Below the pieces are notes generated by a model. The model worked only from the letters and a program-made list of their open reading frames with translations, searched no databases and had not been told where the DNA came from. A stretch of DNA of 64,000 nt. Source: Myxococcales bacterium (lineage in GTDB: Bacteria > Myxococcota_A > Polyangia > Polyangiales > Polyangiaceae). The DNA lies in contig CAHJWM010000027.1 in assembly GCA_903642325.1 (NCBI GenBank), positions 1 through 64,000 on the forward strand, in the 5' to 3' direction. Numbering within the stretch: position 1 is the first letter of the stretch; every line of letters starts with the position of its first letter. The translations under genes were made by a program, and so were the position numbers. Shown piece after piece: positions 1-64,000 of this stretch.

Positions 1-108
1 CTCCGCTCGAGCCCGCAACGCCCAACCCTCCGCTCGAGCCCGCAACGCCCAACCCTCCGCTCGAGCCCGCAACGCCCAACCCTCCGCTCGAGCCCGCAAC
101 GCCCCCAG
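1..108. repeat. 27-bp tandem repeat, four copies
   Basis: Four near-identical copies begin at 1, 28, 55 and 82, the last diverging after about 24 bases. The unit is nine codons long and is in frame with the minus-strand lipoprotein, so copy number can change without breaking the frame. The array probably continues to the left of the window. Confidence 0.95.
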
Positions 109-286
109 CGCCACCTACACTGGCGCCTGCAGCAGCACTACTTCCCACCCTCCCCGCGTCACCACCACCACCACCATGCGGATCCATTTGCTCGTTCGGC
201 CCTGCCATTGCACTGCCGCACGCCGCAGTGAGAAAAGAGGACGACCACATCAACGAAGTCGAGATCGACTGACCAACACGGTTCAT
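1..286 (-). CDS. Repeat-linker lipoprotein, N-terminal part (runs off left edge)
   Basis: Reading the minus strand from ATG at 286 gives an open frame to the window edge. Residues 1-25 are a secretion signal ending in a near-lipobox (FLTAAC), followed by a polar stretch, five glycines, and a linker built from a nine-residue repeat (VAGSSGGLG) encoded by a 27-bp tandem repeat. AGGAG lies 5 bases before the ATG (292-296), which fixes the start. Such Gly/Ser/Ala linkers after a lipid-anchored cysteine are common in myxobacterial exported proteins, where they tether a C-terminal domain to the envelope. That domain lies outside the window, so function is unknown. Confidence 0.75.
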   Translation of the reverse strand, partial: MNRVGQSISTSLMWSSSFLTAACGSAMAGPNEQMDPHGGGGGDAGRVGSSAAAGASVGGAGGVAGSSGGLGVAGSSGGLGVAGSSGGLGVAGSSG

Positions 287-678
287 AAACACTCCTAATT
301 TGCAAAACCGATTGGATCAGTGTCTGGACGGCGTCCGACCCGTTCCCTGAAGAGAGGGGAAGTTAGTTCTCGTGTTTTTGCAATCCTCCACGACAAAAGC
401 CGGCAGCGAGCCATTGCGTCACGCGCCGCCCGCCTGCGCGGGTCGGAGCTGCAGTCGTCACAGCTCTGACGAGAATCACGTCGTACAATCGCGACGCTAC
501 TACATCGGCGGCGCCATGCGTCGGCACGGTCGGAAAGGGACGAGGACGCGAAGACGCCGCCATGAGGCTTCAGAACTCCAATTGCACTGACGAGGCGCGG
601 TCTGCTCTGCGACCTGCCGCGAAAATCTATCCGACGCGTCTAGCAATAAAGAACCGCATCTGGCCGCAGTCGTAATCC
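287..678. other. Intergenic stretch, no gene seen
   Basis: It holds the promoter side of the left-edge lipoprotein (ribosome-binding site at 292-296) and sequence downstream of a truncated metallo-hydrolase. Open frames here have no recognisable motif and no good ribosome-binding site. I see no RNA gene or terminator. Confidence 0.5.
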
Positions 679-1113
679 CTAGCTGAGCGCACAAACATCG
701 ATCGACTCTTTAAATTCGGAGGCTACCGGCCCCAGGCTCAGAACGAGGCGGCCATGGTCGTCGATCAAAAACGCGTTTATCGACAGAGCCATCTTTTTCT
801 CGCGAAAGCCTCTCAGCAATAGGCGCTGGACCTCTCCCACCTCGACCCTCGTGACAAGCTCGGTCGCGTCGCGAACGGTAGTTCCGTCGGACACCGCCGT
901 GATCCGGAAATTTCCCAAGGTGAGACGGCGAAAGCCCTCCTGCATCGTTCTGTTTGCGGGCACCGTTTCAGCGACATCCGACAGTGACCCTGCTTTAGAA
1001 GGCGGCAGTGAGCTCTGCGGCGCGTGCTGACACCCATAGGCGGCCGAGAACGATGCAAGAGCAAGCAGGGGGAATGCGACGCTGAACCTGAAACGCACCG
1101 CGACGTTCATCAC
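679..1113 (-). pseudogene. Truncated metallo-beta-lactamase-fold lipoprotein (N-terminal remnant)
   Basis: The 144-residue frame begins with a signal peptide and a cysteine (SAAYGC) and continues with the opening of an MBL-fold hydrolase: FRITAVSDGT, then FREKKMALSINAFLIDD and GRLVL, matching the first beta strands that normally lead into VDTGAG and the HxHxDH zinc site. After GRLVL the reading loses all similarity and stops within 25 residues; no HxHxDH occurs in any frame downstream. The enzyme would therefore lack its whole metal site. I read it as a deletion remnant. A complete but different MBL-fold lipoprotein lies at 62373-63533. Confidence 0.6.
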
Positions 1114-1180
1114 CCGTCCATGGCATCAGGCGATGAGAAGTACAATACGCAGGTCTCTACAGACGCTCGGTGGTGCGGCT

Positions 1181-1681
1181 TCAGATTCGAGGTGAGGTTA
1201 CGGCGGCCTGATCTCCATCAGGCCCGCGCGTCAAGAACGACAGCACCGCGCGCACGGCGGCACGACGCCGGCCCGTGCCGGCATGGTAAACGAAGTAACC
1301 CGAGCGAAGCGCCGCCCATGTCTCGAGCACGACGGCGAGTTCGCCGCGCTCGACACTCCGCCTCACAAAATTCTCAGCCAAGAACGCAAATGCCGAGGCC
1401 CGCCCTGCGCGCCATCCGTCGATCAAAAAAAGTCAGAACGCTGCTCTACGCCCTAATCGACGACCGACTTTAGGCAAAAGCTCCGCAACCTCCGCCGGCG
1501 TCATGAATTCCCAAACGTCGATGTCACGGGCTTCGCGTAGCATCTTCCCGGCGAGCCGCAGGCGCTCGCGCTCGCTTCCGTCGCGAAGCACACTCCGCAG
1601 CTCGCCGACGCTGACGTCCTCGTCCCACAGAAAGTAGGGACGAGCGTGCGTGTTACTCAAGTCGACGGCGAGGGGGCGCAC
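1181..1681 (-). pseudogene. Broken small conserved gene joined to a LysR C-terminal remnant
   Basis: From 1681 the frame encodes a small conserved hypothetical protein of the type I recall from myxobacteria (HARPYFLWDEDVSVGELR, then AREARDIDVWEF-like helix and RRLGRRAAF). An in-frame TGA at 1435-1433 stands where this family usually has tryptophan; the same frame continues at once with FLIDGWRAGR, the expected end of the family. Without a new start it then runs into a sequence typical of the C terminus of a LysR regulator (RRSVERGELAVVLETW, then RAAVRAVLSFL). So one nonsense codon and one fusion junction (about 1385-1400) are visible. Family naming is from memory. Confidence 0.55.
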
Positions 1682-2169
1682 CTTCTCACCCTAACATTTC
1701 GCGCGCGTCTGCTCCCAGCCTAGAGGGGCGTCGCGTCGCCCAGACTGATCGCCGATGATTTCGCATGCGTTCCTGCATAGGCTGCATGCCGAGGGGTCGA
1801 GCAGCAAGCCCGCGACGGCTTAGGCCCCGAACATCCATCACCGGTTGGCAAATTCGTCGCGCGAAGATGGGGCCTCTCGCAGTGGCGCCCAATCGCGAGG
1901 CGTCCGCTCGATCAAGGCGCCCAAGAGATGACAGTTTGGAATGCTCGAACCGCGACGCCGAAGGGCTTGCGCCGCTGCGTGAAGCGAGTGCCGCACCCGA
2001 AAGTCAGTGTGAGTGCTGGCGGCTAGACGATCGTCACCTTTGTAACCGAAGCTGCGCAGCTAATACCAGACCTTCGCACCAGCCTTCGACCGCGAAATCA
2101 GAGGAGTGTGGAGTGTATAGTTCGGAATGACATGAGGCTCCCGAGCCGCCTCGGTTTGGCTCGCAGCGG
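1682..2169. other. Intergenic stretch, no gene seen
   Basis: The longest frame (plus strand, 1765-2130) has an Arg/Ser-rich, motif-free translation and no ribosome-binding site. A degenerate version of the AGCCTTCGGCGTC core of the interspersed repeat described elsewhere appears on the minus strand near 1955-1970, with one extra C. Nothing else can be supported. Confidence 0.4.
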
Positions 2170-4428
2170 TTAAACTGCCAGCAACTTATCAACGGTGACC
2201 GGCAGCGAGCGCACTCGCTTGCCGGTTGCGTGATAGATCGCGTTTACGACGGCGGCGGCGACACTGACGATACCGATCTCGCCCAAGCCTTTGACGCCGA
2301 GCGGAGTCACTTCGGGATCGGGCTCATCGACGAAGATCACTTCGATATCCTCGATGTCCGCGTGTGCGGGCACGTGGTATTCGCCGAAGCTGTGGTTGAT
2401 CCACTTGCCCAGCGTCTTGTCGGGCGCGGTCTCCTCGTGAAGCGCCATGCCGATCCCCATCACGACGCCGCCGAGGATCTGGCTGCGCGCTGTCTTTGGG
2501 TTGATGATCCGGCCAGCCGCCACCGCGATCACCACGCGGGTGATGCGCACCTGATCGAGCTCCTCGTCGACGCGTGCCTCCACGAATACGGCGCTGTGCG
2601 TGTTGCGCGCCTTCGTCGCGAGCGAGATCATGCCGCCGATGCCGGGCGAAGCAGTCTCCTGGGCTTCTATGACGTCGAGCCCTCCGGCCCGCATGGCGTC
2701 GAGCAGCCCAACGCGGCGGGTCGGGTCGCCTCGTCGAATCATGTAGCCGCCCGCGAACTCCAGTTCGTCGATAGAGCTCACATCGTGAAAGGGACGGCCC
2801 TCGACTCCGCCCGCCGCCTTCAGCAGCTTCTTCGCGATGGTCTGGCAGGCGAGTTGCACCGCGGCGCCCGTGGAAGCGGCGCCCCAGGAGCCGCCCTCGA
2901 CCGGCGCAGTTGGAAGGTCGCTGTCGCCCAGACGCGCCGTGATGCTTTCGGGCAGCAGGCCGAGTGTGTCCGCCGCGACTTGCACCATGACCGTATAGGT
3001 GCCGGTGCCGATGTCGGACGCGGCGGAGGCGACTTCCAAGTGACCGTCGGCGCTGAGCTTGGCCGAAGCGGAGGTCTTCATGAAATTGGCTTCCCATAGA
3101 CCGGTGGCCACGCCCCAACCGATCAACTCGCGCCCTTCCTTCATGGAGCGCGGTTCCGGCGAGCGCTTCGCCCAGCCAAACCGCTCCGCCCCTTCGTGAC
3201 ACGCTTCGCGCAAGGCTTTGGAGGTGAACGGCTTGCGGTTCATATTGTCGATATCGGAATAGTTGAGCAGCCGGAAGGCGAGCGGATCGGCACCGGCCTT
3301 GTAAGCCAGCTCGTCGATTGCAATCTCGAACAGGGTCATGCCGGTAGCCGCCCCCGGCGCGCGCATGTCAGCCGAGGTGTAGGTGTCGCGCGGCGCGATC
3401 GCGTAGCTGCCCTGGATGTTGGAGCAGGCATAATTCATCATGCCCCAGGTGACGATGTCCTCCATGTTGCTCTCGAAGCGCGATGTGGAGGTGGTCGCGT
3501 CGCCCAGCACGGCAACGAGCTTGCCGTCCGCGGCCGCACCGAGTCGGATCTGATAAGTACATTCCGGTCGGTGAGCGTGGCTGAACATCTGCGAGCGCGT
3601 CATCACCACGCGCACCGACCGTTGCAGGTGTATCGCCGCCATGGTCGCAACATGAAGCTGCCATTGCGGACGGAGCGCGCCGCCAAAGCCGCCGCCGACA
3701 AATGCATTGACCACCCGCACGTTTTTTTCGCCGAGCCCGAACGCGCTTGCGACGAGCTCCTTTGAGGTCTGAGAGCCCTGGACCTTGTCGTAGATTGTGA
3801 CCGTGCCGTCGCCATGCCAGTGCACGGTGGACGCGTGCATCTCCATCTGCATCTGATGCTCAACGGCAAGGTGGTACTCGGCTGCGTGTTGCAGCGGGGC
3901 CTCGCCGAAGGCGCGTTCCGCGTCGCCGTGGTCCTTCGGCGGATGGTACGTATTGCGACGATGGCCGACGCCGGGCATGAACTTCTCCGCGAGCGATGTC
4001 TCGAAATCGATGTTGTGCGGCTCGGTCTCGTACTTCACATCGACCAGCGTCGCAGCGAAGCGTGCGGCCTCGAACGTTTTGGCGACCACCACCGCGATCG
4101 GCTGCGCGGCAAACTGAATGCGGTCGTCGTGGAAAGCCTTGAACGGCTCGCCGGGGATCTTGAGCTCGTCTTTCCAACTCCGATTGAACCAGGCGTGCTT
4201 GGGCCGGTTCAGGTGACTAATGATGTCGATGACCCCCGGGACGGCACGCGCCGCCTCTTCGTTCAGGGTGACGATGCGGCCCTTGGCAATGGCCGAGACG
4301 ACCGTCACGCCATAAAGCATGTCGGGCACGCGGTACTCGGCCGCGTATTTGGCAGTTCCGGTCACTTTGGCGACGCCGTCGACGCGGCTGAGTGGGGTCC
4401 CGATGCCGACCTTCTGGGGTGCGTTCAT
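2170..4428 (-). CDS. paoC: Aldehyde oxidoreductase, molybdopterin-binding subunit (PaoC-type)
   Basis: This 752-residue protein is the large catalytic subunit of a xanthine-oxidase-family enzyme, which uses a molybdenum-cytosine dinucleotide cofactor to hydroxylate aldehydes or N-heterocycles with water. The N-terminal hammerhead domain (about 1-125, GTAKYAAEYRVPDMLYG) is followed by the Mo-binding domains (GGGFGG near 245; QLACQTIAKKL; GRIINPKTARSQ). The active-site glutamate sits in VKGLGEIG (about E717). Length suits the three-subunit PaoABC/YagTSR class. It follows the FAD subunit by 12 bases in one operon. The E. coli enzyme is periplasmic and detoxifies aromatic aldehydes; whether this one has that substrate is inference. 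The cofactor-insertion chaperone paoD is not next to it. Confidence 0.9.
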   Translation of the reverse strand: MNAPQKVGIGTPLSRVDGVAKVTGTAKYAAEYRVPDMLYGVTVVSAIAKGRIVTLNEEAARAVPGVIDIISHLNRPKHAWFNRSWKDELKIPGEPFKAFHDDRIQFAAQPIAVVVAKTFEAARFAATLVDVKYETEPHNIDFETSLAEKFMPGVGHRRNTYHPPKDHGDAERAFGEAPLQHAAEYHLAVEHQMQMEMHASTVHWHGDGTVTIYDKVQGSQTSKELVASAFGLGEKNVRVVNAFVGGGFGGALRPQWQLHVATMAAIHLQRSVRVVMTRSQMFSHAHRPECTYQIRLGAAADGKLVAVLGDATTSTSRFESNMEDIVTWGMMNYACSNIQGSYAIAPRDTYTSADMRAPGAATGMTLFEIAIDELAYKAGADPLAFRLLNYSDIDNMNRKPFTSKALREACHEGAERFGWAKRSPEPRSMKEGRELIGWGVATGLWEANFMKTSASAKLSADGHLEVASAASDIGTGTYTVMVQVAADTLGLLPESITARLGDSDLPTAPVEGGSWGAASTGAAVQLACQTIAKKLLKAAGGVEGRPFHDVSSIDELEFAGGYMIRRGDPTRRVGLLDAMRAGGLDVIEAQETASPGIGGMISLATKARNTHSAVFVEARVDEELDQVRITRVVIAVAAGRIINPKTARSQILGGVVMGIGMALHEETAPDKTLGKWINHSFGEYHVPAHADIEDIEVIFVDEPDPEVTPLGVKGLGEIGIVSVAAAVVNAIYHATGKRVRSLPVTVDKLLAV

Positions 4429-4440
4429 GGAGCGGCTCCT

Positions 4441-5454
4441 TTATGCGATGCGCTTGTCGGTCTGGGACTGGGGCGTGCCCGCGGCAGCCTGAGCGAGCGC
4501 TCGGATGATGCCGCGCCGGCCGAGCTCGATCTTGAAGTCGTTTGCGCCTTGGCCGACAGCGCCAGCCAGCAGCGCACGGGCCGCTTCGTCGAATGATGCG
4601 TGACCTGGCTCGCGCTCGACCAGCAACTCCTCGGCCTCGCGTCGACGCCAGGGTTTGTGCGCTACCCCACCCATCGCAATTCGCGCTTCGGCGATCTTGC
4701 CTTCTTCCAGCCTGAGCCCGACCGCGATTGAAACCAGCGCAAAGGCGTAGCTTCTCCGGTCACGCAGCTTCAGGTAAGTGTAGTTGGTCGCGAAGCCCTT
4801 CGGCGGCAGGTCGATCGCGGTGACGAGCTCACCGGGGCGCAGCGTGTTGTCAGCCCAGGGTTCGTCGCCGGGCAGGCGGTGATACTCCGCAAAGGCGATC
4901 TCGCGATCCCCGTCCGGCCCGGTCACCTGCACCTTGGCCTCCAGCGCCGCGAGCGCGACGCACAGGTCGGACGGGTGAGTGGCGATGCACTGCTCGCTCG
5001 CCCCGAGGATCGCGTGGATGCGGGTGAAGCCGCCGATGGCGCCACAGCCCTGGCCGGGCTGGCGCTTGTTGCAGGGCGTGTCGGTGTCGTAAAAATAATA
5101 GCAACGCGTGCGCTGGTTGATGTTGCCGCCATTGGTCGCCGCGTTCCTGAGCTGCGGGCTTGCTCCGGCGAGGATGGCGCTCGCGACCACCGGGTAACGC
5201 CGCTGAACCTGCTCGTTATAGGCCGTCTGACTGTTGGTCACGAGCGCGCCGAGGCGGAGCCCGCCATCGCCCAGCTCCGTGATCCCGGTCAGTGGTAGGC
5301 GGTTGATGTCGACTACCTTCAGAGGCCGCGCGACATTCTCCTTCATCAAATCGACGAGGTTCGTGCCACCAGCGAGATATGCCGCATCGACCGGCGTTCC
5401 GGAGCGGATGGCCGCGTCTATATCGCCCGGACGCGTATAATCGAAACGGATCAC
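4441..5454 (-). CDS. paoB: Aldehyde oxidoreductase, FAD and 4Fe-4S subunit (PaoB-type)
   Basis: The 337-residue protein passes electrons from the iron-sulphur subunit to an acceptor. FAD-binding motifs are AGGTNLVDLM (about 28-37) and NAATNGGNI (about 104-112). Four cysteines, C118, C128, C137 and C156, in an inserted loop (RCYYFYDTDTPC, QGCGAIGG) match the extra 4Fe-4S cluster that marks PaoB-type medium subunits. I chose the GTG at 5454, which overlaps the stop of the upstream gene (GTGA); the frame remains open further upstream but that part is only the 2Fe-2S gene read out of frame. Middle gene of the three-gene operon. Confidence 0.9.
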   Translation of the reverse strand: MIRFDYTRPGDIDAAIRSGTPVDAAYLAGGTNLVDLMKENVARPLKVVDINRLPLTGITELGDGGLRLGALVTNSQTAYNEQVQRRYPVVASAILAGASPQLRNAATNGGNINQRTRCYYFYDTDTPCNKRQPGQGCGAIGGFTRIHAILGASEQCIATHPSDLCVALAALEAKVQVTGPDGDREIAFAEYHRLPGDEPWADNTLRPGELVTAIDLPPKGFATNYTYLKLRDRRSYAFALVSIAVGLRLEEGKIAEARIAMGGVAHKPWRRREAEELLVEREPGHASFDEAARALLAGAVGQGANDFKIELGRRGIIRALAQAAAGTPQSQTDKRIA

Positions 5455-5981
5455 GCGCGCTCCATTGATTCGAGCACTTCGAGCACCGCGTCGGCGATGT
5501 TGGTGTAAGCGCCGCACCGGCAGATGTTCCCGCTCATCTGCTCGCGGACCTCGAGTCGGGTGCGCGCACGGCCCTCGTTGATCAGGCCCTGCGCAGAGCA
5601 GATTTGGCCCGGCGTGCAGTAGCCGCACTGAAACGCGTCATGCTCGATGAACGCGGCCTGAAGCGGATGAAGATTTCCGTCCTGACCCAGGCCCTCAATC
5701 GTCGTGATCTCACAGCCGTCAAGGGTGACTGCGAGCTTGAGGCAAGCATTCACGCGCGTTCCGTCGATCAGCACAGTACATGCGCCGCACTGCCCATGAT
5801 CGCAGCCCTTCTTGGTGCCGATCAGGTCCAGCTTGTCACGCAGCAGGTCGAGCAGCGTCGTCCAAGGCTCGATGACGAGCTGTCGCTCGACCCCATTGAT
5901 GGTGAGAGTCGTTGCAATTTCGGCGATGGGTTGCCCTGCCAAGTGCTGCAGCTCTGAGTTCGGTGTGAAGACTTGGCTCAT
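5451..5981 (-). CDS. paoA: Aldehyde oxidoreductase, 2Fe-2S subunit (PaoA-type)
   Basis: A 176-residue two-cluster ferredoxin-like subunit. The plant-type 2Fe-2S cluster is held by C60, C65, C68 and C80 (GCDHGQCGAC); the second, helical-domain cluster by C119, C122, C154 and C156 (CGYCTPGQ, CRCG). It carries electrons from the Mo site to FAD. A GAGGTGG element 7 bases before ATG supports the start. No Tat or Sec signal is visible at the N terminus, whereas E. coli PaoA is exported by Tat; this complex may therefore be cytoplasmic, or the true start may differ. First gene of the operon, co-directional with the FAD and Mo subunits. Confidence 0.92.
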   Translation of the reverse strand: MSQVFTPNSELQHLAGQPIAEIATTLTINGVERQLVIEPWTTLLDLLRDKLDLIGTKKGCDHGQCGACTVLIDGTRVNACLKLAVTLDGCEITTIEGLGQDGNLHPLQAAFIEHDAFQCGYCTPGQICSAQGLINEGRARTRLEVREQMSGNICRCGAYTNIADAVLEVLESMERA

Positions 5982-7033
5982 TAGATTCCACCTCGATTTG
6001 CGACAACGGCTCGGTCGCCCTCAGCAGTACGCCGACGGCTTCTACGTTTCTCGGCGCTGCCGCGTTCCGCGGCCACTCGACGAGCCCAATGACCGAGTCT
6101 ACGTTGTAGTCGGCGGGGGTGCGCTTGTAAACTCTGCATCAGTCCCTCGTGTGAAAGAACCTGCGGCCCCTCGTGTGAAAGAACTTGCGGCTCAAGCTCG
6201 CACGGACAAGGCCTGCGTTGGCCCGAAGCTCCAGCAACTCTAAAAGCTCATCAAGCTCGTTGCACTAGGAAGCTCGAACGCGCGGAGCTCAAACGCCCGC
6301 GCGTAGACGACCGCGCTGCACAGCACCGTCTGGTTATCCAGACGACCTATTTGAAGATGGACCGCGTAATCCTGCATCACGAAAGACCGCCGGTAGGGGC
6401 TCGCTCCGTTCGTTGGTCACCGCTTCGAGCCGGCCATCCAGCGCGTCGGATTCGCCACAACCTATCAGCGCTTGCCACTCGCGCGTATGCGATCAGCGTC
6501 ACGCTCCTGGGCTATTGTGGCGGATTGGCTTCTGACCCGGCGAGCTTCGAAGATTCGGAAACACGGGCCGCGAAGTTCCCGCTTCACCTGCGCGCGAAGA
6601 AACCCAGACGCCGGGCGCGAAGACTGCAAGCGATTACCCTCAAGGTACAATCGCCCAGATGATATTTAGAACGCACGCGACATCGCTCGCGACGAGCTTC
6701 TGTTGCGGAGTTACCGCCCCTCGGCGTGCCTCACGCAAAATAGTCCCTGGTTGAGCCACTGAGGTCATGCCCATGGCTCCGCACAGGCATCAGGAGGTGG
6801 CCAAATGCGCCAAGCGAGATTGCCTCAGCGTGGTTCTACTCAAAGCGGCGGAGCGGATTCGGTCGTAGTGATGCGTGCGTCGACTCCGGCGGTGCAGGCG
6901 CGTTGAGGGCTCATCGCTACAGAAGCTGTGTCGGCTCGCCCGTGCATGGCCGGCCCTCAAAAAGCGCCCGTACTTTGGCGAGATGGACCGCGCTTCTTGA
7001 ATTGCATTGTCGCGCGGTGCCGCCGCCGCGATC
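5982..7033. other. Long intergenic stretch (about 1 kb)
   Basis: Lies between the paoABC-type operon and a TetR gene. It should contain the operon promoter near 5982-6050, but I cannot point to a clear -35/-10 pair. Several plus-strand frames (for example 5812-6243 and 6351-6662) are open by base composition only: they lack ribosome-binding sites and recognisable motifs. The only regular feature is a 24-bp direct repeat at 6145-6192. Confidence 0.5.
6145..6192. repeat. 24-bp direct repeat, two copies
   Basis: Two adjacent copies (6145-6168 and 6169-6192) differ at only two positions. The unit is eight codons long and would encode PRVKEPAA / PRVKELAA on the plus strand, but no convincing gene surrounds it. 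Confidence 0.7.
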
Positions 7034-7594
7034 TCAGTGCGGGGTCGCCGTCGCTATCGCCATTGCAATCAACCCGTCGGTCATGCGGCGCAGTTCGGTA
7101 ACCGTCGCGGTGGATGCTTTGAGACCCTTGGTCGCGAGGGTCATGATGTGTGCGAGGTCGCGTGCGGTCATGCCGTTGCGCTTGCCGGTGAGCTCGGATT
7201 TGAGGATTCTCGTGAGGTGGTGTTCGAAGCGGCGGAAGGTGTGGGCGATGGCGTCCGGCGCATAGGCCGCGGCGTTGCCAAGCAGGTCGAGGCCCGCGGG
7301 GGAACCAATCACCAAGGTGAAGGGCTCGACGATCCAAACTTCGAATAATACTTCCAGCCGCGGTCGCAGCGCGGTCGCTTTTGCGAGCCGCTCGACCACG
7401 AGGGCCTCGCAGCGCGCGCTGTGCTGCGTGACGATGGCGCTGAACACCGCCTCCTTATTGTCGAACGCGGCATACAGCGACGGGCGGGACATCTCGGCCG
7501 CTTCGGCGATGTCACTCATGGTGACTTTGCGGAAACCGTGCTGGTTGAACAGCCGGTAGGCCGCCGTCAGGATTTTTTGGTGCTTAGCCTCCAA
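7034..7594 (-). CDS. TetR/AcrR-family regulator
   Basis: 186 residues. The DNA-binding domain occupies residues 1-55: ILTAAYRLFNQHGFRKVTMS, then IAEAAEMSRPSLYAAF, the classic TetR helix-turn-helix with the YAAF end. The remainder is a helical ligand-binding domain with no similarity I can name. It is transcribed away from a zinc alcohol dehydrogenase, with 73 bases between the starts, and a perfect-armed palindrome in that gap. The usual arrangement is repression of the divergent gene and of itself until a small ligand binds; the ligand is unknown. Confidence 0.9.
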   Translation of the reverse strand: MEAKHQKILTAAYRLFNQHGFRKVTMSDIAEAAEMSRPSLYAAFDNKEAVFSAIVTQHSARCEALVVERLAKATALRPRLEVLFEVWIVEPFTLVIGSPAGLDLLGNAAAYAPDAIAHTFRRFEHHLTRILKSELTGKRNGMTARDLAHIMTLATKGLKASTATVTELRRMTDGLIAMAIATATPH

Positions 7595-7604
7595 GTTTTA
7601 CACT

Positions 7605-7619
7605 TTACAATATTTGTAA
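7605..7619. promoter_or_regulatory. Putative TetR operator
   Basis: TTACAA-TAT-TTGTAA is a 15-bp palindrome with perfect 6-base arms, lying 10 bases from the regulator start and about 50 from the dehydrogenase start. A further half site (TTGTAA, about 7653-7658) sits just before the dehydrogenase ribosome-binding site. Position and symmetry fit autoregulation; binding is inferred. Confidence 0.55.
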
Positions 7620-7667
7620 CGATGTCATAACGGATTTACACATCGAGAATAGTTGTAAGGGGTCCTC

Positions 7668-8699
7668 ATGTCACTCACTAATGGATTTGCTGCACTCGAG
7701 CGCAACGGCGCCGTAGTTCCGTTCGACTTCGAACGCCGCGCACTGCGGCCGCACGACGTGGCGCTCGACATCGCCTACTGCGGGATTTGCCACACGGACA
7801 TCCACATGATCGGCAAGTGGGGCCAACAATTCCCGCTGGTACCCGGACATGAGATCGTGGGCAGCGTCAGCGGGGTTGGGCCCGAGGTCACGAAATTCAA
7901 GATCGGCGACCACGTCGCAATCGGAGTGATTGTGGATTCGTGTCGCGAGTGCGAGCCGTGTCTACGCGGAGACGAGATCTACTGCCGCAACGTGCCGACC
8001 AGCACGTACGACAGCGTCGACCGGGTGGATGGCACACGCACGCGCGGCGGATATTCGTCCGACTACGTCGCTGACGAGCGCTTCGTCTACCGCGTGCCCG
8101 AAAACCTCGATCTGGCGGCGACGGCCCCGCTCTTATGCGCGGGCGTCACCACGTTCTCCCCGCTGCGCCATTGGAAAGTCGGGCCCGGCATGACGGTTGG
8201 CGTCGTCGGCATCGGCGGGCTCGGTCATCTGGGCGTGAAGTTTGCACGTGCCATGGGAGCCCAGGTCGTCGCCTTCACCACTTCGCCCAAGAAGGCCGAG
8301 GCCGCGCTCGCGCTCGGCGCGCATGAAGCAGTGTTGTCCACCGACTCCGCGCAGATGGCCGCTCAGGCGTTTCGCATGGACTTCATCCTCGATACTGTTG
8401 CGGCTACCTATCCCCTCGATCCGATGTTGCAAGCACTCAAGCTGGACGGCACGCTGTGCTCGGTCGGTTTGCCGGACAAGTTCGAGCTGTCGGCCTTCAC
8501 GCTCGCGATCGGCCGGCGCAGCCTCGCCAGCTCCGGTGCGGGTGGCACCAACATCACGCGGGAGATGCTCGAATTCTGCGGAGCCCACGACATCGTCGCC
8601 GACATCGAGCTCGTGAAGCCGCATCAGATCGCCACTGCATTCGAAAGGTTGGCCAAAGCGGATGTGCGGTATCGATTCGTGCTCGATATGCGCAATTGA
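7668..8699 (+). CDS. Zinc-dependent NAD(P) alcohol dehydrogenase (YahK/CAD-like)
   Basis: 343 residues, the normal length for the medium-chain cinnamyl-alcohol-dehydrogenase subgroup that reduces aldehydes with NADPH. Catalytic zinc ligands are visible as C38 (CGICHTDIH) and H61-E62 (PGHEIVG), with the third cysteine in PLLCAGVT. The structural zinc uses C92, C95, C98 and C106 (SCRECEPCLRGDEIYC). The Rossmann motif is GIGGLGHLGVKFA. AAGGGG precedes the ATG. The gene diverges from a TetR regulator, so induction by an aldehyde or related compound is plausible. Substrate cannot be told from the sequence. Confidence 0.92.
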   Translation: MSLTNGFAALERNGAVVPFDFERRALRPHDVALDIAYCGICHTDIHMIGKWGQQFPLVPGHEIVGSVSGVGPEVTKFKIGDHVAIGVIVDSCRECEPCLRGDEIYCRNVPTSTYDSVDRVDGTRTRGGYSSDYVADERFVYRVPENLDLAATAPLLCAGVTTFSPLRHWKVGPGMTVGVVGIGGLGHLGVKFARAMGAQVVAFTTSPKKAEAALALGAHEAVLSTDSAQMAAQAFRMDFILDTVAATYPLDPMLQALKLDGTLCSVGLPDKFELSAFTLAIGRRSLASSGAGGTNITREMLEFCGAHDIVADIELVKPHQIATAFERLAKADVRYRFVLDMRN

Positions 8700-8723
8700 C
8701 GCTTGGCTCGCACGAGCTCAGAG

Positions 8724-8778
8724 TTTTTGATGATCACCAAGTGCGTCGAAGCGCACCCAGCCTTCGGCGTCTCGGACG
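8724..8778 (+). repeat. Interspersed repeat, copy A
   Basis: T-run, then TGATGATCACC, a 21-base spacer, the core AGCCTTCGGCGTC (8759-8771) and CGGACG. It shares this order and spacing with copies at 30999-31060 (reverse), 50465-50522 and 62046-62103. It lies between two convergent genes (alcohol dehydrogenase and LysR). Confidence 0.65.
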
Positions 8779-8823
8779 CTATCACGAGCAGCGCGATCGA
8801 TTGATCGCTGCCCGTACAGGTCC

Positions 8824-9795
8824 TCAGCTACGCGGGTCATTCATGGCCAGACGCGGCGGGATGCGCTCCGCCAAAAAATCGATGAAAGCCCTCACTTTCG
8901 CCGTCGCTCGCTGGCCCGACGGGTAAATGGCATCGATTGTAAACTCTGTGCGAGAGAAGTCTGCGAGCACTTCGATCAGAGTACCACTTCGAACGTGGTC
9001 GGCTACGACGAAACCGGGGACGCGCGAGAGACCGACGCCCGCCAAGGCGGCGAGGACCAGAGCTCCTCCGTTGTTCGAGGAAAAATTTGGCGTTGTCGGC
9101 AGCACCACCTCTTTGCCCCCGACGTCGAACCTCCAGCGGTGCATGGCTGGGCTCGATGTGTAACGAAGCAGCACATGTTCGGTTAGGTCAGTGGGCGTCC
9201 TTGGAACACCTCGTTTAGCGAAGTAAGCGTTCGATCCCACCACCACGAACCTGTCTCGCGCCAGCCTTCGTGCGGAAGCAAGGACGTCAGAAGAGCGGCT
9301 GACCCTCACCACGACGTCCCAACCGCCGGCGACTAGGTCGACGAACTGGTCGTCGAAGCACAGGTCCAGCTCGATTCGCGGATACAGCTCCAGAAATTCG
9401 GGCGTGATGGGTGCAATGTGCATCGAACCGAAAGAATTGGACGTATTCACTCGCAAGCTGCCGGCTGGCAGGGCAGCCATGGATTTGACGGTGCTTTCAG
9501 CGGCTTCGACGTCCGCGAGAATTTGAGTCGCGCTCTCGAGCAGCGATTTGCCCGCCTCGGTCAGCTCCACGTGGCGAGTCGTTCGAAGTAAGAGTTGGAC
9601 GTTGAGGCGCGCCTCCAGACGCGCGAGGCGCTTGCTGATGGTGGCTTTTGTCGTATCGAGCGCCCGGGCCGCTCGAGAAAACGACTGCGCCTGCGCGACG
9701 CGCACAAAAGCCGCGAGGTCGGCGAAGTCTTCCAAACCGGTGGATGGCCTCGCGAGTCGCAAGGCTGTCGTCACTCTCTGTACTGGTTTGAGCAC
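8824..9795 (-). CDS. LysR-family transcriptional regulator
   Basis: 323 residues. The winged helix-turn-helix is at about 21-80 (FVRVAQAQSFSRAARALDTT, then KRLARLEARLNVQLL), followed by a substrate-binding domain of the periplasmic-binding fold (about 110-310, GSLRVNTSNSFG and GVGLSRVPGFVV). Length is slightly above the typical 300, because the first 20 residues precede the usual LysR start; a TTG at 9735 or GTG at 9774 are alternative starts. No divergent partner: the next gene (antiporter) is co-directional and 37 bases away on the upstream side, so the regulated gene is unclear. The aromatic-acid type of CrgA-like LysR is the closest class by eye. Confidence 0.88.
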   Translation of the reverse strand: MLKPVQRVTTALRLARPSTGLEDFADLAAFVRVAQAQSFSRAARALDTTKATISKRLARLEARLNVQLLLRTTRHVELTEAGKSLLESATQILADVEAAESTVKSMAALPAGSLRVNTSNSFGSMHIAPITPEFLELYPRIELDLCFDDQFVDLVAGGWDVVVRVSRSSDVLASARRLARDRFVVVGSNAYFAKRGVPRTPTDLTEHVLLRYTSSPAMHRWRFDVGGKEVVLPTTPNFSSNNGGALVLAALAGVGLSRVPGFVVADHVRSGTLIEVLADFSRTEFTIDAIYPSGQRATAKVRAFIDFLAERIPPRLAMNDPRS

Positions 9796-9832
9796 TTCAG
9801 GGCGGCCTGTTCGATGGGCGTCTGGTTACTGG

Positions 9833-11182
9833 CTAGTGCTGGTGCAAGGCGAGGCCGGCCGCGGGAACGGTGGCCCGCCCGCTCGGCGGTGGATCCGCGA
9901 GGATCTCCTGACGAAGCAGAATCCGAATCAGTGGCGTTGCAATGTACGTGGAGGCCAACGCCATGACCACGAGCATCGTAAACATCGTGCGCGGCAAAAC
10001 CCCCAGATCGTAACCAACATTGATCGCGACCAACTCCATCAGCGCGCGAGTGTTCATACATACTCCAATCGCCGCTGCTCTTCGCTGGCTCTCTCCACCG
10101 AGGCGCGCGCCCAGATAGGCGCCACCGAATTTGGTTACAAAGGCGATCATCACGACGAGCAGGCACACCAGCCACTGGGACGCGCCAGCCAAGGCGCCGA
10201 TGTCCGTACGGAGACCGGTGAAGGCAAAGAAAATCGGCAAAAAGAAGCTACTTACCAGGGGAGAGATACGGACTTTCCACTCCTCTACGAATTCGCGATC
10301 GTCATGAAGCGCAACGCCCATGACGAACCCCCCGATGATTGCGAACACACCGATACTGGATGTGGCAGTGGCGGAGATGAAGAGGGCCAAGAGGATCCAG
10401 CCGATGGCGCTCGCGTCGAGCCGCCCGTGTCGTTCGCGATGCGTGCGCAGCGCCCGCTTTAGCAGGGGACGGCATAGGAACAAGACGAAACCGAGATAAG
10501 CCGAGAGCGCGACCAGCCGCTCGAGGCACCAGCTGACGGAGAACTCACGGCGAGCAATCAAAGTCACGCAGCCAAGCAAAAGCCAGCCCACCACATCATC
10601 GATGGCGGCCGCGCCAACCGTCAAAGCCGCGGTTCGCGTATGCGAAAGCCGAAGCTCCATGAAAATTCGCCCGAGGATCGGAATGGCCGTGATCGATAGT
10701 GCAATCCCGAAGAACAGGCGAAACCCAAGTAGATCGGGCCGCGGCTCCGGCATCCGCGCATAAAACCAGCCAGCGGTGGCCAAGCCGCTGAAGAACGGAA
10801 CGATCATTCCGGCCACGCTTACCAGGGCAACGGTTCGTTTCGACGCACGAAGAGCGTTCTTGAACTCGAACTCCAAGCCGATCTGGAACATCAACAAGAC
10901 CAGACCAACCTGCGCAAAGCCGATGAAGATTTTCGACGTCGAGGGGTCGAAGATGGTGTGCATCAGATTCGGAGCGAGCGCCCCGAGCGCGCTAGGGCCG
11001 AGCAACACCCCGGCAAGGATTTCGCCCGCGACATCGGTTTGCTTCAGCTTTTTAGCGGCCCACACCACGACTCGAGTGGCAACCAGGATCGCCACGATCT
11101 GAACGAGCATGTGGCGCACGATCGATTCTGCCGAGCTCCCAAGGGAGCTCTGGACGCCATTCGCGGCATCCGGCAGGTTCAT
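9833..11182 (-). CDS. Cation/proton antiporter (CPA2 / KefB-like)
   Basis: 449 residues with about 12-13 membrane helices, the transmembrane unit of a monovalent cation/H+ antiporter in the inner membrane. Family signatures are GEILAGVLLGPSALG near residue 53, FQIGLEFE, and AIDDVVGWLLL near 205, the Asp-Asp helix expected in CPA2 exchangers. It lacks the C-terminal RCK/TrkA-N nucleotide-binding domain of KefB/C. The start ATG overlaps the stop of the upstream di-iron oxidase gene (ATGA, 11179-11182), so it is translated with that oxidase operon. It may balance ions or pH for the pathway, or export a charged product; this is inference. Confidence 0.9.
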   Translation of the reverse strand: MNLPDAANGVQSSLGSSAESIVRHMLVQIVAILVATRVVVWAAKKLKQTDVAGEILAGVLLGPSALGALAPNLMHTIFDPSTSKIFIGFAQVGLVLLMFQIGLEFEFKNALRASKRTVALVSVAGMIVPFFSGLATAGWFYARMPEPRPDLLGFRLFFGIALSITAIPILGRIFMELRLSHTRTAALTVGAAAIDDVVGWLLLGCVTLIARREFSVSWCLERLVALSAYLGFVLFLCRPLLKRALRTHRERHGRLDASAIGWILLALFISATATSSIGVFAIIGGFVMGVALHDDREFVEEWKVRISPLVSSFFLPIFFAFTGLRTDIGALAGASQWLVCLLVVMIAFVTKFGGAYLGARLGGESQRRAAAIGVCMNTRALMELVAINVGYDLGVLPRTMFTMLVVMALASTYIATPLIRILLRQEILADPPPSGRATVPAAGLALHQH

Positions 11183-11997
11183 TGCGCGCTCCTGGCAAGC
11201 GGCGCGTGCTTAGCGAGGCTCGCCCGTTCCACTAGGTCGTCTAGATAACGCTTCGACGTTTCGAGACAAGTTGCGATCCCCTCGGCAATCAGCGGGCGCA
11301 CCGACGGGTCTCGGGCGATGCTGGGAGCGATCACGTCGTCGAGCCACTCGCGCGCGTGGTCGTCGTCGCAATCGAGATGGACGCGAATGAATTCGCAATC
11401 TCGCTTGCCAAAGCCGAGCCGCTCGAGCCCGCGGCCCATGTGGATCAGCCGATGACGCGCCATCGCTTCGACCGCGAACAGCGATCCGACGAGATGCCAA
11501 GGCTCGAGATAATATCCGTAATAAAAGACCAATGTGCGATCGATCAGGCTCGGGTAGACGGCGATGGGCACGGGACCTGCTGCGCGTTTGACGGCGAGAA
11601 AAAGCCGACGCATCAAGTCGGCGTGTGGCTCGGGAACGTGCTCGTCTTCGATGTTCCTGAGGATGGCGGCTCGCCCGCGCTCGGTTTTTTGCACCGCCAA
11701 GGTTTTAGACACGAGACCCAAGAAAGATGGGTACGCCCAGTTCTCGAGCAAAAATGAGGCGTACTCTTGCACAGTGAGCGCTTCCGCCAGGTGCTCGTAA
11801 AATTCATGCCGGTGAGCCACATGGTTCGAAACGGCCGCCCCCCAGTCCGCGTCGTCCCGGGCGGCGATGGCTTGACTTGCCGCGCGGTCGCGCTCGCGTT
11901 CGGCGTCCCACCAGCGCTCGAGACTCACTGAATCCTCCGCCGAGAGCTTTGATCCCATTCGTTCTGCACAAGCACGCAAGAGTGATTCGTCGGTCAT
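11179..11997 (-). CDS. Haem-oxygenase-like di-iron oxidase (HDO family)
   Basis: 272 residues, all helical. The ligand pattern of haem-oxygenase-like di-iron enzymes (UndA, SznF relatives) can be read in order: a Glu in HEFYEHL (about 65-68), E117-x-x-H120 (NIEDEH), E177 (GSLFAVEA), and H207-x3-D211-x2-H214 (HLDCDDDH). All six metal positions seem present, so it should be active. Known members use O2 to desaturate, decarboxylate, N-oxygenate or cleave C-C bonds of amino- or fatty-acid substrates. ATG follows the P450 stop by one base, and its own stop overlaps the antiporter start. It could be annotated elsewhere only as iron-containing redox enzyme or TenA/PqqC-like protein. Confidence 0.82.
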   Translation of the reverse strand: MTDESLLRACAERMGSKLSAEDSVSLERWWDAERERDRAASQAIAARDDADWGAAVSNHVAHRHEFYEHLAEALTVQEYASFLLENWAYPSFLGLVSKTLAVQKTERGRAAILRNIEDEHVPEPHADLMRRLFLAVKRAAGPVPIAVYPSLIDRTLVFYYGYYLEPWHLVGSLFAVEAMARHRLIHMGRGLERLGFGKRDCEFIRVHLDCDDDHAREWLDDVIAPSIARDPSVRPLIAEGIATCLETSKRYLDDLVERASLAKHAPLARSAQ

Positions 11998-11998
11998 G

Positions 11999-13405
11999 TC
12001 ACGTTCCGATGAAGGGGCACGCGGGAGGTGGCGCGCGGGGAGGTTCTTGATGGGCGAAATAGCTGCGGCATAAACCGAGACGCCGTGCGTCGAGCACCAT
12101 GTACGTGCCCAGCACGAGTTGAATCAGGCTTCGCCCCACGTCTTCCCAGCGGTCGCGCATTCGAAGCCAGACGAGCGAAAGTCTGCGACGGGCCTTGCCG
12201 GCTTCACCGTTCGAAGCAGGGCCGCGTGGGACGAGCAGGCAGGGTCCGCGATTGCTGAGCGAGCGTGTGTGCAGCGCGCTCGACGCCAGGCTAAAACCGC
12301 GCAGTATTTCGCGTGTAACGCTGCGCATGGTGATGAGGGCCATGGCTTGCGCCGGGCAGGAGCGATTTTCCGGTACACCAAAAGGGATGTAGTTGGAGTC
12401 GCGGACCGAAAGCTTTTTCCAGCGCTCGGGATCGAAGCGCTCGGGCGAGGTGTAGCCGCTGCCGTGATAAGCTGGGTAATCGAAGCAAAGCACGGTGCCT
12501 GCTGGTATCACCGGTTCACCCGCTTTGCCGGGGATGGCACTGGACGTGATGCGGTGCGCGATCCCAAACAGCGGATACAAGCGAAACGTCTCGGTGACGA
12601 CGCGATCGATCGCGCGGTCGTCGTCGAGTGCGACGACTAGACGCGCCAACTCTACCGGGTGCTCGGCAAGAGCCAAAAGAACGTGGGCCATCGCTTCCGA
12701 CGATTGGACAATGGCAGTATTGAAGAAAACACCCTGTAGATAAAGCGCCTTCTCTGCGTCGCTCAGGCCCGCAGGGAGCGTGTGAGTCACTTGCCCATTG
12801 GCGATCTGAGCCTCGAGGTAGCGCGTCAGGCCGGCGCGACGCTCCATATGTCGAAGGCTCAGGCACTTGAGCGCGGTGACGACGTCGTCGGCGTTGCCAA
12901 CGATCAACGCTCGCGCCTCGGCGGTTGGTGGCTGCCCGAAAACGAGCGTGTGATAGAATTCCGCCCAAATTGGCATCATCAGATCGCGTAGGCGCACGCA
13001 GGTGGGCGTCTCGATCTTCGCCTCGGCGAGCACTCGCGACGTCGCTTGCGTCGCCAAGCCTTCGGCAGCGTGCTTGGGAATCGCAAGAATCCGGCGTGTT
13101 GCCGAGGCGACCTGGTCGTAGCGCGGGCCAGGCTCTAGGTGCTCTTGGTGCAGCTCGGGGCCGGGGGCAAGCCAGTACCAGAATAGGTCCGAAAGCGCAG
13201 CGCCGCGACTTCGCCCATTCGACGCGGGGCTCGCGTAGAGCTCTTCGAAACGGTCGATGCCGATATTACCGGGGACCGAAAGGCCCTCTGGCCCGTTTAG
13301 CGCGGTGAAAACTCGCATCCGAAGCCGCACAACGAGCGGAGGCAGCCACCAGGGCATGCTGATGAGGCCAGCGCCAACCAGAAGAAGCCCGACTACCGCG
13401 CTCAT
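11999..13405 (-). CDS. Cytochrome P450
   Basis: 468 residues. ExxR is E272-R275 (ETFRLYP); the haem loop is FGVPENRSC with ligand C350. The N terminus is hydrophobic (MSAVVGLLLVGAGL), unusual for a soluble bacterial P450 and suggesting membrane association. The I-helix region (GVFFNTAIVQSSE, about 225-237) lacks the usual acid-threonine pair that handles O2 protons, so chemistry may be atypical. After the haem domain there is an extra tail of about 80 residues with no known motif. I chose ATG 13405 because it overlaps the stop of the upstream FMN enzyme (ATGA); the frame is open further upstream but inside that gene. Confidence 0.9.
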   Translation of the reverse strand: MSAVVGLLLVGAGLISMPWWLPPLVVRLRMRVFTALNGPEGLSVPGNIGIDRFEELYASPASNGRSRGAALSDLFWYWLAPGPELHQEHLEPGPRYDQVASATRRILAIPKHAAEGLATQATSRVLAEAKIETPTCVRLRDLMMPIWAEFYHTLVFGQPPTAEARALIVGNADDVVTALKCLSLRHMERRAGLTRYLEAQIANGQVTHTLPAGLSDAEKALYLQGVFFNTAIVQSSEAMAHVLLALAEHPVELARLVVALDDDRAIDRVVTETFRLYPLFGIAHRITSSAIPGKAGEPVIPAGTVLCFDYPAYHGSGYTSPERFDPERWKKLSVRDSNYIPFGVPENRSCPAQAMALITMRSVTREILRGFSLASSALHTRSLSNRGPCLLVPRGPASNGEAGKARRRLSLVWLRMRDRWEDVGRSLIQLVLGTYMVLDARRLGLCRSYFAHQEPPRAPPPACPFIGT

Positions 13406-14454
13406 CGCGCGCTCCACGTCGTCACCGCTGAAGCACCGACGTCGGAGAGACGAGCGATTCCGCAAAGCGCTAACGCACGCCTGACTTCTTCGGCAAACAG
13501 GGTGAGCACTTGCTCTACGCCGCGTTGACCAGCGCTCGCGAGTCCCCAAATGACCGGCCGCCCGATGCCGACCGCTGAGGCACCGAGCGCAAACGCTTTG
13601 ATGACGTCTGTGCCGCGTCGAACGCCGCCGTCGACCAGAACCGGGATGGCGCCGCCGACTGCGGTGGCGATCGCGGGCAAGAGGGCTATCGCAGGCGGCA
13701 TTGAATCCAGCTGTCGACCGCCGTGATTGGAGACGACGAGCGCGTTGACTCCGTGTTCCGTGGCGAGCACAGCATCCTCAGGATGCGCAATGCCTTTCAG
13801 CACGATGGGTAGATCGGTCTTGCTACGAAGCCAGTCGATTGCCTCCCACGAGAGGTCGGGGGTAAAGGCGATTTTGCGGACTTTGCCGGATTTATCGCGC
13901 ATATTTTCACACTCGAGACCAACAGGTAGATCCAAAAAGCAGTTGCGAAGGTCGCGTTCACGCAGGCCCAGAACCGGCGAGTCGACGCTGACCACGATCG
14001 CCGAACAGCCGGCGCGCTCCGCGCGTCGGACTACTGCTTCGGTGAACGGGCGATCGGGCTGCACGTACAGCTGGAACCAAATGTCGACCGTCGGGGCCGC
14101 CTTACGCACATCTTCGATCGAAACGGTCGACGCCATGCTCGCAATGAACAGCGCGCCGGCCGCCTGACAGGCCCGCGCCGTGGCGACTTCCCCGTCCGGA
14201 TGCGCCAGCTTGTGAAATGCGGTTGGCGCAACGACGACGGGCGAAGAAAGCGATAAGCCGAGCAGCGAGGTCCCGAGCTCGACGGCCTTCACGCCGCGCA
14301 GCACACGCGGCACCAGGCGGATAAGCTCGAAGGCGGCTTCGTTATCGCGCAAAGTCAGCTCGTCCCCGGCCCCGCCCGCAAAAAAGTCGTAGACCGCGGC
14401 ATCGAGTGAGCTCCGCGCGAGCCCTTCGAAGTCACGCAAGCGGAGAGCCGTCAT
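13402..14454 (-). CDS. FMN-dependent alpha-hydroxy-acid oxidase/dehydrogenase
   Basis: 350-residue TIM-barrel flavoenzyme that oxidises an L-2-hydroxy acid to the 2-oxo acid. Signature pieces are DFFAGGAGDELTLRDN (25-39), the substrate tyrosine in WFQLY (130), lysine K220 in VLKGI, and the catalytic loop SNHGGRQLD with H244 and R247. Phosphate-binding VDGGVRRGTDV and GIGRP follow. Glycolate oxidase, lactate oxidase and 4-hydroxymandelate oxidase share this fold; the short, soluble form is closest to the last group. It starts 3 bases after the flavoprotein gene and overlaps the P450 gene by 4, so it is firmly inside the operon. Confidence 0.92.
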   Translation of the reverse strand: MTALRLRDFEGLARSSLDAAVYDFFAGGAGDELTLRDNEAAFELIRLVPRVLRGVKAVELGTSLLGLSLSSPVVVAPTAFHKLAHPDGEVATARACQAAGALFIASMASTVSIEDVRKAAPTVDIWFQLYVQPDRPFTEAVVRRAERAGCSAIVVSVDSPVLGLRERDLRNCFLDLPVGLECENMRDKSGKVRKIAFTPDLSWEAIDWLRSKTDLPIVLKGIAHPEDAVLATEHGVNALVVSNHGGRQLDSMPPAIALLPAIATAVGGAIPVLVDGGVRRGTDVIKAFALGASAVGIGRPVIWGLASAGQRGVEQVLTLFAEEVRRALALCGIARLSDVGASAVTTWSAR

Positions 14455-14457
14455 CGG

Positions 14458-16047
14458 CTAAACCGCTAGTGAGGCGTACGGAGCGCGAGCACCACCGTGA
14501 ACCCCGAGCTGACGCTCGAAGAAAGCGAGCAGCGGCTCGCGATGAGCGACGTCGTCCGTCCAATCGTTTTCCAGATTCTCGGCGACGTGGTGTACAGAGA
14601 CGACTTCTCCTCGCACATAGAAGCGGATCACGGGATGCAAGTAGTGCCCCTCGTGCGCACGCGCCGGGTCGTTCTGTGCCGCACGCCCGACTTCGACATC
14701 GAAGGGGTCCTTCTTGTCGTGATCGGGACCGTACTCCAGGGTGATCGAAAAGAAGCTACCGCTCGGGTTCAACTCGACTGCGCGGTCGAGCGGCTGCTCT
14801 TCGCAATACCGCGCGTGCTGGCGAGCGCCGAGATAGATGATATCTGCCATGAAGCCAAATAGCTGCCAGAGCGCCGACGTGCGGTTGACGCGCGCAAGCA
14901 CCGTATCGGCGAGAGTGCCTGGGTCGAGCGGCAGGTCGATAGACGGCCACTGCCTGCCTTCGAAATTCTCATCCAGGATCCGCGCCAGAGCGCGGACGCT
15001 GTATCGGAAGCCGTGCACGAATCCATTGGTCGACTTCTTGAAGTCGCGCACCTGCATCAACGTGCCGGCAAAGTAAAGTCCGGGAACATTGGTCGACTCG
15101 AACGAAGACGTCTGCTTCGGAAACTTCGCCGAATGGACGAGCTCCGGACGGCACTCGGCGTCGAAAATGCTGTCGTCGAAGCGAAAGCCAGTGCAGACGA
15201 TGACGCGATCGTAGCGGATCGCTTTTTTGACCTCGTTGGCTCGAGAAAAACTGAAGGTAACGAGATACCGGCCGTTGTCTTTTTCGACCGACACGAGGTT
15301 GCCGTCGAGAATCGCATTTTGCGATTTCAGTTGATAAGTGTCGAGGAAGTTGTTGTTTACTGCGCGCAAGTGACCCACGTAGTGGGTACGCCAGGCGAAG
15401 CGCAAAGAGCTCGGCCCGGCAACGTGAATCGCCGCTGCGGTTCCAACCAAGTTGTCGGCCGTCTCGAAGGCCGAGTTCCCTTTGCCGAGAATGAGCACGC
15501 GCTGATTGATGAAGCCTTGGGGATCGACCGAGACATCTTCGTACTTTTCCGCCAAGTCGATTCCGGGCACGGCCGGAATGAACGGCTTTGAAACACCGGT
15601 GGCGATGACGAGGTGCTTCGGCTGGTATACGGCACCCTGCGAGTCGGTAAGGGCGAAGCGCGAGCTATGCCCATTTCGCTGTAATCGCGAGACTCTTTCG
15701 ATACGCGTGTTGTAGAGCACCGGCAGCGCATGGCGCTCGGCGAAGTCTGCCAAGTAACGAACGTAGTCTTCCGCGCTCGGAAAGTAGGCCTGTGAGAAAG
15801 TAGAAAAACGCCTGTCCTGCCGATCTTCCAGGAGCGAATTCCAATCCATTCGCAAGTTGTGCTCGGGGTCGTCCGACCCGGTATTCACCTTATTTACGGA
15901 GATCAGCGTGCGATGCCGCGGAAACGTCCGGAAAAAAGTCGCGGGGCCTGCTCCGGCTTCGAAGATTGAAACATCGGCACCCGAGCTCCGCAAAAAATGA
16001 CCGAGCTGCAATCCGGCAGGGCCGGCTCCGAGAATAGCGTAGTCCAT
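14458..16047 (-). CDS. FAD-dependent monooxygenase-like oxidoreductase (FOXRED2-like)
   Basis: 529 residues. FAD-binding GAGPAGLQLG is at residues 7-16 and a second Rossmann motif for NAD(P)H, LILGKGNSAFETAD, near 205, the arrangement of class B flavin monooxygenases. ATGVSKPFIP and FAGTLMQVRDFKKS are further flavoprotein signatures. The C-terminal 150 residues (from about 380) are an added domain seen in FOXRED2-type proteins. Start ATG 16047 has GGAGAGG two bases upstream; the frame is open to 16383 but without a ribosome-binding site. It is the first gene of the five-gene operon. Likely a hydroxylase of N, S or ketone; substrate unknown. Confidence 0.88.
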   Translation of the reverse strand: MDYAILGAGPAGLQLGHFLRSSGADVSIFEAGAGPATFFRTFPRHRTLISVNKVNTGSDDPEHNLRMDWNSLLEDRQDRRFSTFSQAYFPSAEDYVRYLADFAERHALPVLYNTRIERVSRLQRNGHSSRFALTDSQGAVYQPKHLVIATGVSKPFIPAVPGIDLAEKYEDVSVDPQGFINQRVLILGKGNSAFETADNLVGTAAAIHVAGPSSLRFAWRTHYVGHLRAVNNNFLDTYQLKSQNAILDGNLVSVEKDNGRYLVTFSFSRANEVKKAIRYDRVIVCTGFRFDDSIFDAECRPELVHSAKFPKQTSSFESTNVPGLYFAGTLMQVRDFKKSTNGFVHGFRYSVRALARILDENFEGRQWPSIDLPLDPGTLADTVLARVNRTSALWQLFGFMADIIYLGARQHARYCEEQPLDRAVELNPSGSFFSITLEYGPDHDKKDPFDVEVGRAAQNDPARAHEGHYLHPVIRFYVRGEVVSVHHVAENLENDWTDDVAHREPLLAFFERQLGVHGGARAPYASLAV

Positions 16048-17029
16048 AGCCTCTCCAAATCGCGCCCCATCGCGCGGTGTTGCGAGTCGGGTAATTGCAC
16101 GCACCCAATGCAAAGTGTAGGCCGTTTTCGGAAACACTCTGTTCGCGGCAAGTAGTTCGGCGCTGCGGAGCAGGTCGCACTCTTGGAAGATCACGTCCTT
16201 TAGCGCTGTCTTCGTACGCAATTTGAAAGCGTGCGCCGCGCCAGCGTTGGAGCTCGTGCGACACCCACGCAACGTAAGCCCGAGGCGCGGGTCTGGCCGA
16301 CGTATCCCCGATACTAGTAAGCCCCGCGCTCCCAGCGCTACTCTGCAACCGCAAGTTGTCAGCGCAGGTTTGCACTTGCGCAATTTCTAGACCTAGTCGC
16401 CGGTGCGACGTCCAGCGGGTCGCAGCTCGCTGCTCCCGCTTCAGCCGCGCCGGCCTCGCCCGCTTGGCTTGCGTTAGCATCGATACCACCGGTACCGGCA
16501 CCGGCGCTGGCGCCGCCCGCGCCCGCGCTACCACCCAGCTCAGCGCCGCCGGCGCCAGCGCTCGTGCCGAAGCCGCTAGCGCCCGCACCGGCGCCCGCCA
16601 ACCAAGTTGCTACCGATGATCAAGTCCAACTTCGAGCCAGATCCCGAGATCGGGCCTACGGCAAATCGCCCGAGCCAAGCCGGCGCACGCAGCCGCACTC
16701 GACACGGCGCCTAAGCGAACCAGCCTCCTAGTCCAATGAATGGCCACCGCGCCGGCGAATGTAGCACTCCGAGCATGAATCGCGCTTTGGCTCGTGGGCT
16801 GAGCGATTGTGCCTCGAACACGGGTGCTCGCAGCGTGGCGGTGGGCGCCACCGCGACGGGTCGAACTCGCGAGGGCCACTACGAGCCCGTTCGGCTCGTC
16901 GGGCAAGCCGTGATAGGCGCACACCGGCGTGTCCGTGACAGTCGAAGTCGGTCGTCGAATCAAGTCCAATTCTGACAGCGATGTCAGAGCGCGCTTGCGG
17001 GCGCCGCGCGAGACGCCTCGAATCATGCG
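16048..17029. other. Promoter side of the oxidase operon and gene debris
   Basis: About 980 bases. The operon promoter must lie in 16048-16350, but no strong -35/-10 pair stands out. A Gly/Ala-linker fragment lies at 16359-16601. Minus-strand frame 16610-17026 has an implausible, motif-free translation. No RNA gene seen. Confidence 0.4.
16359..16601 (-). pseudogene. Gly/Ala-rich lipoprotein-linker fragment
   Basis: The frame translates to about 60 residues of Gly/Ala/Ser linker (GAGGAELGGSAGAGGASA) followed by a short polar tail containing one Cys (AASCDPLDV). Such linkers occur after the lipobox in myxobacterial lipoproteins, as at 1-286 and 62373-63533. Here no signal peptide precedes it (an in-frame TGA lies just upstream) and no domain follows. 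Either a remnant of such a gene or a chance GC-rich frame. Confidence 0.3.
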
Positions 17030-17625
17030 TCGATCGGGCGCGGCATTGTCCGGAGTAGACGGCGGGCTCGAGCTTCGCGGTGGCGCCTTCCCGAAGGTGC
17101 AGACCCCTTTTCGTTCGCGGTAGCGCTCGGCATGCGCCGCGGCAACTGGGGCTTGTTCGAGAAAGCCAATCGCGACTCGCGCGAAGAGCGCGTGCGCCTC
17201 GAAGCTTATCCGCGTCTACTCACAACGAAAGAATTCGCCTGAGTCTGATCGCGACCGCAGGTCTGAGCTTTGGCCGACGCTATCATCCGTTGATCGCGCC
17301 GGCACGCTTTCACCCGATAAACGAGGACAACGAGGGGACCTATCCCGGCCCCACGCTGGACCCGCAAGTGCTACGCGACGAAACGCGCGTCGAAGGCAGC
17401 ATCGGCGTCGAAATGCGGGAAAAGCGAGTCTTCGCTAGCCTGGTATTGATGCCCTATCTGGTCGCCGCCTCGGGTTCACCCAGCGGGTCGTGTCGCGTGT
17501 GCGATCACTGGGACCTGGACAGTTACCATTCGAACTTCGGGGCCGCCCTGTTCTTCTCGTTCGGTATCTCATTTTCGCTCACGAAGTCGCGCCTGCCAAC
17601 GAGAGAGCGACCAAATTTTGCTTAA
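17030..17625 (+). pseudogene. Frameshifted outer-membrane-protein-like gene
   Basis: Three successive plus-strand frames each carry plausible beta-barrel sequence that reads as one protein if two shifts are repaired: GVDGGLELRGGAF (17030-17095), then DPFSFAVALGMRRGNWGLFE and REERVRLEAYP (about 17097-17230), then RIRLSLIATAGLSFGRRYHP to GAALFFSFGISFSLTKS (about 17230-17610). The shifts fall near 17095 and 17230. Alternating hydrophobic/polar residues and the aromatic, Gly-rich strands suggest an outer-membrane protein C terminus. No family name is possible, and the N terminus is missing. Only the last segment would appear as an uninterrupted frame. Confidence 0.4.
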
Positions 17626-17733
17626 CTGATTTCGGTGCAGTTCTTCTCGACTGCGCTGAAGTGCCGGCGAGGGCGCTTCGCAACTGTCTCAAGTGCAGCC
17701 CTGCTTAAGCCTGGTGAAGCCGCGCTCTTACTT

Positions 17734-17990
17734 TCAAGCGAGCCGGCAGGTCCAGATTTTCGAAATGGTTTGGGCACGATCTGAGATCCATTCTCCGCCT
17801 ATCGGTACATAGATCACCAGGGGGGAGCCGTCTCACGTGACGGTGGCACAGGGGGCGCTCCTTTCTGCCGCACCCGGGAGCTAGCGCCGTCGCTGCAACT
17901 GCTGCAACCGCCGACGGCGAAGAACGCCGAGCTGCCAAGGAGCGCAAAAAGAGCGACGGAGCCACGGCCCGAGGGCCCGAGTGACGAGCT
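17734..17990 (-). pseudogene. Frameshifted small lipoprotein remnant
   Basis: One minus-strand frame holds an excellent lipoprotein signal, SVALFALLGSSAFFAVGGC, then SSCSDGASSRVRQKGAPPV, ending at TGA 17816-17814. Just before that stop is a run of six C; adding one base there continues the reading as LVIYVPIGGEWISDRAQT to a stop at 17736-17734. No start codon is found in frame before the signal. So both the start and the middle are damaged. It could be a degraded gene or reflect a sequencing error in the C run. Confidence 0.35.
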
Positions 17991-18146
17991 CTGCCACGTT
18001 GTAAGTGTTCCGAACGACGCGTTTGACTATGCGCTCTCGTGAAGGAACCCGATCAGCCTGTCAGTGCTGACCGCCAAAAAGCGGGCTCAAGTCCAACGTG
18101 CGCGCGACGCTTAGCCGGCGCCTGCGCGACCGGTTCGAAGACGGCA

Positions 18147-19700
18147 TCATTCAGGTGTGCCCAACTCAATGAGCCGTGCGTCAAGTGAGGCGATGAGCTC
18201 TGCGGCGGCATCCTGCGTCGACAGGCCTTCATGAATGGCCCGGAGCACGCGCTCTTTCTCCACGATCACGAGGCGACGCCGGACGCTGCGCCGCTCTTCC
18301 CCGGCGAGCACTGCGTCCGCAACGTGAAGGGCGCGGGCACGCGCGTTTGCCGCGCTGAGGCGCTCTTTGTATTCGGCGCGTAACTCCTGAAGCAGCGAGG
18401 TGTCGATGACCTGAGCGTTCGCGAGCACGTCCAATTCTTGCAGACCGGCACCAGCGGCCAACGCATCAGCGCGCGCGAATTGATAGCTGGCGGTCAGGAC
18501 GCGATCCGAAACAATCCCGAGCCGCTTGAGCAATGGCGCCATGGTACTGCCCTGTACGAGAATTGACACGACCACGACGCCGAAGACGACATTGACCAGG
18601 AACTGTCGGTGTGGAAATGCGAGCGGCAGCGCAAGCACGAGCACCATGCTGAGGCCGCCGCGGATACCACCCCAACTCATGATAGTGGCCCACCCGCGGG
18701 GCAGGCGCTCGCGAGACCGCCTAAGAAGCAGCGATACGACCCCGACCACGACCGCGCGTGCCGCCGTTGTCGCGACCCATGCAAGCAAAACAGTACGCCA
18801 CGCGGCCAGCACCTGCCAGAGCTCGACTTCAAAACCGATCAGCAAGAAGACCAGCGAATTTAAAGCGAACGCTAAGTAGGCCCAGAAACTAACGACCGCG
18901 ATCTTGGTCGTAGGCGACATTCCGGTGCGCGCGCCATAGTTGCCACAGAGCAGCCCAGCACTGACCGTCGCTAATACGCCCGATGCATGCGCCTCCTCCG
19001 CTAGCGCGAACGACCCCCAGGCGACCACGACGGTCACGGTAATCTCTATCATTGGGTCGTCCACCCAGTGAATGACTTGGCTACCGACGTAGCCGATCGC
19101 GGCGCCGATTAGAACCCCGAGTCCGCACGTGCGCACGAATTCGGAAGCGACGCTAACTGGGGTGACCGTTGACCCGCTGGCCAGGGTCAAAATCACTCCG
19201 AACAAAACGACGGCGGTACCGTCGTTCAGTAGGCTCTCGCCTTCCACCAGTACCCCGAGCCGCTTCGGCACACCGAGGCTCTTGAATAGTGCAACTACCG
19301 CAATTGGGTCTGTGGCAGCCACGATTCCGCCGAAGACAACGCCGTCAATCAGTTTGAAGCCTTGCTCCAAGCGCAGACCCTGCACCACCGGCGAAAGAAT
19401 GAAAGCCGTCACGCAAATCGCCGCAATCACCCCGGGTACGGCGAGCCCGCAGACCGCAAACTTGTTTGCCCAAAACTGCTTGGCATCCAAATGAAACGCC
19501 GCTTCGAAAAGCAGCCCGGGCAAGAACACGGCAAACAACAAATCTTTACTCAAGTGCGGGGCATGCACCCACTTTCCCGCTCCAATAATCAGGCCCGCAA
19601 CGACGAGCGCCGCCGTGTACGGCAACTTAAGCCAGCGTGCCACGAGCGCGACCGCGGTGGCGATTGCGAATAACGATATAACGACGAGCTCGAGGCGCAT
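18147..19700 (-). CDS. Sodium/proton antiporter (CPA1, NhaP-type)
   Basis: 517 residues: about 12 membrane helices (1-390) and a cytoplasmic helical tail. Signatures are GLIIGAG near 40, FLPGLLFEAAFHLD near 58 and the ion-site region ATDPIAVVALFKSLGVPKRL followed by EGESLLNDGTAVVLF, the standard CPA1 ND motif. It exchanges Na+ or K+ for H+ across the inner membrane. Upstream, on the same strand, lie the MscS, ATPase, secreted-protein and ClC genes, so it sits at the end of an ion-transport block, with its own 227-base leader. Confidence 0.92.
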   Translation of the reverse strand: MRLELVVISLFAIATAVALVARWLKLPYTAALVVAGLIIGAGKWVHAPHLSKDLLFAVFLPGLLFEAAFHLDAKQFWANKFAVCGLAVPGVIAAICVTAFILSPVVQGLRLEQGFKLIDGVVFGGIVAATDPIAVVALFKSLGVPKRLGVLVEGESLLNDGTAVVLFGVILTLASGSTVTPVSVASEFVRTCGLGVLIGAAIGYVGSQVIHWVDDPMIEITVTVVVAWGSFALAEEAHASGVLATVSAGLLCGNYGARTGMSPTTKIAVVSFWAYLAFALNSLVFLLIGFEVELWQVLAAWRTVLLAWVATTAARAVVVGVVSLLLRRSRERLPRGWATIMSWGGIRGGLSMVLVLALPLAFPHRQFLVNVVFGVVVVSILVQGSTMAPLLKRLGIVSDRVLTASYQFARADALAAGAGLQELDVLANAQVIDTSLLQELRAEYKERLSAANARARALHVADAVLAGEERRSVRRRLVIVEKERVLRAIHEGLSTQDAAAELIASLDARLIELGTPE

Positions 19701-19927
19701 GGGGTTCTTTCGCGTTTGGGTTCAAAGACCTAGCACCACGGATCGGATGTGCGTTCCGGATTCAGTCCGGCAAATCCGTTCTCGGTACTCTATCTGTCCC
19801 GACGTACGACAACCGGGGACGAGGTTCCGGGTCGTCATACTAGCTGGCATGAGGTCCTAAGGCAGTCGGGTCGTCGCAAACGCTTGCTTGCGAGTCCATG
19901 CCCTTTCGAACGTTCTGAAAGGCGCGG

Positions 19928-20842
19928 TTATAGCGCAACGGCCGGGCCAAGCATGCGGTGCAAAATCGCTGGCGGCCCGATGTCATGTTCTCGGAATGCC
20001 TCCAGCACACGAAAATGCACGTCTGTTTCGAACGGCTTTTCGAATTTGCAGTCATACACGTAAGGCCGCGCTTTCAAATGAAACGCTACGTAGTCCTGAA
20101 GAATGACTTGTTTGGCCAGAACGGGAATAGGCTGCGCCAAAAACACGTAAGGGCTCGTGAGGCATGCTTCTCGGATCAACTCCGCGGCTAAGACGACGTC
20201 TTGATCTATACCGACGTAGAAGTCCATGGCCACCTGCATTTCCAGCGCTCCATAGTTGCCGCTGGAAGTGACATCGGTAAACACCTTGTTGTTCGGGATC
20301 GTGATTATATTGTGATCGAGTGTATTCATGCGCACGCTACGCAGGCCGATCTGGATGATGTCCCCGTATTCTCCTCCGTATGACACACGGTCGCCGACCT
20401 GGAAGGGCCGATCGAACATGATGGTTATACCTGCGATGAATGACGCCACTAGGTCGCGCAGAGCAAAACCGACCGCGAACGCCAGCGCGCCGCCGATAAC
20501 GGTCAAGGCGGTCGGATCGAGCCGGATGCTGATGCTGAGCGTGAGACCAAATGTCAAAATGTAGAGGATGAAGCGCGCGGACGTCTGAACCTTTTGGATG
20601 GTCGGACGTCGGTTCGAAAAGCGCGTGCTCAAGCGCTCGCCCGCGTTCTCCACCAGTCGAATCAAGAACATCGCACCGACGATGATTGGCACCGACGCCG
20701 CAATTCCGCCCCAACGGACGAACTCAGCGATGCGGCCCACGTTCGGTACGTCCTGTGCGTACGCGGAGGTCGACTTGGCCATGACCAAGAGTAGCGATAC
20801 AAACATCGAGCCGGACCGACGCTTGAAGCATAAGGCGCTCAC
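19928..20842 (-). CDS. Mechanosensitive channel of the MscS family
   Basis: 304 residues. A signal-like N terminus (n-region KRRSGS, hydrophobic FVSLLLVM, then STSAYA and QD) precedes two or three membrane helices; the pore helix reads ALTVIGGALAFAVGFALRD, then the MscS beta domain begins RPFQVGDRV and GDIIQIGLRSVRMNTLDHN, as in the family. Start chosen as GTG 20842, overlapping the stop of the upstream ATPase gene (GTGA); ATG 20806 is an alternative that would drop the basic residues of the signal. It should open in the inner membrane under tension. Translational overlap with the ATPase gene strongly suggests one complex. Confidence 0.88.
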   Translation of the reverse strand: MSALCFKRRSGSMFVSLLLVMAKSTSAYAQDVPNVGRIAEFVRWGGIAASVPIIVGAMFLIRLVENAGERLSTRFSNRRPTIQKVQTSARFILYILTFGLTLSISIRLDPTALTVIGGALAFAVGFALRDLVASFIAGITIMFDRPFQVGDRVSYGGEYGDIIQIGLRSVRMNTLDHNIITIPNNKVFTDVTSSGNYGALEMQVAMDFYVGIDQDVVLAAELIREACLTSPYVFLAQPIPVLAKQVILQDYVAFHLKARPYVYDCKFEKPFETDVHFRVLEAFREHDIGPPAILHRMLGPAVAL

Positions 20843-23800
20843 CGGTTCACCAACAGGTGCCGCCGCTCCAGCAGCCCAACGACCGAACGCAGCCATGCCC
20901 ACTCGACCCTAAAGCCCTGGTCTTTTTCGATGAGGTAGCCGTGCTTCAAGCCAAACCTGACGGCAGTCAAAACATGTGCTTCGGCAAGTCGCGTGGCTGA
21001 TGCGATTTCGGCCGTCGTAGCAGGGTCCATTTGCATGATGGCGCGTAGGATGAAGAGCGCGGAGTCTGGCAATAACTCGAGCTCGCCGGCCTCTGGAGCG
21101 ACGAGCGGGCGTACCCGAGCAAGTCGCCTCGCGTCGCCGCTCAGAGACGCTCGCCAAGCCTCCAACGCCATGGCGGGGTTTCCTCGAGCATAATCCCAGA
21201 CCATCCGAAAGTAAGCGACCCTCCTAGCCGCCAATGCATCTTGTCGGTCAAGCTCGTCAGCGGCAGCAGGAAGTTTCTCAAGGAGGTCGACGAAGGTTGG
21301 CTCGAGGTCAGCTTCGGCGGTGCGCATAGTCAGCAGCGCACCAATCTGGTCGTCCGTCCAAGGGCCCAGTACGAACACCTCATCGAACAGGGGTCTCGCA
21401 TCGCGGGCTCGCTTCAAAAACGGCCAAATCACCGCGTCGATGGCGAACACCCACAAGGTGTCTGCGCAATGGCTACGTGCGAACGTGCTTGCCTCGTCGA
21501 ACGCTTCGAGCCCGCCGCGTAGGGGTTTGATCAGGCGCTGAGCGTCGTCGAGGAATACCAGCGACGGCGGGGTTGAGCCGGGTTCTCCCAGCTCAAAGCG
21601 CAATTGTTGCGCGGCATCCGTTCCGCACTGGACGCAAACCGAGTCGCTCACGTCGTCGGCAAGTCGACGCTGGAGTGACGACTTCCCCATCCCGCGAGCC
21701 CCGACGAGCGCGACCAGCCCTCCTCTCCGATCACGCGCGCGGGTGACCAACGCCGTCTGGTGAGAGTCTGCAAAGCAAGGCACCCACCCCTTCGAGCTCG
21801 TGCCCGGTGAGAGCGCGGCAAAGGCGGCTGGGGGCAGCGGTGTGGGCGCTTGCAACGGTTGGTCGCTAGCAAGACGAGCAAGCTCACGTTTGAACAGATA
21901 CGCATGAGCGCGGCGCGCCAAGTTGAAGCTCGTTACCCAGTTGCGAGAGGTTCTATAAACACCGACCGCGAAAAGCAGAACCGCCGCTACCATCGCGGCA
22001 AAGAAGCTCTTCCAGCCCCTGCGATTCGCAAGCACCCACGCTCGAAGCTCGGAATTGCGTCGCTCGCGCTCGACGCGTTCGAAGACGACTTCCCGCCACC
22101 AGCGAACGAGAACGAGGAAGACGGGGACGGCCGCTAACCAGCATGTCGAATATACCCAACTATAGACAGTCCCCTTTCCCACTAGTCTCGCGCTGACCCG
22201 CAGCACCAGAATAAACGCGACAACGACACGGCCAACGAGCCTCAGGGAGCGGAGCCGTAGCGCGCCCATCTCCTCTGCGCTTCGAGCTCCGGCGAAATGC
22301 GCTGTTGCAGCGATGGCATTGATTACATTCACGATCAACGCGCCGCCAAGCGTCCAGCCTACGACGATCTCGACCAATTGAAATTCGAGAAGCCGCTCGG
22401 CGTCGGTAGGCATGAGCCACAAGGTCACGGCGAAGAAAAGTAACCTTTCGAGAGTTCGATAAAAGCCCGTCAGAAATCGGACCGCCTTGCGAGGTGTGCT
22501 GGGCGCAGTGCGGCGCTCGCGCCGATCCGATTCAGCGAGCCGCTCGTCCAGCAACAGAATCCAGACCGCGCTTTTCCGGCGGAGTGCGACGAAACCAATG
22601 ATGGCTAAAATCCAAGGCACCAGTACGGCCGTGATTCCCCAGAACGAGACTCCTTTGATCTTTTGCCGGTGCCGCAGGTCGGCGATCCATCCCTGAGCGA
22701 CGTATCCGTGGTAGCGCAAGATGAGTAGTAGCTGACGAGCCTCTGATCGCGATTGGTCCAGGCCGGCTCGAGTAAAGCCCGTAATACCCGCCCGCTTGTC
22801 GATAGAGAGGGACGACAGCAGACCAAGCCGGTCTCGGTTCAACGCGTCGACTTCGTCGAGTAACGCAGAGGCTCGTTTTGCGCGAAACGCGCGTTCGTCG
22901 CTTCGAGCCGCGTCGATCTGCCTTTCGACCTCACGTCTGCGCGTCAGCACCCCCCCCTCCGCTATCTCACTAGCCACGTCGCTGAGTGAACTCGACCCAA
23001 GATCGGGAACCGCTGAGTCAGAGGTGTTTAGCGCGTCGAGGGCGTGGTCAAGGTCGTCTCGTGAGCCTCGAAGCGTGCGGCGCACGGCGTCGTAGGTGTC
23101 GTCCGCGGTGGAGGGCGTGGCCTTTGCGTCGTCCACCCGCTTTTGCCAACCCAAGAGGCTATCTTTGCGCGTTGCCAGCTCGACACCAGCGTCCTTGAAC
23201 TGGCGCTCGATGCCGGCAACGTCGCGCTGGATGCCAAGCAGCCGAGCGAGCTCCTTGTTTACGAGGCGCGTGGCCTCCGTGCGGGCCTGTTTCGCTGCCT
23301 CCAGGGCCTTGGTCCTTTCGACCTCGGCTTCGCGAGCCTGACGTTCCTCCGGCGTTTCTTTGGGTTTCGCGGCCTCTACTCGGGCTCTTTGCGCTGCCAA
23401 CAAAGACTCGCGCTGCGGTTGAGACAACGAGTAGAAGTCGAGGCGAGCCTGATCTAGGTGTTCGCGGTCTAGCCACTGAGGTAGGGACGTAACGGGTGCG
23501 CCTGCGGGTGCGGGCGCCGTACTCGAAGGAGATGCGGCCCACTTTGGCTTGGCTTTTGCCGCGAGCACGGCGGCGTGACCCGCACGATCTCTGAGTGCGC
23601 TGAGCATTGCTTCCAGTCGAGCGCGCTCGACCTGGACGGCGGTCTCGTCCGTCAGAATTGCATCGAATAAGCCCTGTGGTTCGATCGCCACGGGCAGCTG
23701 ACCCGCCAACAGCTCCCGTATCTCGACGACGCGGGGGTCCCCTTCTTCAACGCCGGCGTCGACAACCCGAGCGTCACTCGCGCCGCCAGCATCTTCGCCT

Positions 23801-23895
23801 GCGTGCGCTGCTGATGATACCGCCGCCTAGGCCAACAAGACGAGCAGGAACGACCATAGCCTCCGAAACCGATGTTTTGGGAAGCCATATCTCAT
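20839..23895 (-). CDS. Membrane coiled-coil protein with cytoplasmic P-loop ATPase; in-frame TAG at codon 23
   Basis: Read from ATG 23895, the product would be 1018 codons: a signal peptide (RFRRLWSFLLVLLA, then AAVSSAAHA), a periplasmic segment of about 380 residues rich in heptad-like coiled coil (about 165-400), six membrane helices (about 415-650), and a cytoplasmic ATPase with Walker A GARGMGKSS (about 732-740) and Walker B LVFLDD (about 779-784), then a helical and winged-helix-like end. A TAG stop at 23829-23827 interrupts the signal. If it is real, translation might start at TTG 23709 and give 956 residues without export signal. The periplasmic part recalls the large domain of MscK-type channels. 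MscS follows with a 4-base overlap. No named family is recognised. Confidence 0.7.
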
Positions 23896-24001
23896 CGACG
23901 GACGGTATAGGCCGGGTGCCTGGATCGCAACTCTGCGTGACGGCGAGTAACCGCCCCGAGCCCGTGCTCGGAGCGTTTTGAGCACGAACACCTCTCGACC
24001 T

Positions 24002-26338
24002 TCACAAGTTCGTGCCTACGTTCCCGATCGAGATGCTGGGGCCAAAGATAAAGGCGTCACGGCGGCCGGGGTCGGTACCCGAGTTGGAAATGCTCTCCTC
24101 GAACCAACCGTGAAGATTGATCGAAGCCTGCGTTGGTGAGGCACGGTTGGCGATCGGAACGCTGACGCCAAGCCCGCACACGGCGCCAACCTGGGTCAGC
24201 GATTGCCCCGTATCGCCGGTGGCATTGGCGAGCCCTATCGCCATGATGCCGGCTTCGAGACCCAAAAACCCCTCGTGACCGTCCGAGTCGAGCCACGTCA
24301 ATCGCGATAGCACGCCGAAGTTCAGTGTGAGCACGCCGCTGTGGTGAGCGTCACCAAATCGATATAAACCAGTCGGTATAGCCGTGGTTGCGTAAAGGCG
24401 GGCACGCCCCGTGCCCAACACAGCTGCCCACTTTACTTCGGGGGCGCCGGTTTGAACCTCGAGCGCGTTGACGTAGTGAGCTTCATCCGCCAAGTGCGAG
24501 ACCTTCACGACGACGCGGTCGAACGGCCGTCTCACACCTTGGATCCAAGCGAACAGCGGCTCCGGCCCCGGACGCAGCACGATAGTCGACGCCACATGCG
24601 CGTCACCGCGCGAAGCACCGTCTGCGTCGATCACATCGATATCGAGGCTGAGTTTCTGGGTCCCGAATTCGCTGGACAGGCGCTCTCGGTGAAAAATGAC
24701 TCGGCAACTATCGCGCAGGTCGAAGGGCAAATGCGCTTGCACACCTGGCATGACGCGCACCGTTCCCTCGAGCCCGGCCCCGCACACAAACTCCGCCAGC
24801 GGATCACGACCCAGGGCAGAGCGGCCAAATGGCGCGGTGACGTTCGCTTCGTGAATGCTCCGTTGAACAGGACTGTTCAAGACGGCAAGGTCTGCGTTCG
24901 CGAAGTCGCCCGACAGTGAGTCGTCTCGATAACCGAAGCGGAGTCCGACTTGGCCCGACGTATTTACATCTCCGAGCACGGTGAAGAGTGCGCCCCGCCG
25001 TGCCACGCTATAGGCCCCGGGCACCTCGAGCGGCACCAAATAGGCGTGGCCGGGTAACGCTCGCGTATGAACCCTCGCGGGCCGATTATTGGGGATGAAA
25101 GCCAAGTTGGGATGGCCCTCAATCTCTAGCTCGGCGCTTACGACGGGAGCCGCGGCGGTGTTGACGTGCGCGACCGCCACCGCAACGGCAGTGGCGGCGC
25201 GCTGCACCGCGGTGATCGACAAGCTCGGAGCGTCAGTGCTGCCGACGCGCAACAACGCCTCGGCTCCGGCGGAGTCCGTCTGAATGCTGAGCACGTCCAC
25301 GGGCGAGCTTCCGATCAAGAAACGGAGCTCTGGTAACTCTCCGGCGCATCGCCCCTCGATCCGCACCACCAACCGAGCATTTTCCACATCGCGCAACGGC
25401 GGAATAGAAACGACCGACATCGGACAATGCACTACCGCGAGGTGGGCGGTCGGCGTCGCGTCGAAGGCCGTCCCCTTTTCCAGGAAAACGCCTGGGGTCA
25501 GCTTGAATTTGACGTCGATTGAATTGACGTTGCTCGAGAGTGACCGCACGGTGAGCTTGTCTCGTACGATGTCGCAGCGCACGTCGCCGCAGTCGACTCC
25601 GGCGACGCTTTCAGCGTGCATCAGCGGCACTTCGCCGCTGCCGCTCGAGAGGTCAATCGACGCGTCCGCAGGTAACAGATTCGTAAGATTGACGCGCGCG
25701 GGGGTCAGATTGAAGTCGTCAGACGAAACCGCGCGGCCATTCACATCGAAAGTAGTTGCTTCTGCGCTGACACGGCCGCCCGCTGGGATCCACATGAGAT
25801 GGGGCCCCGGCGTCGTCGATATGTCGTGGCCCACGGTCCAAGTGCAGTGCTCGGCGTTCGGCTCGAGCTTGGGGCTTTGGCAGACATCGATTCCCGATGC
25901 GGCGCTGCTGCGCCAAGCAACGGACACCCCCGTTAGCCGACGGCCACGCGCTTCGATGAATGCCTGGTCGGGCGAAAAAACGATGCTTGCGGGGTCGATG
26001 CTTGGCCAAGTTCCCGTCGTCACTAGCTCGAGCGAGGCGGTGCTCGTCGCGCAGTTGGCAGCGGTAGGAGCGATCCTCAAAGCAACGGTCGAACCGACGG
26101 CGGCGGCGCTCGCGGGCGGCACTAGGGTGCGGGTCTTTTCGTCGAACAGCCACCCGCCACCCGGACTGCCACAGGGTACGCGCGCTTCGCCGAACGGAAT
26201 CGGCTTTCCGCCGTAGGGAGCTTGCAGTGTTTCCGCCCGCGCGTTTGCACCGAAAAAGAATACGAACAACGTTAAGGGCCAGGCAAGCGCAAGCACGAGC
26301 GGACTATGGGTCGCTCTGAATTCGCTGTACGAGTGCAT
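24002..26338 (-). CDS. Secreted beta-rich protein with C-terminal barrel-like domain, unknown function
   Basis: 778 residues. A signal peptide (LVLALAWPLTLFVFFFG, cleavage after ANARA) leads a long beta-rich, Ig-like body with several cysteine pairs, and the last 150 residues have alternating strands (VLTLNFGVLSRLTWL, FIFGPSISIGNV) like an outer-membrane barrel. I do not recognise a family. Start ATG 26338 is placed by the signal peptide; the frame is open to 26608 but inside the neighbouring gene. It lies 106 bases before the ATPase gene and 139 after the ClC gene, on the same strand, so it may supply the outer-membrane or periplasmic part of the ATPase-channel set. Confidence 0.65.
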   Translation of the reverse strand: MHSYSEFRATHSPLVLALAWPLTLFVFFFGANARAETLQAPYGGKPIPFGEARVPCGSPGGGWLFDEKTRTLVPPASAAAVGSTVALRIAPTAANCATSTASLELVTTGTWPSIDPASIVFSPDQAFIEARGRRLTGVSVAWRSSAASGIDVCQSPKLEPNAEHCTWTVGHDISTTPGPHLMWIPAGGRVSAEATTFDVNGRAVSSDDFNLTPARVNLTNLLPADASIDLSSGSGEVPLMHAESVAGVDCGDVRCDIVRDKLTVRSLSSNVNSIDVKFKLTPGVFLEKGTAFDATPTAHLAVVHCPMSVVSIPPLRDVENARLVVRIEGRCAGELPELRFLIGSSPVDVLSIQTDSAGAEALLRVGSTDAPSLSITAVQRAATAVAVAVAHVNTAAAPVVSAELEIEGHPNLAFIPNNRPARVHTRALPGHAYLVPLEVPGAYSVARRGALFTVLGDVNTSGQVGLRFGYRDDSLSGDFANADLAVLNSPVQRSIHEANVTAPFGRSALGRDPLAEFVCGAGLEGTVRVMPGVQAHLPFDLRDSCRVIFHRERLSSEFGTQKLSLDIDVIDADGASRGDAHVASTIVLRPGPEPLFAWIQGVRRPFDRVVVKVSHLADEAHYVNALEVQTGAPEVKWAAVLGTGRARLYATTAIPTGLYRFGDAHHSGVLTLNFGVLSRLTWLDSDGHEGFLGLEAGIMAIGLANATGDTGQSLTQVGAVCGLGVSVPIANRASPTQASINLHGWFEESISNSGTDPGRRDAFIFGPSISIGNVGTNL

Positions 26339-26477
26339 CTGATTGCGGCCAGCGTACTCAAAAGATGCCCAGAAACAACGGCGACGGAAGCGACGATCGC
26401 CTCTCACTCGCCGGGGAGACCGCGTGTCATTTTGACTCGCCTGCCGCAGCCAAAGCCGTTTCCCGAGAGCAGTCGTG

Positions 26478-28424
26478 TCAGGCCCTGGGAGCTTTCGACG
26501 AGCTGGCTTCTTTGCCGCTACTTTCGGCGCGCTCGGCGCGCACCGCGGCTTTGAAGTACACCTCAGCGATATCACCCTCATCGAGCATGCCAATGACTCG
26601 ATTGTCATTCGATACGATTGGCACTCCTCGAAGATCGTTGGCTATCATGGCTTCGGTCGCGGAACGGAGGTCATCCTCCGGCTTCACCGAAACCGCTCGT
26701 TGGAGCAAGTCGCCCACCACCACCCAAGGGGCGTCGGAGAGCTCGGTGAACAGCATACGTAGCGCACTGCTCGTGACTAGGCCAACGAGTCGATCCTGAC
26801 GGTCAAGCACCGGAAACACGCGTTGGTCGCCCGCGCGCGCCACACTGGGAACGAGGTCGGCCGTCGGCGTGTGTTGAAAAAGACAGATGGGTGCAGCTTG
26901 CCCCGTCATCAGGTCGCTCACGCGGATCGTCCGCAGGACGTCGAGCAAGAGCGCATCGCGGTGAACCGGTGAATCGCGCTGCGTGGGCATCTGGGACGAG
27001 TAGAGGGATCGATTCCGTAGCGCGACGAACGCGATGCCCTGCGCCAACATGAGAGGGACCAATAGGTCGTAATTCCCTGCTAATTCGCAGACGAGCACCA
27101 AGGCGCTGAGCGGAACGTGGGCAATGCCGCCGTAAAAGGTGCCCATGCCGACGAGCGCGAATGCCCCCGGTTGCAGATGGGGGTCGTGCGTCAATAGCTG
27201 AGCCGCGCGGCCAAAGGCGCCGCCAAATAAGCCACCGATGGCGAGTGACGGTGCGAAGTCGCCCGCACTGCCACCGGAACCAATCGTCAGCGACGCCGCG
27301 AACAATTTTGCTAAGGAAAGCGCGACGAGCAACCCGACCGCCACCCAACCGACCGGCAGCCAGGGGGATCCGGAGATCGCCATCTGCACGGCTCCATAGC
27401 CACCGCCCATGATGCCGAGCCCTTCGCCCGGCGCGTGCAGGTAGTTTCCAACTAGGATCACGGCCGGCGTGCATAGCGCTCCAAGAGCAAGCCCGCCCGC
27501 AGCCGGGCGCGTCCAATCCGGAACGGGCAAGCGATCGAATAAGCCGTGAACACCTCGGTAAACACGCACGAAGATGGCCGCAAGCGCCGCGATCAATAAC
27601 GCCAAAAGTCCGAACAGCGGCAGGTGAGCCGGCACGAACGGGAACCTGGGCACGCGGGCGAAGAGCGTGCTCTCGCCGAAGATAGAGATGATCACCGAGT
27701 AAGACACGACGCTCGCGAGCACGGACGGGATCAATGCTTCCGACTCGAAGCCGTCTTTGTAGAGGACCTCGACCGCAAGCAAAGCGGAGCCGAGCGGGCA
27801 ACGAAAGACGGCCGACATGCCGGCCGCTACCCCCGCCACCATCAGCACTCGACGTTCACGGTGGCTTACCCTGAGCCAGCGGCCAACCAGGCCCCCGAGA
27901 GCGCCGCCAATCTGCATCGTTGGTCCCTCCCGACCGCCCGCGCCGCCAGTGCCGAGTGTGAACATCGATGCCAGTGACTTGACCCAGATGACTCGGCGCC
28001 GAATGAGACCGCCGTGATGATGAAACGCTTCGATCATCGCGTCTCCTCCCCCGCCCCGCGTTTCCGGCGCCAACCGAGAAACTAACCCCGCGGCAAGGCC
28101 GCCCAAGGCAGGCAAGATCAATAGCAGCCAAGGTCGAAAGTGGTGTACGCCCCCGCCCGCTGCGAACGTCTCACCGTCTGCACGCAACGGTACGTAGCCG
28201 ACTAGCTCCTCGAGCAGCAAACGTTGCATGTATTCGAAGCCGGCAAAGAGGGCCGCCCCGACCAGACCCGCCGCAACGCCGACCAAAATCCCGTCGCGCA
28301 GATTGCGACCGACCACACCCAACTCGAGGCGCTCGATCAACCCCAGCGCTGCCCGCGGAATGGCTCGTTCACGTGCTCCCGCGAGGCGACGGAGCAGCGA
28401 AGTGACACGACGATGGGCGGACAA
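26478..28424 (-). CDS. ClC-family chloride channel/transporter with CBS domains
   Basis: 648 residues. The ClC core is clear: GGAGGREGPTMQIGG (gating glutamate in GREGP, about 160), GSGGSAGDFAPSLAIGG (about 395), and about 10-12 membrane helices. The C-terminal 140 residues hold two CBS repeats (VSDLMTG and GMLDEGD regions), which often bind adenine nucleotides. The GREGP glutamate suggests a Cl-/H+ exchanger rather than a passive channel, though a second proton glutamate cannot be assigned by eye. TTG 28424 is the first start after an in-frame stop. Probably the first gene of the ion-transport block. Confidence 0.9.
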   Translation of the reverse strand: MSAHRRVTSLLRRLAGARERAIPRAALGLIERLELGVVGRNLRDGILVGVAAGLVGAALFAGFEYMQRLLLEELVGYVPLRADGETFAAGGGVHHFRPWLLLILPALGGLAAGLVSRLAPETRGGGGDAMIEAFHHHGGLIRRRVIWVKSLASMFTLGTGGAGGREGPTMQIGGALGGLVGRWLRVSHRERRVLMVAGVAAGMSAVFRCPLGSALLAVEVLYKDGFESEALIPSVLASVVSYSVIISIFGESTLFARVPRFPFVPAHLPLFGLLALLIAALAAIFVRVYRGVHGLFDRLPVPDWTRPAAGGLALGALCTPAVILVGNYLHAPGEGLGIMGGGYGAVQMAISGSPWLPVGWVAVGLLVALSLAKLFAASLTIGSGGSAGDFAPSLAIGGLFGGAFGRAAQLLTHDPHLQPGAFALVGMGTFYGGIAHVPLSALVLVCELAGNYDLLVPLMLAQGIAFVALRNRSLYSSQMPTQRDSPVHRDALLLDVLRTIRVSDLMTGQAAPICLFQHTPTADLVPSVARAGDQRVFPVLDRQDRLVGLVTSSALRMLFTELSDAPWVVVGDLLQRAVSVKPEDDLRSATEAMIANDLRGVPIVSNDNRVIGMLDEGDIAEVYFKAAVRAERAESSGKEASSSKAPRA

Positions 28425-28443
28425 GCGACTCGGCGGTTAATAG

Positions 28444-29063
<620 letters not shown>

Positions 29064-29159
29064 CTCTTCGCTCATTGTCGGTGACGGCCGAGCTCCGCAG
29101 CGACCTCGCCTCGGCCAGGCGCTCTCGGCGAAGAGCCAAACCGACTCTCCTTGGCCGAA

Positions 29160-29858
29160 TCACTTCCTGGCCGTGACCGCCCGGGGCACGTCCACCTTCC
29201 CGGGGCGTCGGAGGTGCGCCCGGTGCCGAGCGACGCGGTTCTTCTTGCTCCGCGGGTTCGTGCCGCCCAGAAGCCGGAGCGCCGCCTCGCGCCCGATGCT
29301 CGCCACTTGCGTGGCGGACAGTCCGGTCTTCGCCAAAAATTCCATTCCTTGGCTCACCGCCAAGAGCAGTCGGGCGAGAGCCCGTGCGCCGGTGTCTGCT
29401 GGCAGATCGCCATCGCGGATGGCCTCCTCGAGAAGACCGGCGAGGTCGGCCTCGAACGCACCAAAGGTATCTCGGGCCATCTTCTGCACCGCCTCGTCGT
29501 GGTCCGCTAGCTCGGTGGTGCTGTTCACGAGAAGGCAACCGCGCTGGGTCGATAGCTCCGTTGGGGGCAGAGAGCCCTCACCCCGGAAGAACGATCGTAG
29601 GCGCTCGATGGCGGGCTTTCGACCAGCCTCACGCCCGAGCACCCCTCGCACTTCGGCGAGGCGCCAGGCGGAGTAAGCATCGAGCACCTCGAGGAACATC
29701 TGACGCTTGTCGCCGAAGGCGGCGTACAGGCTCCCCTTGCCTAGGCCGGTGGTGCGCATGAGGTCGTCAAGCGACGTGGCCTCGAAGCCCCGCGACCAGA
29801 ACGCATCACGCAGGCGCAAGAGGATCTCGGCCTTGTCGAACGCGCGTGGTCTGCCCAT
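29160..29858 (-). CDS. TetR/AcrR-family regulator
   Basis: 232 residues. DNA-binding domain at about 8-56: ILLRLRDAFWSRGFEATSLD, then LMRTTGLGKGSLYAAFGDK. The ligand domain contains RGCLLVNSTTEL, typical of the TetR_C group that includes AcuR/YjgJ-like regulators of short-chain reductases. A basic tail of about 30 residues (NPRSKKNRVARHRAHLRR) follows the usual end of the fold. It diverges from a short-chain dehydrogenase with 54 bases between starts and a long pseudo-palindrome in between, so it probably represses that gene and itself. Confidence 0.9.
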   Translation of the reverse strand: MGRPRAFDKAEILLRLRDAFWSRGFEATSLDDLMRTTGLGKGSLYAAFGDKRQMFLEVLDAYSAWRLAEVRGVLGREAGRKPAIERLRSFFRGEGSLPPTELSTQRGCLLVNSTTELADHDEAVQKMARDTFGAFEADLAGLLEEAIRDGDLPADTGARALARLLLAVSQGMEFLAKTGLSATQVASIGREAALRLLGGTNPRSKKNRVARHRAHLRRPGKVDVPRAVTARK

Positions 29859-29872
29859 GACAGAAACAATAG

Positions 29873-29903
29873 TACTTGACTACTTGGTCCACAAGTCTAA
29901 GTA
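29873..29903. promoter_or_regulatory. Putative TetR operator
   Basis: A 31-bp imperfect palindrome lies between the divergent starts. Its centre is ACTTG-GTCCA-CAAGT (29882-29896, perfect 5-base arms) and its outer parts are TACTTGACT and AGTCTAAGTA. It would overlap promoters of both genes. Confidence 0.5.
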
Positions 29904-29912
29904 TTGGACCGT

Positions 29913-30716
29913 ATGGTCAACAACTCCCGCAACTCCTCGTTCTCGTCTTCTCCGTTTCCGACCGATGCGCGTGAGCTCCAGGGCAAACGCGCGCTCGTCA
30001 CGGGTGGTTCGCGCGGCATCGGTGCGGCGGTCGTGCGCCGGCTCACGGATGCCGGCGCGAAGGTCGTCGCCTCGGCGCGCACGCCGGTCGCCGACTTCCC
30101 GGCGGACGCCACCTTCGTGCAGGGGGATGTCGGCACGCTCGCCGGTGCTCGAGCCCTCGCTCAACGGGCCGAGGAGCTGCTCGGCGGCGTCGACATCCTC
30201 ATCAACAACGCGGGCGCGGCCCGCTCCTTCGCGGGGGCTCTGGCGGTGAGCGACGAGGAATGGGTCGACGCGCTGAACGCTAACTACCTTGCCGCCGTCC
30301 GCTTGAGCGCCGCGGTGCTGCCCGGAATGCTCGCGCGCCAGCACGGGGTGATCGTCAACGTCTCTAGCGTTTCGGCGTACATCGCCGGCCCGCCGATGGC
30401 TCACTACGGCGCCGCCAAGGCCGCGCTCAACGCCTACTCGAAGAGCCTCGCCACCGAGCTTGCGCCGAAGGGCATTCGGGTGAACGTCGTGAGCCCGGGA
30501 AACGTCACGACCCCCGGTGCAGACAAAGTGCGCGAAGACATCGCCGGCCACTTCGGCATCGACGTTCAGGCGCTCACAGCCGGGATCCCTCTCGGGCGCA
30601 AGGGAGCTCCTACTGACATCTCCGAGCTCATCGGATTTCTCGTGTCGGAGCGAGCGGCTTGGATCACGGGCTCGGCGTTCATCATCGACGGAGGCGAAAC
30701 GTCGTTCGTGGCGTGA
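29913..30716 (+). CDS. Short-chain dehydrogenase/reductase (SDR)
   Basis: 267 residues with all classical SDR elements: cofactor motif TGGSRGIG (about 37-44), NNAG (about 100), catalytic Ser in NVSSVSAY, Tyr-x3-Lys in HYGAAKAAL, and the C-terminal end ITGSAFIIDGGE. It should reduce a carbonyl or oxidise an alcohol with NADPH/NADH. ATG 29913 preferred over the in-frame TTG nine bases earlier. Divergent from a TetR regulator; this pair is a common stress- or substrate-induced module. Substrate unknown. Confidence 0.93.
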   Translation: MVNNSRNSSFSSSPFPTDARELQGKRALVTGGSRGIGAAVVRRLTDAGAKVVASARTPVADFPADATFVQGDVGTLAGARALAQRAEELLGGVDILINNAGAARSFAGALAVSDEEWVDALNANYLAAVRLSAAVLPGMLARQHGVIVNVSSVSAYIAGPPMAHYGAAKAALNAYSKSLATELAPKGIRVNVVSPGNVTTPGADKVREDIAGHFGIDVQALTAGIPLGRKGAPTDISELIGFLVSERAAWITGSAFIIDGGETSFVA

Positions 30717-31116
30717 TCGAGTCGAGCAACACCAACTCGTTTACGGCGCGCTCGGCGACCAAAGTGCTTCCGCCGGCCACTCGTGCCCACTCGAACCCGG
30801 AACACTCGTGCGCGCCCGACCCGAAACGATTTTTCGCTAGTCCCCCATGCGTCCATTCCCGGGCTATAGCGGGCCCTCGAGAGCGTTTCATCGTGGCCCT
30901 TTTGGCCCGATGAAAACGGGCCGTTGAAAGTCGCTGGGTTCCTTTCGAACATTCGAGTGGTAATTCGGATTTGATTCGAGGTGCGGCGTGACGGCTTTCG
31001 TCCGCGACGCCGAAGGCTCCGGTGCGCTTGGCCCGCTTTGAATGACCATCAACAAAAAAATCGATCCAGATTGGGTTGATGTCGCGATTACTTCCTGTGA
31101 TCCGCTCCGCTTTGAG
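30717..31116. other. Intergenic stretch between convergent genes
   Basis: Four hundred bases separate the ends of the SDR and kinase genes. It contains a short GC hairpin (GGCCCG-7 nt-CGGGCC, 30904-30922) without a T-run, which may be a weak terminator, and repeat copy B at 30999-31060. No gene seen. Confidence 0.5.
30999..31060 (-). repeat. Interspersed repeat, copy B
   Basis: On the minus strand: seven T, GTTGATGGTCA, a spacer, GCGCACC, the core AGCCTTCGGCGTC (31018-31006) and GCGGACG. It shares TTGTTGATGGTCA with copy D and AAGCGCACC plus CGGACG with copy A. It lies between two convergent genes. Confidence 0.65.
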
Positions 31117-33780
31117 CTATGGATGCTGATTGGCATCCGCTTCCGCCTCGGCATGGAACCGCGCGGCTTCCTGGGCGTTACCAAGTGCGGCGTAGGCTTC
31201 GGCCAGATCCTGACGGGCCTGTGGCAAAGCACTCACTTGGGAGCTGGCTCGCCGAATCAAGATGTCGTACCCGGCTCGGCTTTCGTGTTGCGCTTCTGCG
31301 TAACGGCGCTGACCGACCAGCGCGTGGCCTAAGCTGACGCGAGCATAGCCCACCCTCACGGCATCCGGGCGACCGTTGTCTGCGTAGATGGCGAGCGTTT
31401 CGCGCAGCATGGGCTCGGCCTTGCTGAAATCTCCTCGCGCCATGGCCACGCTTGCCAGGTTGGAGAGCGCAACTCCTACGTAGGGGTGGTTGTTCCCGTG
31501 GAGCGCGCGTTGGATCGTCAGCATGCGTTGAAAGTCCGCCTCTGCCTCGTCGAATTTCTGTTGGTTTCGGGCCACTATCCCGAGGTCATTCAGGGTAGAC
31601 GCGATATTTGGATTCATCGGGGGGTAGACGCGCTCATTGATAGCCAACGCTCGACGCAAAAGTGGCTCCGCCTCGCGATCCTTACCTTCATGGTCGAGCG
31701 CGCGAGCTAGCTGCAACAGATTCGACGCCGTCGCATAGTGGTCCGGTCCGAACCAATGCTCGGTGATCACCAGGGCTTGTCGATGTAGTTTCTCGGCTTC
31801 CGAGTAGTGCCCCAAGTCTTGGTCGATCGCACCCAGGTTGATCAGGTCGTCTGCCACGTTGGCATGCGTTTCGCCCAAGTTTTTTCGATCCATCGCCAAG
31901 AGCCGCTGGTTCTGCGAGCGCGACTTCTCATAGTTGCCCAAGTAATATTGAGCGTTGGCCAGATCGGAGAGCGCGAAGCGAAGCTCCAATGGCTGGTCTC
32001 CACGCGCCTCCAGCAGGCGTGTGGCTTCATTCAAGATTGCGATCGAGGCCGGATAGTTGCCGGCCTCCACCAACACATGGCCCAACGCCGAGAGCGCGTG
32101 ACCGAGCGCTGGGTGATCGGCGGGTAGCGTACGCCGATCGATGGCGACGGCTTTCCGCACCAGCGCCTCGGCGTCCTTCCACCGCGCTTGCTCCACACGC
32201 AGCTGACCGACCGCGACCAGGCTTTCTGCGGTTTCCGGGCTGTCCGCGCCGAACACAGACGTCCTTTTGGCGAGCGCTTCCTGAAGCAGCCGATCCGCCC
32301 CGTCGAAGCGGCCGAGATCGCCGTACAGCGTACCCAGGGTTTGAAATAGCTGGGCTTGCACTGGGGGATCACCATCCAGGGCCCGCGCTTCACGCACGCC
32401 GCGGTCGACCAGCGTCAGCACGCGCAGGTTCTCCGACGGGCCCACGTCTTCCTCACCTCCTTTGAACAAGCGCGTCATGAAGCGCTCGATACGCTGGGTA
32501 CGCGCGACCTCTGCCAAGGCGGCGTTGCGAGCATGCGTCAGGCGCACGGTAAAAAAGACGACCACGCCGATCACTGCCGCAAACGCGACGGATGCGAGCG
32601 TCAGCGCCGTGCGATTGCGGCGCGCGAATTTGCTTAGCCGGTAACTCAGCGAATCGGGGCGCGCTTCGAGCGGCTCGTTCTTCGAAAAATGATCGATATC
32701 GCGGATCAGTGCGTCCACCGAGCGATAGCGACGCGCGGGTTCGTAGTGCATGGCAGATGAAACCAACACATCGAGATCCGCCCATGCGGCATGGCTGGCG
32801 AACAGGTTCGGGCCCGCGAGTCCGCTCTTGTTTCGCTGAGCCACTTGCAACGAGGGCTTGGGCGGCGCGTGCTGAGCCAGAATTGGCGCCGCTTTGCTTG
32901 GCGATTGGCCCGGGGTGGTGAATGGCACGCTGCCGGTGAGTAACTGATACAGAATGACCCCCAGCGAGTAGATGTCGGTGTAGAGGCCGACGGCAGCCCC
33001 CTGCAACTGTTCGGGCGCGGCGTAAGCCGGCGTCATGAAGCTCAAACCTTGAGTCTTTTCCTCGGACAGTCCTGCTTCTGCGCTCATTAATTGTTTGGCG
33101 ATGCCAAAATCGAGTAAACGCACGCTGCCGTCCGACTTGACCAAGATATTGGAGGGCTTCAGGTCGCGGTGGATGAGCGCCAAGCCATGCGCGTATTGCA
33201 CCGCCTCGCACACCGCGCGAAATAGCGCGAGCCGCTCGGTTAGCGAGGCCTCGCGCCTATCGCAGTGCTCGACGAGCGGAGTGCCCTGCACGTACTCCAT
33301 GACGAAATAAGGCGTGCCATCGGGCAGCGTGTCAGCGTCGTACAGCCGTGCAATCGAAGCATGATCGAGGCTGGCCAGAAACTGTTGTTCTTTCGAAAAG
33401 CGTAACCGACGCTCCGCAGAGACCCACGAATCACGCAACACTTTGAGCGCGACCATTCCGCCCAAATCTTCGCGCTCAGCCAGGTACACGACGCCCATCC
33501 CGCCCTCGCCCAGCTTGCGCTCGATCCGATAGCGCCCGATGCGGCGGGCGCGACCGAGCAACGGATCGGCGTCGTCCAGCACGGCGTGCGCCACCTCTGC
33601 GAGCTCGCGGTCGAGCACACAGGCACCGAGCTCGTCCTCTCGCAGCATGCTCGAGATTTTTAGACGCAGTGTTTCGTCACCCGCACAGGCGCCGGCCAGA
33701 AAGGGCGCGCGCTCGGACGCCGGTAGACCGGTTGCTTCGTGAAACAGGGCCTGGATGCGTTGCCATCGACTGCTGTCCAA
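31117..33780 (-). CDS. Ser/Thr protein kinase with TPR sensor tail
   Basis: 887 residues. N-terminal segment of about 80 residues, then a Hanks-type kinase: glycine loop GEGGMGVVYL (91-100), ATP lysine K113, catalytic HRDLKPSN (D206), DFG 224-226, APE loop AYAAPEQL. One membrane helix at about 410-432 (TLASVAFAAVIGVVVFF) and then about ten tetratricopeptide repeats outside the kinase (450-880), likely protein-binding. It is 47 bases downstream of an ECF sigma factor gene and co-directional. Kinases in this position can control the sigma factor by phosphorylation in place of an anti-sigma factor; here that is inference. Confidence 0.93.
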   Translation of the reverse strand: MDSSRWQRIQALFHEATGLPASERAPFLAGACAGDETLRLKISSMLREDELGACVLDRELAEVAHAVLDDADPLLGRARRIGRYRIERKLGEGGMGVVYLAEREDLGGMVALKVLRDSWVSAERRLRFSKEQQFLASLDHASIARLYDADTLPDGTPYFVMEYVQGTPLVEHCDRREASLTERLALFRAVCEAVQYAHGLALIHRDLKPSNILVKSDGSVRLLDFGIAKQLMSAEAGLSEEKTQGLSFMTPAYAAPEQLQGAAVGLYTDIYSLGVILYQLLTGSVPFTTPGQSPSKAAPILAQHAPPKPSLQVAQRNKSGLAGPNLFASHAAWADLDVLVSSAMHYEPARRYRSVDALIRDIDHFSKNEPLEARPDSLSYRLSKFARRNRTALTLASVAFAAVIGVVVFFTVRLTHARNAALAEVARTQRIERFMTRLFKGGEEDVGPSENLRVLTLVDRGVREARALDGDPPVQAQLFQTLGTLYGDLGRFDGADRLLQEALAKRTSVFGADSPETAESLVAVGQLRVEQARWKDAEALVRKAVAIDRRTLPADHPALGHALSALGHVLVEAGNYPASIAILNEATRLLEARGDQPLELRFALSDLANAQYYLGNYEKSRSQNQRLLAMDRKNLGETHANVADDLINLGAIDQDLGHYSEAEKLHRQALVITEHWFGPDHYATASNLLQLARALDHEGKDREAEPLLRRALAINERVYPPMNPNIASTLNDLGIVARNQQKFDEAEADFQRMLTIQRALHGNNHPYVGVALSNLASVAMARGDFSKAEPMLRETLAIYADNGRPDAVRVGYARVSLGHALVGQRRYAEAQHESRAGYDILIRRASSQVSALPQARQDLAEAYAALGNAQEAARFHAEAEADANQHP

Positions 33781-33827
33781 AACTCCCCCTCTTCGACGTT
33801 CAGCAGAAGCTCATGAACCAGCTCGCT

Positions 33828-34415
33828 TCAGCGCAGCTCTGCCGCCAACCAGGCTTTGGCCGCTCGCCAATCGCGAAGCACCTTGCTCTCGGAAACTCCG
33901 AGTAGCTCCGCGGTCTCGGCCACGTCCAGGCCGCCAAAGAAGCGACCCTCGACCAGCTTCGCTTGCTGTGGGTCGACTCGCTCCAGTTCAGAGAGGGCTG
34001 AATCGAGGGCCAACACGTGCTCATGGCTCACTTGCAACTCTTCCACGTCTGCGCTCAACGCGATGGTCGCTTCGGGGCCGCCTCGCTTCTGAGAAGAACG
34101 ACGGCGGGCCGCTTCAATCAGTACTTGGCGCATGGCGCGAGCGGCGATGCGTTTGAAGTGTAGCTTGGACGTCGCCTCGAACCCCGGCGATTTGGAGAGC
34201 TTCAGCCAGGCCTCGTGCACCAGGTCGGTCGGGCTGAGGGTGGCGCTCGGGTCTCGACGCCGGACGCTCGCCGCCAAGTGTCGCAGCTCCTCATAAGTGG
34301 CGCTGAAGAGCTCGGCCAAAGCGACCTCATCGCCGTTAATGAGGGCAAGATCCCCCAAGTCGAGCGAGGCGCCCACGCCAGCGCGGGTGGCGCTGAATTT
34401 TTTTGAAGAGGCCAT
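33828..34415 (-). CDS. ECF-type RNA polymerase sigma factor
   Basis: 195 residues. Region 2 (LAELFSATYEELRHLAASVRRR, then LSPTDLVHEAWLKL) and region 4 (VDPQQAKLVEGRFFGGLDVA, then ELLGVSESKVLRDW) are both complete, in the order seen in the Acidobacteria/Myxococcota sigma group often found beside kinase-TPR genes. It directs RNA polymerase to a small regulon. ATG 34415 preferred; a TTG nine codons earlier is possible. No anti-sigma factor gene is present; the downstream kinase is the obvious partner. Confidence 0.9.
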   Translation of the reverse strand: MASSKKFSATRAGVGASLDLGDLALINGDEVALAELFSATYEELRHLAASVRRRDPSATLSPTDLVHEAWLKLSKSPGFEATSKLHFKRIAARAMRQVLIEAARRRSSQKRGGPEATIALSADVEELQVSHEHVLALDSALSELERVDPQQAKLVEGRFFGGLDVAETAELLGVSESKVLRDWRAAKAWLAAELR

Positions 34416-35087
34416 GACGGGTTTCGTCAGCGCTTTGCGCAATGCTCTAGTGAACGGTCGTCGCGTTCGACGCGGCCAGCGCCCGGGAACTGCCGCAAGC
34501 GAAAAAACTATCTCTCCGAGGACGGGGCTGTCAACGCCGCTCGTCCCTCAGCGTCGGACCGTCTTGTTTCGAGAATGGATTTTGATGATGTTTAGCGTTC
34601 ATCCGTGGTTAATCGCGGCCGACCCGGGCCTCGACGCGTCACAAAAAAGCCACCGGCGGTGGGCGGATCGGTCGGCGCAGCCGCCAGCTCGGCGAGGGTC
34701 GTTGGTTCGCCTATGCCGCGCTCCAGCCACCCGAGCTCAGCGATTCCGATAGATGAACCACTCAATGCTGCGCCGGACCCGCTGTGCGCCTCGGAAATCG
34801 CGCTCCGCCGACGCCCCGCCCGCCGACTCGACCGCAACGAATCACCCGACCGCCCTCCCGCCCGCCCGAAAAACGAGTCGTGAGTTATGTTGGGCATCAG
34901 CGCGTTCGGGGGTCGAGGCCAGTGATCATCTGAATACCAAGCGCCGCGCCACCGGGCTTCGATCATAAGCAGTGACAGGCGCAGAAGACTCATTGGTAAC
35001 TAACGGTATCTGCAACGTCCAGTTTGGAAGAGCATCAGTATCAATGCAATTCTATCTTAAAGCTCAAACGCCTCGAGGGGACGCTGG
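34416..35087. other. Intergenic stretch (about 670 bases), no gene seen
   Basis: Separates the divergent sigma-factor and lipoprotein genes. Frames at 34592-34993 (minus) and 34605-34883 (plus) are open but give Pro/Arg/Ser-rich translations with no motif. The right part (34960-35087) is clearly more AT-rich than its surroundings and should carry the lipoprotein promoter. Confidence 0.45.
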
Positions 35088-35831
35088 ATGAAAAACTTCA
35101 TTACGCCAATCGCGGCATTGTGGTTCTTATTTTCCTGCTCCGCGAGCGACGGGCAGGGCGGAAGCGCGTGTCCCTCCGGGCGAGGCGGAGCCGCGTACAT
35201 TTATACATGTGACTCTTCTTTGTTCGGTAACCGCCAGTGCACTGAGTATTATGGCAACATTCCGGCAAGCTCCCTTCAGCCGCTCTGTGACGCCTTCAAG
35301 GGCAAATCTTTCGAGGGCCCCTGCCCGGTTCAGGGCTCGATAGGCAGTTGCTCGAACACCGTCACCAGTGGAAGTGATGCCATATTGTCGAAGATCTTCG
35401 AATACTCAGCGGCTTCTGCGAATTACTACGAGTCCGACTGCGAGCGTGAAGGAGGCGTGTACGAGAGCCCGCCCGGTATGGCATCGCTCGTGAGTGTGGG
35501 CGCGACTGAAACCCATACGGGCTGCGTGCCTGTCGATGCCAGCACCGCCGGCAGTTTTCAAGGCTTCAGCGTTCAATTGACTGGAAATGACGAGCTCCTC
35601 GAATGTACGAACTATTACGGTGACTTCACTGACGCCTTCGTGAGCTCGGTACACGGTGTCCGCAGCCCGTGCCCGAACGACGGCACCGTGTCGGGCACGT
35701 GCCAATTGAAGAGTAGCAACTTGCCGGGAGCCACTCGCGCCGTGAAAGTCAACTACGGACCCGCAGGCTCGAACGCGGCGAGCTGTACGGCGGGCGGCGG
35801 GGTGTATTCAAGTACATACACCGTACCTTGA
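35088..35831 (+). CDS. Cysteine-rich lipoprotein with duplicated domain
   Basis: 247 residues. Signal peptide with lipobox LFSC (cysteine about 17) and GAGGGGA-like ribosome-binding site (GAGGGGA) before ATG. The mature part is two related halves: the first runs ECTEYYG-like CTEYYGNIP ... GPCPVQGSIGSCSN ... CEREGGVYES, the second ECTNYYGDF ... SPCPNDGTVSGTCQ ... CTAGGGVYSS. Each half keeps the same cysteine order (C-x-YYG, PCP, G-x-C, C-x3-GGVY), so it arose by tandem duplication, with two disulphides probable per half. Outer-membrane or inner-membrane anchored; function unknown. Confidence 0.8.
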   Translation: MKNFITPIAALWFLFSCSASDGQGGSACPSGRGGAAYIYTCDSSLFGNRQCTEYYGNIPASSLQPLCDAFKGKSFEGPCPVQGSIGSCSNTVTSGSDAILSKIFEYSAASANYYESDCEREGGVYESPPGMASLVSVGATETHTGCVPVDASTAGSFQGFSVQLTGNDELLECTNYYGDFTDAFVSSVHGVRSPCPNDGTVSGTCQLKSSNLPGATRAVKVNYGPAGSNAASCTAGGGVYSSTYTVP

Positions 35832-35957
35832 GTGGCTCGCGCGGTCTTGTCGCGTGTGCACATCCGTTCGCCCGCTCTTCATTGCACTCTACTGGATTAG
35901 CCGCCCATCAATACAGAATGTCCGTCATCAGCGTTGGGCTAACCAAGGAATAACAAT

Positions 35958-36632
35958 ATGTTAAAAGCCTGCATTGCTCTTTCACTCGGTTCCTTCGTCA
36001 TGGCTTCGGTCGAAGCCACTCCGGCTCGAGCGGCCCCGGCGCCTGCAGCTAATCCGGTACAGGCGGCGACAGCGGCCCCGGCAGCCCCGGCGAATGATGC
36101 GGCCACCGGTGCCGCCGGTGCCGCACCCACCGACTCGGCCGTAACCGGTACTCCGGGCAATGCCGGCAACATCAACAATGCGCTCACTTTGTTTGGTACA
36201 TTGGGATACGCGTACTCAGGCGCGGGCACGGGTTTTGGTATCGCCGCGCGCTATCAGAAGACCCTGGCTGACCGCGTGGCAATCAGCCACCACCCGACGA
36301 TCCACGACGACATTGGCATTGAGTTCGGACCGGGCTTTTCGCACTACAGTTTCTCTTACTATAACTACAATTTTTCTTATAATGAGGTGTCATTGTTCGT
36401 CGGCATTGTCTGGAATTTCTGGTTGAGCGACCGTCTTGCGGTTTATCCAAAAACCGAGATCGGTTACCGCTTTGGGAAGGTGTCAGGCAGTGACTTGTTC
36501 GCTAATTCGATCGATTACGGGGGGCTCGGGTTCGAGGGGGGTGCAGGCGTGATCTATAAGCTGAACGCTGTCGCACTGCGGGCAGAGGTCGGGAACTACG
36601 ATCTCCGGCTCGGGGCCGCGTTACAGTTTTAG
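35958..36632 (+). CDS. Small outer-membrane beta-barrel protein
   Basis: 224 residues. A signal peptide is followed by an Ala/Pro/Asn linker (about 24-75) and then about 150 residues of alternating strands with many Tyr and Gly (YSFSYYNYNFSYNEVSLFVG, IDYGGLGFEGGAG), ending in phenylalanine, the usual last residue for barrel insertion. I expect an eight-strand barrel in the outer membrane. Preceded by the co-directional cysteine-rich lipoprotein (126 bases). Function unknown. Confidence 0.75.
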   Translation: MLKACIALSLGSFVMASVEATPARAAPAPAANPVQAATAAPAAPANDAATGAAGAAPTDSAVTGTPGNAGNINNALTLFGTLGYAYSGAGTGFGIAARYQKTLADRVAISHHPTIHDDIGIEFGPGFSHYSFSYYNYNFSYNEVSLFVGIVWNFWLSDRLAVYPKTEIGYRFGKVSGSDLFANSIDYGGLGFEGGAGVIYKLNAVALRAEVGNYDLRLGAALQF

Positions 36633-36857
36633 TCCTCTCCAACAAACGCTGCACCTTAGGCGTCGATTACAGACGGCGATGCCTCCACCGCTGGAGCCAA
36701 CCGGCGCGGACCCAATGACCCGGCCGTGCCTCAATGCGTCGGGGCCCGCTGGTCGGTGGGTTGACTCGAGGCATCAGCGGCAACGCGCTATTGCACGACG
36801 GCGCGGGTGAGAGCGCCATCGAACGCATCAAGCGGGGAAGTCATCGATTCAAATTGT

Positions 36858-37520
36858 TCAGCCCGCGCGCGCCACGCGCCGCACCTTGCCGCTGTTCCCG
36901 CCGCCGCAAAAGAAGCTGTCTTTGCCGTCTGACTCCAACCCGGACACGACGTTGCCTTCGGGCATGATGAGGGTTTCGAGCACGGCGCCGGTCACTGGGT
37001 CCACGCGGCGCAGCTCGCTTTCATCGTTCTCCATCGTGCCGTGCCAGAGCTCGCCACTGTGCCAGGTCACCCCGGTGACGAAGCGGTCGGAAACGATGGT
37101 GCGCAGCACTTCCCCGGTTCTGGCATCAATCTGCAGCACCTTGCGGTCCTTGTATTGTCCAATCCAAAGTGTGCCCTCCGCCCAGGTCAGCCCCGATGCA
37201 CCGCTGGCGCCCCCCGGTGCCGGCAGGGTCAGGATCACCTCACTCGTTTCGGGATCGATCTTTTGAATCTGCCCAGCCGCGAGCTGGAAAATATATCGGC
37301 CGTCGAACGCGGTGCCCGCGTCGGCGAGCACGCTCAAGCTGCGACCGGCCTCGCCGCTGTTTGGGTCGAAGCTTTGCAACTTGCCGCCACCGGCCAGCCA
37401 AGCGCGCTCACCATCGAAGGTCACTCCACCCACCGTGGGTGCATCCGGGAACGGGCCGTACTCACGCACCACACGCGCGCGGCGTTTAGCTTCCTTGTGG
37501 AGCCCGGGGCGGTTCCTCAT
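36858..37520 (-). CDS. Beta-propeller protein (glutamine-cyclotransferase/SMP-30-like)
   Basis: 220 residues made of repeated propeller blades: VGGVTFDGERAWLAGGG, LTWAEGTLWIGQYKDRKVLQ and VTWHSGELWHGTM-type units, each with a G-x-LW-hydrophobic strand followed by D-P-x-TG turns. No signal peptide. Start ATG 37520 lies 10 bases after the upstream regulator stop, so the two are translated together. Such Vgb-like proteins bind or lactonise small molecules; no catalytic residue can be assigned here. Confidence 0.7.
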   Translation of the reverse strand: MRNRPGLHKEAKRRARVVREYGPFPDAPTVGGVTFDGERAWLAGGGKLQSFDPNSGEAGRSLSVLADAGTAFDGRYIFQLAAGQIQKIDPETSEVILTLPAPGGASGASGLTWAEGTLWIGQYKDRKVLQIDARTGEVLRTIVSDRFVTGVTWHSGELWHGTMENDESELRRVDPVTGAVLETLIMPEGNVVSGLESDGKDSFFCGGGNSGKVRRVARAG

Positions 37521-37530
37521 AAGCTCGAAA

Positions 37531-38751
37531 CTAGCCCCTGGGCGGGTTAGCGACGAGTAACAACGGTGTCGCGAAGCGGCTGAACGCCGAAGTCTGCCAG
37601 CGGCGGCCTCTGCCGCGGCCGAACCATGTCGCTTTGCCCGCGTTTTCCAACATTCCGAGCGCCCGCTGCACGCTACGTTGGCTCTTGCCCAGGGCTTGCG
37701 CCAAGGCGGATGTGGACCAGCCCTGTCCGTCCGCGAGCAGCGCCAATAGCGCGTCGCCATCGTCATCGGAGGGCGGGCTGAGCACGCACACGCGTTCCGT
37801 GCCCAGCAAAGACAGCACGAAGCCCGCGGTCCCCGCCGAGATCTCGGCCAACGGCGCGATCAGCTTGCGGAGGCGGCCGATCTCGACGCGCAAGCGCACG
37901 CGCGCAGACTCGTTGACGCGCCGCAAACCGAAGGCTCGCTCGATGAGCGCGGCGCGCGGTGCCTCGGCGGGGAACGCCTCCGCGAGCACCCGAAGCAATT
38001 CGAACAACACGGGGCGCGCGACGAGGCTCGTGCGGGCCGTCGCGGCGCGCAGCTCACGCCGGCACGCGTCCACCACGAAGGCATGCGTTCGAAACAGTGC
38101 ATCGATGTCGTCCAAGCGCAGCAGGCGGACCGTGCCGGCCTCGAGCTGGCGCGCGGCCACCGCATTCAGCCGCGCGAGTGCGACCCGCACTTCCGCGCTC
38201 AACGCGGGGATGCGCGCTCGTGCCGCGGCATTCCGAGCCTTTTCTAGGCACGCGCGCGCACGCCTGGGCGCTAGGCAGCGCGTGGCAATTTCGGCGGCAA
38301 CGAGTTGTGCGCTTGCGACCAAATGGGGCGGGGCGCGCACCACATTTACTCCCGCCAGTGCGGCCTCAGCTTGGTCGAGTTTTCCGAGCGTCATGAGGCG
38401 GCGGGCGCCGACCAGCGCACCGTGCGCGGCGTTGACCCGATCGCCATGCGCGGCGAGCAGTGCGACTGCACTGCCCAACGTTCGCTCATCGCGCGACAAA
38501 TCGCGGTCGGCCAGCGCTATTTCTGCCTCGGCCACCGTGCAGCGAGCGCGCGCCACTGGGTCGGCGGGGCCGAAATTACGCGCGGCGCGCAGCAATAATT
38601 TGCGCGCAACGCCAAGCTCACCGAGCTGAGCCATGGCAATGCCACGCAGCGCGAGCGCAGGCGCGTCTTCCCGCAGCGCAACGCCCTTGAGCGCTCGCAG
38701 CGGGTCACCCACTGCTAAAGCGCGCGCCGCCTGTTCCACGACCGAGTCCAT
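37531..38751 (-). CDS. Helical-repeat / winged-helix transcriptional regulator
   Basis: 406 residues. The first 220 residues are an alanine-rich helical array resembling degenerate TPRs. The C-terminal part has a winged-helix of the ribbon type (VRLRVEIGRLRKLIAP, about 290-310) and a second helix-turn-helix (GWSTSALAQALGKSQRSVQR, then ALGMLENAGKATW, about 350-385). It probably controls the downstream beta-propeller gene, with which it forms a two-gene operon, and the divergent DUF899 gene 125 bases away. Ligand unknown. Confidence 0.8.
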   Translation of the reverse strand: MDSVVEQAARALAVGDPLRALKGVALREDAPALALRGIAMAQLGELGVARKLLLRAARNFGPADPVARARCTVAEAEIALADRDLSRDERTLGSAVALLAAHGDRVNAAHGALVGARRLMTLGKLDQAEAALAGVNVVRAPPHLVASAQLVAAEIATRCLAPRRARACLEKARNAAARARIPALSAEVRVALARLNAVAARQLEAGTVRLLRLDDIDALFRTHAFVVDACRRELRAATARTSLVARPVLFELLRVLAEAFPAEAPRAALIERAFGLRRVNESARVRLRVEIGRLRKLIAPLAEISAGTAGFVLSLLGTERVCVLSPPSDDDGDALLALLADGQGWSTSALAQALGKSQRSVQRALGMLENAGKATWFGRGRGRRWQTSAFSRFATPLLLVANPPRG

Positions 38752-38876
38752 GCCCGCACGCTAACTCATCGCGTCGGACTTGTTACTCCCAGCATGGCCC
38801 GGCTCGAAGCTAGAGATAAGGCATGGGCGCACGGCGCGCCGCTCGTATGAAAGCGCAACAGAAAGGAAGCTCGGAC

Positions 38877-39575
38877 ATGAAACACACGATCGTGAAACCG
38901 GAAGAATGGCTCGTGGCACGCAGAGCCCTGCTCGAGAAAGAGAAGGAATTTACCCGCTTACGCGAGGAACTGGCCCAAGCCCGGCGAGATCTACCGTGGG
39001 AGCGCGTCGACCAGACCTACATATTCGACGGGCCGAACGGCGAGCGAACGCTGGAGCAGCTGTTCGAGGGCCGCTCGCAATTGGTGGTTTACCATTTCAT
39101 GTTCAAGCCGGAAGCCCAGGCCGGGTGCAACGGCTGCTCGTTCTGGGCGGATAGCTTCGATCACATCGGGCCGCACTTGGCCGCGCGCGATGTGACGTTC
39201 TTGGCGGTATCTCGCGCGCCGCTCGAGCGGTTGTTCGCGTTCCGCGAGCGTATGGGCTGGTCGTTCGAATGGGTTTCGTCCCAGCGAAATTCGTTCAATG
39301 TCGACTACCGGGTTTCGTTCGGACCCGACGGTGATCCGAGCACGTACAACTACGGTCTGACCAAGGGCGGCGCGGACATGCCTGGTGTCAGCGTGTTCTT
39401 CAAGGACGAGCGTGGCCAGGTGTTTCACACCTACTCCTGCTTCTCTCGTGGCATCGATATGCTGAACACGGCTTACCACTACCTGGACTTAGTGCCCAAA
39501 GGGCGTGACGAGGCCGCGCTCGCGAACACCATGAGCTGGGTCAAGCACCGTGATCAGTATGGCGAAGTCGCCTGA
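38877..39575 (+). CDS. DUF899 thioredoxin-like protein
   Basis: 232 residues. The family is clear from EEWLVARRALLEKEKEFTRL, GCNGCSFWADSFDHI (CxxC of the thioredoxin fold), SRAPLERLFAFRERMGW and the C-terminal HTYSCFSRGID and YHYLDLVPKGRDE. Its role is unknown; members are predicted peroxide or arsenite-linked thioredoxin-like proteins. ATG 38877 chosen because family members begin a few residues before EEW; ATG 38847 is possible. It overlaps the next gene by 17 bases. Confidence 0.9.
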   Translation: MKHTIVKPEEWLVARRALLEKEKEFTRLREELAQARRDLPWERVDQTYIFDGPNGERTLEQLFEGRSQLVVYHFMFKPEAQAGCNGCSFWADSFDHIGPHLAARDVTFLAVSRAPLERLFAFRERMGWSFEWVSSQRNSFNVDYRVSFGPDGDPSTYNYGLTKGGADMPGVSVFFKDERGQVFHTYSCFSRGIDMLNTAYHYLDLVPKGRDEAALANTMSWVKHRDQYGEVA

Positions 39576-39867
39576 GTCGGCGCGCTCGCGCTGGCTGGTG
39601 CAGGGTTCATCTGCCTCGGGCGCGTGGGCCGTGCTCGCCGCGCTTTTCGTTCCGAAATGTCCCCTGTGTATCGCGTTCATGCTCACGATCGTGGGCATGA
39701 ACGCGGCCCTGGCCAGCGCAATCGCTCCGCTGATTCGGCCGCTCGCTTTCGGACTGCCCGTTGCCATAGTGCTCTCGCTGATGGCCATGCACTACGTAAC
39801 GCGCGTGCGTTCTTCGGCGCCCTCTCGCGTCGCCACTCAGGTTCTTCCGCGCAGCTGTTGCAAGTAA
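39559..39867 (+). CDS. Small membrane protein with CPLC motif
   Basis: 102 residues, two hydrophobic helices (ALFVPKCPLCIAFMLTIVGM and LAFGLPVAIVLSLMAMHYV) and a CPLC motif like those of small heavy-metal or heme-handling membrane proteins. A further Cys pair lies at the C terminus (RSCCK). Start ATG 39559 is inside the end of the DUF899 gene, so the two genes are translationally coupled. Could move a metal or thiol substrate for DUF899; inference. Confidence 0.65.
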   Translation: MAKSPESARSRWLVQGSSASGAWAVLAALFVPKCPLCIAFMLTIVGMNAALASAIAPLIRPLAFGLPVAIVLSLMAMHYVTRVRSSAPSRVATQVLPRSCCK

Positions 39868-40349
39868 GTGGCTCGACATGTTGCGAACGCCCTTCACTCC
39901 CGAGCAACTGCTTCCGGACGGAGCTCGTAGCGGGCCCGGTGGAGTATCGTCAACCGCTGCGAGGCGTCGGTATTGATCCGGTAATGGTATTGGGCGGGGG
40001 GAGTCTTCGCCGCTCAGTGCCTTGTGGAACCTCGCTCTGTCTGTCTGTCTGGCGTCTGTGACGCTAGCGGTGGCTGCAACACCTGGGACGTCGCGCCCGA
40101 CTGCCCCATCCAATAGCGCTTAAACGACAGAAGCTTGGGGTCAGAGACTAGCGACGCCCAAGCGTTCAGCGCTGAGAGCAACCAATGGTTGGCAAGTGCG
40201 GTTGCGGTCAAGCAAGGGGAGCATTGTCGGCGCAGAATTTAGCGCCTTTAAGTCGAAGAAAATGGCTCGCGAGGCGTGACTCGGGTTTGGCTTGGTAGTT
40301 GCAGTGTGCCTTCTCGCATCTTCCACCGTTTAGAAAGTACGAGTCGGCA
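39868..40349. other. Intergenic stretch, no gene seen
   Basis: Contains a short CTGT microsatellite (40037-40050) and no frame with a recognisable product. The promoter of the Cys-rich lipoprotein should lie near the right end. Confidence 0.4.
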
Positions 40350-41090
40350 TTGTCCTCATTACGCTTGCTCAGCTGTTTCAGTTTGGTTTCGCTCACCACG
40401 TTGGCGTTCGCCTGTTCCGCGCCCGCGGTGTCAAGCACTGCGGCCGAGAGCGCAGAGCCAGGAGCGGACGCGCTTCTCGTCAGCAATGCCGGTTCGGCCG
40501 GCATCGGCGGTTCCGCTGGCATCGGTGCCGCCGGAGCGAGCGGCGATGAAGCCGGGGGTGGTGGCCCCTCTTCGTGCGGGAAATTTTTCTTCGACAACGT
40601 GCCCAGTTACCACGCGCCGAAACTTGCTCAGCGCACTTGCTCCACGTCCGCGATCGATGACTTCGTTGCCGCCTGCGGGGTGAGCGGCAAACCCGGCGAC
40701 TGCGGCGACTTACTTGCAGCGTCGGCGTGCGGCGCCTGCCTTCGAGATGAAACGCGCTCTACCGTTTCAGTGCTGGACACGGTCGACACGTTGCGCGGAC
40801 CCGTCACCATGGTCGGTCCGGGCGCATGCGTCCTCTCGTTGTTTGGAAGTGCCGCGGCGGAGTGCGCTACCAAGCTAGACCGCTATGCCGCCTGCCTAAC
40901 CACGGTCTGCGCCGCTCCTTGTCCGGGAACAACGTGCGATGAAAAGGCCGAATGCGCGACGATAGCCTCCGACGCTCTCGAGGCCTGCCCCGCCGAGGCG
41001 CAAACGGCCTGCGCGGGCCCGGGTTACGTGGCGACAGACGCAGACATCAGGAGGAATGCCAACGCGATCTGCGGCACCGGTTCGACCTGA
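40350..41090 (+). CDS. Cysteine-rich lipoprotein with Gly/Ala linker
   Basis: 246 residues from TTG 40350. Signal LLSCFSLVSLTTLAFAC with lipobox LAFAC, then a linker of about 50 residues (SAGIGGSAGIGAAGAS), then a Cys-rich region (FVAACGVSGKPGDC, GACLRDET, AACLTTVCAAPCPG, CDEKAECATI) with about 14 cysteines. This layout recurs in myxobacterial surface proteins of unknown role. The start codon is uncertain because no good ribosome-binding site precedes either TTG (40299 or 40350). Confidence 0.75.
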   Translation: MSSLRLLSCFSLVSLTTLAFACSAPAVSSTAAESAEPGADALLVSNAGSAGIGGSAGIGAAGASGDEAGGGGPSSCGKFFFDNVPSYHAPKLAQRTCSTSAIDDFVAACGVSGKPGDCGDLLAASACGACLRDETRSTVSVLDTVDTLRGPVTMVGPGACVLSLFGSAAAECATKLDRYAACLTTVCAAPCPGTTCDEKAECATIASDALEACPAEAQTACAGPGYVATDADIRRNANAICGTGST

Positions 41091-41138
41091 CGGACGCTCC
41101 CGGTTTATTCATTAGTAGCTCCGGCGGCGAACGCCTAC

Positions 41139-42686
41139 TCAAAGAGCGTTTGCGTTCGCGAACCACCTCGCCGCGGCCCGCCTCACGTCTGCGGGATTGG
41201 GATCTGCATCGCTTGCCCAAGCCACGAACCCGTCAGGGCGCACGAGCACTGCGCACAGGCCAAGGCGATCCTTAACATTGGTCGATATGTACCTGACTTG
41301 GTCGCCCCAAACGCCGTTCAGCGACTGCAGGGAGGGCTGCCCGCCGAGCTCTAGAAGCAACCCGCTTCCAGTTTGAAGGAGTTCAGCGAGGCGCGTTCCG
41401 TCCTCCAGCTCGAAGTCCGGGCAACTACGGCCGACGAGCGGGTGTTGCTCACCCAGCTCGTAGCGGAGAGACACGCCCCAAACACGCTCTGCGAAGTAAG
41501 TTGCGCCGTCGCGCGTGTCGATGAGATCGCGCAGGATGGCTTCGAGTGCGCGCGCGTGGGGGTTCGGACGCATGATTGAGACTTGGGCTCGGGTCCAATC
41601 CAGAATGCGCGCCCCGACCGGGTACCGCTCCGCGGTATAGCTATCGAGCAAGCCATCAGCCGCATTCCCCCGGATGGTCGCAGCCAGCTTCCAACCGAGG
41701 TTCATTGCGTCACCCAGCCCAAGGTTCAGGCCTTGTCCGCCTAACGGTGAATGAATGTGCGCGGCGTCGCCCGCCAGCAACACGCGTCCTTTGCGATATG
41801 TCGTTGCTTGATGCGAGCGGTCCGTCCAGGTGGAGGCAAGGTGCAGGGCAGTAACGGTCACGTCTTTGCAGGACACGCGCCGTAACACCGCTTGCACGTG
41901 CTCGATCGTGAGCGCTGCGCGGTGGGCCGCGCCGCCGTCGAAGTCGACGATGCCGAGCACGCCGGGTTGCCACTGCGTGAGCACACCGGTCGGCGTGTAC
42001 TGACGGCCCAAGGGCAGCAGCGAAGGGTCGGCCAGGTCAACCTCGACCGAATAGCCCGTGAAATACGGGTCGGTGCCGACGAGCTCGAAGCCCGCTCGTT
42101 TGCGCACGGTGCTGCGACCGCCGTCACAACCGACCAGGAAGCGCGCGCGATAGCGGTGCTCGCCGGCCTGCACGCTCACGTCATCCTCCGAAACCTCGAA
42201 GCTAGTCACGCCGCGACCGCGTTGGATCTCGGCACCCACTGCGAGTGCATGCGTAGCCAGGACGCGCTCGATGTGCTCCATCGCTGCGCCCAGTTGAGCG
42301 TCGCCCGGGCCCGGTAGTCGGTACGCCCAGCGTGACGCATCGATGTTGGCGTGGTCGAACTGGATACCGGCAAAGTGACCGGCGGGCCCTCGGCGTTCGG
42401 AGTCGGCCGCGGGGGCCCCGGGCTTCGGCTGAGTAGGCCGGCCGAGCGCACCGTCCTCACGCGGTTGTGACGCAATGCGTTCCAACAGGCCACGGCGGTA
42501 AAAGGCTTCCATGCTGGGGCCCCAGAGCCCTCGCATTCCAAACGGAAGGCGCTTCAAGGGGGAGTGCGGGTCTGGTGCTTGCTCGAGCACGAGCACGGTG
42601 AGCTTCGCAAGCCGGAGCTCGCTGGCGAGGAACAGCCCGACTGGGCCCGCCCCCGCGATGATCACGTCGTACACCAAAGTGTCCAT
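41139..42686 (-). CDS. FAD-dependent aromatic monooxygenase (PheA/TetX type)
   Basis: 515 residues. FAD motif GAGPVGLFLA (about 12-21), NADPH/FAD motif GCDGGRSTVRKRAG (about 185), and the FAD-binding GDAAHIHSPLGGQGLNLGLGDA (split as GDAAHIHSP, GGQGLNLG) near 305. A thioredoxin-like C-terminal domain (about 400-515) is typical of phenol-hydroxylase or rifampicin-monooxygenase relatives. It probably hydroxylates an aromatic ring. ATG 42686 starts next to a perfect palindrome and a divergent TetR gene, so it should be inducible by its substrate. Confidence 0.92.
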   Translation of the reverse strand: MDTLVYDVIIAGAGPVGLFLASELRLAKLTVLVLEQAPDPHSPLKRLPFGMRGLWGPSMEAFYRRGLLERIASQPREDGALGRPTQPKPGAPAADSERRGPAGHFAGIQFDHANIDASRWAYRLPGPGDAQLGAAMEHIERVLATHALAVGAEIQRGRGVTSFEVSEDDVSVQAGEHRYRARFLVGCDGGRSTVRKRAGFELVGTDPYFTGYSVEVDLADPSLLPLGRQYTPTGVLTQWQPGVLGIVDFDGGAAHRAALTIEHVQAVLRRVSCKDVTVTALHLASTWTDRSHQATTYRKGRVLLAGDAAHIHSPLGGQGLNLGLGDAMNLGWKLAATIRGNAADGLLDSYTAERYPVGARILDWTRAQVSIMRPNPHARALEAILRDLIDTRDGATYFAERVWGVSLRYELGEQHPLVGRSCPDFELEDGTRLAELLQTGSGLLLELGGQPSLQSLNGVWGDQVRYISTNVKDRLGLCAVLVRPDGFVAWASDADPNPADVRRAAARWFANANAL

Positions 42687-42707
42687 CGCCAAAGCTTGGC
42701 AGAATTT

Positions 42708-42741
42708 TATACCGAGTCTATTTTTATTTTTACTCGGTATA
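42708..42741. promoter_or_regulatory. Putative TetR operator
   Basis: Perfect 10-base arms TATACCGAGT and ACTCGGTATA flank a 14-base AT-rich spacer (nearly all T/A). It lies 22 bases from the monooxygenase start and 28 from the TetR start. Each arm also contains a TATA-like element, so repressor binding would block both promoters. Confidence 0.7.
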
Positions 42742-42768
42742 GGTTCCAGCTGATACGCTCAGTCAATC

Positions 42769-43416
42769 GTGGGAGTGCGCGAGGACAAGAAGGCCGAAGC
42801 CCGGCAGGTCATTTCGAACGCGGCGACCGCGCTGTTCCTCAAGAAGGGGTTTGACGCGGTAAGCGTGGCGGAGGTGGCAGTTGCCGCCAACGTGTCGAAG
42901 ATGACGGTCTTCAACTACTTCCCCAGGAAGGAAGACCTACTCATGGATCGCAATGAGGAGGCCTGCGCGCTCGTGCGTAGCGCCGTCCTCGACCGCGAAA
43001 AGGGCCAGAGCTCGGTGGACGGCTACTTCGGGCTCGCACAGCGCCTCGTGGCCGAGTCTCACCCATTCGCAAAGTGGACTCCCGCTACGGAGCACTTCTT
43101 TGGCACCATCCAGCAAAGCCCAGCCCTCGTGGCTCGGGGCCGTGAGCTCCGTGAGCTCGTGGAGGCAGAGCTCGCGGCCGCGCTCGCCGAGGCAGCCGCA
43201 ATACCTGCTGCTGACCCGACCGCCTACGTGCTCGCGGTGTCCATGGTCGCGGCCTGGCGCACCGCACACGTCACCGCGACCGCCGCCTACCGCACTGGCA
43301 AACGCGGTGCCGCGCTGAGCGACCTATTCTTGCAGGCCTTGAAGGAAGCACTCGAGCCCGTGCGCCGCGCCGCACGACGGACGCCTTATGGGAATGGGCC
43401 AGCTCGACCAAAGTAG
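42769..43416 (+). CDS. TetR/AcrR-family regulator
   Basis: 215 residues from GTG 42769. DNA-binding domain about 10-58: VISNAATALFLKKGFDAVSV, then EVAVAANVSKMTVFNYFPRK. The ligand domain includes ARGRELRELVEAELAAAL. It diverges from the FAD monooxygenase gene and flanks the palindrome at 42708-42741, strongly suggesting repression of that gene. Ligand likely the monooxygenase substrate; inference. Confidence 0.9.
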   Translation: MGVREDKKAEARQVISNAATALFLKKGFDAVSVAEVAVAANVSKMTVFNYFPRKEDLLMDRNEEACALVRSAVLDREKGQSSVDGYFGLAQRLVAESHPFAKWTPATEHFFGTIQQSPALVARGRELRELVEAELAAALAEAAAIPAADPTAYVLAVSMVAAWRTAHVTATAAYRTGKRGAALSDLFLQALKEALEPVRRAARRTPYGNGPARPK

Positions 43417-43502
43417 GCTTGATGCGTGAGTCGTGAATCGGCCCCGGAAATTTATCACGAACAGTGATCGGTCGCTTAGGCCGCTGAACGCGGAGTCGCG
43501 AC

Positions 43503-44393
43503 TCAGCCCAGCGCGGCGCGATTCGCGGCCAAGTGATCGCGCACGCTACCCGGGGCCTTGCCCGTGAGCTCCTGCACGGCGGGGCTCACCACTGACAGTT
43601 GTCCCTTCGCTCCGGAGAGCATGAAGGTCGCCATCAGCTCGGCAACGGGCGCAGGCAAGCCGCCGGCGATCATGCCCTGCGTCGCACTCGCCGCGTCGAC
43701 CGCGAGGTATTCGACTTTGCGACCCGTGAGCTCAGTGCACCAAGCGGCGAGCTCAGCCTGCGTCACGGCAGCGGGACCGGTTACGTCCAGCGCGCGTTTC
43801 CCGCTGAACTCCGAGCTCAGCGCCGCGGCCGCGATGCGCGCGCAGTCTTCGCGGGTGACGTAGCTAATGGCGCCCGCACCGTAGGCGTTCACGAGCTTGC
43901 CGGTTTGTACTGCGTGGGGCAGCGCGAACAGCAGGTAATCCGTGTACATGTTGTTGCGCAGTAAGGTGTGGCCGAGCCCGCTTTCGCGAATGCTTTCTTC
44001 CGTACCCCAGTGATCGGGGGCCAAGGAGACCAGCGACTCCGGGCCAGGGGTGGTCAAGGAGGTGTAGACCACGTGCTTCGCGCCGGCGGCTCGTGCGGCT
44101 TTCAACGCGCTGCGGTGCTGCTGCAAGCGGTGCCCAGGGCGCTCCAACGCGTCCGTACTGACGATCAGCACGCGCTCGGCATCGGCAAACGCCGCGGCCA
44201 GGGTGTCGGCTTGGTCGAAGTCGGCGGCTCGCACTTCCACGCCGCGGCTGGCCAAGTCAGCGAGCTTCGAAGGCGAACGCGTGAGCGCGATCACCTGGCG
44301 GCCCGGGGCGTTCTCGAGCAGCAGCTCGATCACGCGGTGACCGAGATGACCTGAAGCACCAGTAACCAGCAATGCACCTTGTGTGTTGGACAT
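43503..44393 (-). CDS. NmrA-like NAD(P)H-dependent reductase (QorB/atypical SDR)
   Basis: 296 residues. N-terminal NAD(P) motif VTGASGHLGHRV (about 10-21), then LTRSPSKLADLASRGVEV and HVVYTSLTTPG, as in QorB-like quinone reductases and NmrA regulators. It lacks the classical SDR Tyr-x3-Lys. ATG 44393 diverges from a LysR gene with 73 bases between starts; the palindrome 44446-44469 lies at the LysR end of that gap. Since the LysR gene is damaged, the reductase may now be unregulated. Confidence 0.88.
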   Translation of the reverse strand: MSNTQGALLVTGASGHLGHRVIELLLENAPGRQVIALTRSPSKLADLASRGVEVRAADFDQADTLAAAFADAERVLIVSTDALERPGHRLQQHRSALKAARAAGAKHVVYTSLTTPGPESLVSLAPDHWGTEESIRESGLGHTLLRNNMYTDYLLFALPHAVQTGKLVNAYGAGAISYVTREDCARIAAAALSSEFSGKRALDVTGPAAVTQAELAAWCTELTGRKVEYLAVDAASATQGMIAGGLPAPVAELMATFMLSGAKGQLSVVSPAVQELTGKAPGSVRDHLAANRAALG

Positions 44394-44445
44394 GCATCCA
44401 GCCTAGAGCGCGCGGCCCTGTCCACAACCCGGTGTTTTGGGTGAT

Positions 44446-44469
44446 CATTGTTCCGCAAATGGAACAATG
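44446..44469. promoter_or_regulatory. Perfect 9-base palindrome over the LysR start
   Basis: CATTGTTCC-GCAAAT-GGAACAATG: two perfect 9-base arms and a 6-base spacer. The right arm contains the start codon (ATG 44467-44469) of the LysR gene. It would suit LysR binding (autorepression), or another regulator. Confidence 0.6.
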
Positions 44470-44966
44470 AAGAACCTGGATGATTTGGCGGTGTTCGTGG
44501 CCATTGCGCGTTCGGGCGGGGTTTCCGCCGCCTCCACCAAGCTGCGTTTGCCCAAATCCAGCGTCAGCCGCGCGCTCGGGCGTTTGGAAGAAGGCATGGG
44601 CGTGCGGCTCGTTCACCACACCACGCGCCGCTTGCGGCTGAGCTCTGCGGGTGAAGCGTTGCTGGCGCAAGCCGAACCATTGCTGTCCGCGCTCGAGGAG
44701 ACCTTGCAGCAAACGCCGAGCGCGGAATTGCCCTCGGGTCTGCTGCGCATCACCTGCACGACGGACTTCGGCGCAACGGTCGTGGCGGATGTGGTCACGC
44801 GCTTTACGGCGCGCTTCCCCGCCGTGCAAGTACATTGGTGGCTGTGCTGCCGAAGCTCGTGCTGCCGACCGTGCAGGTGTGGCTGGTGCACCCGCCCGCC
44901 CGCCAGCTACCGGCCAAGGTGACCGTATTTCGAGATCTATTGCTCGAGGCGTTGCCCAGCGCTTAG
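44467..44966 (+). pseudogene. LysR-family regulator with internal deletion
   Basis: The N-terminal winged-helix (FVAIARSGGVSAASTKLRLP, then LGRLEEGMGVRLVHHTTRRL) and the start of the ligand domain (LLRITCTTDFGATV, FTARFPAVQV) are intact. The frame then enters a senseless Cys/Arg-rich end, while another frame holds the C terminus of the same family: LVLPTVQVWLVHPPARQLP and VFRDLLLEALPSA, to TAG 44966. About 130 residues in the middle are gone. DNA binding may survive, ligand sensing not. A CrgA-like regulator of the divergent reductase is the likely ancestor. Confidence 0.7.
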
Positions 44967-47900
44967 GGCGAGCCGGGCGCAGGCTTGGCGTCGGGGCTCG
45001 GTGGCTTGAGCCGGAACCAGGCGACGTAAAGCGCCGGTAAAAACAAAAGCGTCAGCACGGTGCCGATGACGATGCCGCCGATCATTGCGTAGGCCATCGG
45101 GCCCCAAAACACTTCGCGTGCGATCGGAATGAGGGCGAGGCTCGCGGCGGCCGCGGTGAGCAGGATGGGCCGCATCCGGTGCTGCGTGGCCTCCGCGACC
45201 GCGTCCCAGGGCTCCCGGCCTTCGCTGCGAAGGTGTTCTATCTGAACCACCAGGATTACCGAGTTGCGGATCAAGATGCCGATCAGCGCTAGAACCCCGA
45301 GGATTGCCACGAAGCCGAGCGGAGCGCGCGTAGGCACGAGCGCGGTCACGACGCCGATCAGAGCCAGCGGCGCAACCGCGATCACCAGGAACAAGCGGGA
45401 GAAGCTCTGCAGCTGAATCATCAGCACGGTCATCATCACGAACACCATCAGGGGCGCCACGGCGGCGATCGGCGCTTGCGCTTTGCCGCTCTCCTCGACC
45501 GCACCGCCGAGCGCGATCGTGTAACCGACCGGCAATGTCCGCTGGAGTTGCGCAATTTTTGGCTGCAGGTCCTGCGCAATAGTCGGAGGCTGAGCATCAT
45601 TCAAGATGCCCGCCTTGATCGTGATGGTGGGTTGACGCGCTCGACGCCAAATGACTGGTTGCTCGACCTCGTAATGAAATGTGGCGATCGATTCTAACGG
45701 CACTGCCTGACCGTCCGCCGTCGAAACAGTGAGGCTGCGCAGGCGCTCGATCGACCCACGCTCGGCCGCGTTGGCGCGGATCACTACGTTCACGGAATAG
45801 ATGTCGTCCAAAACGTGCGTCACGATTTGCCCGCCGACGGTCGCATTCAGCACCGTGGAAATCGCCTCCGACGAAACCCCGAGCGCCCGCGCTTTATCCT
45901 GCTGCACGTCGACCTTCACGACGCGACTGGGCTCGTTCCAGTCGAAAACGGTGTTGCCCAAGGCCGGGTTGGACGAGAGCAAGTCAGCGACGCGGTTCGC
46001 GAGCTCTCGGACTTTCTGCACGTTCGGGCCACTCACCCGGTATTGCGTCGGGCGCCCCACGGGGGGACCGATATCCAGGAAATGGACGAACGCGTCAGTG
46101 CCCGGAAATTGCTTGTCGAGCCAAGCCTGCAAGGAAAGCTTGAGCGCATTACGCGCCTCGACGTTCTTGGTCAAGATAACCGTTTGTCCGAAGAACGGAT
46201 TTGGCGGCTGCACGTCGTAAGACAAGATGAAGCGAACCGCGCCTTGCCCGACGTACGAGCTGAAGTGATCGATCTTGTCGTTTCCGATCAGCTGATCGGT
46301 CTCGAAGCGGGTCATCTGCGCCTCGGTTTCGAAGATCGAAGCGTTCTGCGGCAGGCTCCAATCGACAATCAGCTCGGGTCGGTCGGAGCTTGGGAAGAAT
46401 TGCTGCTGCACGAACTTCATGCTGAAAAGTGAAAAGGCGAACGCCCCCACGGTCACGCCGACGGTGATCCAACGGTGCTTCATACAAATCAGCAGCAGGC
46501 CGTGGAATATCCGAGCCGGCCGGCTTGGCCCGGCTTCGTGCTTCTTCATCGTTTTGGGCAGCAACAAGACGCCCAAAAGTGGAGTGAACAGCACGGCCAC
46601 AATCCAGGAGACCACGAGCGAGACGGCGATGACGACGAACAACGTGAACGTGAACTCGCCTGCTGAGCTCGAGTTGAGCCCTACCGGTATGAAGCCCGCC
46701 ACCGTCACGAGGGTGCCCGTAAGCATCGGAAAAGCGGTAGACGTGTAAACGGCCGTGGCCGCCGTCTCGATCGGATCCCCAGCTTCGAGCCGCGCGACCA
46801 TCATCTCCACCGCGATCATCGCGTCGTCGACCAGCAAGCCGAGCGCGATGATCAACGCGCCGAGCGAGATCCGTTGCAGCGAGATGCCGACATATTGCAT
46901 CACCACGAACGTGATCGCGAGCACCAGCGGAATGGCCAACGCCACGACCAGCCCGGCGCGCAAACCCAGGCTCACGAAGCTGACCACGAGCACGATCGCC
47001 ACGGCCTCGAACAGGGCACGCACGAAACTCGAAACCGCGTCCTCCACGACCTGGGGTTGATCGGACACCAGGCGTACACCGACGCCAACGGGCAAGTTGC
47101 CCTCGACCCGCTGCATGTGCGCTTTCAGAGCTTTACCGAACTCGAGCAAGTTCGACGCGGGCCGCATGCCAATCGCGAGCCCGATCGCCGGCTGACCGTT
47201 GATTCGAAAGAGCGAGGTCGGCGGGTCGGCGTAGCCGCGAGAGATGGTCGCGATGTCGGCGAGGCGGAAGAAGCGATCGTTCAAGCGTAGGTTGATGCTG
47301 CGAACGCTGTCCCCAGAGTCGAACTGACCGCTGACACGGATTTGCACGCGTTCGGCGCCGGCTTCGACCACCCCGGTAGGCACGATGGCGTTTTGTGCCT
47401 TGAGCGCCGCAATGACCGCCTGCTGATTGATGCCAAAGGCGGCGAGCTTGGTCGGGGAAAACTCGAGGTACACGACCTCGTCCTGCGCTCCGATCAGCTC
47501 CACCTTACCGGCGTTCGGAATGGTCAGGATGCCTCGGCGCACGTCCTCGACATAATCCCGGAGCTGCCGCTGCGAGAGGCCGTCAGCGGTAAATGCATAA
47601 ACGTTACCGAACACGTCTCCGAAATCGTCGTTGAAAAACGGCCCACTGACGCCTTCGGGCAACGTCCCGGTGATATCACGCACCAAGTTGCGCGCACGCA
47701 GCCAGCTCTTGGTGACCGCTTCACCGCGAGTGGTATCCTTGAGAAATAGGAAAATCGTGGTCGACCCAGCGCTGGTGACACTCTTCGTGTAGTCGAGCGT
47801 GTCGAGCTGCTCGAGCTTCTTCTCGATGCGGTCCGTGACTTGTTCGATGACCTTTTCGGCGGGGGCGCCCGGCCACTGTGCGGTGATGACCATCGTTTTG

Positions 47901-48034
47901 ATGGTGAAGTTCGGATCCTCTTCGCGACCCAAATTGAGGTAAGCGAAGATGCCGAAGATGCTGAAGACCAGCATGAAGTACAGGACCATCGAGCGGTGAT
48001 GGAGCGCCCAGTCCGAGAGGTTGAAGGCCTTCAC
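44963..48034 (-). CDS. RND efflux permease (inner-membrane pump)
   Basis: 1023 residues, the full length of AcrB/TriC-type pumps. It begins FNLSDWALHHRSMVLYFMLV, contains the two large periplasmic loops and 12 membrane helices; the proton-relay aspartates lie in GLLVDDAMIAVEMM (about 408-409). Other marks are EREEDPNFTIKT-like REEDPNFTIKTMVI and LIGILIRNSVILVVQ. It exports drugs or metabolites using proton entry. ATGA overlap with the second adaptor. No outer-membrane TolC-type gene is next to it, so it must borrow one. Upstream order (two adaptors then pump) is as in TriABC of Pseudomonas. Confidence 0.95.
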   Translation of the reverse strand: MKAFNLSDWALHHRSMVLYFMLVFSIFGIFAYLNLGREEDPNFTIKTMVITAQWPGAPAEKVIEQVTDRIEKKLEQLDTLDYTKSVTSAGSTTIFLFLKDTTRGEAVTKSWLRARNLVRDITGTLPEGVSGPFFNDDFGDVFGNVYAFTADGLSQRQLRDYVEDVRRGILTIPNAGKVELIGAQDEVVYLEFSPTKLAAFGINQQAVIAALKAQNAIVPTGVVEAGAERVQIRVSGQFDSGDSVRSINLRLNDRFFRLADIATISRGYADPPTSLFRINGQPAIGLAIGMRPASNLLEFGKALKAHMQRVEGNLPVGVGVRLVSDQPQVVEDAVSSFVRALFEAVAIVLVVSFVSLGLRAGLVVALAIPLVLAITFVVMQYVGISLQRISLGALIIALGLLVDDAMIAVEMMVARLEAGDPIETAATAVYTSTAFPMLTGTLVTVAGFIPVGLNSSSAGEFTFTLFVVIAVSLVVSWIVAVLFTPLLGVLLLPKTMKKHEAGPSRPARIFHGLLLICMKHRWITVGVTVGAFAFSLFSMKFVQQQFFPSSDRPELIVDWSLPQNASIFETEAQMTRFETDQLIGNDKIDHFSSYVGQGAVRFILSYDVQPPNPFFGQTVILTKNVEARNALKLSLQAWLDKQFPGTDAFVHFLDIGPPVGRPTQYRVSGPNVQKVRELANRVADLLSSNPALGNTVFDWNEPSRVVKVDVQQDKARALGVSSEAISTVLNATVGGQIVTHVLDDIYSVNVVIRANAAERGSIERLRSLTVSTADGQAVPLESIATFHYEVEQPVIWRRARQPTITIKAGILNDAQPPTIAQDLQPKIAQLQRTLPVGYTIALGGAVEESGKAQAPIAAVAPLMVFVMMTVLMIQLQSFSRLFLVIAVAPLALIGVVTALVPTRAPLGFVAILGVLALIGILIRNSVILVVQIEHLRSEGREPWDAVAEATQHRMRPILLTAAAASLALIPIAREVFWGPMAYAMIGGIVIGTVLTLLFLPALYVAWFRLKPPSPDAKPAPGSP

Positions 48035-49104
48035 GGCCTCACCTCGCCTTCGACTCGCACGCGCTGGTTTTCGGTGAGGCCGTGAACGCCGGCGATGATC
48101 AAGCGGTCACCGTCCTTGATCCCCTGAAGCACCGTAGCTTCGGTCTGCGTGCGCCCGCCGAGCTCCACCGGCCGCTCTCGAGCGAGCCCCTCGTCCACGA
48201 CCCACACCGATGTCTTGCCGAACTTGTCCAAGATAGCGCTTGCAGGAATGCGCAGGACACGCGGCTCGTCCGCGGCCGTGGCGGCCAGGGTCGTCCCCGG
48301 CCGCACGCCGTACTTTTGCGGATCTTCGATGGCTATCCAGATCCGCCGCGTGCGCGTCAGCTCGTCGGCTTCCGGGTTGACTTGGCGCGCAGTGCCGCCG
48401 AGCTTCGCGCCGGGAGCGTCGGCGGGAGAAATTGTAAAGCGATCACCGACGTGCACGGTGCGGGCCGCGCTCTCCGGCAGATCGACGATCAGGTCGAGAG
48501 CGTCCGTACGAGCCACTTCGGCGACGACGCGCTGATCGTCGACCGTTTGACCCACCTCGAACGAAATGCGGGTCACGAAGCCGTCGAGCTCGGAACGCAG
48601 CACGCTGTACCCTAGATCTTCCCGCGCCTTTGCCAGGCGCGCCTGGCCCTCCCCGAGCTGCGCGGCGGCTACATCACGCGCGGAAAGAGCATCGTCGGCG
48701 CTGGACCGGGCGATACCCTGCTGCTCGAACAGCGCCGCGTTGCGAACGTGGAGGCGGCTCGAGTCCGAAAGGCGCGCGTTCAAGGACGTGATGTTCGCTT
48801 CCGCGGCGCGCATGGCGAAGAGCAGAGCCTGCGGATCGAGGGCCCCGATTTCTGCGCCAAGCTTCACGTGATCCCCGACGGAGGCCGAACGACGAATGAC
48901 TCTGCCGCCGACGCGGAAGGCGAGCTCCTGAACCCAACGCGGCTCGGCGGACCCGACGAACGCGGTGTGATCGGCGGGCCGCAATTCAACGAGCATGGTG
49001 AGCGCCGGCCGCACGACGGGAGGCCCCGGCTTTTCTTTCGAGCTGCACGCGCCCAAACCACTAGCGCCCAGTAAGAGTGCGCACGCCGCCAGTGCTCGCC
49101 TCAT
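48031..49104 (-). CDS. RND periplasmic adaptor (membrane fusion protein), second
   Basis: 357 residues. Lipoprotein signal LLLGASGLGAC at the N terminus; then barrel-sandwich hybrid (FRVGGRVIRRSASVGDHVKL, and GFVTRISFEVGQTVDDQ on return), alpha-hairpin (about 110-170) and beta-barrel domains, as in AcrA/TriB. ATG 49104 overlaps the stop of the upstream adaptor (ATGA); its own stop overlaps the pump start the same way. It bridges the pump to an outer-membrane channel. Confidence 0.92.
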   Translation of the reverse strand: MRRALAACALLLGASGLGACSSKEKPGPPVVRPALTMLVELRPADHTAFVGSAEPRWVQELAFRVGGRVIRRSASVGDHVKLGAEIGALDPQALLFAMRAAEANITSLNARLSDSSRLHVRNAALFEQQGIARSSADDALSARDVAAAQLGEGQARLAKAREDLGYSVLRSELDGFVTRISFEVGQTVDDQRVVAEVARTDALDLIVDLPESAARTVHVGDRFTISPADAPGAKLGGTARQVNPEADELTRTRRIWIAIEDPQKYGVRPGTTLAATAADEPRVLRIPASAILDKFGKTSVWVVDEGLARERPVELGGRTQTEATVLQGIKDGDRLIIAGVHGLTENQRVRVEGEVRP

Positions 49105-50189
49105 GCCGGCCCCTCGCTCGCAAAGGCGACCGCCTGAGCCGGCCGCAAACGGCTCGCGCCCTCGGTCACGACTAGCTCTCCATCCGCTAGGCCCTGGCGC
49201 ACCACGATGCTGCTCGAAGCGTAATTGTCCAGCATCACTCGGCGAAGCTTTACTTTCTTGCTGGCCGGATCGACCACCCAAACTGCTGGCTCCCCGTTAT
49301 CCGACGCGACCGCTGCAGAAGGCAGCGTCACGGTCTTCGAAGCTTTCAAGACCAAATTGCCCACTACCGCCGATTTCAAAGACATTTCCGGCGGAATGTT
49401 CTCGATTGCGACCTTCACGGTAACGGTCCCCGTCGCCCCGTCGACGAGGGGCGAGATCTCTCGAACTACGCCGCGAGCCTGGACACGCGGGTCATCCACC
49501 AGCGTCAGCTCGAGCGCTCGCCCGACTAGGGCATTCGCGGCGCCCTCTTGCACTTTGAACACAGCGTCCCGCGGTCCGGACTCTGCTAGCGAGAACACGG
49601 GAGCCCCCGCGGCAACGACCTGGCCGACCTCGACCGATCGGGTCGTAATGACGCCGGGCCGAGCGGCGCGGAGCTCGGTAAACGTTGCGGCATCGCGCGC
49701 CTTATCGAGGTCGGCTTGGGCGGCGGCGAAGGCGCCTTGGGCCGCGTGGAAATCGCGCTCCGCGGCATCGAATGCCGCCTCCGAAACGGCACTTTGCGCC
49801 AGCAATTGCCGTTCGCGCACGAACTCCAGCTGGGCTTGGCGGAGGGTCGATTGCGTCGCCAAGAGCGCCGCTTGGCTCACGGCGACGTCCGCCGCTGACT
49901 GACGGGAATCCAGGCGCGCGAGGACAGCGCGCGCGGCTACCGAGCTCCCGACGTCCACCCGGCGCTCGATCACCTTTCCGCCGACACGAAATGACAGCTC
50001 CTCTTCTACTTTGGCGCGAACCTCCCCGGTGAGAGACAGCACCGATTGTGAATCAGCGAGTGATACACGCACGACATTTACGTTAATCGGCCGGCGTTCT
50101 AGGCCAACTGCCCGCCGACAACCCGTGATCAACAGCGCAATGCTCAAAGCCACCCGCCCCAGAAAAATTCTATCAGCTCCGCGAGGCAT
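49101..50189 (-). CDS. RND periplasmic adaptor (membrane fusion protein), first
   Basis: 362 residues. Lipobox LITGC near residue 24; barrel-sandwich segment FRVGGKVIERRVDVGSSVAA, hairpin (about 100-165), return segment GVITTRSVEVGQVVAAGAPV and beta-barrel (about 215-300). It differs clearly from the following adaptor, so this is not a recent duplicate. Pumps with two adaptor genes (TriA and TriB with TriC) need both partners. First gene of the operon. Confidence 0.92.
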   Translation of the reverse strand: MPRGADRIFLGRVALSIALLITGCRRAVGLERRPINVNVVRVSLADSQSVLSLTGEVRAKVEEELSFRVGGKVIERRVDVGSSVAARAVLARLDSRQSAADVAVSQAALLATQSTLRQAQLEFVRERQLLAQSAVSEAAFDAAERDFHAAQGAFAAAQADLDKARDAATFTELRAARPGVITTRSVEVGQVVAAGAPVFSLAESGPRDAVFKVQEGAANALVGRALELTLVDDPRVQARGVVREISPLVDGATGTVTVKVAIENIPPEMSLKSAVVGNLVLKASKTVTLPSAAVASDNGEPAVWVVDPASKKVKLRRVMLDNYASSSIVVRQGLADGELVVTEGASRLRPAQAVAFASEGPA

Positions 50190-51049
50190 TGTTCAGTGCA
50201 TAGAACACAAGCCGGCTTTGTAAATTAGGCCCGAGTACCTGGGCCGGTTGATTCTGCTCACGGCGGGACTGTTTCGGGCCGGTGCGGTCGCCCGGACGGC
50301 CGCCGCGCAGCTGAGCCGAACGAGGCGGCGTCGGCTCCAGGCGCGCTAAACGGCAGGGCAAGAAAGTCGTTCGATCACTTCGCCCCCTGGAAACCGTGCA
50401 GGCCAGGTAGCGCGTGCCGTTGGGAAGATGTCCATCTTCGTAGCTGCACGAGCGAGGTAAAAGATTTTTTCATGGTCACGCGCCGCGTCCGAGCGCGGCA
50501 CAGCCTTCGGCGTCGCGTTCCGGTGCTCGCACAGACACTGCGCTGGCACCAAGGCCGAGCCCGCGATTTACCCCTACGAGTTTTGAGCCCAGGCCCACGC
50601 GTGTACCGGATCTGAAAAAAAACCCACTGCTCTCTGACTCATACACTTGGTCAGGCGAGCGCAATTTCGCGCGAGCACGGTCCACCCAGCGTGCGTCACG
50701 ACGAGGCCGCGCAAGAACATCCCGGTTCAGATTTGGGGCGCCGGAGCTGCCGCCCTCGCCGTCGCTCTATGAGCGCTCTCATGTCTCTCTCGCCAAGGGA
50801 AACGCCCGAAGCTGGCTCTAACGCCGTAAAATCTAGAACATGCAAAAGCCAATGGATCGACTGACCCGCGTTCGCGACGTAATGGACCGCACGACAGCAC
50901 TGTGGGCTCCGACTCGGACACTAGTTTTCGTTGGAGGCGTTTTGTGCGGATGGTCGCTGCTCGACGCCGAAGGCATTGCCGTCAACTTCCGCGCTACGCG
51001 ACCATCCACCCATTCAGACTTCACTGATCGACGGCGTAGCCACGCGGGC
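50190..51049. other. Long intergenic stretch
   Basis: Promoter side of the RND operon. It contains repeat copy C (50465-50522). A plus frame at 50840-51055 (71 residues) has one hydrophobic segment but no motif or ribosome-binding site, and I do not call it. Minus frames near 50346-50685 are artefacts of base composition. Confidence 0.45.
50465..50522 (+). repeat. Interspersed repeat, copy C
   Basis: Six T, CATGGTCACG, 22 bases from the end of GTCAC to the core, core AGCCTTCGGCGTC (50502-50514) and GCGTTCCGG. Same order and spacing as copies A, B and D. Confidence 0.65.
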
Positions 51050-51340
51050 CGCTAAGCCGCGAGCTCTTGACCATCGCACCATACGGTAAAACATGGTGAC
51101 GAACGTTCTCGACCGGCAGGAACCAAGCCGCACGTATAAGCATCCGCAAGGCGCTCGGTCCGCCAATAAGCCTTGGACATGCAGGATTCGGGCAATAGTT
51201 TCGATTTCCATGCACAGCAACGTCGCCGCGCGCCGACCCCGAGCGTCGGGGCGAACGAACACGCCCCCGAGCCAATGCGCCCAGCCGAGATAGTTAGCGC
51301 ACTTCGTGGGGTTTGAGCACCGGCATGGCAAAAACCGGTC
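51050..51340 (-). pseudogene. Frameshifted GNAT acetyltransferase remnant
   Basis: One frame reads YLGWAHWLGGVFVRPDARGR and LLCMEIETIARILHVQ, the acetyl-CoA-binding strand and helix of the GNAT fold, then CLYVRLG; the expected continuation WFLPVENVRHHVLPYGAMVK is in another minus frame, so a shift lies near 51125. The N-terminal half is missing. It is a different subfamily from the TacT-like remnant at 28690. Confidence 0.5.
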
Positions 51341-51581
51341 ATCGAGAGCAATGCGCGGGATGGCAACGCGCATGCGGCCGACTGCACGGTCATCTCGGCT
51401 GCGTCATCGTGCGGCGTGAGCACCGCGCGATGGTGAGCCCATCGTCGAACATCCACTCGCCGACGTACCGACGGCTTCCGGGGGGGTTCGCAATCGAGCG
51501 AGAGGGTGATGCGGGCTGGATCGGTGATACTCGTGTCTAGTGCCAGTGGGACACCATCTCCTCGGATCCGAGCGGCAGGGC

Positions 51582-51992
51582 TTACAGCGCAGCGTAGCGG
51601 GCGAACTTCTCGATCGCAGCGGCGCTTACGGGCGTAAAAAAATTGACGAGGTTGCCGTCCGGATCGCGGAACAGCAGCGAGCGGTTGCCCCAGGGCATGG
51701 TCGTCGGCTCTTGCAAGACCTCGCCGAGCCATGCGGCGACCTTGCGGTATTCGGCATCGACATCGGCGACCAAAAACTCCACGATGACTGACTGATTGGC
51801 GGCGGGGCGAGCGGCAAAAGCGGCGAACATTTTTAGGGTGCGTTCGCTGGCGATGGCCAGGGTACACGCAGGCGTCGCGATCTCGGCGAAATCCTCCGTG
51901 GCCCAGGTCGGCGCGGTGCCCGTGATTCGTCCGTAGAAGGTCACTAAACGCTGGATATCGCCGGTGATGATGCGAATTGAAACGAAGTTCAT
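51582..51992 (-). CDS. VOC (glyoxalase/bleomycin-resistance) family protein
   Basis: 136 residues. Two beta-alpha-beta modules: FVSIRIITGDIQRLVTFYGR at the start and EFLVADVDAEYRKVAAWLGE, with WGNRSLLFRDPDGNLVNFF at the end, the usual VOC signature. ACAGGAG 5 bases before ATG 51992 sets the start. Metal-binding residues cannot be assigned with confidence; these proteins act as small dioxygenases, isomerases or antibiotic-binding proteins. It diverges from a WYL regulator (79 bases), a common pair in which the regulator controls the VOC gene. Confidence 0.88.
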   Translation of the reverse strand: MNFVSIRIITGDIQRLVTFYGRITGTAPTWATEDFAEIATPACTLAIASERTLKMFAAFAARPAANQSVIVEFLVADVDAEYRKVAAWLGEVLQEPTTMPWGNRSLLFRDPDGNLVNFFTPVSAAAIEKFARYAAL

Positions 51993-52071
51993 GTCGGCTC
52001 CTGTCTTGTTCCTTTTTCTGTAGCCCGGGCCTACTGACAGCGTGGTGGCAGCAGTGTAGGTTGGGCTCGCG

Positions 52072-52770
52072 ATGCGCCGTTCGGAGCGATTGTTCGCCAT
52101 CATTCAAATGCTGCGCGGCAGGCGGCGCCCACTGACGGCGCAGCAACTGGCCACCGAGCTCGAGGTTGGGGTCCGCACCATCTATCGCGACATGGCGGAG
52201 CTCGCTGCACAGCGCGTGCCGATCCGCGGTGAGGCGGGCACGGGTTACGTGATCGACGCCGGGTACGATTTACCGCCGCTGATGTTGACCCCGGACGAGC
52301 TCGAGGCCGCTCTGCTCGGCGCAGCCCTGGTCACTCAGCGTGGCGACGCTGCCCTCGCGCGTGGCGCTCGTAGTCTCATCGACAAGCTCGCCGAGTCGGT
52401 CCCCAAGCACTTGCGCCCGACGCTGCTGGACGCGAGCCTTCGCCCCGCACGCCCGCGCAGCGCCATCGCGGACGGCGTCGATATCGGCCCGATTCGCGCG
52501 GCGATCCGCGAAGGGCTCAAGGTCGAGATCGCTTATGCAGATGACGCCGGCAAGCCAACCACGCGCACCATCTGGCCCTTCACGGTCGCCTACACCGAAG
52601 ACGTCCGCATCATCGCCGCCCACTGCGAGCTGCGCCAAGGGTTCCGTCACTTCCGCACCGATCGCATCCGCAATGCCCGCGTCCTCCCCGCAAAATACCC
52701 CGAGTCACAGCGATCTCTGCGAAAGCGCTGGGAGCTCGAGTTTCCGCTCCGCCTCGATGGCAATCGCTAG
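52072..52770 (+). CDS. YafY-type regulator with HTH and WYL domains
   Basis: 232 residues. N-terminal DeoR-like helix-turn-helix (RLFAIIQMLRGRRRPLTAQQ, LATELEVGVRTIYRDMAEL), then GTGYVIDAGYDLPPLMLTPD and ELEAALLGA, the family hallmark. The WYL domain lies at about 140-230 (IAYADDAGKPTTRTIWPF). WYL domains bind nucleic acid or a nucleotide ligand. It is the divergent partner of the VOC gene. Confidence 0.93.
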   Translation: MRRSERLFAIIQMLRGRRRPLTAQQLATELEVGVRTIYRDMAELAAQRVPIRGEAGTGYVIDAGYDLPPLMLTPDELEAALLGAALVTQRGDAALARGARSLIDKLAESVPKHLRPTLLDASLRPARPRSAIADGVDIGPIRAAIREGLKVEIAYADDAGKPTTRTIWPFTVAYTEDVRIIAAHCELRQGFRHFRTDRIRNARVLPAKYPESQRSLRKRWELEFPLRLDGNR

Positions 52771-53041
52771 CGTCGCAGGAGCTAAATTCGGAAAGCGTTT
52801 GAAGGGGCCTGCGGCGTAAAAGCGGCCGCAGATCTTGGAGATCTTGGCCGAAAACGGCGGCCATAGCTGCAGTCAGCTCACGGTGCCCAAGGGCCGCGCG
52901 GCCGACGGACCCGAGGTGCTGCTGCGACCTGACGACCTGCTCGAGCTCTTTCCGGGTCGGGGGCGCCGTTCAGCCTCGCTATCCGAGTCGCCATCGGTAG
53001 CACGTCGATGAGGCGAATCCCGCCCGGCACTGGGCGTCGCA

Positions 53042-54013
53042 TCAGTTCGCGTGCAGGGGGACCTCGAGCCAGTCGGCGCCGCCGCGGTTGTCGTGGACAA
53101 CGGCCCAGAGCAAATATTCACCGGCGGTCTGGGGCGCGTGAAAATCGTCGCCGGTGTTTGGGGTACGGCCTCCGTGAGTGTCATACAGGATGACAGTCTC
53201 GTTCTTTGGTTTTCCGGCGGTGACGTAGTAGTCGACCCAGATCTCTTCTTTCAAGGGGTCCCCACTGGCGTCCCTGTTTGCCGGAGTGAGCTCTTGATTC
53301 GCTTCCAGCACGACCGTGTCGAGGGGCGTGGTCGGGCAATCATCGATTTTGCCCTGCGTGCAGTGTTCGACGGTCACACCTAAATCTGGGTCGACCGGGG
53401 CTCCTCCCTGGGTGAGGCGAGTGATGACGGGGTTCGCGTTGGTTTCCTCGCTGAACGAATAGACGAGCGAATAGCTGAAGACGAAATCGTTCGCGTCGAG
53501 CTGAGTCTGGTGGTCGTCGAAGCAACCGAATGGGAGGGCGTCGGGAGCGCCGCCGGAAACGGGCGCCATGTACTGAACGTGGCCCGCGCACGCCATACTA
53601 AACACCACGGCGACGCCGTAAGCATCGCCACTTTGCGGCGCCGCATGAGTGGTGATGACGTCAGCGGGTAAGTCGAACGAAAAGCTCGTCCCCATATCGA
53701 GTCGCGGGGTCAAGTCTATGCCTGGCTTGAAGGTCTTGGCAAAACCAGGGAAGCAGTTGTAGTAAGCGTCGTTCAGCGGGTTGATGCACGGGGTCGTGAA
53801 CCAAAAGACGTCCATCGGTTCGGGCTTGCTGGGGCGGCCGTCGAACGCGAGAATATCGAGCTTGACGGTGTCGCCCGGAGCGCCGTAGGGTTTGTCCGCA
53901 CGTGTTGCGAGAACGCGCACGCTCTTGACCTCGCTCGGCGGGTCGAAGCTTGGACTGCAACCGATACCCGCGCTCATCAGCGCGAGCAACAGGAGTTGTG
54001 CTTTGAGCATCAC
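53042..54013 (-). CDS. Lipoprotein associated with a TonB-dependent receptor
   Basis: 323 residues from GTG 54013 (or ATG 54010). Lipobox SAGIGC; mature part beta-rich, with Cys pairs (TTPCINPLNDAYYNCF, GCFDDHQTQ). No family recognised. It begins immediately after the receptor stop (TAA 54016-54014), so it is the last gene of the ExbB-ExbD-TonB-receptor operon. By analogy with surface lipoproteins paired with TonB receptors, it may bind the imported substrate. Confidence 0.8.
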   Translation of the reverse strand: MMLKAQLLLLALMSAGIGCSPSFDPPSEVKSVRVLATRADKPYGAPGDTVKLDILAFDGRPSKPEPMDVFWFTTPCINPLNDAYYNCFPGFAKTFKPGIDLTPRLDMGTSFSFDLPADVITTHAAPQSGDAYGVAVVFSMACAGHVQYMAPVSGGAPDALPFGCFDDHQTQLDANDFVFSYSLVYSFSEETNANPVITRLTQGGAPVDPDLGVTVEHCTQGKIDDCPTTPLDTVVLEANQELTPANRDASGDPLKEEIWVDYYVTAGKPKNETVILYDTHGGRTPNTGDDFHAPQTAGEYLLWAVVHDNRGGADWLEVPLHAN

Positions 54014-56608
54014 TTAGAACTCCGCGCGAAGGCCGAGGCTCGGCAGGATAGGTAAGCCGGTGACGTAACCGTATTGCGTATAGTTGTAGTTGTACCCAAT
54101 ACCCTCGGCATTTTTGGCGTAATACACGTTTTGTACGTCTAGATAGGCGTTCAGCTTCCAGGAAGGAAACAACCAGGTCTTGTCCGCCCGAATATCCAAT
54201 TGGTGAAAATAGGGCAAGCGCGAACCGTTCGGCGGAAAAGTCGCGACCCCGAGCTGACTGCCGGTGGTCGCGTCGAAAGCGCCATAACTGGTCGGTGAGT
54301 AGAGGTTGCCCGAGACCAACCGGAAGCGGCCGCCGAGTTGCCAGCCGCGACCCAATTTGTAACTGCCGATCAGCGTCAGAATATGCGTCTGATCGTACTC
54401 GGACAAACGCAGCGGCTCGGCGGGCGTGTCGCGCCGCTCGCTCCGCGACAGGGTGTAAGAGACCCAACCGAAGAAGCGTCCGCCAGGCTTGTAGCGGAGC
54501 AGCCATTCGGCGCCGTAAGCGCGGCCGTCGCCCGAATTGCCCGCGTCGCTCACGACCAAGTGGTTTAGCGATTTGTAAAAGAGATCGAAAGATAGATCTA
54601 TATTGGCAGTGAATTCTTGTTCGAGTCCCACATCATAGTGGATGGCACGGTTCGATGAGAGCATCGTTTGAGTGCCGGTATCTATAGCGCCTTGGCTCGT
54701 TCCGATCGGTGCTGGGGGCTGATAAAAAAGCCCGGCACCGGCCTTCAGCGTCGTTCGCGGAAAGCCGGTCGTGAGATCTTGGCGCCCGTTGACCCGCGGT
54801 GAAAAGTCCCAACTGCTCGTCGAGCTGTCGTAGTCGGCGCGTAAGCCGGGGACGATGCGGCCACCACGCCATGGGACGACCTCGAGCTCGGCGTACCCGG
54901 CGGGCAAGAAGAGCGTCTCGGACGTCGTCACCCGAACCGGCACTTGCCCAGGGCCGCCCGACGGTTGCCCGGGGCGCACCGTCGGGGGAACACTGAGGGA
55001 CACGTGGTACGGCTCGTAGACCAAGTCCACGCCAAAGTTCGCGCTGAGGCCCCGCACGACCTTGTGCGACAGCTCAGCGCGCGCGGAGACCGGATGTAGC
55101 GTGGTCCTGATCAAGTTCGTGCCGACGCCGAGGTCAATTGCATCCACCCCATACGCGGCGGTCACGCGCAGCTCGGTACGAGCGCTCAACTTGTTTTGAT
55201 ACCTTGCTTGCAAGCGCCAAAAGCTCGTACTGTAGCCGAGTTGACCGGCAAAGGTGGGGTCGGCGGAGTCTGGAGTCTGATTGAGTATCTTCAGAGCGTC
55301 GTTCGACCCAAGCAAGGTCAGTCGAAACGAAGAGTGTGAATCGATATCACGCTGGAGCATCGCTTGGCCGTCATAGTACCGGGGCGCGGTCGTGACCCCC
55401 GCCCCCGTCCGCTTCAGGGCGGGGCCGAGCCAAGCATCGAAGTAGGAGCGCCGCCCCGCTACGAGGAACTTCCACCCCGTCTTGAAGACGGGACCCTCGA
55501 GCATCAGACGGGCGTCGATCAAGTCGACCTGGGCCAAGCCATGTAATCCGTCGCTCCTCGGATCGCGGAGACCGACGTCGACCACGCCGCCCATGCCCCG
55601 GCCGTACACTGCGCTGAAGTTCCCGGGGTAGAAGTCGATCTTTTCGAGCAGTTCAGTGGGCACGACGGAAGAGAGGCCGCCGAAGTGGTAGATCAACGGA
55701 ATGTTCGTGCCATCCACGAAGATGTTCGTGTCCGCGGGCGCCGACCCACGGACGATGAGGGCGCCTTGAAAGGGGGGTGGGCGCGCCACCCCCGGCAGAT
55801 TTTGCAGAGAGCGCAAAGCGTCGCCATTCGTCCCCGGGATGTGCTCGATTTCTTCTTTGCCGAGGGTGCGTTTGGTGACTTCACGAGGCGGGCGCTCGCC
55901 ACGCACCTCGATCTCGACCGGTGCTTCCGCGCCGGGCGCTGACTCCGCCACCGGCGTCGAGGCGAGCTCGGGCGAAAGCCGCAGGGTGAGAGACGTCTCT
56001 TGCCCAGACGCGAGGTCCTCTTCGCTGTCGACCGGCATCTGACCAGCCGCGCTCACCAGGATGTGAACATGCCCGGGGGGCAAATCCAAAAAGCCCCACG
56101 AGCCGTCGGGCGCGGTCGAAGTCGTGTGTTCCCCGCCGCTCGCGTCGCGAACCTTGACCTGCGCTCCGGCGATCGGCCGGTCACTCACCTGTCTTGCGAC
56201 GCGCCCAACGAGGCGTGGCGCCGGCGGCGTGAAGACGTATTGAAACTTGATCCGCGCAGAGATGGGCGTGCCATCGCGCAATGCCGGCTCGAACACGAGC
56301 TTATGCGCCGCTGCGAGCGCGGCCTCATCGAAGCCATGGCCCTGTGGAGTCTGTAAGTCCGCCTTCGCTACCGCTCCGTCCGTGCTGATTTCCAAAATAA
56401 GCGTGACTGTCACCGAGGCCGGAACTTGATCATGGAGTGCCTGCGCTGGGTACTCGGCACCGGAATCAGTCTTTAGGCGCGGTGGAGTGATCGTCGACCC
56501 TTTCGCCGCGTCCATTTGTTGTGCGCGCGCGGCCAAGCTGGCAAAGATGAGCGCAAGGAAAACTAAAGCCCGCGCGACGCGGAAACGCTCAGCGATCGAA
56601 ACGAACAT
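54014..56608 (-). CDS. TonB-dependent receptor with N-terminal TonB_C and CarboxypepD_reg domains
   Basis: 864 residues. Signal peptide (LVFLALIFASLAARAQ); a TonB C-terminal-like domain at about 25-115 (PAQALHDQVPASVTVTLILE, GFDEAALAAAHKLVFEPALR); a carboxypeptidase regulatory domain (about 118-200, GRVARQVSDRPIAGAQVKVR); the plug (HIPGTNGDALRSLQNLPGVA, LIVRGSAPADTNIFVDGTNI); then a barrel ending in aromatic F (LGLRAEF). It imports a substrate across the outer membrane; ligand unknown. ATG 56608 overlaps the end of tonB by 20 bases. The added TonB_C domain is unusual and is discussed as a finding. Confidence 0.9.
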   Translation of the reverse strand: MFVSIAERFRVARALVFLALIFASLAARAQQMDAAKGSTITPPRLKTDSGAEYPAQALHDQVPASVTVTLILEISTDGAVAKADLQTPQGHGFDEAALAAAHKLVFEPALRDGTPISARIKFQYVFTPPAPRLVGRVARQVSDRPIAGAQVKVRDASGGEHTTSTAPDGSWGFLDLPPGHVHILVSAAGQMPVDSEEDLASGQETSLTLRLSPELASTPVAESAPGAEAPVEIEVRGERPPREVTKRTLGKEEIEHIPGTNGDALRSLQNLPGVARPPPFQGALIVRGSAPADTNIFVDGTNIPLIYHFGGLSSVVPTELLEKIDFYPGNFSAVYGRGMGGVVDVGLRDPRSDGLHGLAQVDLIDARLMLEGPVFKTGWKFLVAGRRSYFDAWLGPALKRTGAGVTTAPRYYDGQAMLQRDIDSHSSFRLTLLGSNDALKILNQTPDSADPTFAGQLGYSTSFWRLQARYQNKLSARTELRVTAAYGVDAIDLGVGTNLIRTTLHPVSARAELSHKVVRGLSANFGVDLVYEPYHVSLSVPPTVRPGQPSGGPGQVPVRVTTSETLFLPAGYAELEVVPWRGGRIVPGLRADYDSSTSSWDFSPRVNGRQDLTTGFPRTTLKAGAGLFYQPPAPIGTSQGAIDTGTQTMLSSNRAIHYDVGLEQEFTANIDLSFDLFYKSLNHLVVSDAGNSGDGRAYGAEWLLRYKPGGRFFGWVSYTLSRSERRDTPAEPLRLSEYDQTHILTLIGSYKLGRGWQLGGRFRLVSGNLYSPTSYGAFDATTGSQLGVATFPPNGSRLPYFHQLDIRADKTWLFPSWKLNAYLDVQNVYYAKNAEGIGYNYNYTQYGYVTGLPILPSLGLRAEF

Positions 56609-57392
56609 TGACGACCACCGTCCCTTCCGTCGGAGCACCGTCGTGGTCCAAAGCCGAGCTCCAGCTCTTGCTCAGGGCGCAGCGCGTCGCTTCCCGTCCG
56701 AACCCGTGCCCCGGATCGCTGAGCACATTGGCGCTCTTGGGAGTACCGGACGGATCGACGAGGACTCGGATCGTGACAACAGCGCTGTCAATTTGATCGC
56801 CGTCAGCCTCCGGAGGAAACGGGCAGCTCCAATGGGCGCCCCCCGCGAGTGCGGGCCGGCGTGACCGGTCTGGCCCCGTAGACCGCGGCGTCGAGGGAGA
56901 CGCCGCCGCCGGGACGGCGCCGACGACCACGGGGCCGTGGACCGCGCGGTCGCCGGTGCCGTTCGTGGAGCTCGTTCCGCCGGCGAACGTCGCCGCAGAT
57001 CCGGTCACGATGCTGTCTGTGAGATCTACGGGCTCGTTCGGAGTGGCTTCCTTCGTTAGGACTGCGGCCGCCTGTGCTGGAGGCGGAGGTGTATTGGTCG
57101 GGAGCGGCACTGCTGCCGCTCGAGCTGGCTCAGGTGGTTCAGGCGGCTTCGGCTCGCTGCGCGGGGGAGGCGGTAACGGTTGCTCGATGTCGATGACCTC
57201 GGTAACAGAGGGCGCAAGTGCCGCGCCTGGCGCCGGCGAGTGGAACAGCTGTGGCAACGCCACGGCCACCGCAGAGTGCACGATTAGCGCAACGAGCACG
57301 GCCGCTACGAGCCACGGTCGCTCGCGACGAAGGCTCGCCACCAAGGCATCCACGGCATCGATCGAGCTTTGCTTCGCCGTTGCTGGTGGCAT
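56589..57392 (-). CDS. tonB: TonB energy-transducing protein
   Basis: 267 residues. Membrane anchor at about 22-45 (RPWLVAAVLVALIVHSAVAV), Pro-rich spacer (QPLPPPPRSEPKPPEPPEP), and C-terminal domain (about 180-265, DSAVVTIRVLVDPSGTPKSA, EATRCALSKSWSSAL). Start ATG 57392, 4 bases after exbD. It carries proton-motive energy from ExbBD to the receptor. Confidence 0.9.
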   Translation of the reverse strand: MPPATAKQSSIDAVDALVASLRRERPWLVAAVLVALIVHSAVAVALPQLFHSPAPGAALAPSVTEVIDIEQPLPPPPRSEPKPPEPPEPARAAAVPLPTNTPPPPAQAAAVLTKEATPNEPVDLTDSIVTGSAATFAGGTSSTNGTGDRAVHGPVVVGAVPAAASPSTPRSTGPDRSRRPALAGGAHWSCPFPPEADGDQIDSAVVTIRVLVDPSGTPKSANVLSDPGHGFGREATRCALSKSWSSALDHDGAPTEGTVVVNVRFDR

Positions 57393-57396
57393 CGTG

Positions 57397-57834
57397 TCAG
57401 TGAGCTCCAGCGGCGGACGACGCTGGCCCGGGAACAACGCCAAAGCCAATCTTGCCGACGCCGGATTGCCTCAGGAGGTCGAGTACGTGCATGACGCGCC
57501 CGTGATTGACGGTGGCGTCGGCTTTGATGACCGCGCGAAGATCCTTATTAGGGCCCTGAGCGGCCTGGGCTCGACCAAAGATTTGCTCGTCACTGGCGAG
57601 CGTTTGTCCGTTGACCTGGGTGGCCCCGCTTGCCGAGAGGACAACACTGAAGATCTCCTGAACCTCGTTGCCAGACGCCGCTTTGGGTAAGTCGACAGAA
57701 AGAGCGTCGTGATTGACAATCAGCTTTGCCGTGACCATGAAAACGATCAGCAAGACGAGCGTGATGTCCACCAGAGGTGTTACGTTGATGCCCGTGATGC
57801 CGCCGCTCCTCGAATGCGAGTTTCCACCGGCCAT
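57397..57834 (-). CDS. exbD: ExbD/TolR proton-channel subunit
   Basis: 145 residues. The membrane helix has the functional Asp (INVTPLVDITLVLLIVFMVT), followed by the periplasmic domain. It forms the proton channel with ExbB. Placed 3 bases after exbB and 4 before tonB. Confidence 0.93.
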   Translation of the reverse strand: MAGGNSHSRSGGITGINVTPLVDITLVLLIVFMVTAKLIVNHDALSVDLPKAASGNEVQEIFSVVLSASGATQVNGQTLASDEQIFGRAQAAQGPNKDLRAVIKADATVNHGRVMHVLDLLRQSGVGKIGFGVVPGPASSAAGAH

Positions 57835-57837
57835 GAC

Positions 57838-58575
57838 TCAAGCCCCACTACTTGGTGCAGCCAAATGCGGTTCGGGCGCCGGCGTGATGGCAGATGAAGA
57901 CAATGCCCGTCCGCTCGGCAGCTCAGCGTCGAGCGCGCCGTCGATGTGGGTCAACAGCACGTGTCCGAGGGTACCCGCGTCGTCGAGCGCGGCCGTCAGC
58001 AGCCCTTGAAAGAAGTTGAATACCGCGACGGCAGGAATGGCGACCACGAGACCGACCGCGGTCGCGACCAGCGCCTCCGAGATGGTGCTCATGACCCGTT
58101 CGGGAGCGAGCTGGGTCGCCGCCGCGCCGCTCTTCACCGTTGATCGACCGAGCTCCTCGAACGCACCCACGACGCCGATCACCGTCCCGAGGAGCCCAAT
58201 AAAGGGGGCATTATTGCCGACGGTGCCGAGGAACATGAGCCGCTTTTCGAGCAGCGAGCGCTGAAGGCCAGTGGCGGCCGCCATTGCTTCCTCCGCCGCG
58301 CGCGCGCCATTTTGCCATTGCGTGAGGCCGGCGAGGGCTATGGCCGCTGCGGCGCTGTTCGACCTACCGAGTCGAGCGTGTGCGCCCACGATGTCTTGGC
58401 GGCCGAGTAGTCGGTTGAGATCCTGGACGAGGACCGGCACGTCATCTCGGTGACCGAGAAACACCCGCGCCCGGTCGAGCATGACGCCGACCGAGCAAAC
58501 ACTGAGCGCCACCAAAAGCCAAAGCACCCAGGTTGCCCCCGAATCCACCATCAGGGTTTTTATTTGTTCGATCAT
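57838..58575 (-). CDS. exbB: ExbB/TolQ/MotA-type proton-channel subunit
   Basis: 245 residues from ATG 58575. Three membrane helices: residues about 13-30 (TWVLWLLVALSVCSVGVM), NNAPFIGLLGTVIGVVGAFE (about 125-145) and ALVATAVGLVVAIPAVAVFN (about 170-190), the standard ExbB layout. A longer start at ATG 58605 is possible but has no better ribosome-binding site. First gene of the operon. Confidence 0.92.
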   Translation of the reverse strand: MIEQIKTLMVDSGATWVLWLLVALSVCSVGVMLDRARVFLGHRDDVPVLVQDLNRLLGRQDIVGAHARLGRSNSAAAAIALAGLTQWQNGARAAEEAMAAATGLQRSLLEKRLMFLGTVGNNAPFIGLLGTVIGVVGAFEELGRSTVKSGAAATQLAPERVMSTISEALVATAVGLVVAIPAVAVFNFFQGLLTAALDDAGTLGHVLLTHIDGALDAELPSGRALSSSAITPAPEPHLAAPSSGA

Positions 58576-59010
58576 CGCGTGTTCACTCTCGTGCTTGGGT
58601 GCCATTGCCGTACGAATCCGCCACTCTGCCGTGCAGAACGCGAGCGTCCGCACCCGCGCGACGAAGCGCGGCGGCATTTGCGACCGCCGGTTTTGGAGAT
58701 AGTGGCGATGGCACGTCCGGCCAATGTTGCACGTCCATTGCAGTGTGTTTCAGGCGACGCGAGCGCAAATCTCGCCTCTTTCAGCGCCGCGCTCCGAATG
58801 CCAGTAGACAAGCTCGACCCAAGATCCATATCCGACGCGATAACTCTGGGACGAGCAAAGCGACTTGCGGCAACCTAAACAAGGTGCAGCTGGGGCATCA
58901 CTGCCATTGTCAGCTGACCCGCGCCTGCCAGTGGGCAGTGGGCGGCCTCGAGTCGTTTTGCAAATGATTTCAGCCCGGTGCAGCCGCCTCGAACGCGCTA
59001 AGGTGAGCAG
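58576..59010. promoter_or_regulatory. Divergent promoter region of the Ton operon and the two-component system
   Basis: The 435-base gap between two divergent operons must contain both promoters. I do not see a clear repeat pair for an OmpR-type operator, nor a Fur box. The right side has AGGTGAGCAG just before ATG 59011, a fair ribosome-binding site. Confidence 0.45.
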
Positions 59011-59715
59011 ATGAGCGATTCGATGTCAGCGCTCCTAGTCGAGGACGATGTTCGACTCGCGCGGTTTACGGCCGAATATCTGCACGAGCATGAGATTCTG
59101 GTCACTCACGTAATCGATGGCGAGGGGGCGGTCCTGGAGATCACTCGCGGTCGCTTCGACATCGTCGTGCTCGATCTCATGCTGCCAAGGCAAAGTGGGC
59201 TATCGGTATGCCGGGCCATCCGCCAGCAGTCGGACGTTCCGATCGTTGTCGTGACGGCGAGAGCGGAGGAGGCCGACCGAGTGCTCGGCCTCGAAACCGG
59301 CGCGGACGACTACGTCGTCAAGCCCTTCTCGCCGCGCGAGTTACTCGCCCGAATGCGGGCCGTCGTCCGCCGCGACCGCGGAGAGCTCGCTCCAAAGCCC
59401 AAGAACATCCAAGTAGGCTCCTTGACGATCCAAACCGCGAGTCGATCTGTAACACTCGGCGGCCAGCGACTGGTCCTCACCAGCGCGGAGTTCGATCTTT
59501 TAAGCACGCTCGCGCAGCGCCCCGGGCGAATTCTTTCCCGAGATCAATTGCTCCGGCTCTCACGAGGCAGTGACGGTGAAACGTTCGATCGGGCGATCGA
59601 CGTGCAGATCTCGCGCCTACGGCAAAAGCTTTCCGCGCACCCCGATGGCGGCGCGTTGATCCAAACCGTGCGTGGGGTAGGCTACATGCTGGTGGATGGC
59701 ACCGGCTCGTGCTGA
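59011..59715 (+). CDS. OmpR-family response regulator
   Basis: 234 residues. Receiver domain: acidic pocket E11-D12-D13 (VEDD), phospho-acceptor D55 (VLDLMLP), and K105 region (VKPFSPRELLARM). DNA-binding winged helix (about 135-228): GGQRLVLTSAEFDLLSTLAQ, DRAIDVQISRLRQKLS, TVRGVGYM. It is transcribed with the histidine kinase (7-base overlap) and divergent from the Ton operon, which it may control. Confidence 0.95.
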   Translation: MSDSMSALLVEDDVRLARFTAEYLHEHEILVTHVIDGEGAVLEITRGRFDIVVLDLMLPRQSGLSVCRAIRQQSDVPIVVVTARAEEADRVLGLETGADDYVVKPFSPRELLARMRAVVRRDRGELAPKPKNIQVGSLTIQTASRSVTLGGQRLVLTSAEFDLLSTLAQRPGRILSRDQLLRLSRGSDGETFDRAIDVQISRLRQKLSAHPDGGALIQTVRGVGYMLVDGTGSC

Positions 59716-61100
59716 GTTTGCTGAAGGGACATCGCCTGCACTCGCGGGTTTTTTTGCACGGTTTGGTCGTGCTGTTCGCCGTCGCGCTCACGTTCACGCT
59801 GCTCTTCGCGCTGCTCATACGACCGGGCCTCGAGCGCGACGCTTTGGTTCTCAGCAAATGGCTCGGTCCCCACCTGTGCCAAGCCCTGTTGAACCCTCCG
59901 ACTTTGGACCGCCGGGAGGACGCCGTTGCTGACCCATCCTATCTTGCCGCCTCCTCTTATTCGGATCGCGGGGTGTTACGGAGAAGCTTCGCCAAACCGC
60001 CGCTGCCACCTCTCACTCCAGAGCAGTTGATGCTGCTGCGCGGCGGCGGTCAGCCGCTGTCGAAGATTGGCTTTAGCCAGGCGGTTTCTTGTGCCGATGG
60101 TGTCGGCGGTGGCTACATCGTATTTCAGCCTTCTGCCGTCCCCTCGCTTCCCCAGCTTGCTCCCCCCTTTATCATCGTGATTGTGTTCGTGGCGTTCGCC
60201 TCACTCCCGTTCGCGCGCTCAATCACGCGGCCTATCGAGCGGGTCGTCGCGATCACCCAGGCATTTGGCCGAGGCGACCTGTCGGCCCGAGCCGAAACTG
60301 CTCGACGAGATGAAGTGGGCGACCTCGCCCGCGCTTTCAATGACATGGCCGAACGCGTGGAGCGCTTGATACGCGCCGAACAAGAATTACTCGCCAATGT
60401 CTCACACGAGCTGCGTACGCCTTTGGCTCGAATCCGGGTCGTGCTCGAGACCGCAATCGAGAACCCAAAGCGCGTCCCACTCCTGCTGGCCGAAATCGGA
60501 ACGGATCTGACGGATCTGGAGCGCCTCGTCGAAAGCGTGATGGAAGCGATGCGCCTCGAGATGGGGACGGGGGCCCTTTCGGGAGGACAGCTTCCGGCAC
60601 GTTTGGAAGCAACAGACATACGCGGGCTGGTGCTAGACGCGGTGGCCCGCTTTCGCGATGCGCACGGCGAGCGGCGCGTTGTCATCGAAGCCACCGAGGA
60701 AGTCACCGAGGCGCACGCCGACGCGCGCTTGGTGCGTCGCCTGTTATACAACCTACTCGAAAACGCCTGTAAATACTCGGAGGCGGATTCGCCGATCAGA
60801 GTTCGCATCGGTGGTGACCCAGGGGTCGTTTTTGTGAAGGTGGCTGACTCGGGCATCGGCATCGAGCCTCAGGACTTGCCTCACGTGTTCGAACCATTTT
60901 TTCGAAGCGATCGCAGTCGAACGCGCGCGACCGGCGGTACTGGGCTCGGGTTGGCTCTTGTCAAGCGCATCGCCGACGTTCACGGCGGACACGTAGCCAT
61001 TCAGAGCCAGCCAGGGCGAGGAACCACGGTATCCTTCGAGCTTCGGCGGAGCCCGCCGGTTGGCGCCACGTTGCTCCGCGGCGACGCACCAGAGCCATAA
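59709..61100 (+). CDS. Sensor histidine kinase (CpxA/EnvZ-like)
   Basis: 463 residues from GTG 59709, overlapping the regulator stop. Membrane helices at about 18-38 and 152-170 enclose a periplasmic sensor of about 110 residues; HAMP follows (ITRPIERVVAITQAFGRGDL), then phospho-acceptor H233 (VSHELRTPLARIR) and the ATPase domain with N box (LLYNLLENACKYSE), DSGIGIEPQD and GGTGLGLALVKRI. It autophosphorylates and passes phosphate to the OmpR partner. The signal is unknown. Confidence 0.95.
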   Translation: MLSLLKGHRLHSRVFLHGLVVLFAVALTFTLLFALLIRPGLERDALVLSKWLGPHLCQALLNPPTLDRREDAVADPSYLAASSYSDRGVLRRSFAKPPLPPLTPEQLMLLRGGGQPLSKIGFSQAVSCADGVGGGYIVFQPSAVPSLPQLAPPFIIVIVFVAFASLPFARSITRPIERVVAITQAFGRGDLSARAETARRDEVGDLARAFNDMAERVERLIRAEQELLANVSHELRTPLARIRVVLETAIENPKRVPLLLAEIGTDLTDLERLVESVMEAMRLEMGTGALSGGQLPARLEATDIRGLVLDAVARFRDAHGERRVVIEATEEVTEAHADARLVRRLLYNLLENACKYSEADSPIRVRIGGDPGVVFVKVADSGIGIEPQDLPHVFEPFFRSDRSRTRATGGTGLGLALVKRIADVHGGHVAIQSQPGRGTTVSFELRRSPPVGATLLRGDAPEP

Positions 61101-61248
61101 GCAAAGAAGGAGTCTAGAATGAGCGATTGCGGCAGCCGAGCCTAGGGACCCGCCCCGTCGAGACGGGCTGGTTCGAAGCCGCCACCGGCGAACGTCGCAG
61201 CGTGAGAGCTGCCGTCGCTCACAGCTCCACAGCGCAGCGAGTCGATGC

Positions 61249-61551
61249 TCAGACCACCGAAGCGCGGGCGCGATGCGCTCGATACATCCGCAGAGCATGC
61301 AGAAACGTAGCGCTGTCTTTGACACCGTCCGCGAATCGCGCGACGGAGTCGGGCAGCGGTGGCCAGGGCACGAGGTGCTCGGGGGGCCGGCAAAGAGGCG
61401 CTAGTAGGGCGGCGACGGTGATGTCTAGGCGCGTCGGGCGATCGTCGAAGAAATAGCGCTTACCGGCAAGCTCTCGATCCAGCTCCGTGATGGCCGCGAG
61501 AATGCCGTCTTCGAATTCAGCACGGAGTCCGGATTGATTCGAGCTGTTCAA
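61249..61551 (-). pseudogene. Glutathione S-transferase C-terminal fragment
   Basis: 100 residues resemble only the helical C-terminal domain of a GST: AAITELDRELAGKRYFFDDR, then PTRLDITVAALLAPLCRP and RMYRAHR. The thioredoxin-like N-terminal domain that binds glutathione is absent; no matching sequence is found upstream in other frames. So it is a truncated gene. Confidence 0.5.
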
Positions 61552-61628
61552 TCTGAAAGGAGCTCGCGATGCTTCGCGACGCGGCTCATAGCGCCACCAG
61601 CGTCACCGGCTCAGGCCCGGGAGCGTGC

Positions 61629-61680
61629 TTGGTGGTCACCCGACCCATTTCTTAGCCGGCAGAGCCTTCGCGTCGTAGGT
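61629..61680 (+). repeat. Degenerate copy of the interspersed repeat (copy E)
   Basis: GGTGGTCACC, 23 bases, AGCCTTCGCGTC (one G shorter than the core), then GTAGG. No T-run before it. Spacing fits, but similarity is lower than for copies A-D. Confidence 0.35.
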
Positions 61681-62045
61681 CGGCAACTGCTCGGGCTGTG
61701 AGGTGCTTTGCTGGGTCACGAGCGCCCCACTCCCATTTCTAGCGAGAGGCGAGCCGCACGCTGCGCTCTCCGCCAGCCTTGCGCGTCTGGATCCGACGCG
61801 GTGGCATTGGCTCGGCCGGCTCGTGCGGTCGAAGTAGTGTCTGGCCGGCGAGCGCTCGCTCGCAACGGTGGTATTGCCCGCTTCCCTTGCAATCCCAATG
61901 CCCATCGCGCCGTCATTCCGCGCGGTGAGCCGAGCCGTGTGCAGCGCTGTTCGGCGGCGGGCTAGTCTAGCCAAAGAGTGCGCGGTCGAGCTCACTAGCT
62001 TCGATACATTCCGTCGAGTCAGCTGCCAAGCGCTTTGGCTGAGCC

Positions 62046-62103
62046 TTGTTGATGGTCACGGGGCACGAGTCAGGCCGTCTCAGCCTTCGGCGTCGTGGAG
62101 CGG
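62046..62103 (+). repeat. Interspersed repeat, copy D
   Basis: TTGTTGATGGTCACG, 22 bases from the end of GTCAC to the core, core AGCCTTCGGCGTC (62082-62094), GTGGAGCGG. Same order and spacing as A-C. It lies in a gene-poor stretch. Confidence 0.65.
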
Positions 62104-62372
62104 AAAGTTTAGATCTGCGAGGTGCGGCGCTGAGACACAATCGCCCCCATTTGTAATCCGAAATAAACATCGCCGCGCCCGCAGTGCAGGCTACTCAACG
62201 GCTGCCGTGCTCATGCTGATCAAACTTTGCAGCACAATGACGCTTTTAAGCCACGTGGCCATACTGCGCGCTAGTCCTGGCGACCAACTCAACCGCGTCT
62301 CACCAACGCTTGCGGTCGAGTGATGTTTGCATCAGCTTGCGTTCAAGCATTCGTCGGAGAGGTCGCAAGCTG

Positions 62373-63533
62373 ATGACGTTCAACAATACCGTGCGTTTCA
62401 TTTCGGTCGTGGCTGCCCTCGCAGCGGCGTCTTCGTGCTCGGATGATGCCGGCACATCGTCTGCTGGAGGATCGATGGCTGGAAGCGCCGACTCATCGGC
62501 GGGCGCGGGCGGTGAAGGCGGCGCCGGCGCTTCGAACGACGCTGGCGCTTCGAACGACGCCGGCGCTTCGGGCGCGGCCGGCGCCATTGGTCAGCCGTCG
62601 GGGGCCGATGCCGACATTACTCTAGTGTCCCGGCCTGTGCCTGAGGTCGTTGCCAAAGCTCGTGAAATGGCGAAGACGATGCCGATCACGGTGACCGCGC
62701 TGCGTAACAACATCAGTGTGTTCGCGGGCTCGGGTGGCAACATCACGGTGCTCGCGGGTCGCGATGGGCTGCTGATGGTCGACGCGGGCTACGTGACCTC
62801 ACGACCGCAAATGCTCGACGCGCTGGCTGCGGTCAGCGCTGCTGCCAGTGGTTCTGCGCCGCCGGCGGCCTTGGACGTGCGCGTGGCGCGCGTGATCAAT
62901 ACGCACTGGCATGCCGACCACACGGACGGCAACGAATACCTGCATGCCATTGGCGCCCTGATCACCGCGGATGAAAACTCGTTGCAGCGCCTGTCAACTA
63001 CCCAAACGGGTGAGATCATGGATGGCTCGACAACGATGTTTCCGCCTGCGCTTCCGGGAGGACTACCGAAGGACATCGTGGCCAAAAAGAAAACGCTCAC
63101 ATTCGATGAGCAGACCGTCGTGATTCAGCATTATGAACCTTCCCACACCGATACCGACCTGTCTGTCACCTTCAAGGAGGCAAATGTCCTGGCCGCCGGC
63201 GACACATGGTTCAACGGCATCTACCCGTTCATCGATATCGATGCGGGTGGCTCGATCGGCGGGATGATCGAAGCGACGAACGCGAACATCGCGGCGGTGA
63301 CCGACAGCACGCAGATCGTCCCGGGTCACGGCCCAGTCGGGTCGCGCACCGACCTCCTCGACACTCTAAACATGCTGACCACGATTGCCGATAACGTCGC
63401 CGCCCTCAAAGCTAGCGGCATGACGCTCGACCAAACCATCGCCGCCAAGCCGAGCGCGACGTTCGATGCGCGTTATGGCACGGGCCCGCTGAAGCCCGAC
63501 CTCTTCGTGTCGTTAGTTTATCGTAGTCTTTAG
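62373..63533 (+). CDS. Metallo-beta-lactamase-fold lipoprotein hydrolase
   Basis: 386 residues. Signal with lipobox-like AASSC (about 18-22), a Gly/Ser/Ala linker (about 25-75) containing a repeated GASNDA, then an MBL domain: zinc motif THWHADHTDG (HxHxDH), the later ligands in YEPSHTDTDLSVTF and GDTWFNG, and a final VPGHGPVG. It resembles the glyoxalase-II or subclass B3-like lactonases/hydrolases; substrate not predictable. ATG 62373 follows GGAGAGG by about 10 bases. Anchored to an envelope membrane. Confidence 0.88.
   Translation: MTFNNTVRFISVVAALAAASSCSDDAGTSSAGGSMAGSADSSAGAGGEGGAGASNDAGASNDAGASGAAGAIGQPSGADADITLVSRPVPEVVAKAREMAKTMPITVTALRNNISVFAGSGGNITVLAGRDGLLMVDAGYVTSRPQMLDALAAVSAAASGSAPPAALDVRVARVINTHWHADHTDGNEYLHAIGALITADENSLQRLSTTQTGEIMDGSTTMFPPALPGGLPKDIVAKKKTLTFDEQTVVIQHYEPSHTDTDLSVTFKEANVLAAGDTWFNGIYPFIDIDAGGSIGGMIEATNANIAAVTDSTQIVPGHGPVGSRTDLLDTLNMLTTIADNVAALKASGMTLDQTIAAKPSATFDARYGTGPLKPDLFVSLVYRSL
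62526..62579 (+). repeat. 18-bp coding repeat, three units
   Basis: Units begin at 62526, 62544 and 62562; the first two are nearly identical, the third diverged. They encode GASNDA, GASNDA and GASGAA in the linker of the MBL-fold lipoprotein. Confidence 0.8.
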
Positions 63534-63654
63534 CGTTGCCCTCACCGCAAGTTTGCAGCGTTGGCTGCTTTCCCCCACTTTGCGCCAGCGGATCGAATGA
63601 GGCGGCGAGAAGAACCGAGCGTTCACACCCCGCCATCCGTTGGCTCGTTTGAAG

Positions 63655-64000
63655 TCAGGTGAGGGCCTGGCGCCGTTGCTGAACCAGCGCTGCAGCGAAC
63701 ACGAGCATGCCTCCTAGCGCGAGCAAAGTCCCTACCCACCCGGTGGATGTCCACCCGTAGCCGGCGGCAATGGCGACGCCGCCGAGCCAAGCGCCGAGCG
63801 CGTTTGCGACATTGAACGCTGAATGCATGAGCGCGGCGGCGAGCGTTTGCGCGTCGCCCGCTACGTCCATCAACCGGATCTGAAGCGCGGGCGCGATCGC
63901 CACGATGGTACCGAGAGCGAACACGTTGCAGCAGATGGCGACCGCATGCGGCGCCGTGAAGACGACCGCGGTCATCACCAACGCGTCCCACACCAAGATG
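63655..64000 (-). CDS. MFS transporter, C-terminal part (runs off right edge)
   Basis: About 115 residues of the C-terminal half of a major facilitator: helices VAICCNVFALGTIVAIAPAL, the motif LMDVAGDAQTLAAALMHSAF, NVANALGAWLGGVAIAAGYG and WVGTLLALGGMLVFAAALV. This combination is typical of the AraJ/YdhP sugar or drug exporter subgroup. The N terminus lies beyond the window, as the frame is open to the last base. It faces the MBL lipoprotein gene (121 bases between ends). Confidence 0.85.
   Translation of the reverse strand, partial: ILVWDALVMTAVVFTAPHAVAICCNVFALGTIVAIAPALQIRLMDVAGDAQTLAAALMHSAFNVANALGAWLGGVAIAAGYGWTSTGWVGTLLALGGMLVFAAALVQQRRQALT

Follow-up and report, generated by a model that had tools for sequence, protein, structure and literature searches.

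A recurrent oxidative operon with an invariant flavoprotein-P450 core and a possible role in building a small N-oxidised metabolite

A run of five tightly joined minus-strand genes, in the order FMO-HAO-P450-HDO-AP (Table 1), occupies positions 9833-16047 of the window, i.e. the whole stretch of 64,000 nucleotides that was analysed, and belongs to a gene set that recurs in distant bacteria with the flavoprotein (FMO) and the cytochrome P450 as its invariant core. There is good support for this set being a conserved biosynthetic unit, and the operon is best read as horizontally shared between distant bacteria. Its product and the order of its reactions we infer: the leading, still tentative, explanation is that this scaffold-free operon turns an amino acid or amine into a small, N-oxidised specialised metabolite.

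Gene content and recurrence of the operon

All five ORFs are present with clean start and stop codons, are separated by +3, -4, +1 and -4 bases (FMO/HAO/P450/HDO/AP) and encode proteins matching PF13738/PF07992, PF01070, PF00067, PF14518 and PF00999, respectively, all above the Pfam cut-offs. The first-pass annotation had described five tightly joined oxidative genes, which is borne out in ORFs, families and spacing alike, and had noted that they lack a scaffold-building enzyme; indeed, no PKS, NRPS or terpene synthase occurs among the ORFs listed around the operon (4-24 kb of the window). A LysR regulator gene is located directly downstream of the operon, on the same strand.

Table 1. Position and characteristics of the operon genes and of their main sequence features in the window
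Feature	Position	Strand	Size	Match or conservation	Description
FMO	14458..16047	-	529 aa	PF13738, 7.8e-42	FAD/NAD(P)H flavoprotein; conserved C-terminal extension; first gene
HAO	13402..14454	-	350 aa	PF01070, 4.1e-125, 417.9 bits; 5/6 loci (not Nonomuraea)	FMN-dependent alpha-hydroxy-acid oxidase/dehydrogenase
P450	11999..13405	-	468 aa	PF00067, 1.6e-12, C-terminal part only; 6/6 loci	N-terminally hydrophobic, divergent P450; conserved C-terminal extension
P450 I-helix codons	12704..12709	-		V and Q in 6/6 cluster P450s	V233-Q234 at the acid/threonine positions
P450 haem-cysteine loop	12347..12382	-		atypical in 6/6	FGVxxNR(S/P)CPA, F342-C350
HDO	11179..11997	-	272 aa	PF14518, 2.5e-17; 4/6 loci (not L009, Nonomuraea)	Haem-oxygenase-like di-metal oxidase
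HDO ligand set	11356..11643	-		invariant in 4/4; placed by alignment to HrmI/BesC	E119, H125, E177, H207, D211, H214 (E-H-E-H-D-H)
AP	9833..11182	-	449 aa	PF00999, 3.1e-49	CPA2-type cation/proton antiporter; membrane domain only; last gene

Six loci were compared, namely those of the window, of Microbulbifer (L004), of two genomes of the Microbulbifer family (L025 and L026), of another member of the window's family (L009) and of Nonomuraea (L005). The order FMO-HAO-P450-HDO is kept in Microbulbifer, L025 and L026, with proteins 45-55% identical to those of the window, the order FMO-HAO-P450-AP is found in L009, and Nonomuraea has FMO-P450-AP. FMO and P450, present at all six loci, form the invariant core, and HAO (five loci), HDO (four) and AP (three) are modular. 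Spacing is tight at every locus: neighbouring genes overlap by 4-50 bases or lie no more than 56 apart, the exception being the 131 bases that precede AP in L009. Pairwise protein identities covary between loci (r = 0.96 to 1.00; 6-15 locus pairs) and, since different phyla share the gene order and identities rise and fall together, the operon is more than a chance neighbourhood; it is almost certainly a real co-inherited unit. The first-pass annotation had taken the five genes as one joint set, a view that would fall if they were not conserved together in relatives. The set does recur, across phyla rather than in close relatives, and its genes are conserved together without being indivisible. 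The version with four genes occurs in two lineages far apart and is therefore probably ancestral, with losses later.

The cluster is rare, being found in 2 of the 108 genomes of the window's family and in 3 of 144 for that of Microbulbifer. Its P450 occurs in none of the seven other genomes of the same genus and in one of 107 other family genomes, and P450 searches of 377 phylum, 293 order and 321 class genomes, which scored the best 4-5 candidates per genome so that distant members may be missed, matched the query's own genome alone. For HDO, a search of the 377 phylum genomes also matched its own genome only; the HDO profile returned a single weak match elsewhere in G429 (4.5e-4), and plasmid records gave three weak partial matches, among which the one from Nostoc is surrounded, in the annotation, by hypothetical proteins and transposases only. 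No relative was detected in viral contigs scanned with FMO and P450.

Such a patchy distribution is what accessory metabolism would show, and a role in small-molecule biosynthesis appears very probable. The horizontal spread would also fit a role in catabolism or detoxification, the operon oxidising some compound from the environment, either nutrient or poison, with AP acting against acid or ion stress; P450, FMO and HAO enzymes all serve catabolism, and the adjacent LysR gene could be read in the same way. This alternative is nonetheless improbable, as no uptake, CoA or ring-cleavage gene is joined to the core at these loci, save an acyl-AMP ligase in Nonomuraea, and as the regulators differ between loci (LysR beside the window operon, AraC-type beside L009), none being shared.

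The flavoprotein and the P450

The FMO, which we take to be FOXRED2-like, is 54-62% identical to the five other cluster FMOs, and the six form one clade (support 100/99) in a tree of 15 FMOs. Membership of the group B FMOs was rejected: the window protein has no PF00743 match at 1e-3 and the motif FxGxxxHxxx(Y/F) is absent from an alignment of 20 rows, in which N52-K53 is invariant (20/20). In profile comparisons the FMO hits both YpdA disulfide reductases and monooxygenases, and stands no nearer to the second group than to the first. Because of this, and of the missing group B motif, N-oxygenation by this protein is presumed, as is its use of O2, and the first-pass claim of four O2-using enzyme types is qualified to that extent. 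The class is common outside the cluster (at 9 of 12 places in one family and, in a further search, at 8 of 9), so that FMO alone does not mark the pathway and its family was rejected as a marker. An AlphaFold model built from a three-row alignment (mean pLDDT 53) was too poor for use.

The P450 scores 47.4 bits against a PF00067 cut-off of 22.8 and is 45-58% identical to its five counterparts, with the ExxR motif (E272-x-x-R275) and the haem-ligand C350 invariant in all six. In P450s, O2 is normally activated by an acid-threonine pair. In the cluster proteins the I-helix reads TAIVQ or TAVVQ (6/6), which departs from the acid-alcohol pair of the canonical (A/G)Gx(D/E)T(T/S). The register was set by a conserved Pro, found at +16 from the Thr in 10/10 motif-bearing P450s of G429 and G000; this distance served as the guide because, when the cluster P450s were compared by profile with an ordinary L027 P450, only the C-terminal part aligned. 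The haem loop also differs from the canonical FxxGx(R/H)xCxG, its Phe-Cys distance being one residue longer and an Ala standing at Cys+2. The enzyme thus lacks the acid-threonine pair and carries an altered haem loop, features missed by the first-pass annotation, and it is rather likely not a canonical O2-activating hydroxylase. As for FMO, the AlphaFold model from a three-row alignment (mean pLDDT 48) was too poor for use.

These motifs would also suit an oxidation of acids at the alpha position, in which a P450 peroxygenase hydroxylates an acyl compound or fatty acid using H2O2, HAO converts the product to a 2-keto acid and returns H2O2, HDO cuts or decarboxylates the chain and the flavoprotein is auxiliary. 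The missing relay and the absence of a redox partner in the operon are consistent with such a scheme, as are the resemblance of HAO to hydroxyacid and glycolate oxidases, the fact that the fatty acid decarboxylase UndA belongs to the HDOs and the fatty-acyl-ligase-like gene before FMO in Nonomuraea. It is considered unlikely, given that Nonomuraea retains the P450 with HAO missing beside it, that neither the haem loop nor V-Q corresponds to the Arg-Pro signature of CYP152 peroxygenases, that HDO is nearer to amino-acid enzymes and that the invariant FMO is left unexplained. Less probable still is a fully closed H2O2 loop, in which a new P450 class (V-Q, longer haem loop) would alpha-hydroxylate an acid with H2O2, the neighbouring flavin oxidase would yield the keto acid and H2O2, and HDO would cut or N-oxygenate the product; if true, this P450 would run on O2 without a redox partner.

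The constancy of FMO and P450 further raises the possibility that these two alone make up the working unit, leading from an amine by way of an oxime to the product, as may be the case in Nonomuraea, and that HAO, HDO and AP are swappable tailoring or protection genes depending on the product. The gene counts given above point this way, together with the position of the Nonomuraea P450 directly after FMO (13 bases between them) and with an AP of different origin in that genome (see below). It is, however, doubtful, since HAO where present is nearly as conserved as the core (47-50% identity between the two main branches) and since the probably ancestral form has four genes.

Accessory proteins and proposed pathway

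The closest solved relatives of HAO include hydroxyacid oxidase 1, glycolate oxidase and lactate oxidase, and oxidase, dehydrogenase and monooxygenase kinds are all represented among its matches. K220, H244, R247 and Y130, presumably the catalytic residues by comparison with glycolate oxidase, are invariant (5/5).

HDO passes the PF14518 cut-off of 28.9 bits with a score of 63.7 and is 47-48% identical to its three orthologues. By alignment it keeps all six metal ligands of the HDO motif E-H-E-H-(D/E)-H (as given in the excerpts of PMC11363339). With a four-row profile its nearest solved relatives are HrmI (8.6e-11) and BesC (1.5e-4), and HDO profiles match these two only, not UndA. HrmI converts the side-chain amine of lysine to a nitro group, and the substrate of BesC is an amino acid in which a C-C bond is cleaved. 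With such relatives, the N-oxidation or chain cleavage suggested in the first-pass annotation remains plausible.

AP scores 168.2 bits with PF00999 (cut-off 26.2), and no further domain was found in its sequence. It falls below the TIGR00932 cut-off (129.5 vs 238.3), and KefB/KefC membership was rejected on the KefC score (47 vs 752 bits) and the lack of a C-terminal regulatory domain. An orthologue with 66% identity occupies the same place in L009 and forms a clade with the window AP (100/100); that of Nonomuraea sits on another CPA2 branch. AP is not found downstream of HDO in Microbulbifer, and tblastn gave no match to it in L025 or L026. Its inclusion in the conserved core was rejected, AP being missing beside three of six cores and derived from two CPA2 branches, and the tree does not support AP as a single ancestral part (6% of bootstrap trees).

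Under the favoured explanation, that of a small N-oxidised metabolite, the flavoprotein would N-oxygenate an amine to a hydroxylamine or oxime, which the P450 would convert without the usual O2-splitting relay, whether by a dehydratase or isomerase reaction, such as that of an oxime to a nitrile, or by peroxygenase activity. HAO may turn an alpha-hydroxy acid of the pathway into a keto acid, HDO may carry out a further N-oxygenation or a C-C cleavage from which the product of the version with HDO results, and AP, where present, could provide ion or pH balance or self-protection. That N-oxidation is central is close to an even call, and a specific oxime-to-nitrile step is doubtful; the P450 as an oxime dehydratase is suggested by analogy with known aldoxime pathways. 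HAO fits no obvious step of an amino-acid-to-nitrile route, which speaks against this explanation. An acyl compound may also serve as substrate in place of a free amino acid, since in Nonomuraea the acyl-AMP ligase gene precedes FMO and neither HAO nor HDO is found nearby.

Comparison with known systems

Searches of the open-licence literature by enzyme combination and by Microbulbifer turned up no description of this cluster. The operon is a small transferable gene set that would probably escape cluster finders built around scaffold enzymes, and the sequence of its P450 subfamily points to unusual chemistry. Having only four or five genes, and recurring in the culturable genus Microbulbifer, it makes its product directly testable. 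Should the P450 turn out to act as a dehydratase, or as a peroxygenase supplied by the adjacent enzyme, the operon would offer bacteria a short pathway leading to nitriles, oximes or keto acids, as well as a P450 system free of redox partners.

CYP74, CYP152 and P450nor are atypical P450s that also do without the usual acid-threonine proton relay, but neither V-Q nor the FGVxxNRxCPA loop is known as a signature of any of these. HrmI/BelK and BesC share the H-x3-(D/E)-x2-H ligand spacing with the window HDO; HrmI, however, aligns to only about one third of it, and the gene partners of HrmI, BelK and BesC differ.

Fluopsin C is likewise made by a tiny cluster with HDO chemistry on an amino-acid-derived oxime, which FlcE and FlcD form and cut (PMC11363339). 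As described in the excerpts of that source, FlcA-E include no P450, HAO or FOXRED2-like flavoprotein, and FlcD has the mono-iron set E-H-E-H-V-R, as opposed to E-H-E-H-D-H in the window HDO. The SCO7467/SCO7468 (Type B) cluster of Streptomyces coelicolor, associated with 5-dimethylallylindole-3-acetonitrile, is also very small and relies on an FMO-type flavoenzyme, SCO7468, which converts an amino acid to an aldoxime, dehydration then giving the nitrile; some clusters of this type carry a P450 (PMC3617294). The SCO7467/SCO7468 cluster differs by an indole prenyltransferase and a conservon, HAO and HDO not being among the genes described in the excerpts of that paper, and SCO7468 is counted among the group B FMOs (PMC12671775), whose motif the window FMO lacks. 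Finally, millipede cyanogenesis combines an FMO (ChuaMOxS) with P450s (CYP4GL4, CYP30008A2 and CYP3201B1) that dehydrate an aldoxime, an atypical reaction for P450s; judging from the excerpts of that account, it is an animal system with a group B FMO and no cluster homology to the operon, which it resembles in pairing an FMO with P450s (PMC12671775).

The operon and its counterparts in other genomes

The first-pass annotation had described a closely joined oxidative operon of five genes, namely FMO (a FOXRED2-like flavoprotein), HAO (an FMN alpha-hydroxy-acid oxidase), a P450, HDO (a haem-oxygenase-like di-metal oxidase) and AP (a CPA2 antiporter). This organisation was recovered here, with spacings of +3, -4, +1 and -4 bases from FMO to AP, so that a single transcript is likely. 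In a pattern scan, the region immediately ahead of the operon showed no strong promoter. Two ORFs in the ca. 2 kb upstream lack a Pfam family match; the end of the plus-strand ORF resembles an outer-membrane-protein tail and is perhaps a gene remnant. Further upstream, a 956-aa ORF adjoining an MscS-like gene has no Pfam match at 1e-5 and displays, by eye, a coiled coil, membrane helices and an ATPase-like domain.

Positions of the operon and of other features in the window and in related loci
Sequence	Positions	Strand	Feature
Window	2170-5981	minus	Molybdenum hydroxylase set, three genes (molybdopterin and FAD subunits; 2Fe-2S subunit by eye)
Window	8824-9795	minus (as operon)	LysR regulator gene, next gene downstream
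Window	9833-16047	minus	FMO, HAO, P450, HDO, AP (reading order; five genes)
Window	16400-18100		ca. 2 kb upstream of operon; no convincing gene identified
Window	16610-17026	minus	ORF
Window	17080-17625	plus	ORF
Window	18147-19700	minus (as operon)	Second Na+/H+-exchanger family protein (PF00999, 517 aa), 2 kb upstream of operon
Window	19928-20902		MscS-like gene
Window	20839-23709		956-aa ORF
L005	12610-14914	opposite	Sulfotransferase-family gene (PF17784), preceding the acyl-AMP ligase
L030	7170-11929		FMO, indoleamine-2,3-dioxygenase-family gene (PF01231), cupin
L031	9125-14479		Flavoprotein, PaaK-like adenylating enzyme, SDR, cysteine-desulfurase-like PLP gene
L032	9070-14624		Same four genes, same order
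L047	8844-12243		Tandem FMO pair
L049	8747-12006		Tandem FMO pair

The block is more than a chance neighbourhood. The annotation had proposed checking whether the gene set stays together elsewhere, and much of it does: the one relative found with HDO as query in a scan of a named genome collection, Microbulbifer rhizosphaerae (L004), carries FMO, HAO, P450 and HDO in the order of the window (55, 50, 48 and 47% identity, respectively). Among plasmid records, a protein search led to a locus of Nonomuraea gerenzanensis (L005; labelled plasmid yet 11.85 Mb) where an acyl-AMP ligase gene is followed by FMO (59%), P450 (54%) and a gene for a CPA2 antiporter; neither HAO nor HDO was matched in the 31.5 kb examined. 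Of 108 genomes in the window's own family, two were positive in a P450 search: that of the window itself and G429, whose locus has FMO (62%), HAO (56%), P450 (58%) and AP (66%); HDO is missing there, its profile giving just a weak match elsewhere in that genome, and only 131 bases separate P450 from AP. Finally, Microbulbifer's family has 12 FOXRED2-like FMOs in 11 of 144 genomes; all were inspected, and the four-gene set occurs at three (L004, L025 and L026) and is absent at nine (the contig of one of these, L033, measures only 10.7 kb). Overall, the six loci hold FMO and P450 six times, HAO five, HDO four and AP three times, but they amount to five well-separated loci since L025 is 93-97% identical to L004.

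Distribution and history of the cassette

The cassette is rare. P450 searches in which few candidates were scored per genome recovered no genome other than the query's own among 377 at the level of phylum, 321 of class and 293 in the order of Microbulbifer, and the P450 was found in none of the seven other genomes of the window's genus. FOXRED2-like FMOs are commoner and occur in other settings, where neighbours were named partly from Pfam matches and in several cases from translations. Such an FMO lies beside NRPS and TauD-like genes (L029), next to an adenylating enzyme and tryptophan genes (L032), with an adenylating enzyme bearing a carrier domain (L033), or beside cupins and an ordinary P450 (L027); at L030, pabA/pabB-like genes follow further on, possibly marking another aromatic-amine pathway. 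Two tandem pairs, in two genomes of the window's family, lack P450, HAO and HDO. Of nine FMOs of this kind in 6 of 59 relatives of G429, eight have no P450, HAO or HDO (one contig only 6.8 kb, another stretch ending at the contig end). This argues for a general tailoring role of the flavoprotein and for the P450 as the specific mark of the pathway.

The six cluster FMOs group together (support 100/99), apart from nine others, with the window, G429 and Nonomuraea on one side (89/89) and the Microbulbifer type on the other (100/99). Given the G429-Nonomuraea fork (87/82), the FMO tree is most simply read with the four-gene form as ancestor, HDO being lost once (in G429 plus Nonomuraea) and HAO once (in Nonomuraea); the P450 tree leaves this inner fork unresolved. 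Pairwise identities of the cluster proteins correlate at 0.96-1.00 (6 to 15 pairs, non-independent since loci are common to several pairs and one pair is near-identical). The antiporters of the window and G429 are orthologues (100/100) and that of Nonomuraea falls on another branch, suggesting either replacement of AP or independent recruitment of an antiporter to one core by two lineages.

The P450 and its partner enzymes

The cluster P450 matches PF00067 weakly and in its C-terminal part only, and its alignments to solved P450s mostly start where the I-helix ends; PF00067 finds only one further P450 in the window's genome. All six cluster P450s retain ExxR and the cysteine. In 10/10 motif-bearing P450s from genomes G429 and G000 (excluding the motif-less L027 P450, an eleventh, and further G429 loci), a proline lies 16 residues past the catalytic threonine; by this ruler, all six cluster P450s have Val at the acid and Gln at the threonine position. 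Their haem loop, FGVxxNR(S/P)CPA, is one residue longer than FxxGxRxCxG, with Ala at Cys+2. Where a P450 lacks the acid-alcohol pair, it is often an isomerase, a dehydratase or a peroxygenase, or relies on its substrate, but some still hydroxylate, so that these motifs are a lead to atypical chemistry, not proof of it.

All six di-metal ligands of HDO are present and invariant in 4/4. With E values up to 5 allowed, its profile matched only two solved structures, HrmI and BesC, the latter a 4-chloro-allylglycine synthase that cleaves C-C bonds. HrmI oxidises the side-chain amine of lysine to a nitro group (PMC13108848). These nearest solved relatives favour an amino acid or amine as the putative HDO substrate. 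HAO is, by profile and catalytic residues, a complete alpha-hydroxy-acid oxidase that may release H2O2. As for the flavoprotein, the earlier call of a flavin monooxygenase is tentative: an FAD motif and GKGNSAFE are present, Asn-Lys 52-53 is invariant (20/20) and a C-terminal extension conserved, but the 20-row alignment lacks the FMO signature, and YpdA and ferredoxin-NADP reductases were matched by the family profile about as well as small flavin monooxygenases. Its role as a monooxygenase is inferred.

A putative pathway and its precedents

The amine or amino-acid bias of HDO, the invariant FMO-P450 pair and the loss of the O2 relay in the P450 together suggest, as the most economical though still tentative reading, that the flavoprotein would N-oxygenate the substrate, the P450 would then run a redox-neutral or peroxide-driven step, and HAO and HDO would tailor the product. 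Its oxime-to-nitrile form is rather doubtful. The boldest alternative, a peroxide loop linking P450 and HAO, seems quite improbable.

These data indicate that the cassette is a real, conserved and uncharacterised oxidative operon and not an ordinary one, the atypical P450 being its most interesting part. The enzyme superfamilies are known, but no description of their combination was found in the literature searched. For the N-oxygenation route proposed here, precedent is offered by the FMO SCO7468, which yields an aldoxime and afterwards a nitrile (PMC3617294), and for the HDO step by the HDOs FlcE and FlcD, which form and cut an oxime (PMC11363339).

Follow-up and report, generated by a model that had tools for sequence, protein, structure and literature searches.

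The window is the whole 64,000-nucleotide stretch of DNA that was analysed, and the locus described here lies on its minus strand, where five genes follow one another in the order of transcription: a ClC gene with CBS domains, a gene for a secreted protein, an ATPase gene, a gene for an MscS-family channel and a gene for a CPA1 antiporter. The ATPase gene, as it stands open in the window (20839-23709, minus strand; 956 aa from a TTG start), encodes a predicted periplasmic helical domain, a membrane paddle and an AAA+ domain with a winged helix. The MscS gene (19928-20842, minus strand; 304 aa from the GTG at 20842) encodes a channel with a signal-peptide-like N-terminus of its own. The other three genes are neighbours outside the conserved unit defined below, i.e., the ClC gene (26478-28424, minus strand), the gene for the secreted protein (24002 to about 26338, minus strand; 778 aa counted from an internal Met), and the CPA1 antiporter gene (18147-19700, minus strand). 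The initial annotation had described five co-directional genes in this order and a GTGA overlap between the MscS start and the ATPase stop, and both can be read in the sequence, the overlap at 20839-20842 (minus strand). Gene order on the same strand is by itself poor evidence of a unit. Comparison with a genus mate shows purifying selection on the MscS gene (dN/dS about 0.09) and on the ATPase gene (0.18), dS being saturated.

The ATPase open reading frame is listed from TTG because an in-frame TAG (23827-23829, minus strand) cuts a signal peptide that starts at the ATG at 23895 (signal-peptide region 23788-23895, minus strand). Homology with the ATPase of the genus mate runs on across this TAG and aligns on both sides of it, and the codon may be a sequence error, recent damage or a site of read-through. 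Of 33 ATPases scanned, not counting those cut short by a contig end, 30 begin with a signal-peptide-like stretch; the window ATPase counts among the other three because it was read from TTG.

In the predicted protein, a periplasmic helical or coiled-coil region (residues 1-351; 22657-23709, minus strand) is followed by a membrane region (residues 356-593; 21931-22644, minus strand) and a cytosolic AAA+ domain of the ORC/Cdc6/RuvB/TnsC-like type with a C-terminal winged helix (residues 621-956; 20842-21849, minus strand). The Walker motifs, the N-terminal helical region and the membrane segments noted in the initial annotation are all present; the number of the latter, given there as several, is corrected to five transmembrane (TM) helices plus one segment that looks interfacial or re-entrant. 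The charges of the TM loops alternate as for five helices, with the sixth segment positively flanked on both sides, and the AAA+ domain is therefore predicted to be cytosolic. Walker A is GARGMGKS (21679-21702, minus strand), with its lysine kept in 34 of 40 sequences and replaced by arginine in six. In Walker B, LVFLDD (21544-21561, minus strand), the first acid is D in 35/40 and E in 4/40 while the second is variable, and in the GNP lid motif (21175-21183, minus strand) G843 and P845 are invariant in the 40 sequences. The protein stops about 80 residues past the lid, and the superstructure-forming C-terminal repeats of STAND-type proteins are absent from it. The AlphaFold2 model of the ATPase has a mean pLDDT of 86.9; model residues of about 872-952, the winged helix, align inside ORC/Cdc6 and TnsC chains, and with the full-length model Foldseek returned AAA+ proteins only among the matches listed. 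From its motif pattern the AAA+ domain is more suggestive of a switch set by nucleotide than of a powerful motor, and with the Walker A arginine and the variable second Walker B acid, some members may hydrolyse ATP slowly or not at all.

Channels of the MscS family are characteristically homoheptamers gated by membrane tension. The product of the second gene belongs to this family by its match to PF00924 (E 5.7e-18, above the cut-off), with the MS_channel beta domain and the pore helix both present; MscS chains in the PDB were matched with E down to 6e-14, and the profile alignment with the MscK core reached 99.3%. The MscS proteins paired with the ATPase form one clade, separate from 12 unpaired MscS. 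At matched beta-domain divergence, the identity of the cytosolic domain was 0.41 in paired MscS against 0.22 in the comparison set, a difference drawn from few pairs; such unusual conservation is what one would expect if partners dock on this domain.

The ATPase and MscS genes are a conserved two-gene unit. In a sample of 58 ATPase loci of the window's kind (class 1), which spans the window's phylum and the Alphaproteobacteria, includes three plasmids and is not composed of fully independent loci, MscS is the next gene after the ATPase in 56; 20 of these pairs show a 4-bp stop/start overlap. The motif-based count of next-gene MscS was loose, and the figure of 56/58 was reached by discounting two false hits by hand: L037, which has a Castor/Pollux-type channel in place of MscS, and L135, in which MscS lies about 3.5 kb downstream of the ATPase. 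Genomes carry few MscS genes each, and the adjacency is far beyond chance; the opposite outcome, ATPase homologues lying mostly away from MscS genes, had been named at the outset as what would refute a channel-ATPase complex, and the loci speak decisively against it. ATPase homologues are present in 22 of 59 close relatives and in 37 of the 141 genomes of an even sample of the phylum, with MscS following where the flanks are readable, and identity between members falls to 16-20%, so that the adjacency with MscS is old and maintained. Among the 59 close relatives, MscS proteins with at least 39% identity to that of the window were found only in ATPase-bearing genomes, and a clear identity gap separates this cognate subfamily from unrelated MscS paralogues. 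The cognate subfamily occurs in 38 of the 141 phylum genomes with an ATPase upstream in all 38, including five in which the homologue search had returned no ATPase and a divergent one lies directly upstream. In G016, the one genome in which the pair has come apart, both genes are retained. A mirror-tree comparison of ATPase and MscS gave r = 0.87, a value to be expected of any co-inherited pair.

The conserved unit does not extend to the other three genes. The initial annotation had proposed that the secreted protein could complete an envelope-spanning unit, a role as third component that we reject on synteny: its homologues occur in 12 of the 59 relatives, several of them without the ATPase, and in relatives with both, the secreted protein is encoded on another contig or 7 Mb from the ATPase. 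ClC and CPA1 were likewise rejected as general parts of the unit, as they lie near the pair in few relatives only; CPA1 adjoins it in the genus mate too (L032), and a ClC gene is also nearby in L038. Most neighbours of the pair are ordinary housekeeping or transport genes, and in some class-1 loci the pair adjoins a second MscS, a ClC, a Usp-domain antiporter or a Kir-type channel. These ion-transport neighbours, which vary by genome, fit a role in ion and turgor control.

A likeness of the ATPase to the large extra domain of MscK had also been put forward, and it was upheld by profile and fold comparison. MscK has eleven TM helices, and about 500 residues of its single polypeptide are periplasmic (PMC9653487). 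When the N-terminal half of the ATPase (residues 99-635) was modelled alone (pLDDT 89.1, pTM 0.77) and compared by Foldseek with 350,542 PDB chains, E. coli MscK, in its closed and in its open structure, took the first two ranks with a probability of 0.87 each, the next match having at most 0.38. The E values of these two matches were 0.014 and 0.035, the better of which misses the usual line of 0.001, and the VIA Z of 8.1 is unremarkable for a helical protein. In hhalign, residues 99-635 matched an MscK/MscM profile built of seven sequences at 90.6% (E 1.3e-6, 247 columns). The score was 66.9, whereas none of 59 block-shuffled controls exceeded 42.3; the reversed profile scored 33 and an unrelated antiporter 16-17. 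By profile, ATPase residues of about 280-534 match MscK 405-674, an aligned stretch that takes in the end of the periplasmic region (about 280-351), and the fold match is in the same register. The full ATPase profile gave nothing in hhalign against the single E. coli MscK sequence, the signal emerging only when the N-terminal half was compared with a profile of the MscK family, and the Pfam families listed for 19 ATPases, with E allowed to reach 1, included neither MscS_TM (PF12794) nor MscS_porin (PF12795). Profile and predicted fold agree in making the periplasmic and membrane half of the ATPase remotely homologous to the N-terminal half of MscK/MscM. MscK itself is absent from the genome of the window, as is PF12794, and is rare in the phylum, with seven of the 141 genomes having it. 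The window has two open reading frames, and no fused ATPase-MscS frame was noticed in the loci examined.

Nine weak matches to the ATPase proved to be proteins of 1400-1600 residues (class 2), in which the N-terminus is a membrane region of the cation/proton antiporter type (two of three that were scanned match Pfam Na_H_Exchanger) and the C-terminus is the same AAA+ domain with winged helix as in class 1 (profile E 2e-39). A divergent MscS gene follows the class-2 gene in all nine loci. Class 2 is without the paddle yet paired with MscS; what the partners of MscS have in common is therefore the AAA+ module and not the paddle.

The pair can be placed among four kinds of known proteins. With MscK and MscM it shares an exported periplasmic helical domain and a peripheral TM paddle (on the ATPase) and an MscS core (on the partner); however, MscK/MscM are single polypeptides with eight peripheral TM helices, whereas here there are two polypeptides and about five such helices, and the cytosolic AAA+ domain with winged helix is found on the ATPase and not in MscK. 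The beta domain and pore helix of the second gene are common to three-TM channels of the MscS (YggB) type, from which it differs in being a dedicated clade with a divergent, conserved C-terminal domain and an obligate ATPase neighbour, and in the signal-peptide-like N-terminus of the clade to which the window's MscS belongs. The AAA+ fold, C-terminal winged helix, Walker A/B and GNP lid motif resemble those of ORC/Cdc6, TnsC, RuvB and STAND-type proteins, but here the module is anchored in the membrane by an MscK-like paddle or by an antiporter, and no DNA-processing or defence context was seen around the ATPase. Class 2 recalls Kef-type CPA antiporters in joining a Na_H_Exchanger protein to a C-terminal regulatory region, although this region consists of a coiled coil and AAA+ and is followed by an MscS gene.

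The front half of an MscK-like protein is found on the ATPase, the pore on MscS, and an AAA+ domain is added; the pair is therefore in effect a split MscK with an ATP switch. We consider it probable that the two proteins make up a single channel system, a split and ATP-responsive relative of MscK, for which we infer the complex, its stoichiometry, its gating and its signal. In such a system the MscS gene would supply the pore core, and the ATPase gene would supply the exported periplasmic helical domain, the five-TM peripheral paddle and the ORC/Cdc6-type AAA+ switch with winged helix. The paddle subunits would most likely pack round the MscS ring as the N-terminal half of MscK does round its own, bringing the AAA+ domain next to the vestibule on the cytosolic side. 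The channel would then open at a tension governed jointly by the ATP/ADP state and a periplasmic signal (envelope strain or ions), and solute release would be tied to the energy state. A broader form of this proposal takes in class 2: in a two-subunit mechanosensitive channel, an interchangeable membrane AAA+ switch, carried on an MscK-type paddle or on a cation/proton antiporter, would set the MscS threshold by ATP/ADP state and periplasmic signal, and one ATPase family would thus control several ion-flux proteins. We put this extension forward tentatively, as something that may or may not hold.

The two proteins might instead be partners without a stable complex, the ATPase being an ATP-dependent sensor of envelope or osmotic stress and MscS a separate release channel, coupled by operon or pathway only. 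Translational coupling alone could explain the overlap, the unlinked genes of G016 indicate that linkage is not strictly required, and in some relatives the pair has further ion-transport genes next to it. We nevertheless regard this arrangement as unlikely: the very domain to which the paddle is homologous is part of the same chain as the pore in MscK, which argues for contact by Rosetta-stone logic, and the paired MscS form a clade of their own whose cytosolic domain is unusually conserved, albeit in a small comparison set.

A STAND-like sensor with a pore effector, in which the ATPase would detect a trigger and switch to the ATP state, MscS would open and the cell would be depolarised as an anti-phage or cell-death response, would account for the ORC/STAND-like AAA+ domain with its invariant GNP and winged helix, for weak NACHT/NB-ARC/nSTAND matches to the ATPase and for the patchy distribution and plasmid occurrence of the pair. 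It becomes very improbable when set against the mostly housekeeping and transport neighbours, the MscK-like N-terminal half, and an AAA+ domain that ends in a winged helix with no repeat sensor domain; nor did any PADLOC model match the ATPase-MscS pair over most of a protein. There is, finally, only a slight chance that the ATPase is an assembly factor that folds, inserts or assembles the MscS ring and stays outside the gating complex. AAA+ proteins are often remodellers, and a dedicated substrate would be encoded alongside, as MscS is; but E. coli MscS-type channels assemble unaided, a channel-like paddle would be superfluous for such a factor, and the degenerate catalytic residues of some ATPases argue against a motor.

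MscS-family channels are the textbook case of a channel that responds to membrane tension and nothing else. MscK and MscM, the large members that in E. coli carry extra domains, are poorly understood. The present comparisons suggest a variant of the MscK-type channel with a regulatory part not known in channels of that kind, and no description of an ATP-dependent MscS partner was found in the open-access full-text literature. If the split-channel reading is true, nature has divided MscK such that sensor and pore can be expressed and mutated separately and the role of the extra domain becomes directly testable, and the energy state joins the inputs of a mechanosensitive channel.

With its occurrence in 38 of 141 sampled phylum genomes and on plasmids of another phylum, the pair is not a curiosity of a single strain. 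It is carried by Brevundimonas basaltis, by Novosphingobium plasmids and by a Caulobacter plasmid, on which the gene order is ATPase-MscS-MscS. In trees with some poorly supported nodes, the Novosphingobium copies are nearest to another branch of the family than the Brevundimonas and Caulobacter copies, a placement which suggests that the pair has been transferred more than once.

The signal peptide of the window ATPase is interrupted by an in-frame TAG (positions 23827-23829), and the alignment of the protein with that of a congeneric relative continues unbroken across this stop codon. At two homologous loci in other genomes, the ATPase N-termini (L047:7786 and L048:1918) carry a cysteine behind the hydrophobic stretch and thus resemble lipoprotein signal peptides, which suggests that the periplasmic end of these two proteins may be lipid-anchored. 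The ATPases of L041 and L042 each contain two copies of the conserved N-terminal motif DPxxLFxVDL, a doubling that, judged from sequence, represents a duplicated periplasmic element.

The ATPase and MscS genes appear to decay jointly, since both are reduced to fragments or remnants at L138 (G005:C347) and L137 (G111:C646). In genome G016, the gene following the ATPase is a Castor/Pollux-type RCK channel gene in place of MscS (L037:5451-7418), and the cognate MscS gene is found on a separate contig (L119). An inward-rectifier (Kir-type) potassium channel gene (L147:4934-5815) immediately follows another ATPase-MscS pair. On the Caulobacter plasmid pNIBR24541 (L116), the MscS gene is present twice in tandem, and the locus is flanked by a DEAD/DEAH helicase gene on one side and type IV secretion genes on the other.

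In the large proteins of L149-L157 (e.g., L153:2638-7431), the AAA+ module common to the ATPases is fused with a coiled coil and a cation/proton antiporter in one polypeptide, and each fusion gene is followed by a divergent MscS gene. Elsewhere in the window, translation of 31117-33780 (minus strand) gives a serine/threonine protein kinase with TPR-like repeats.
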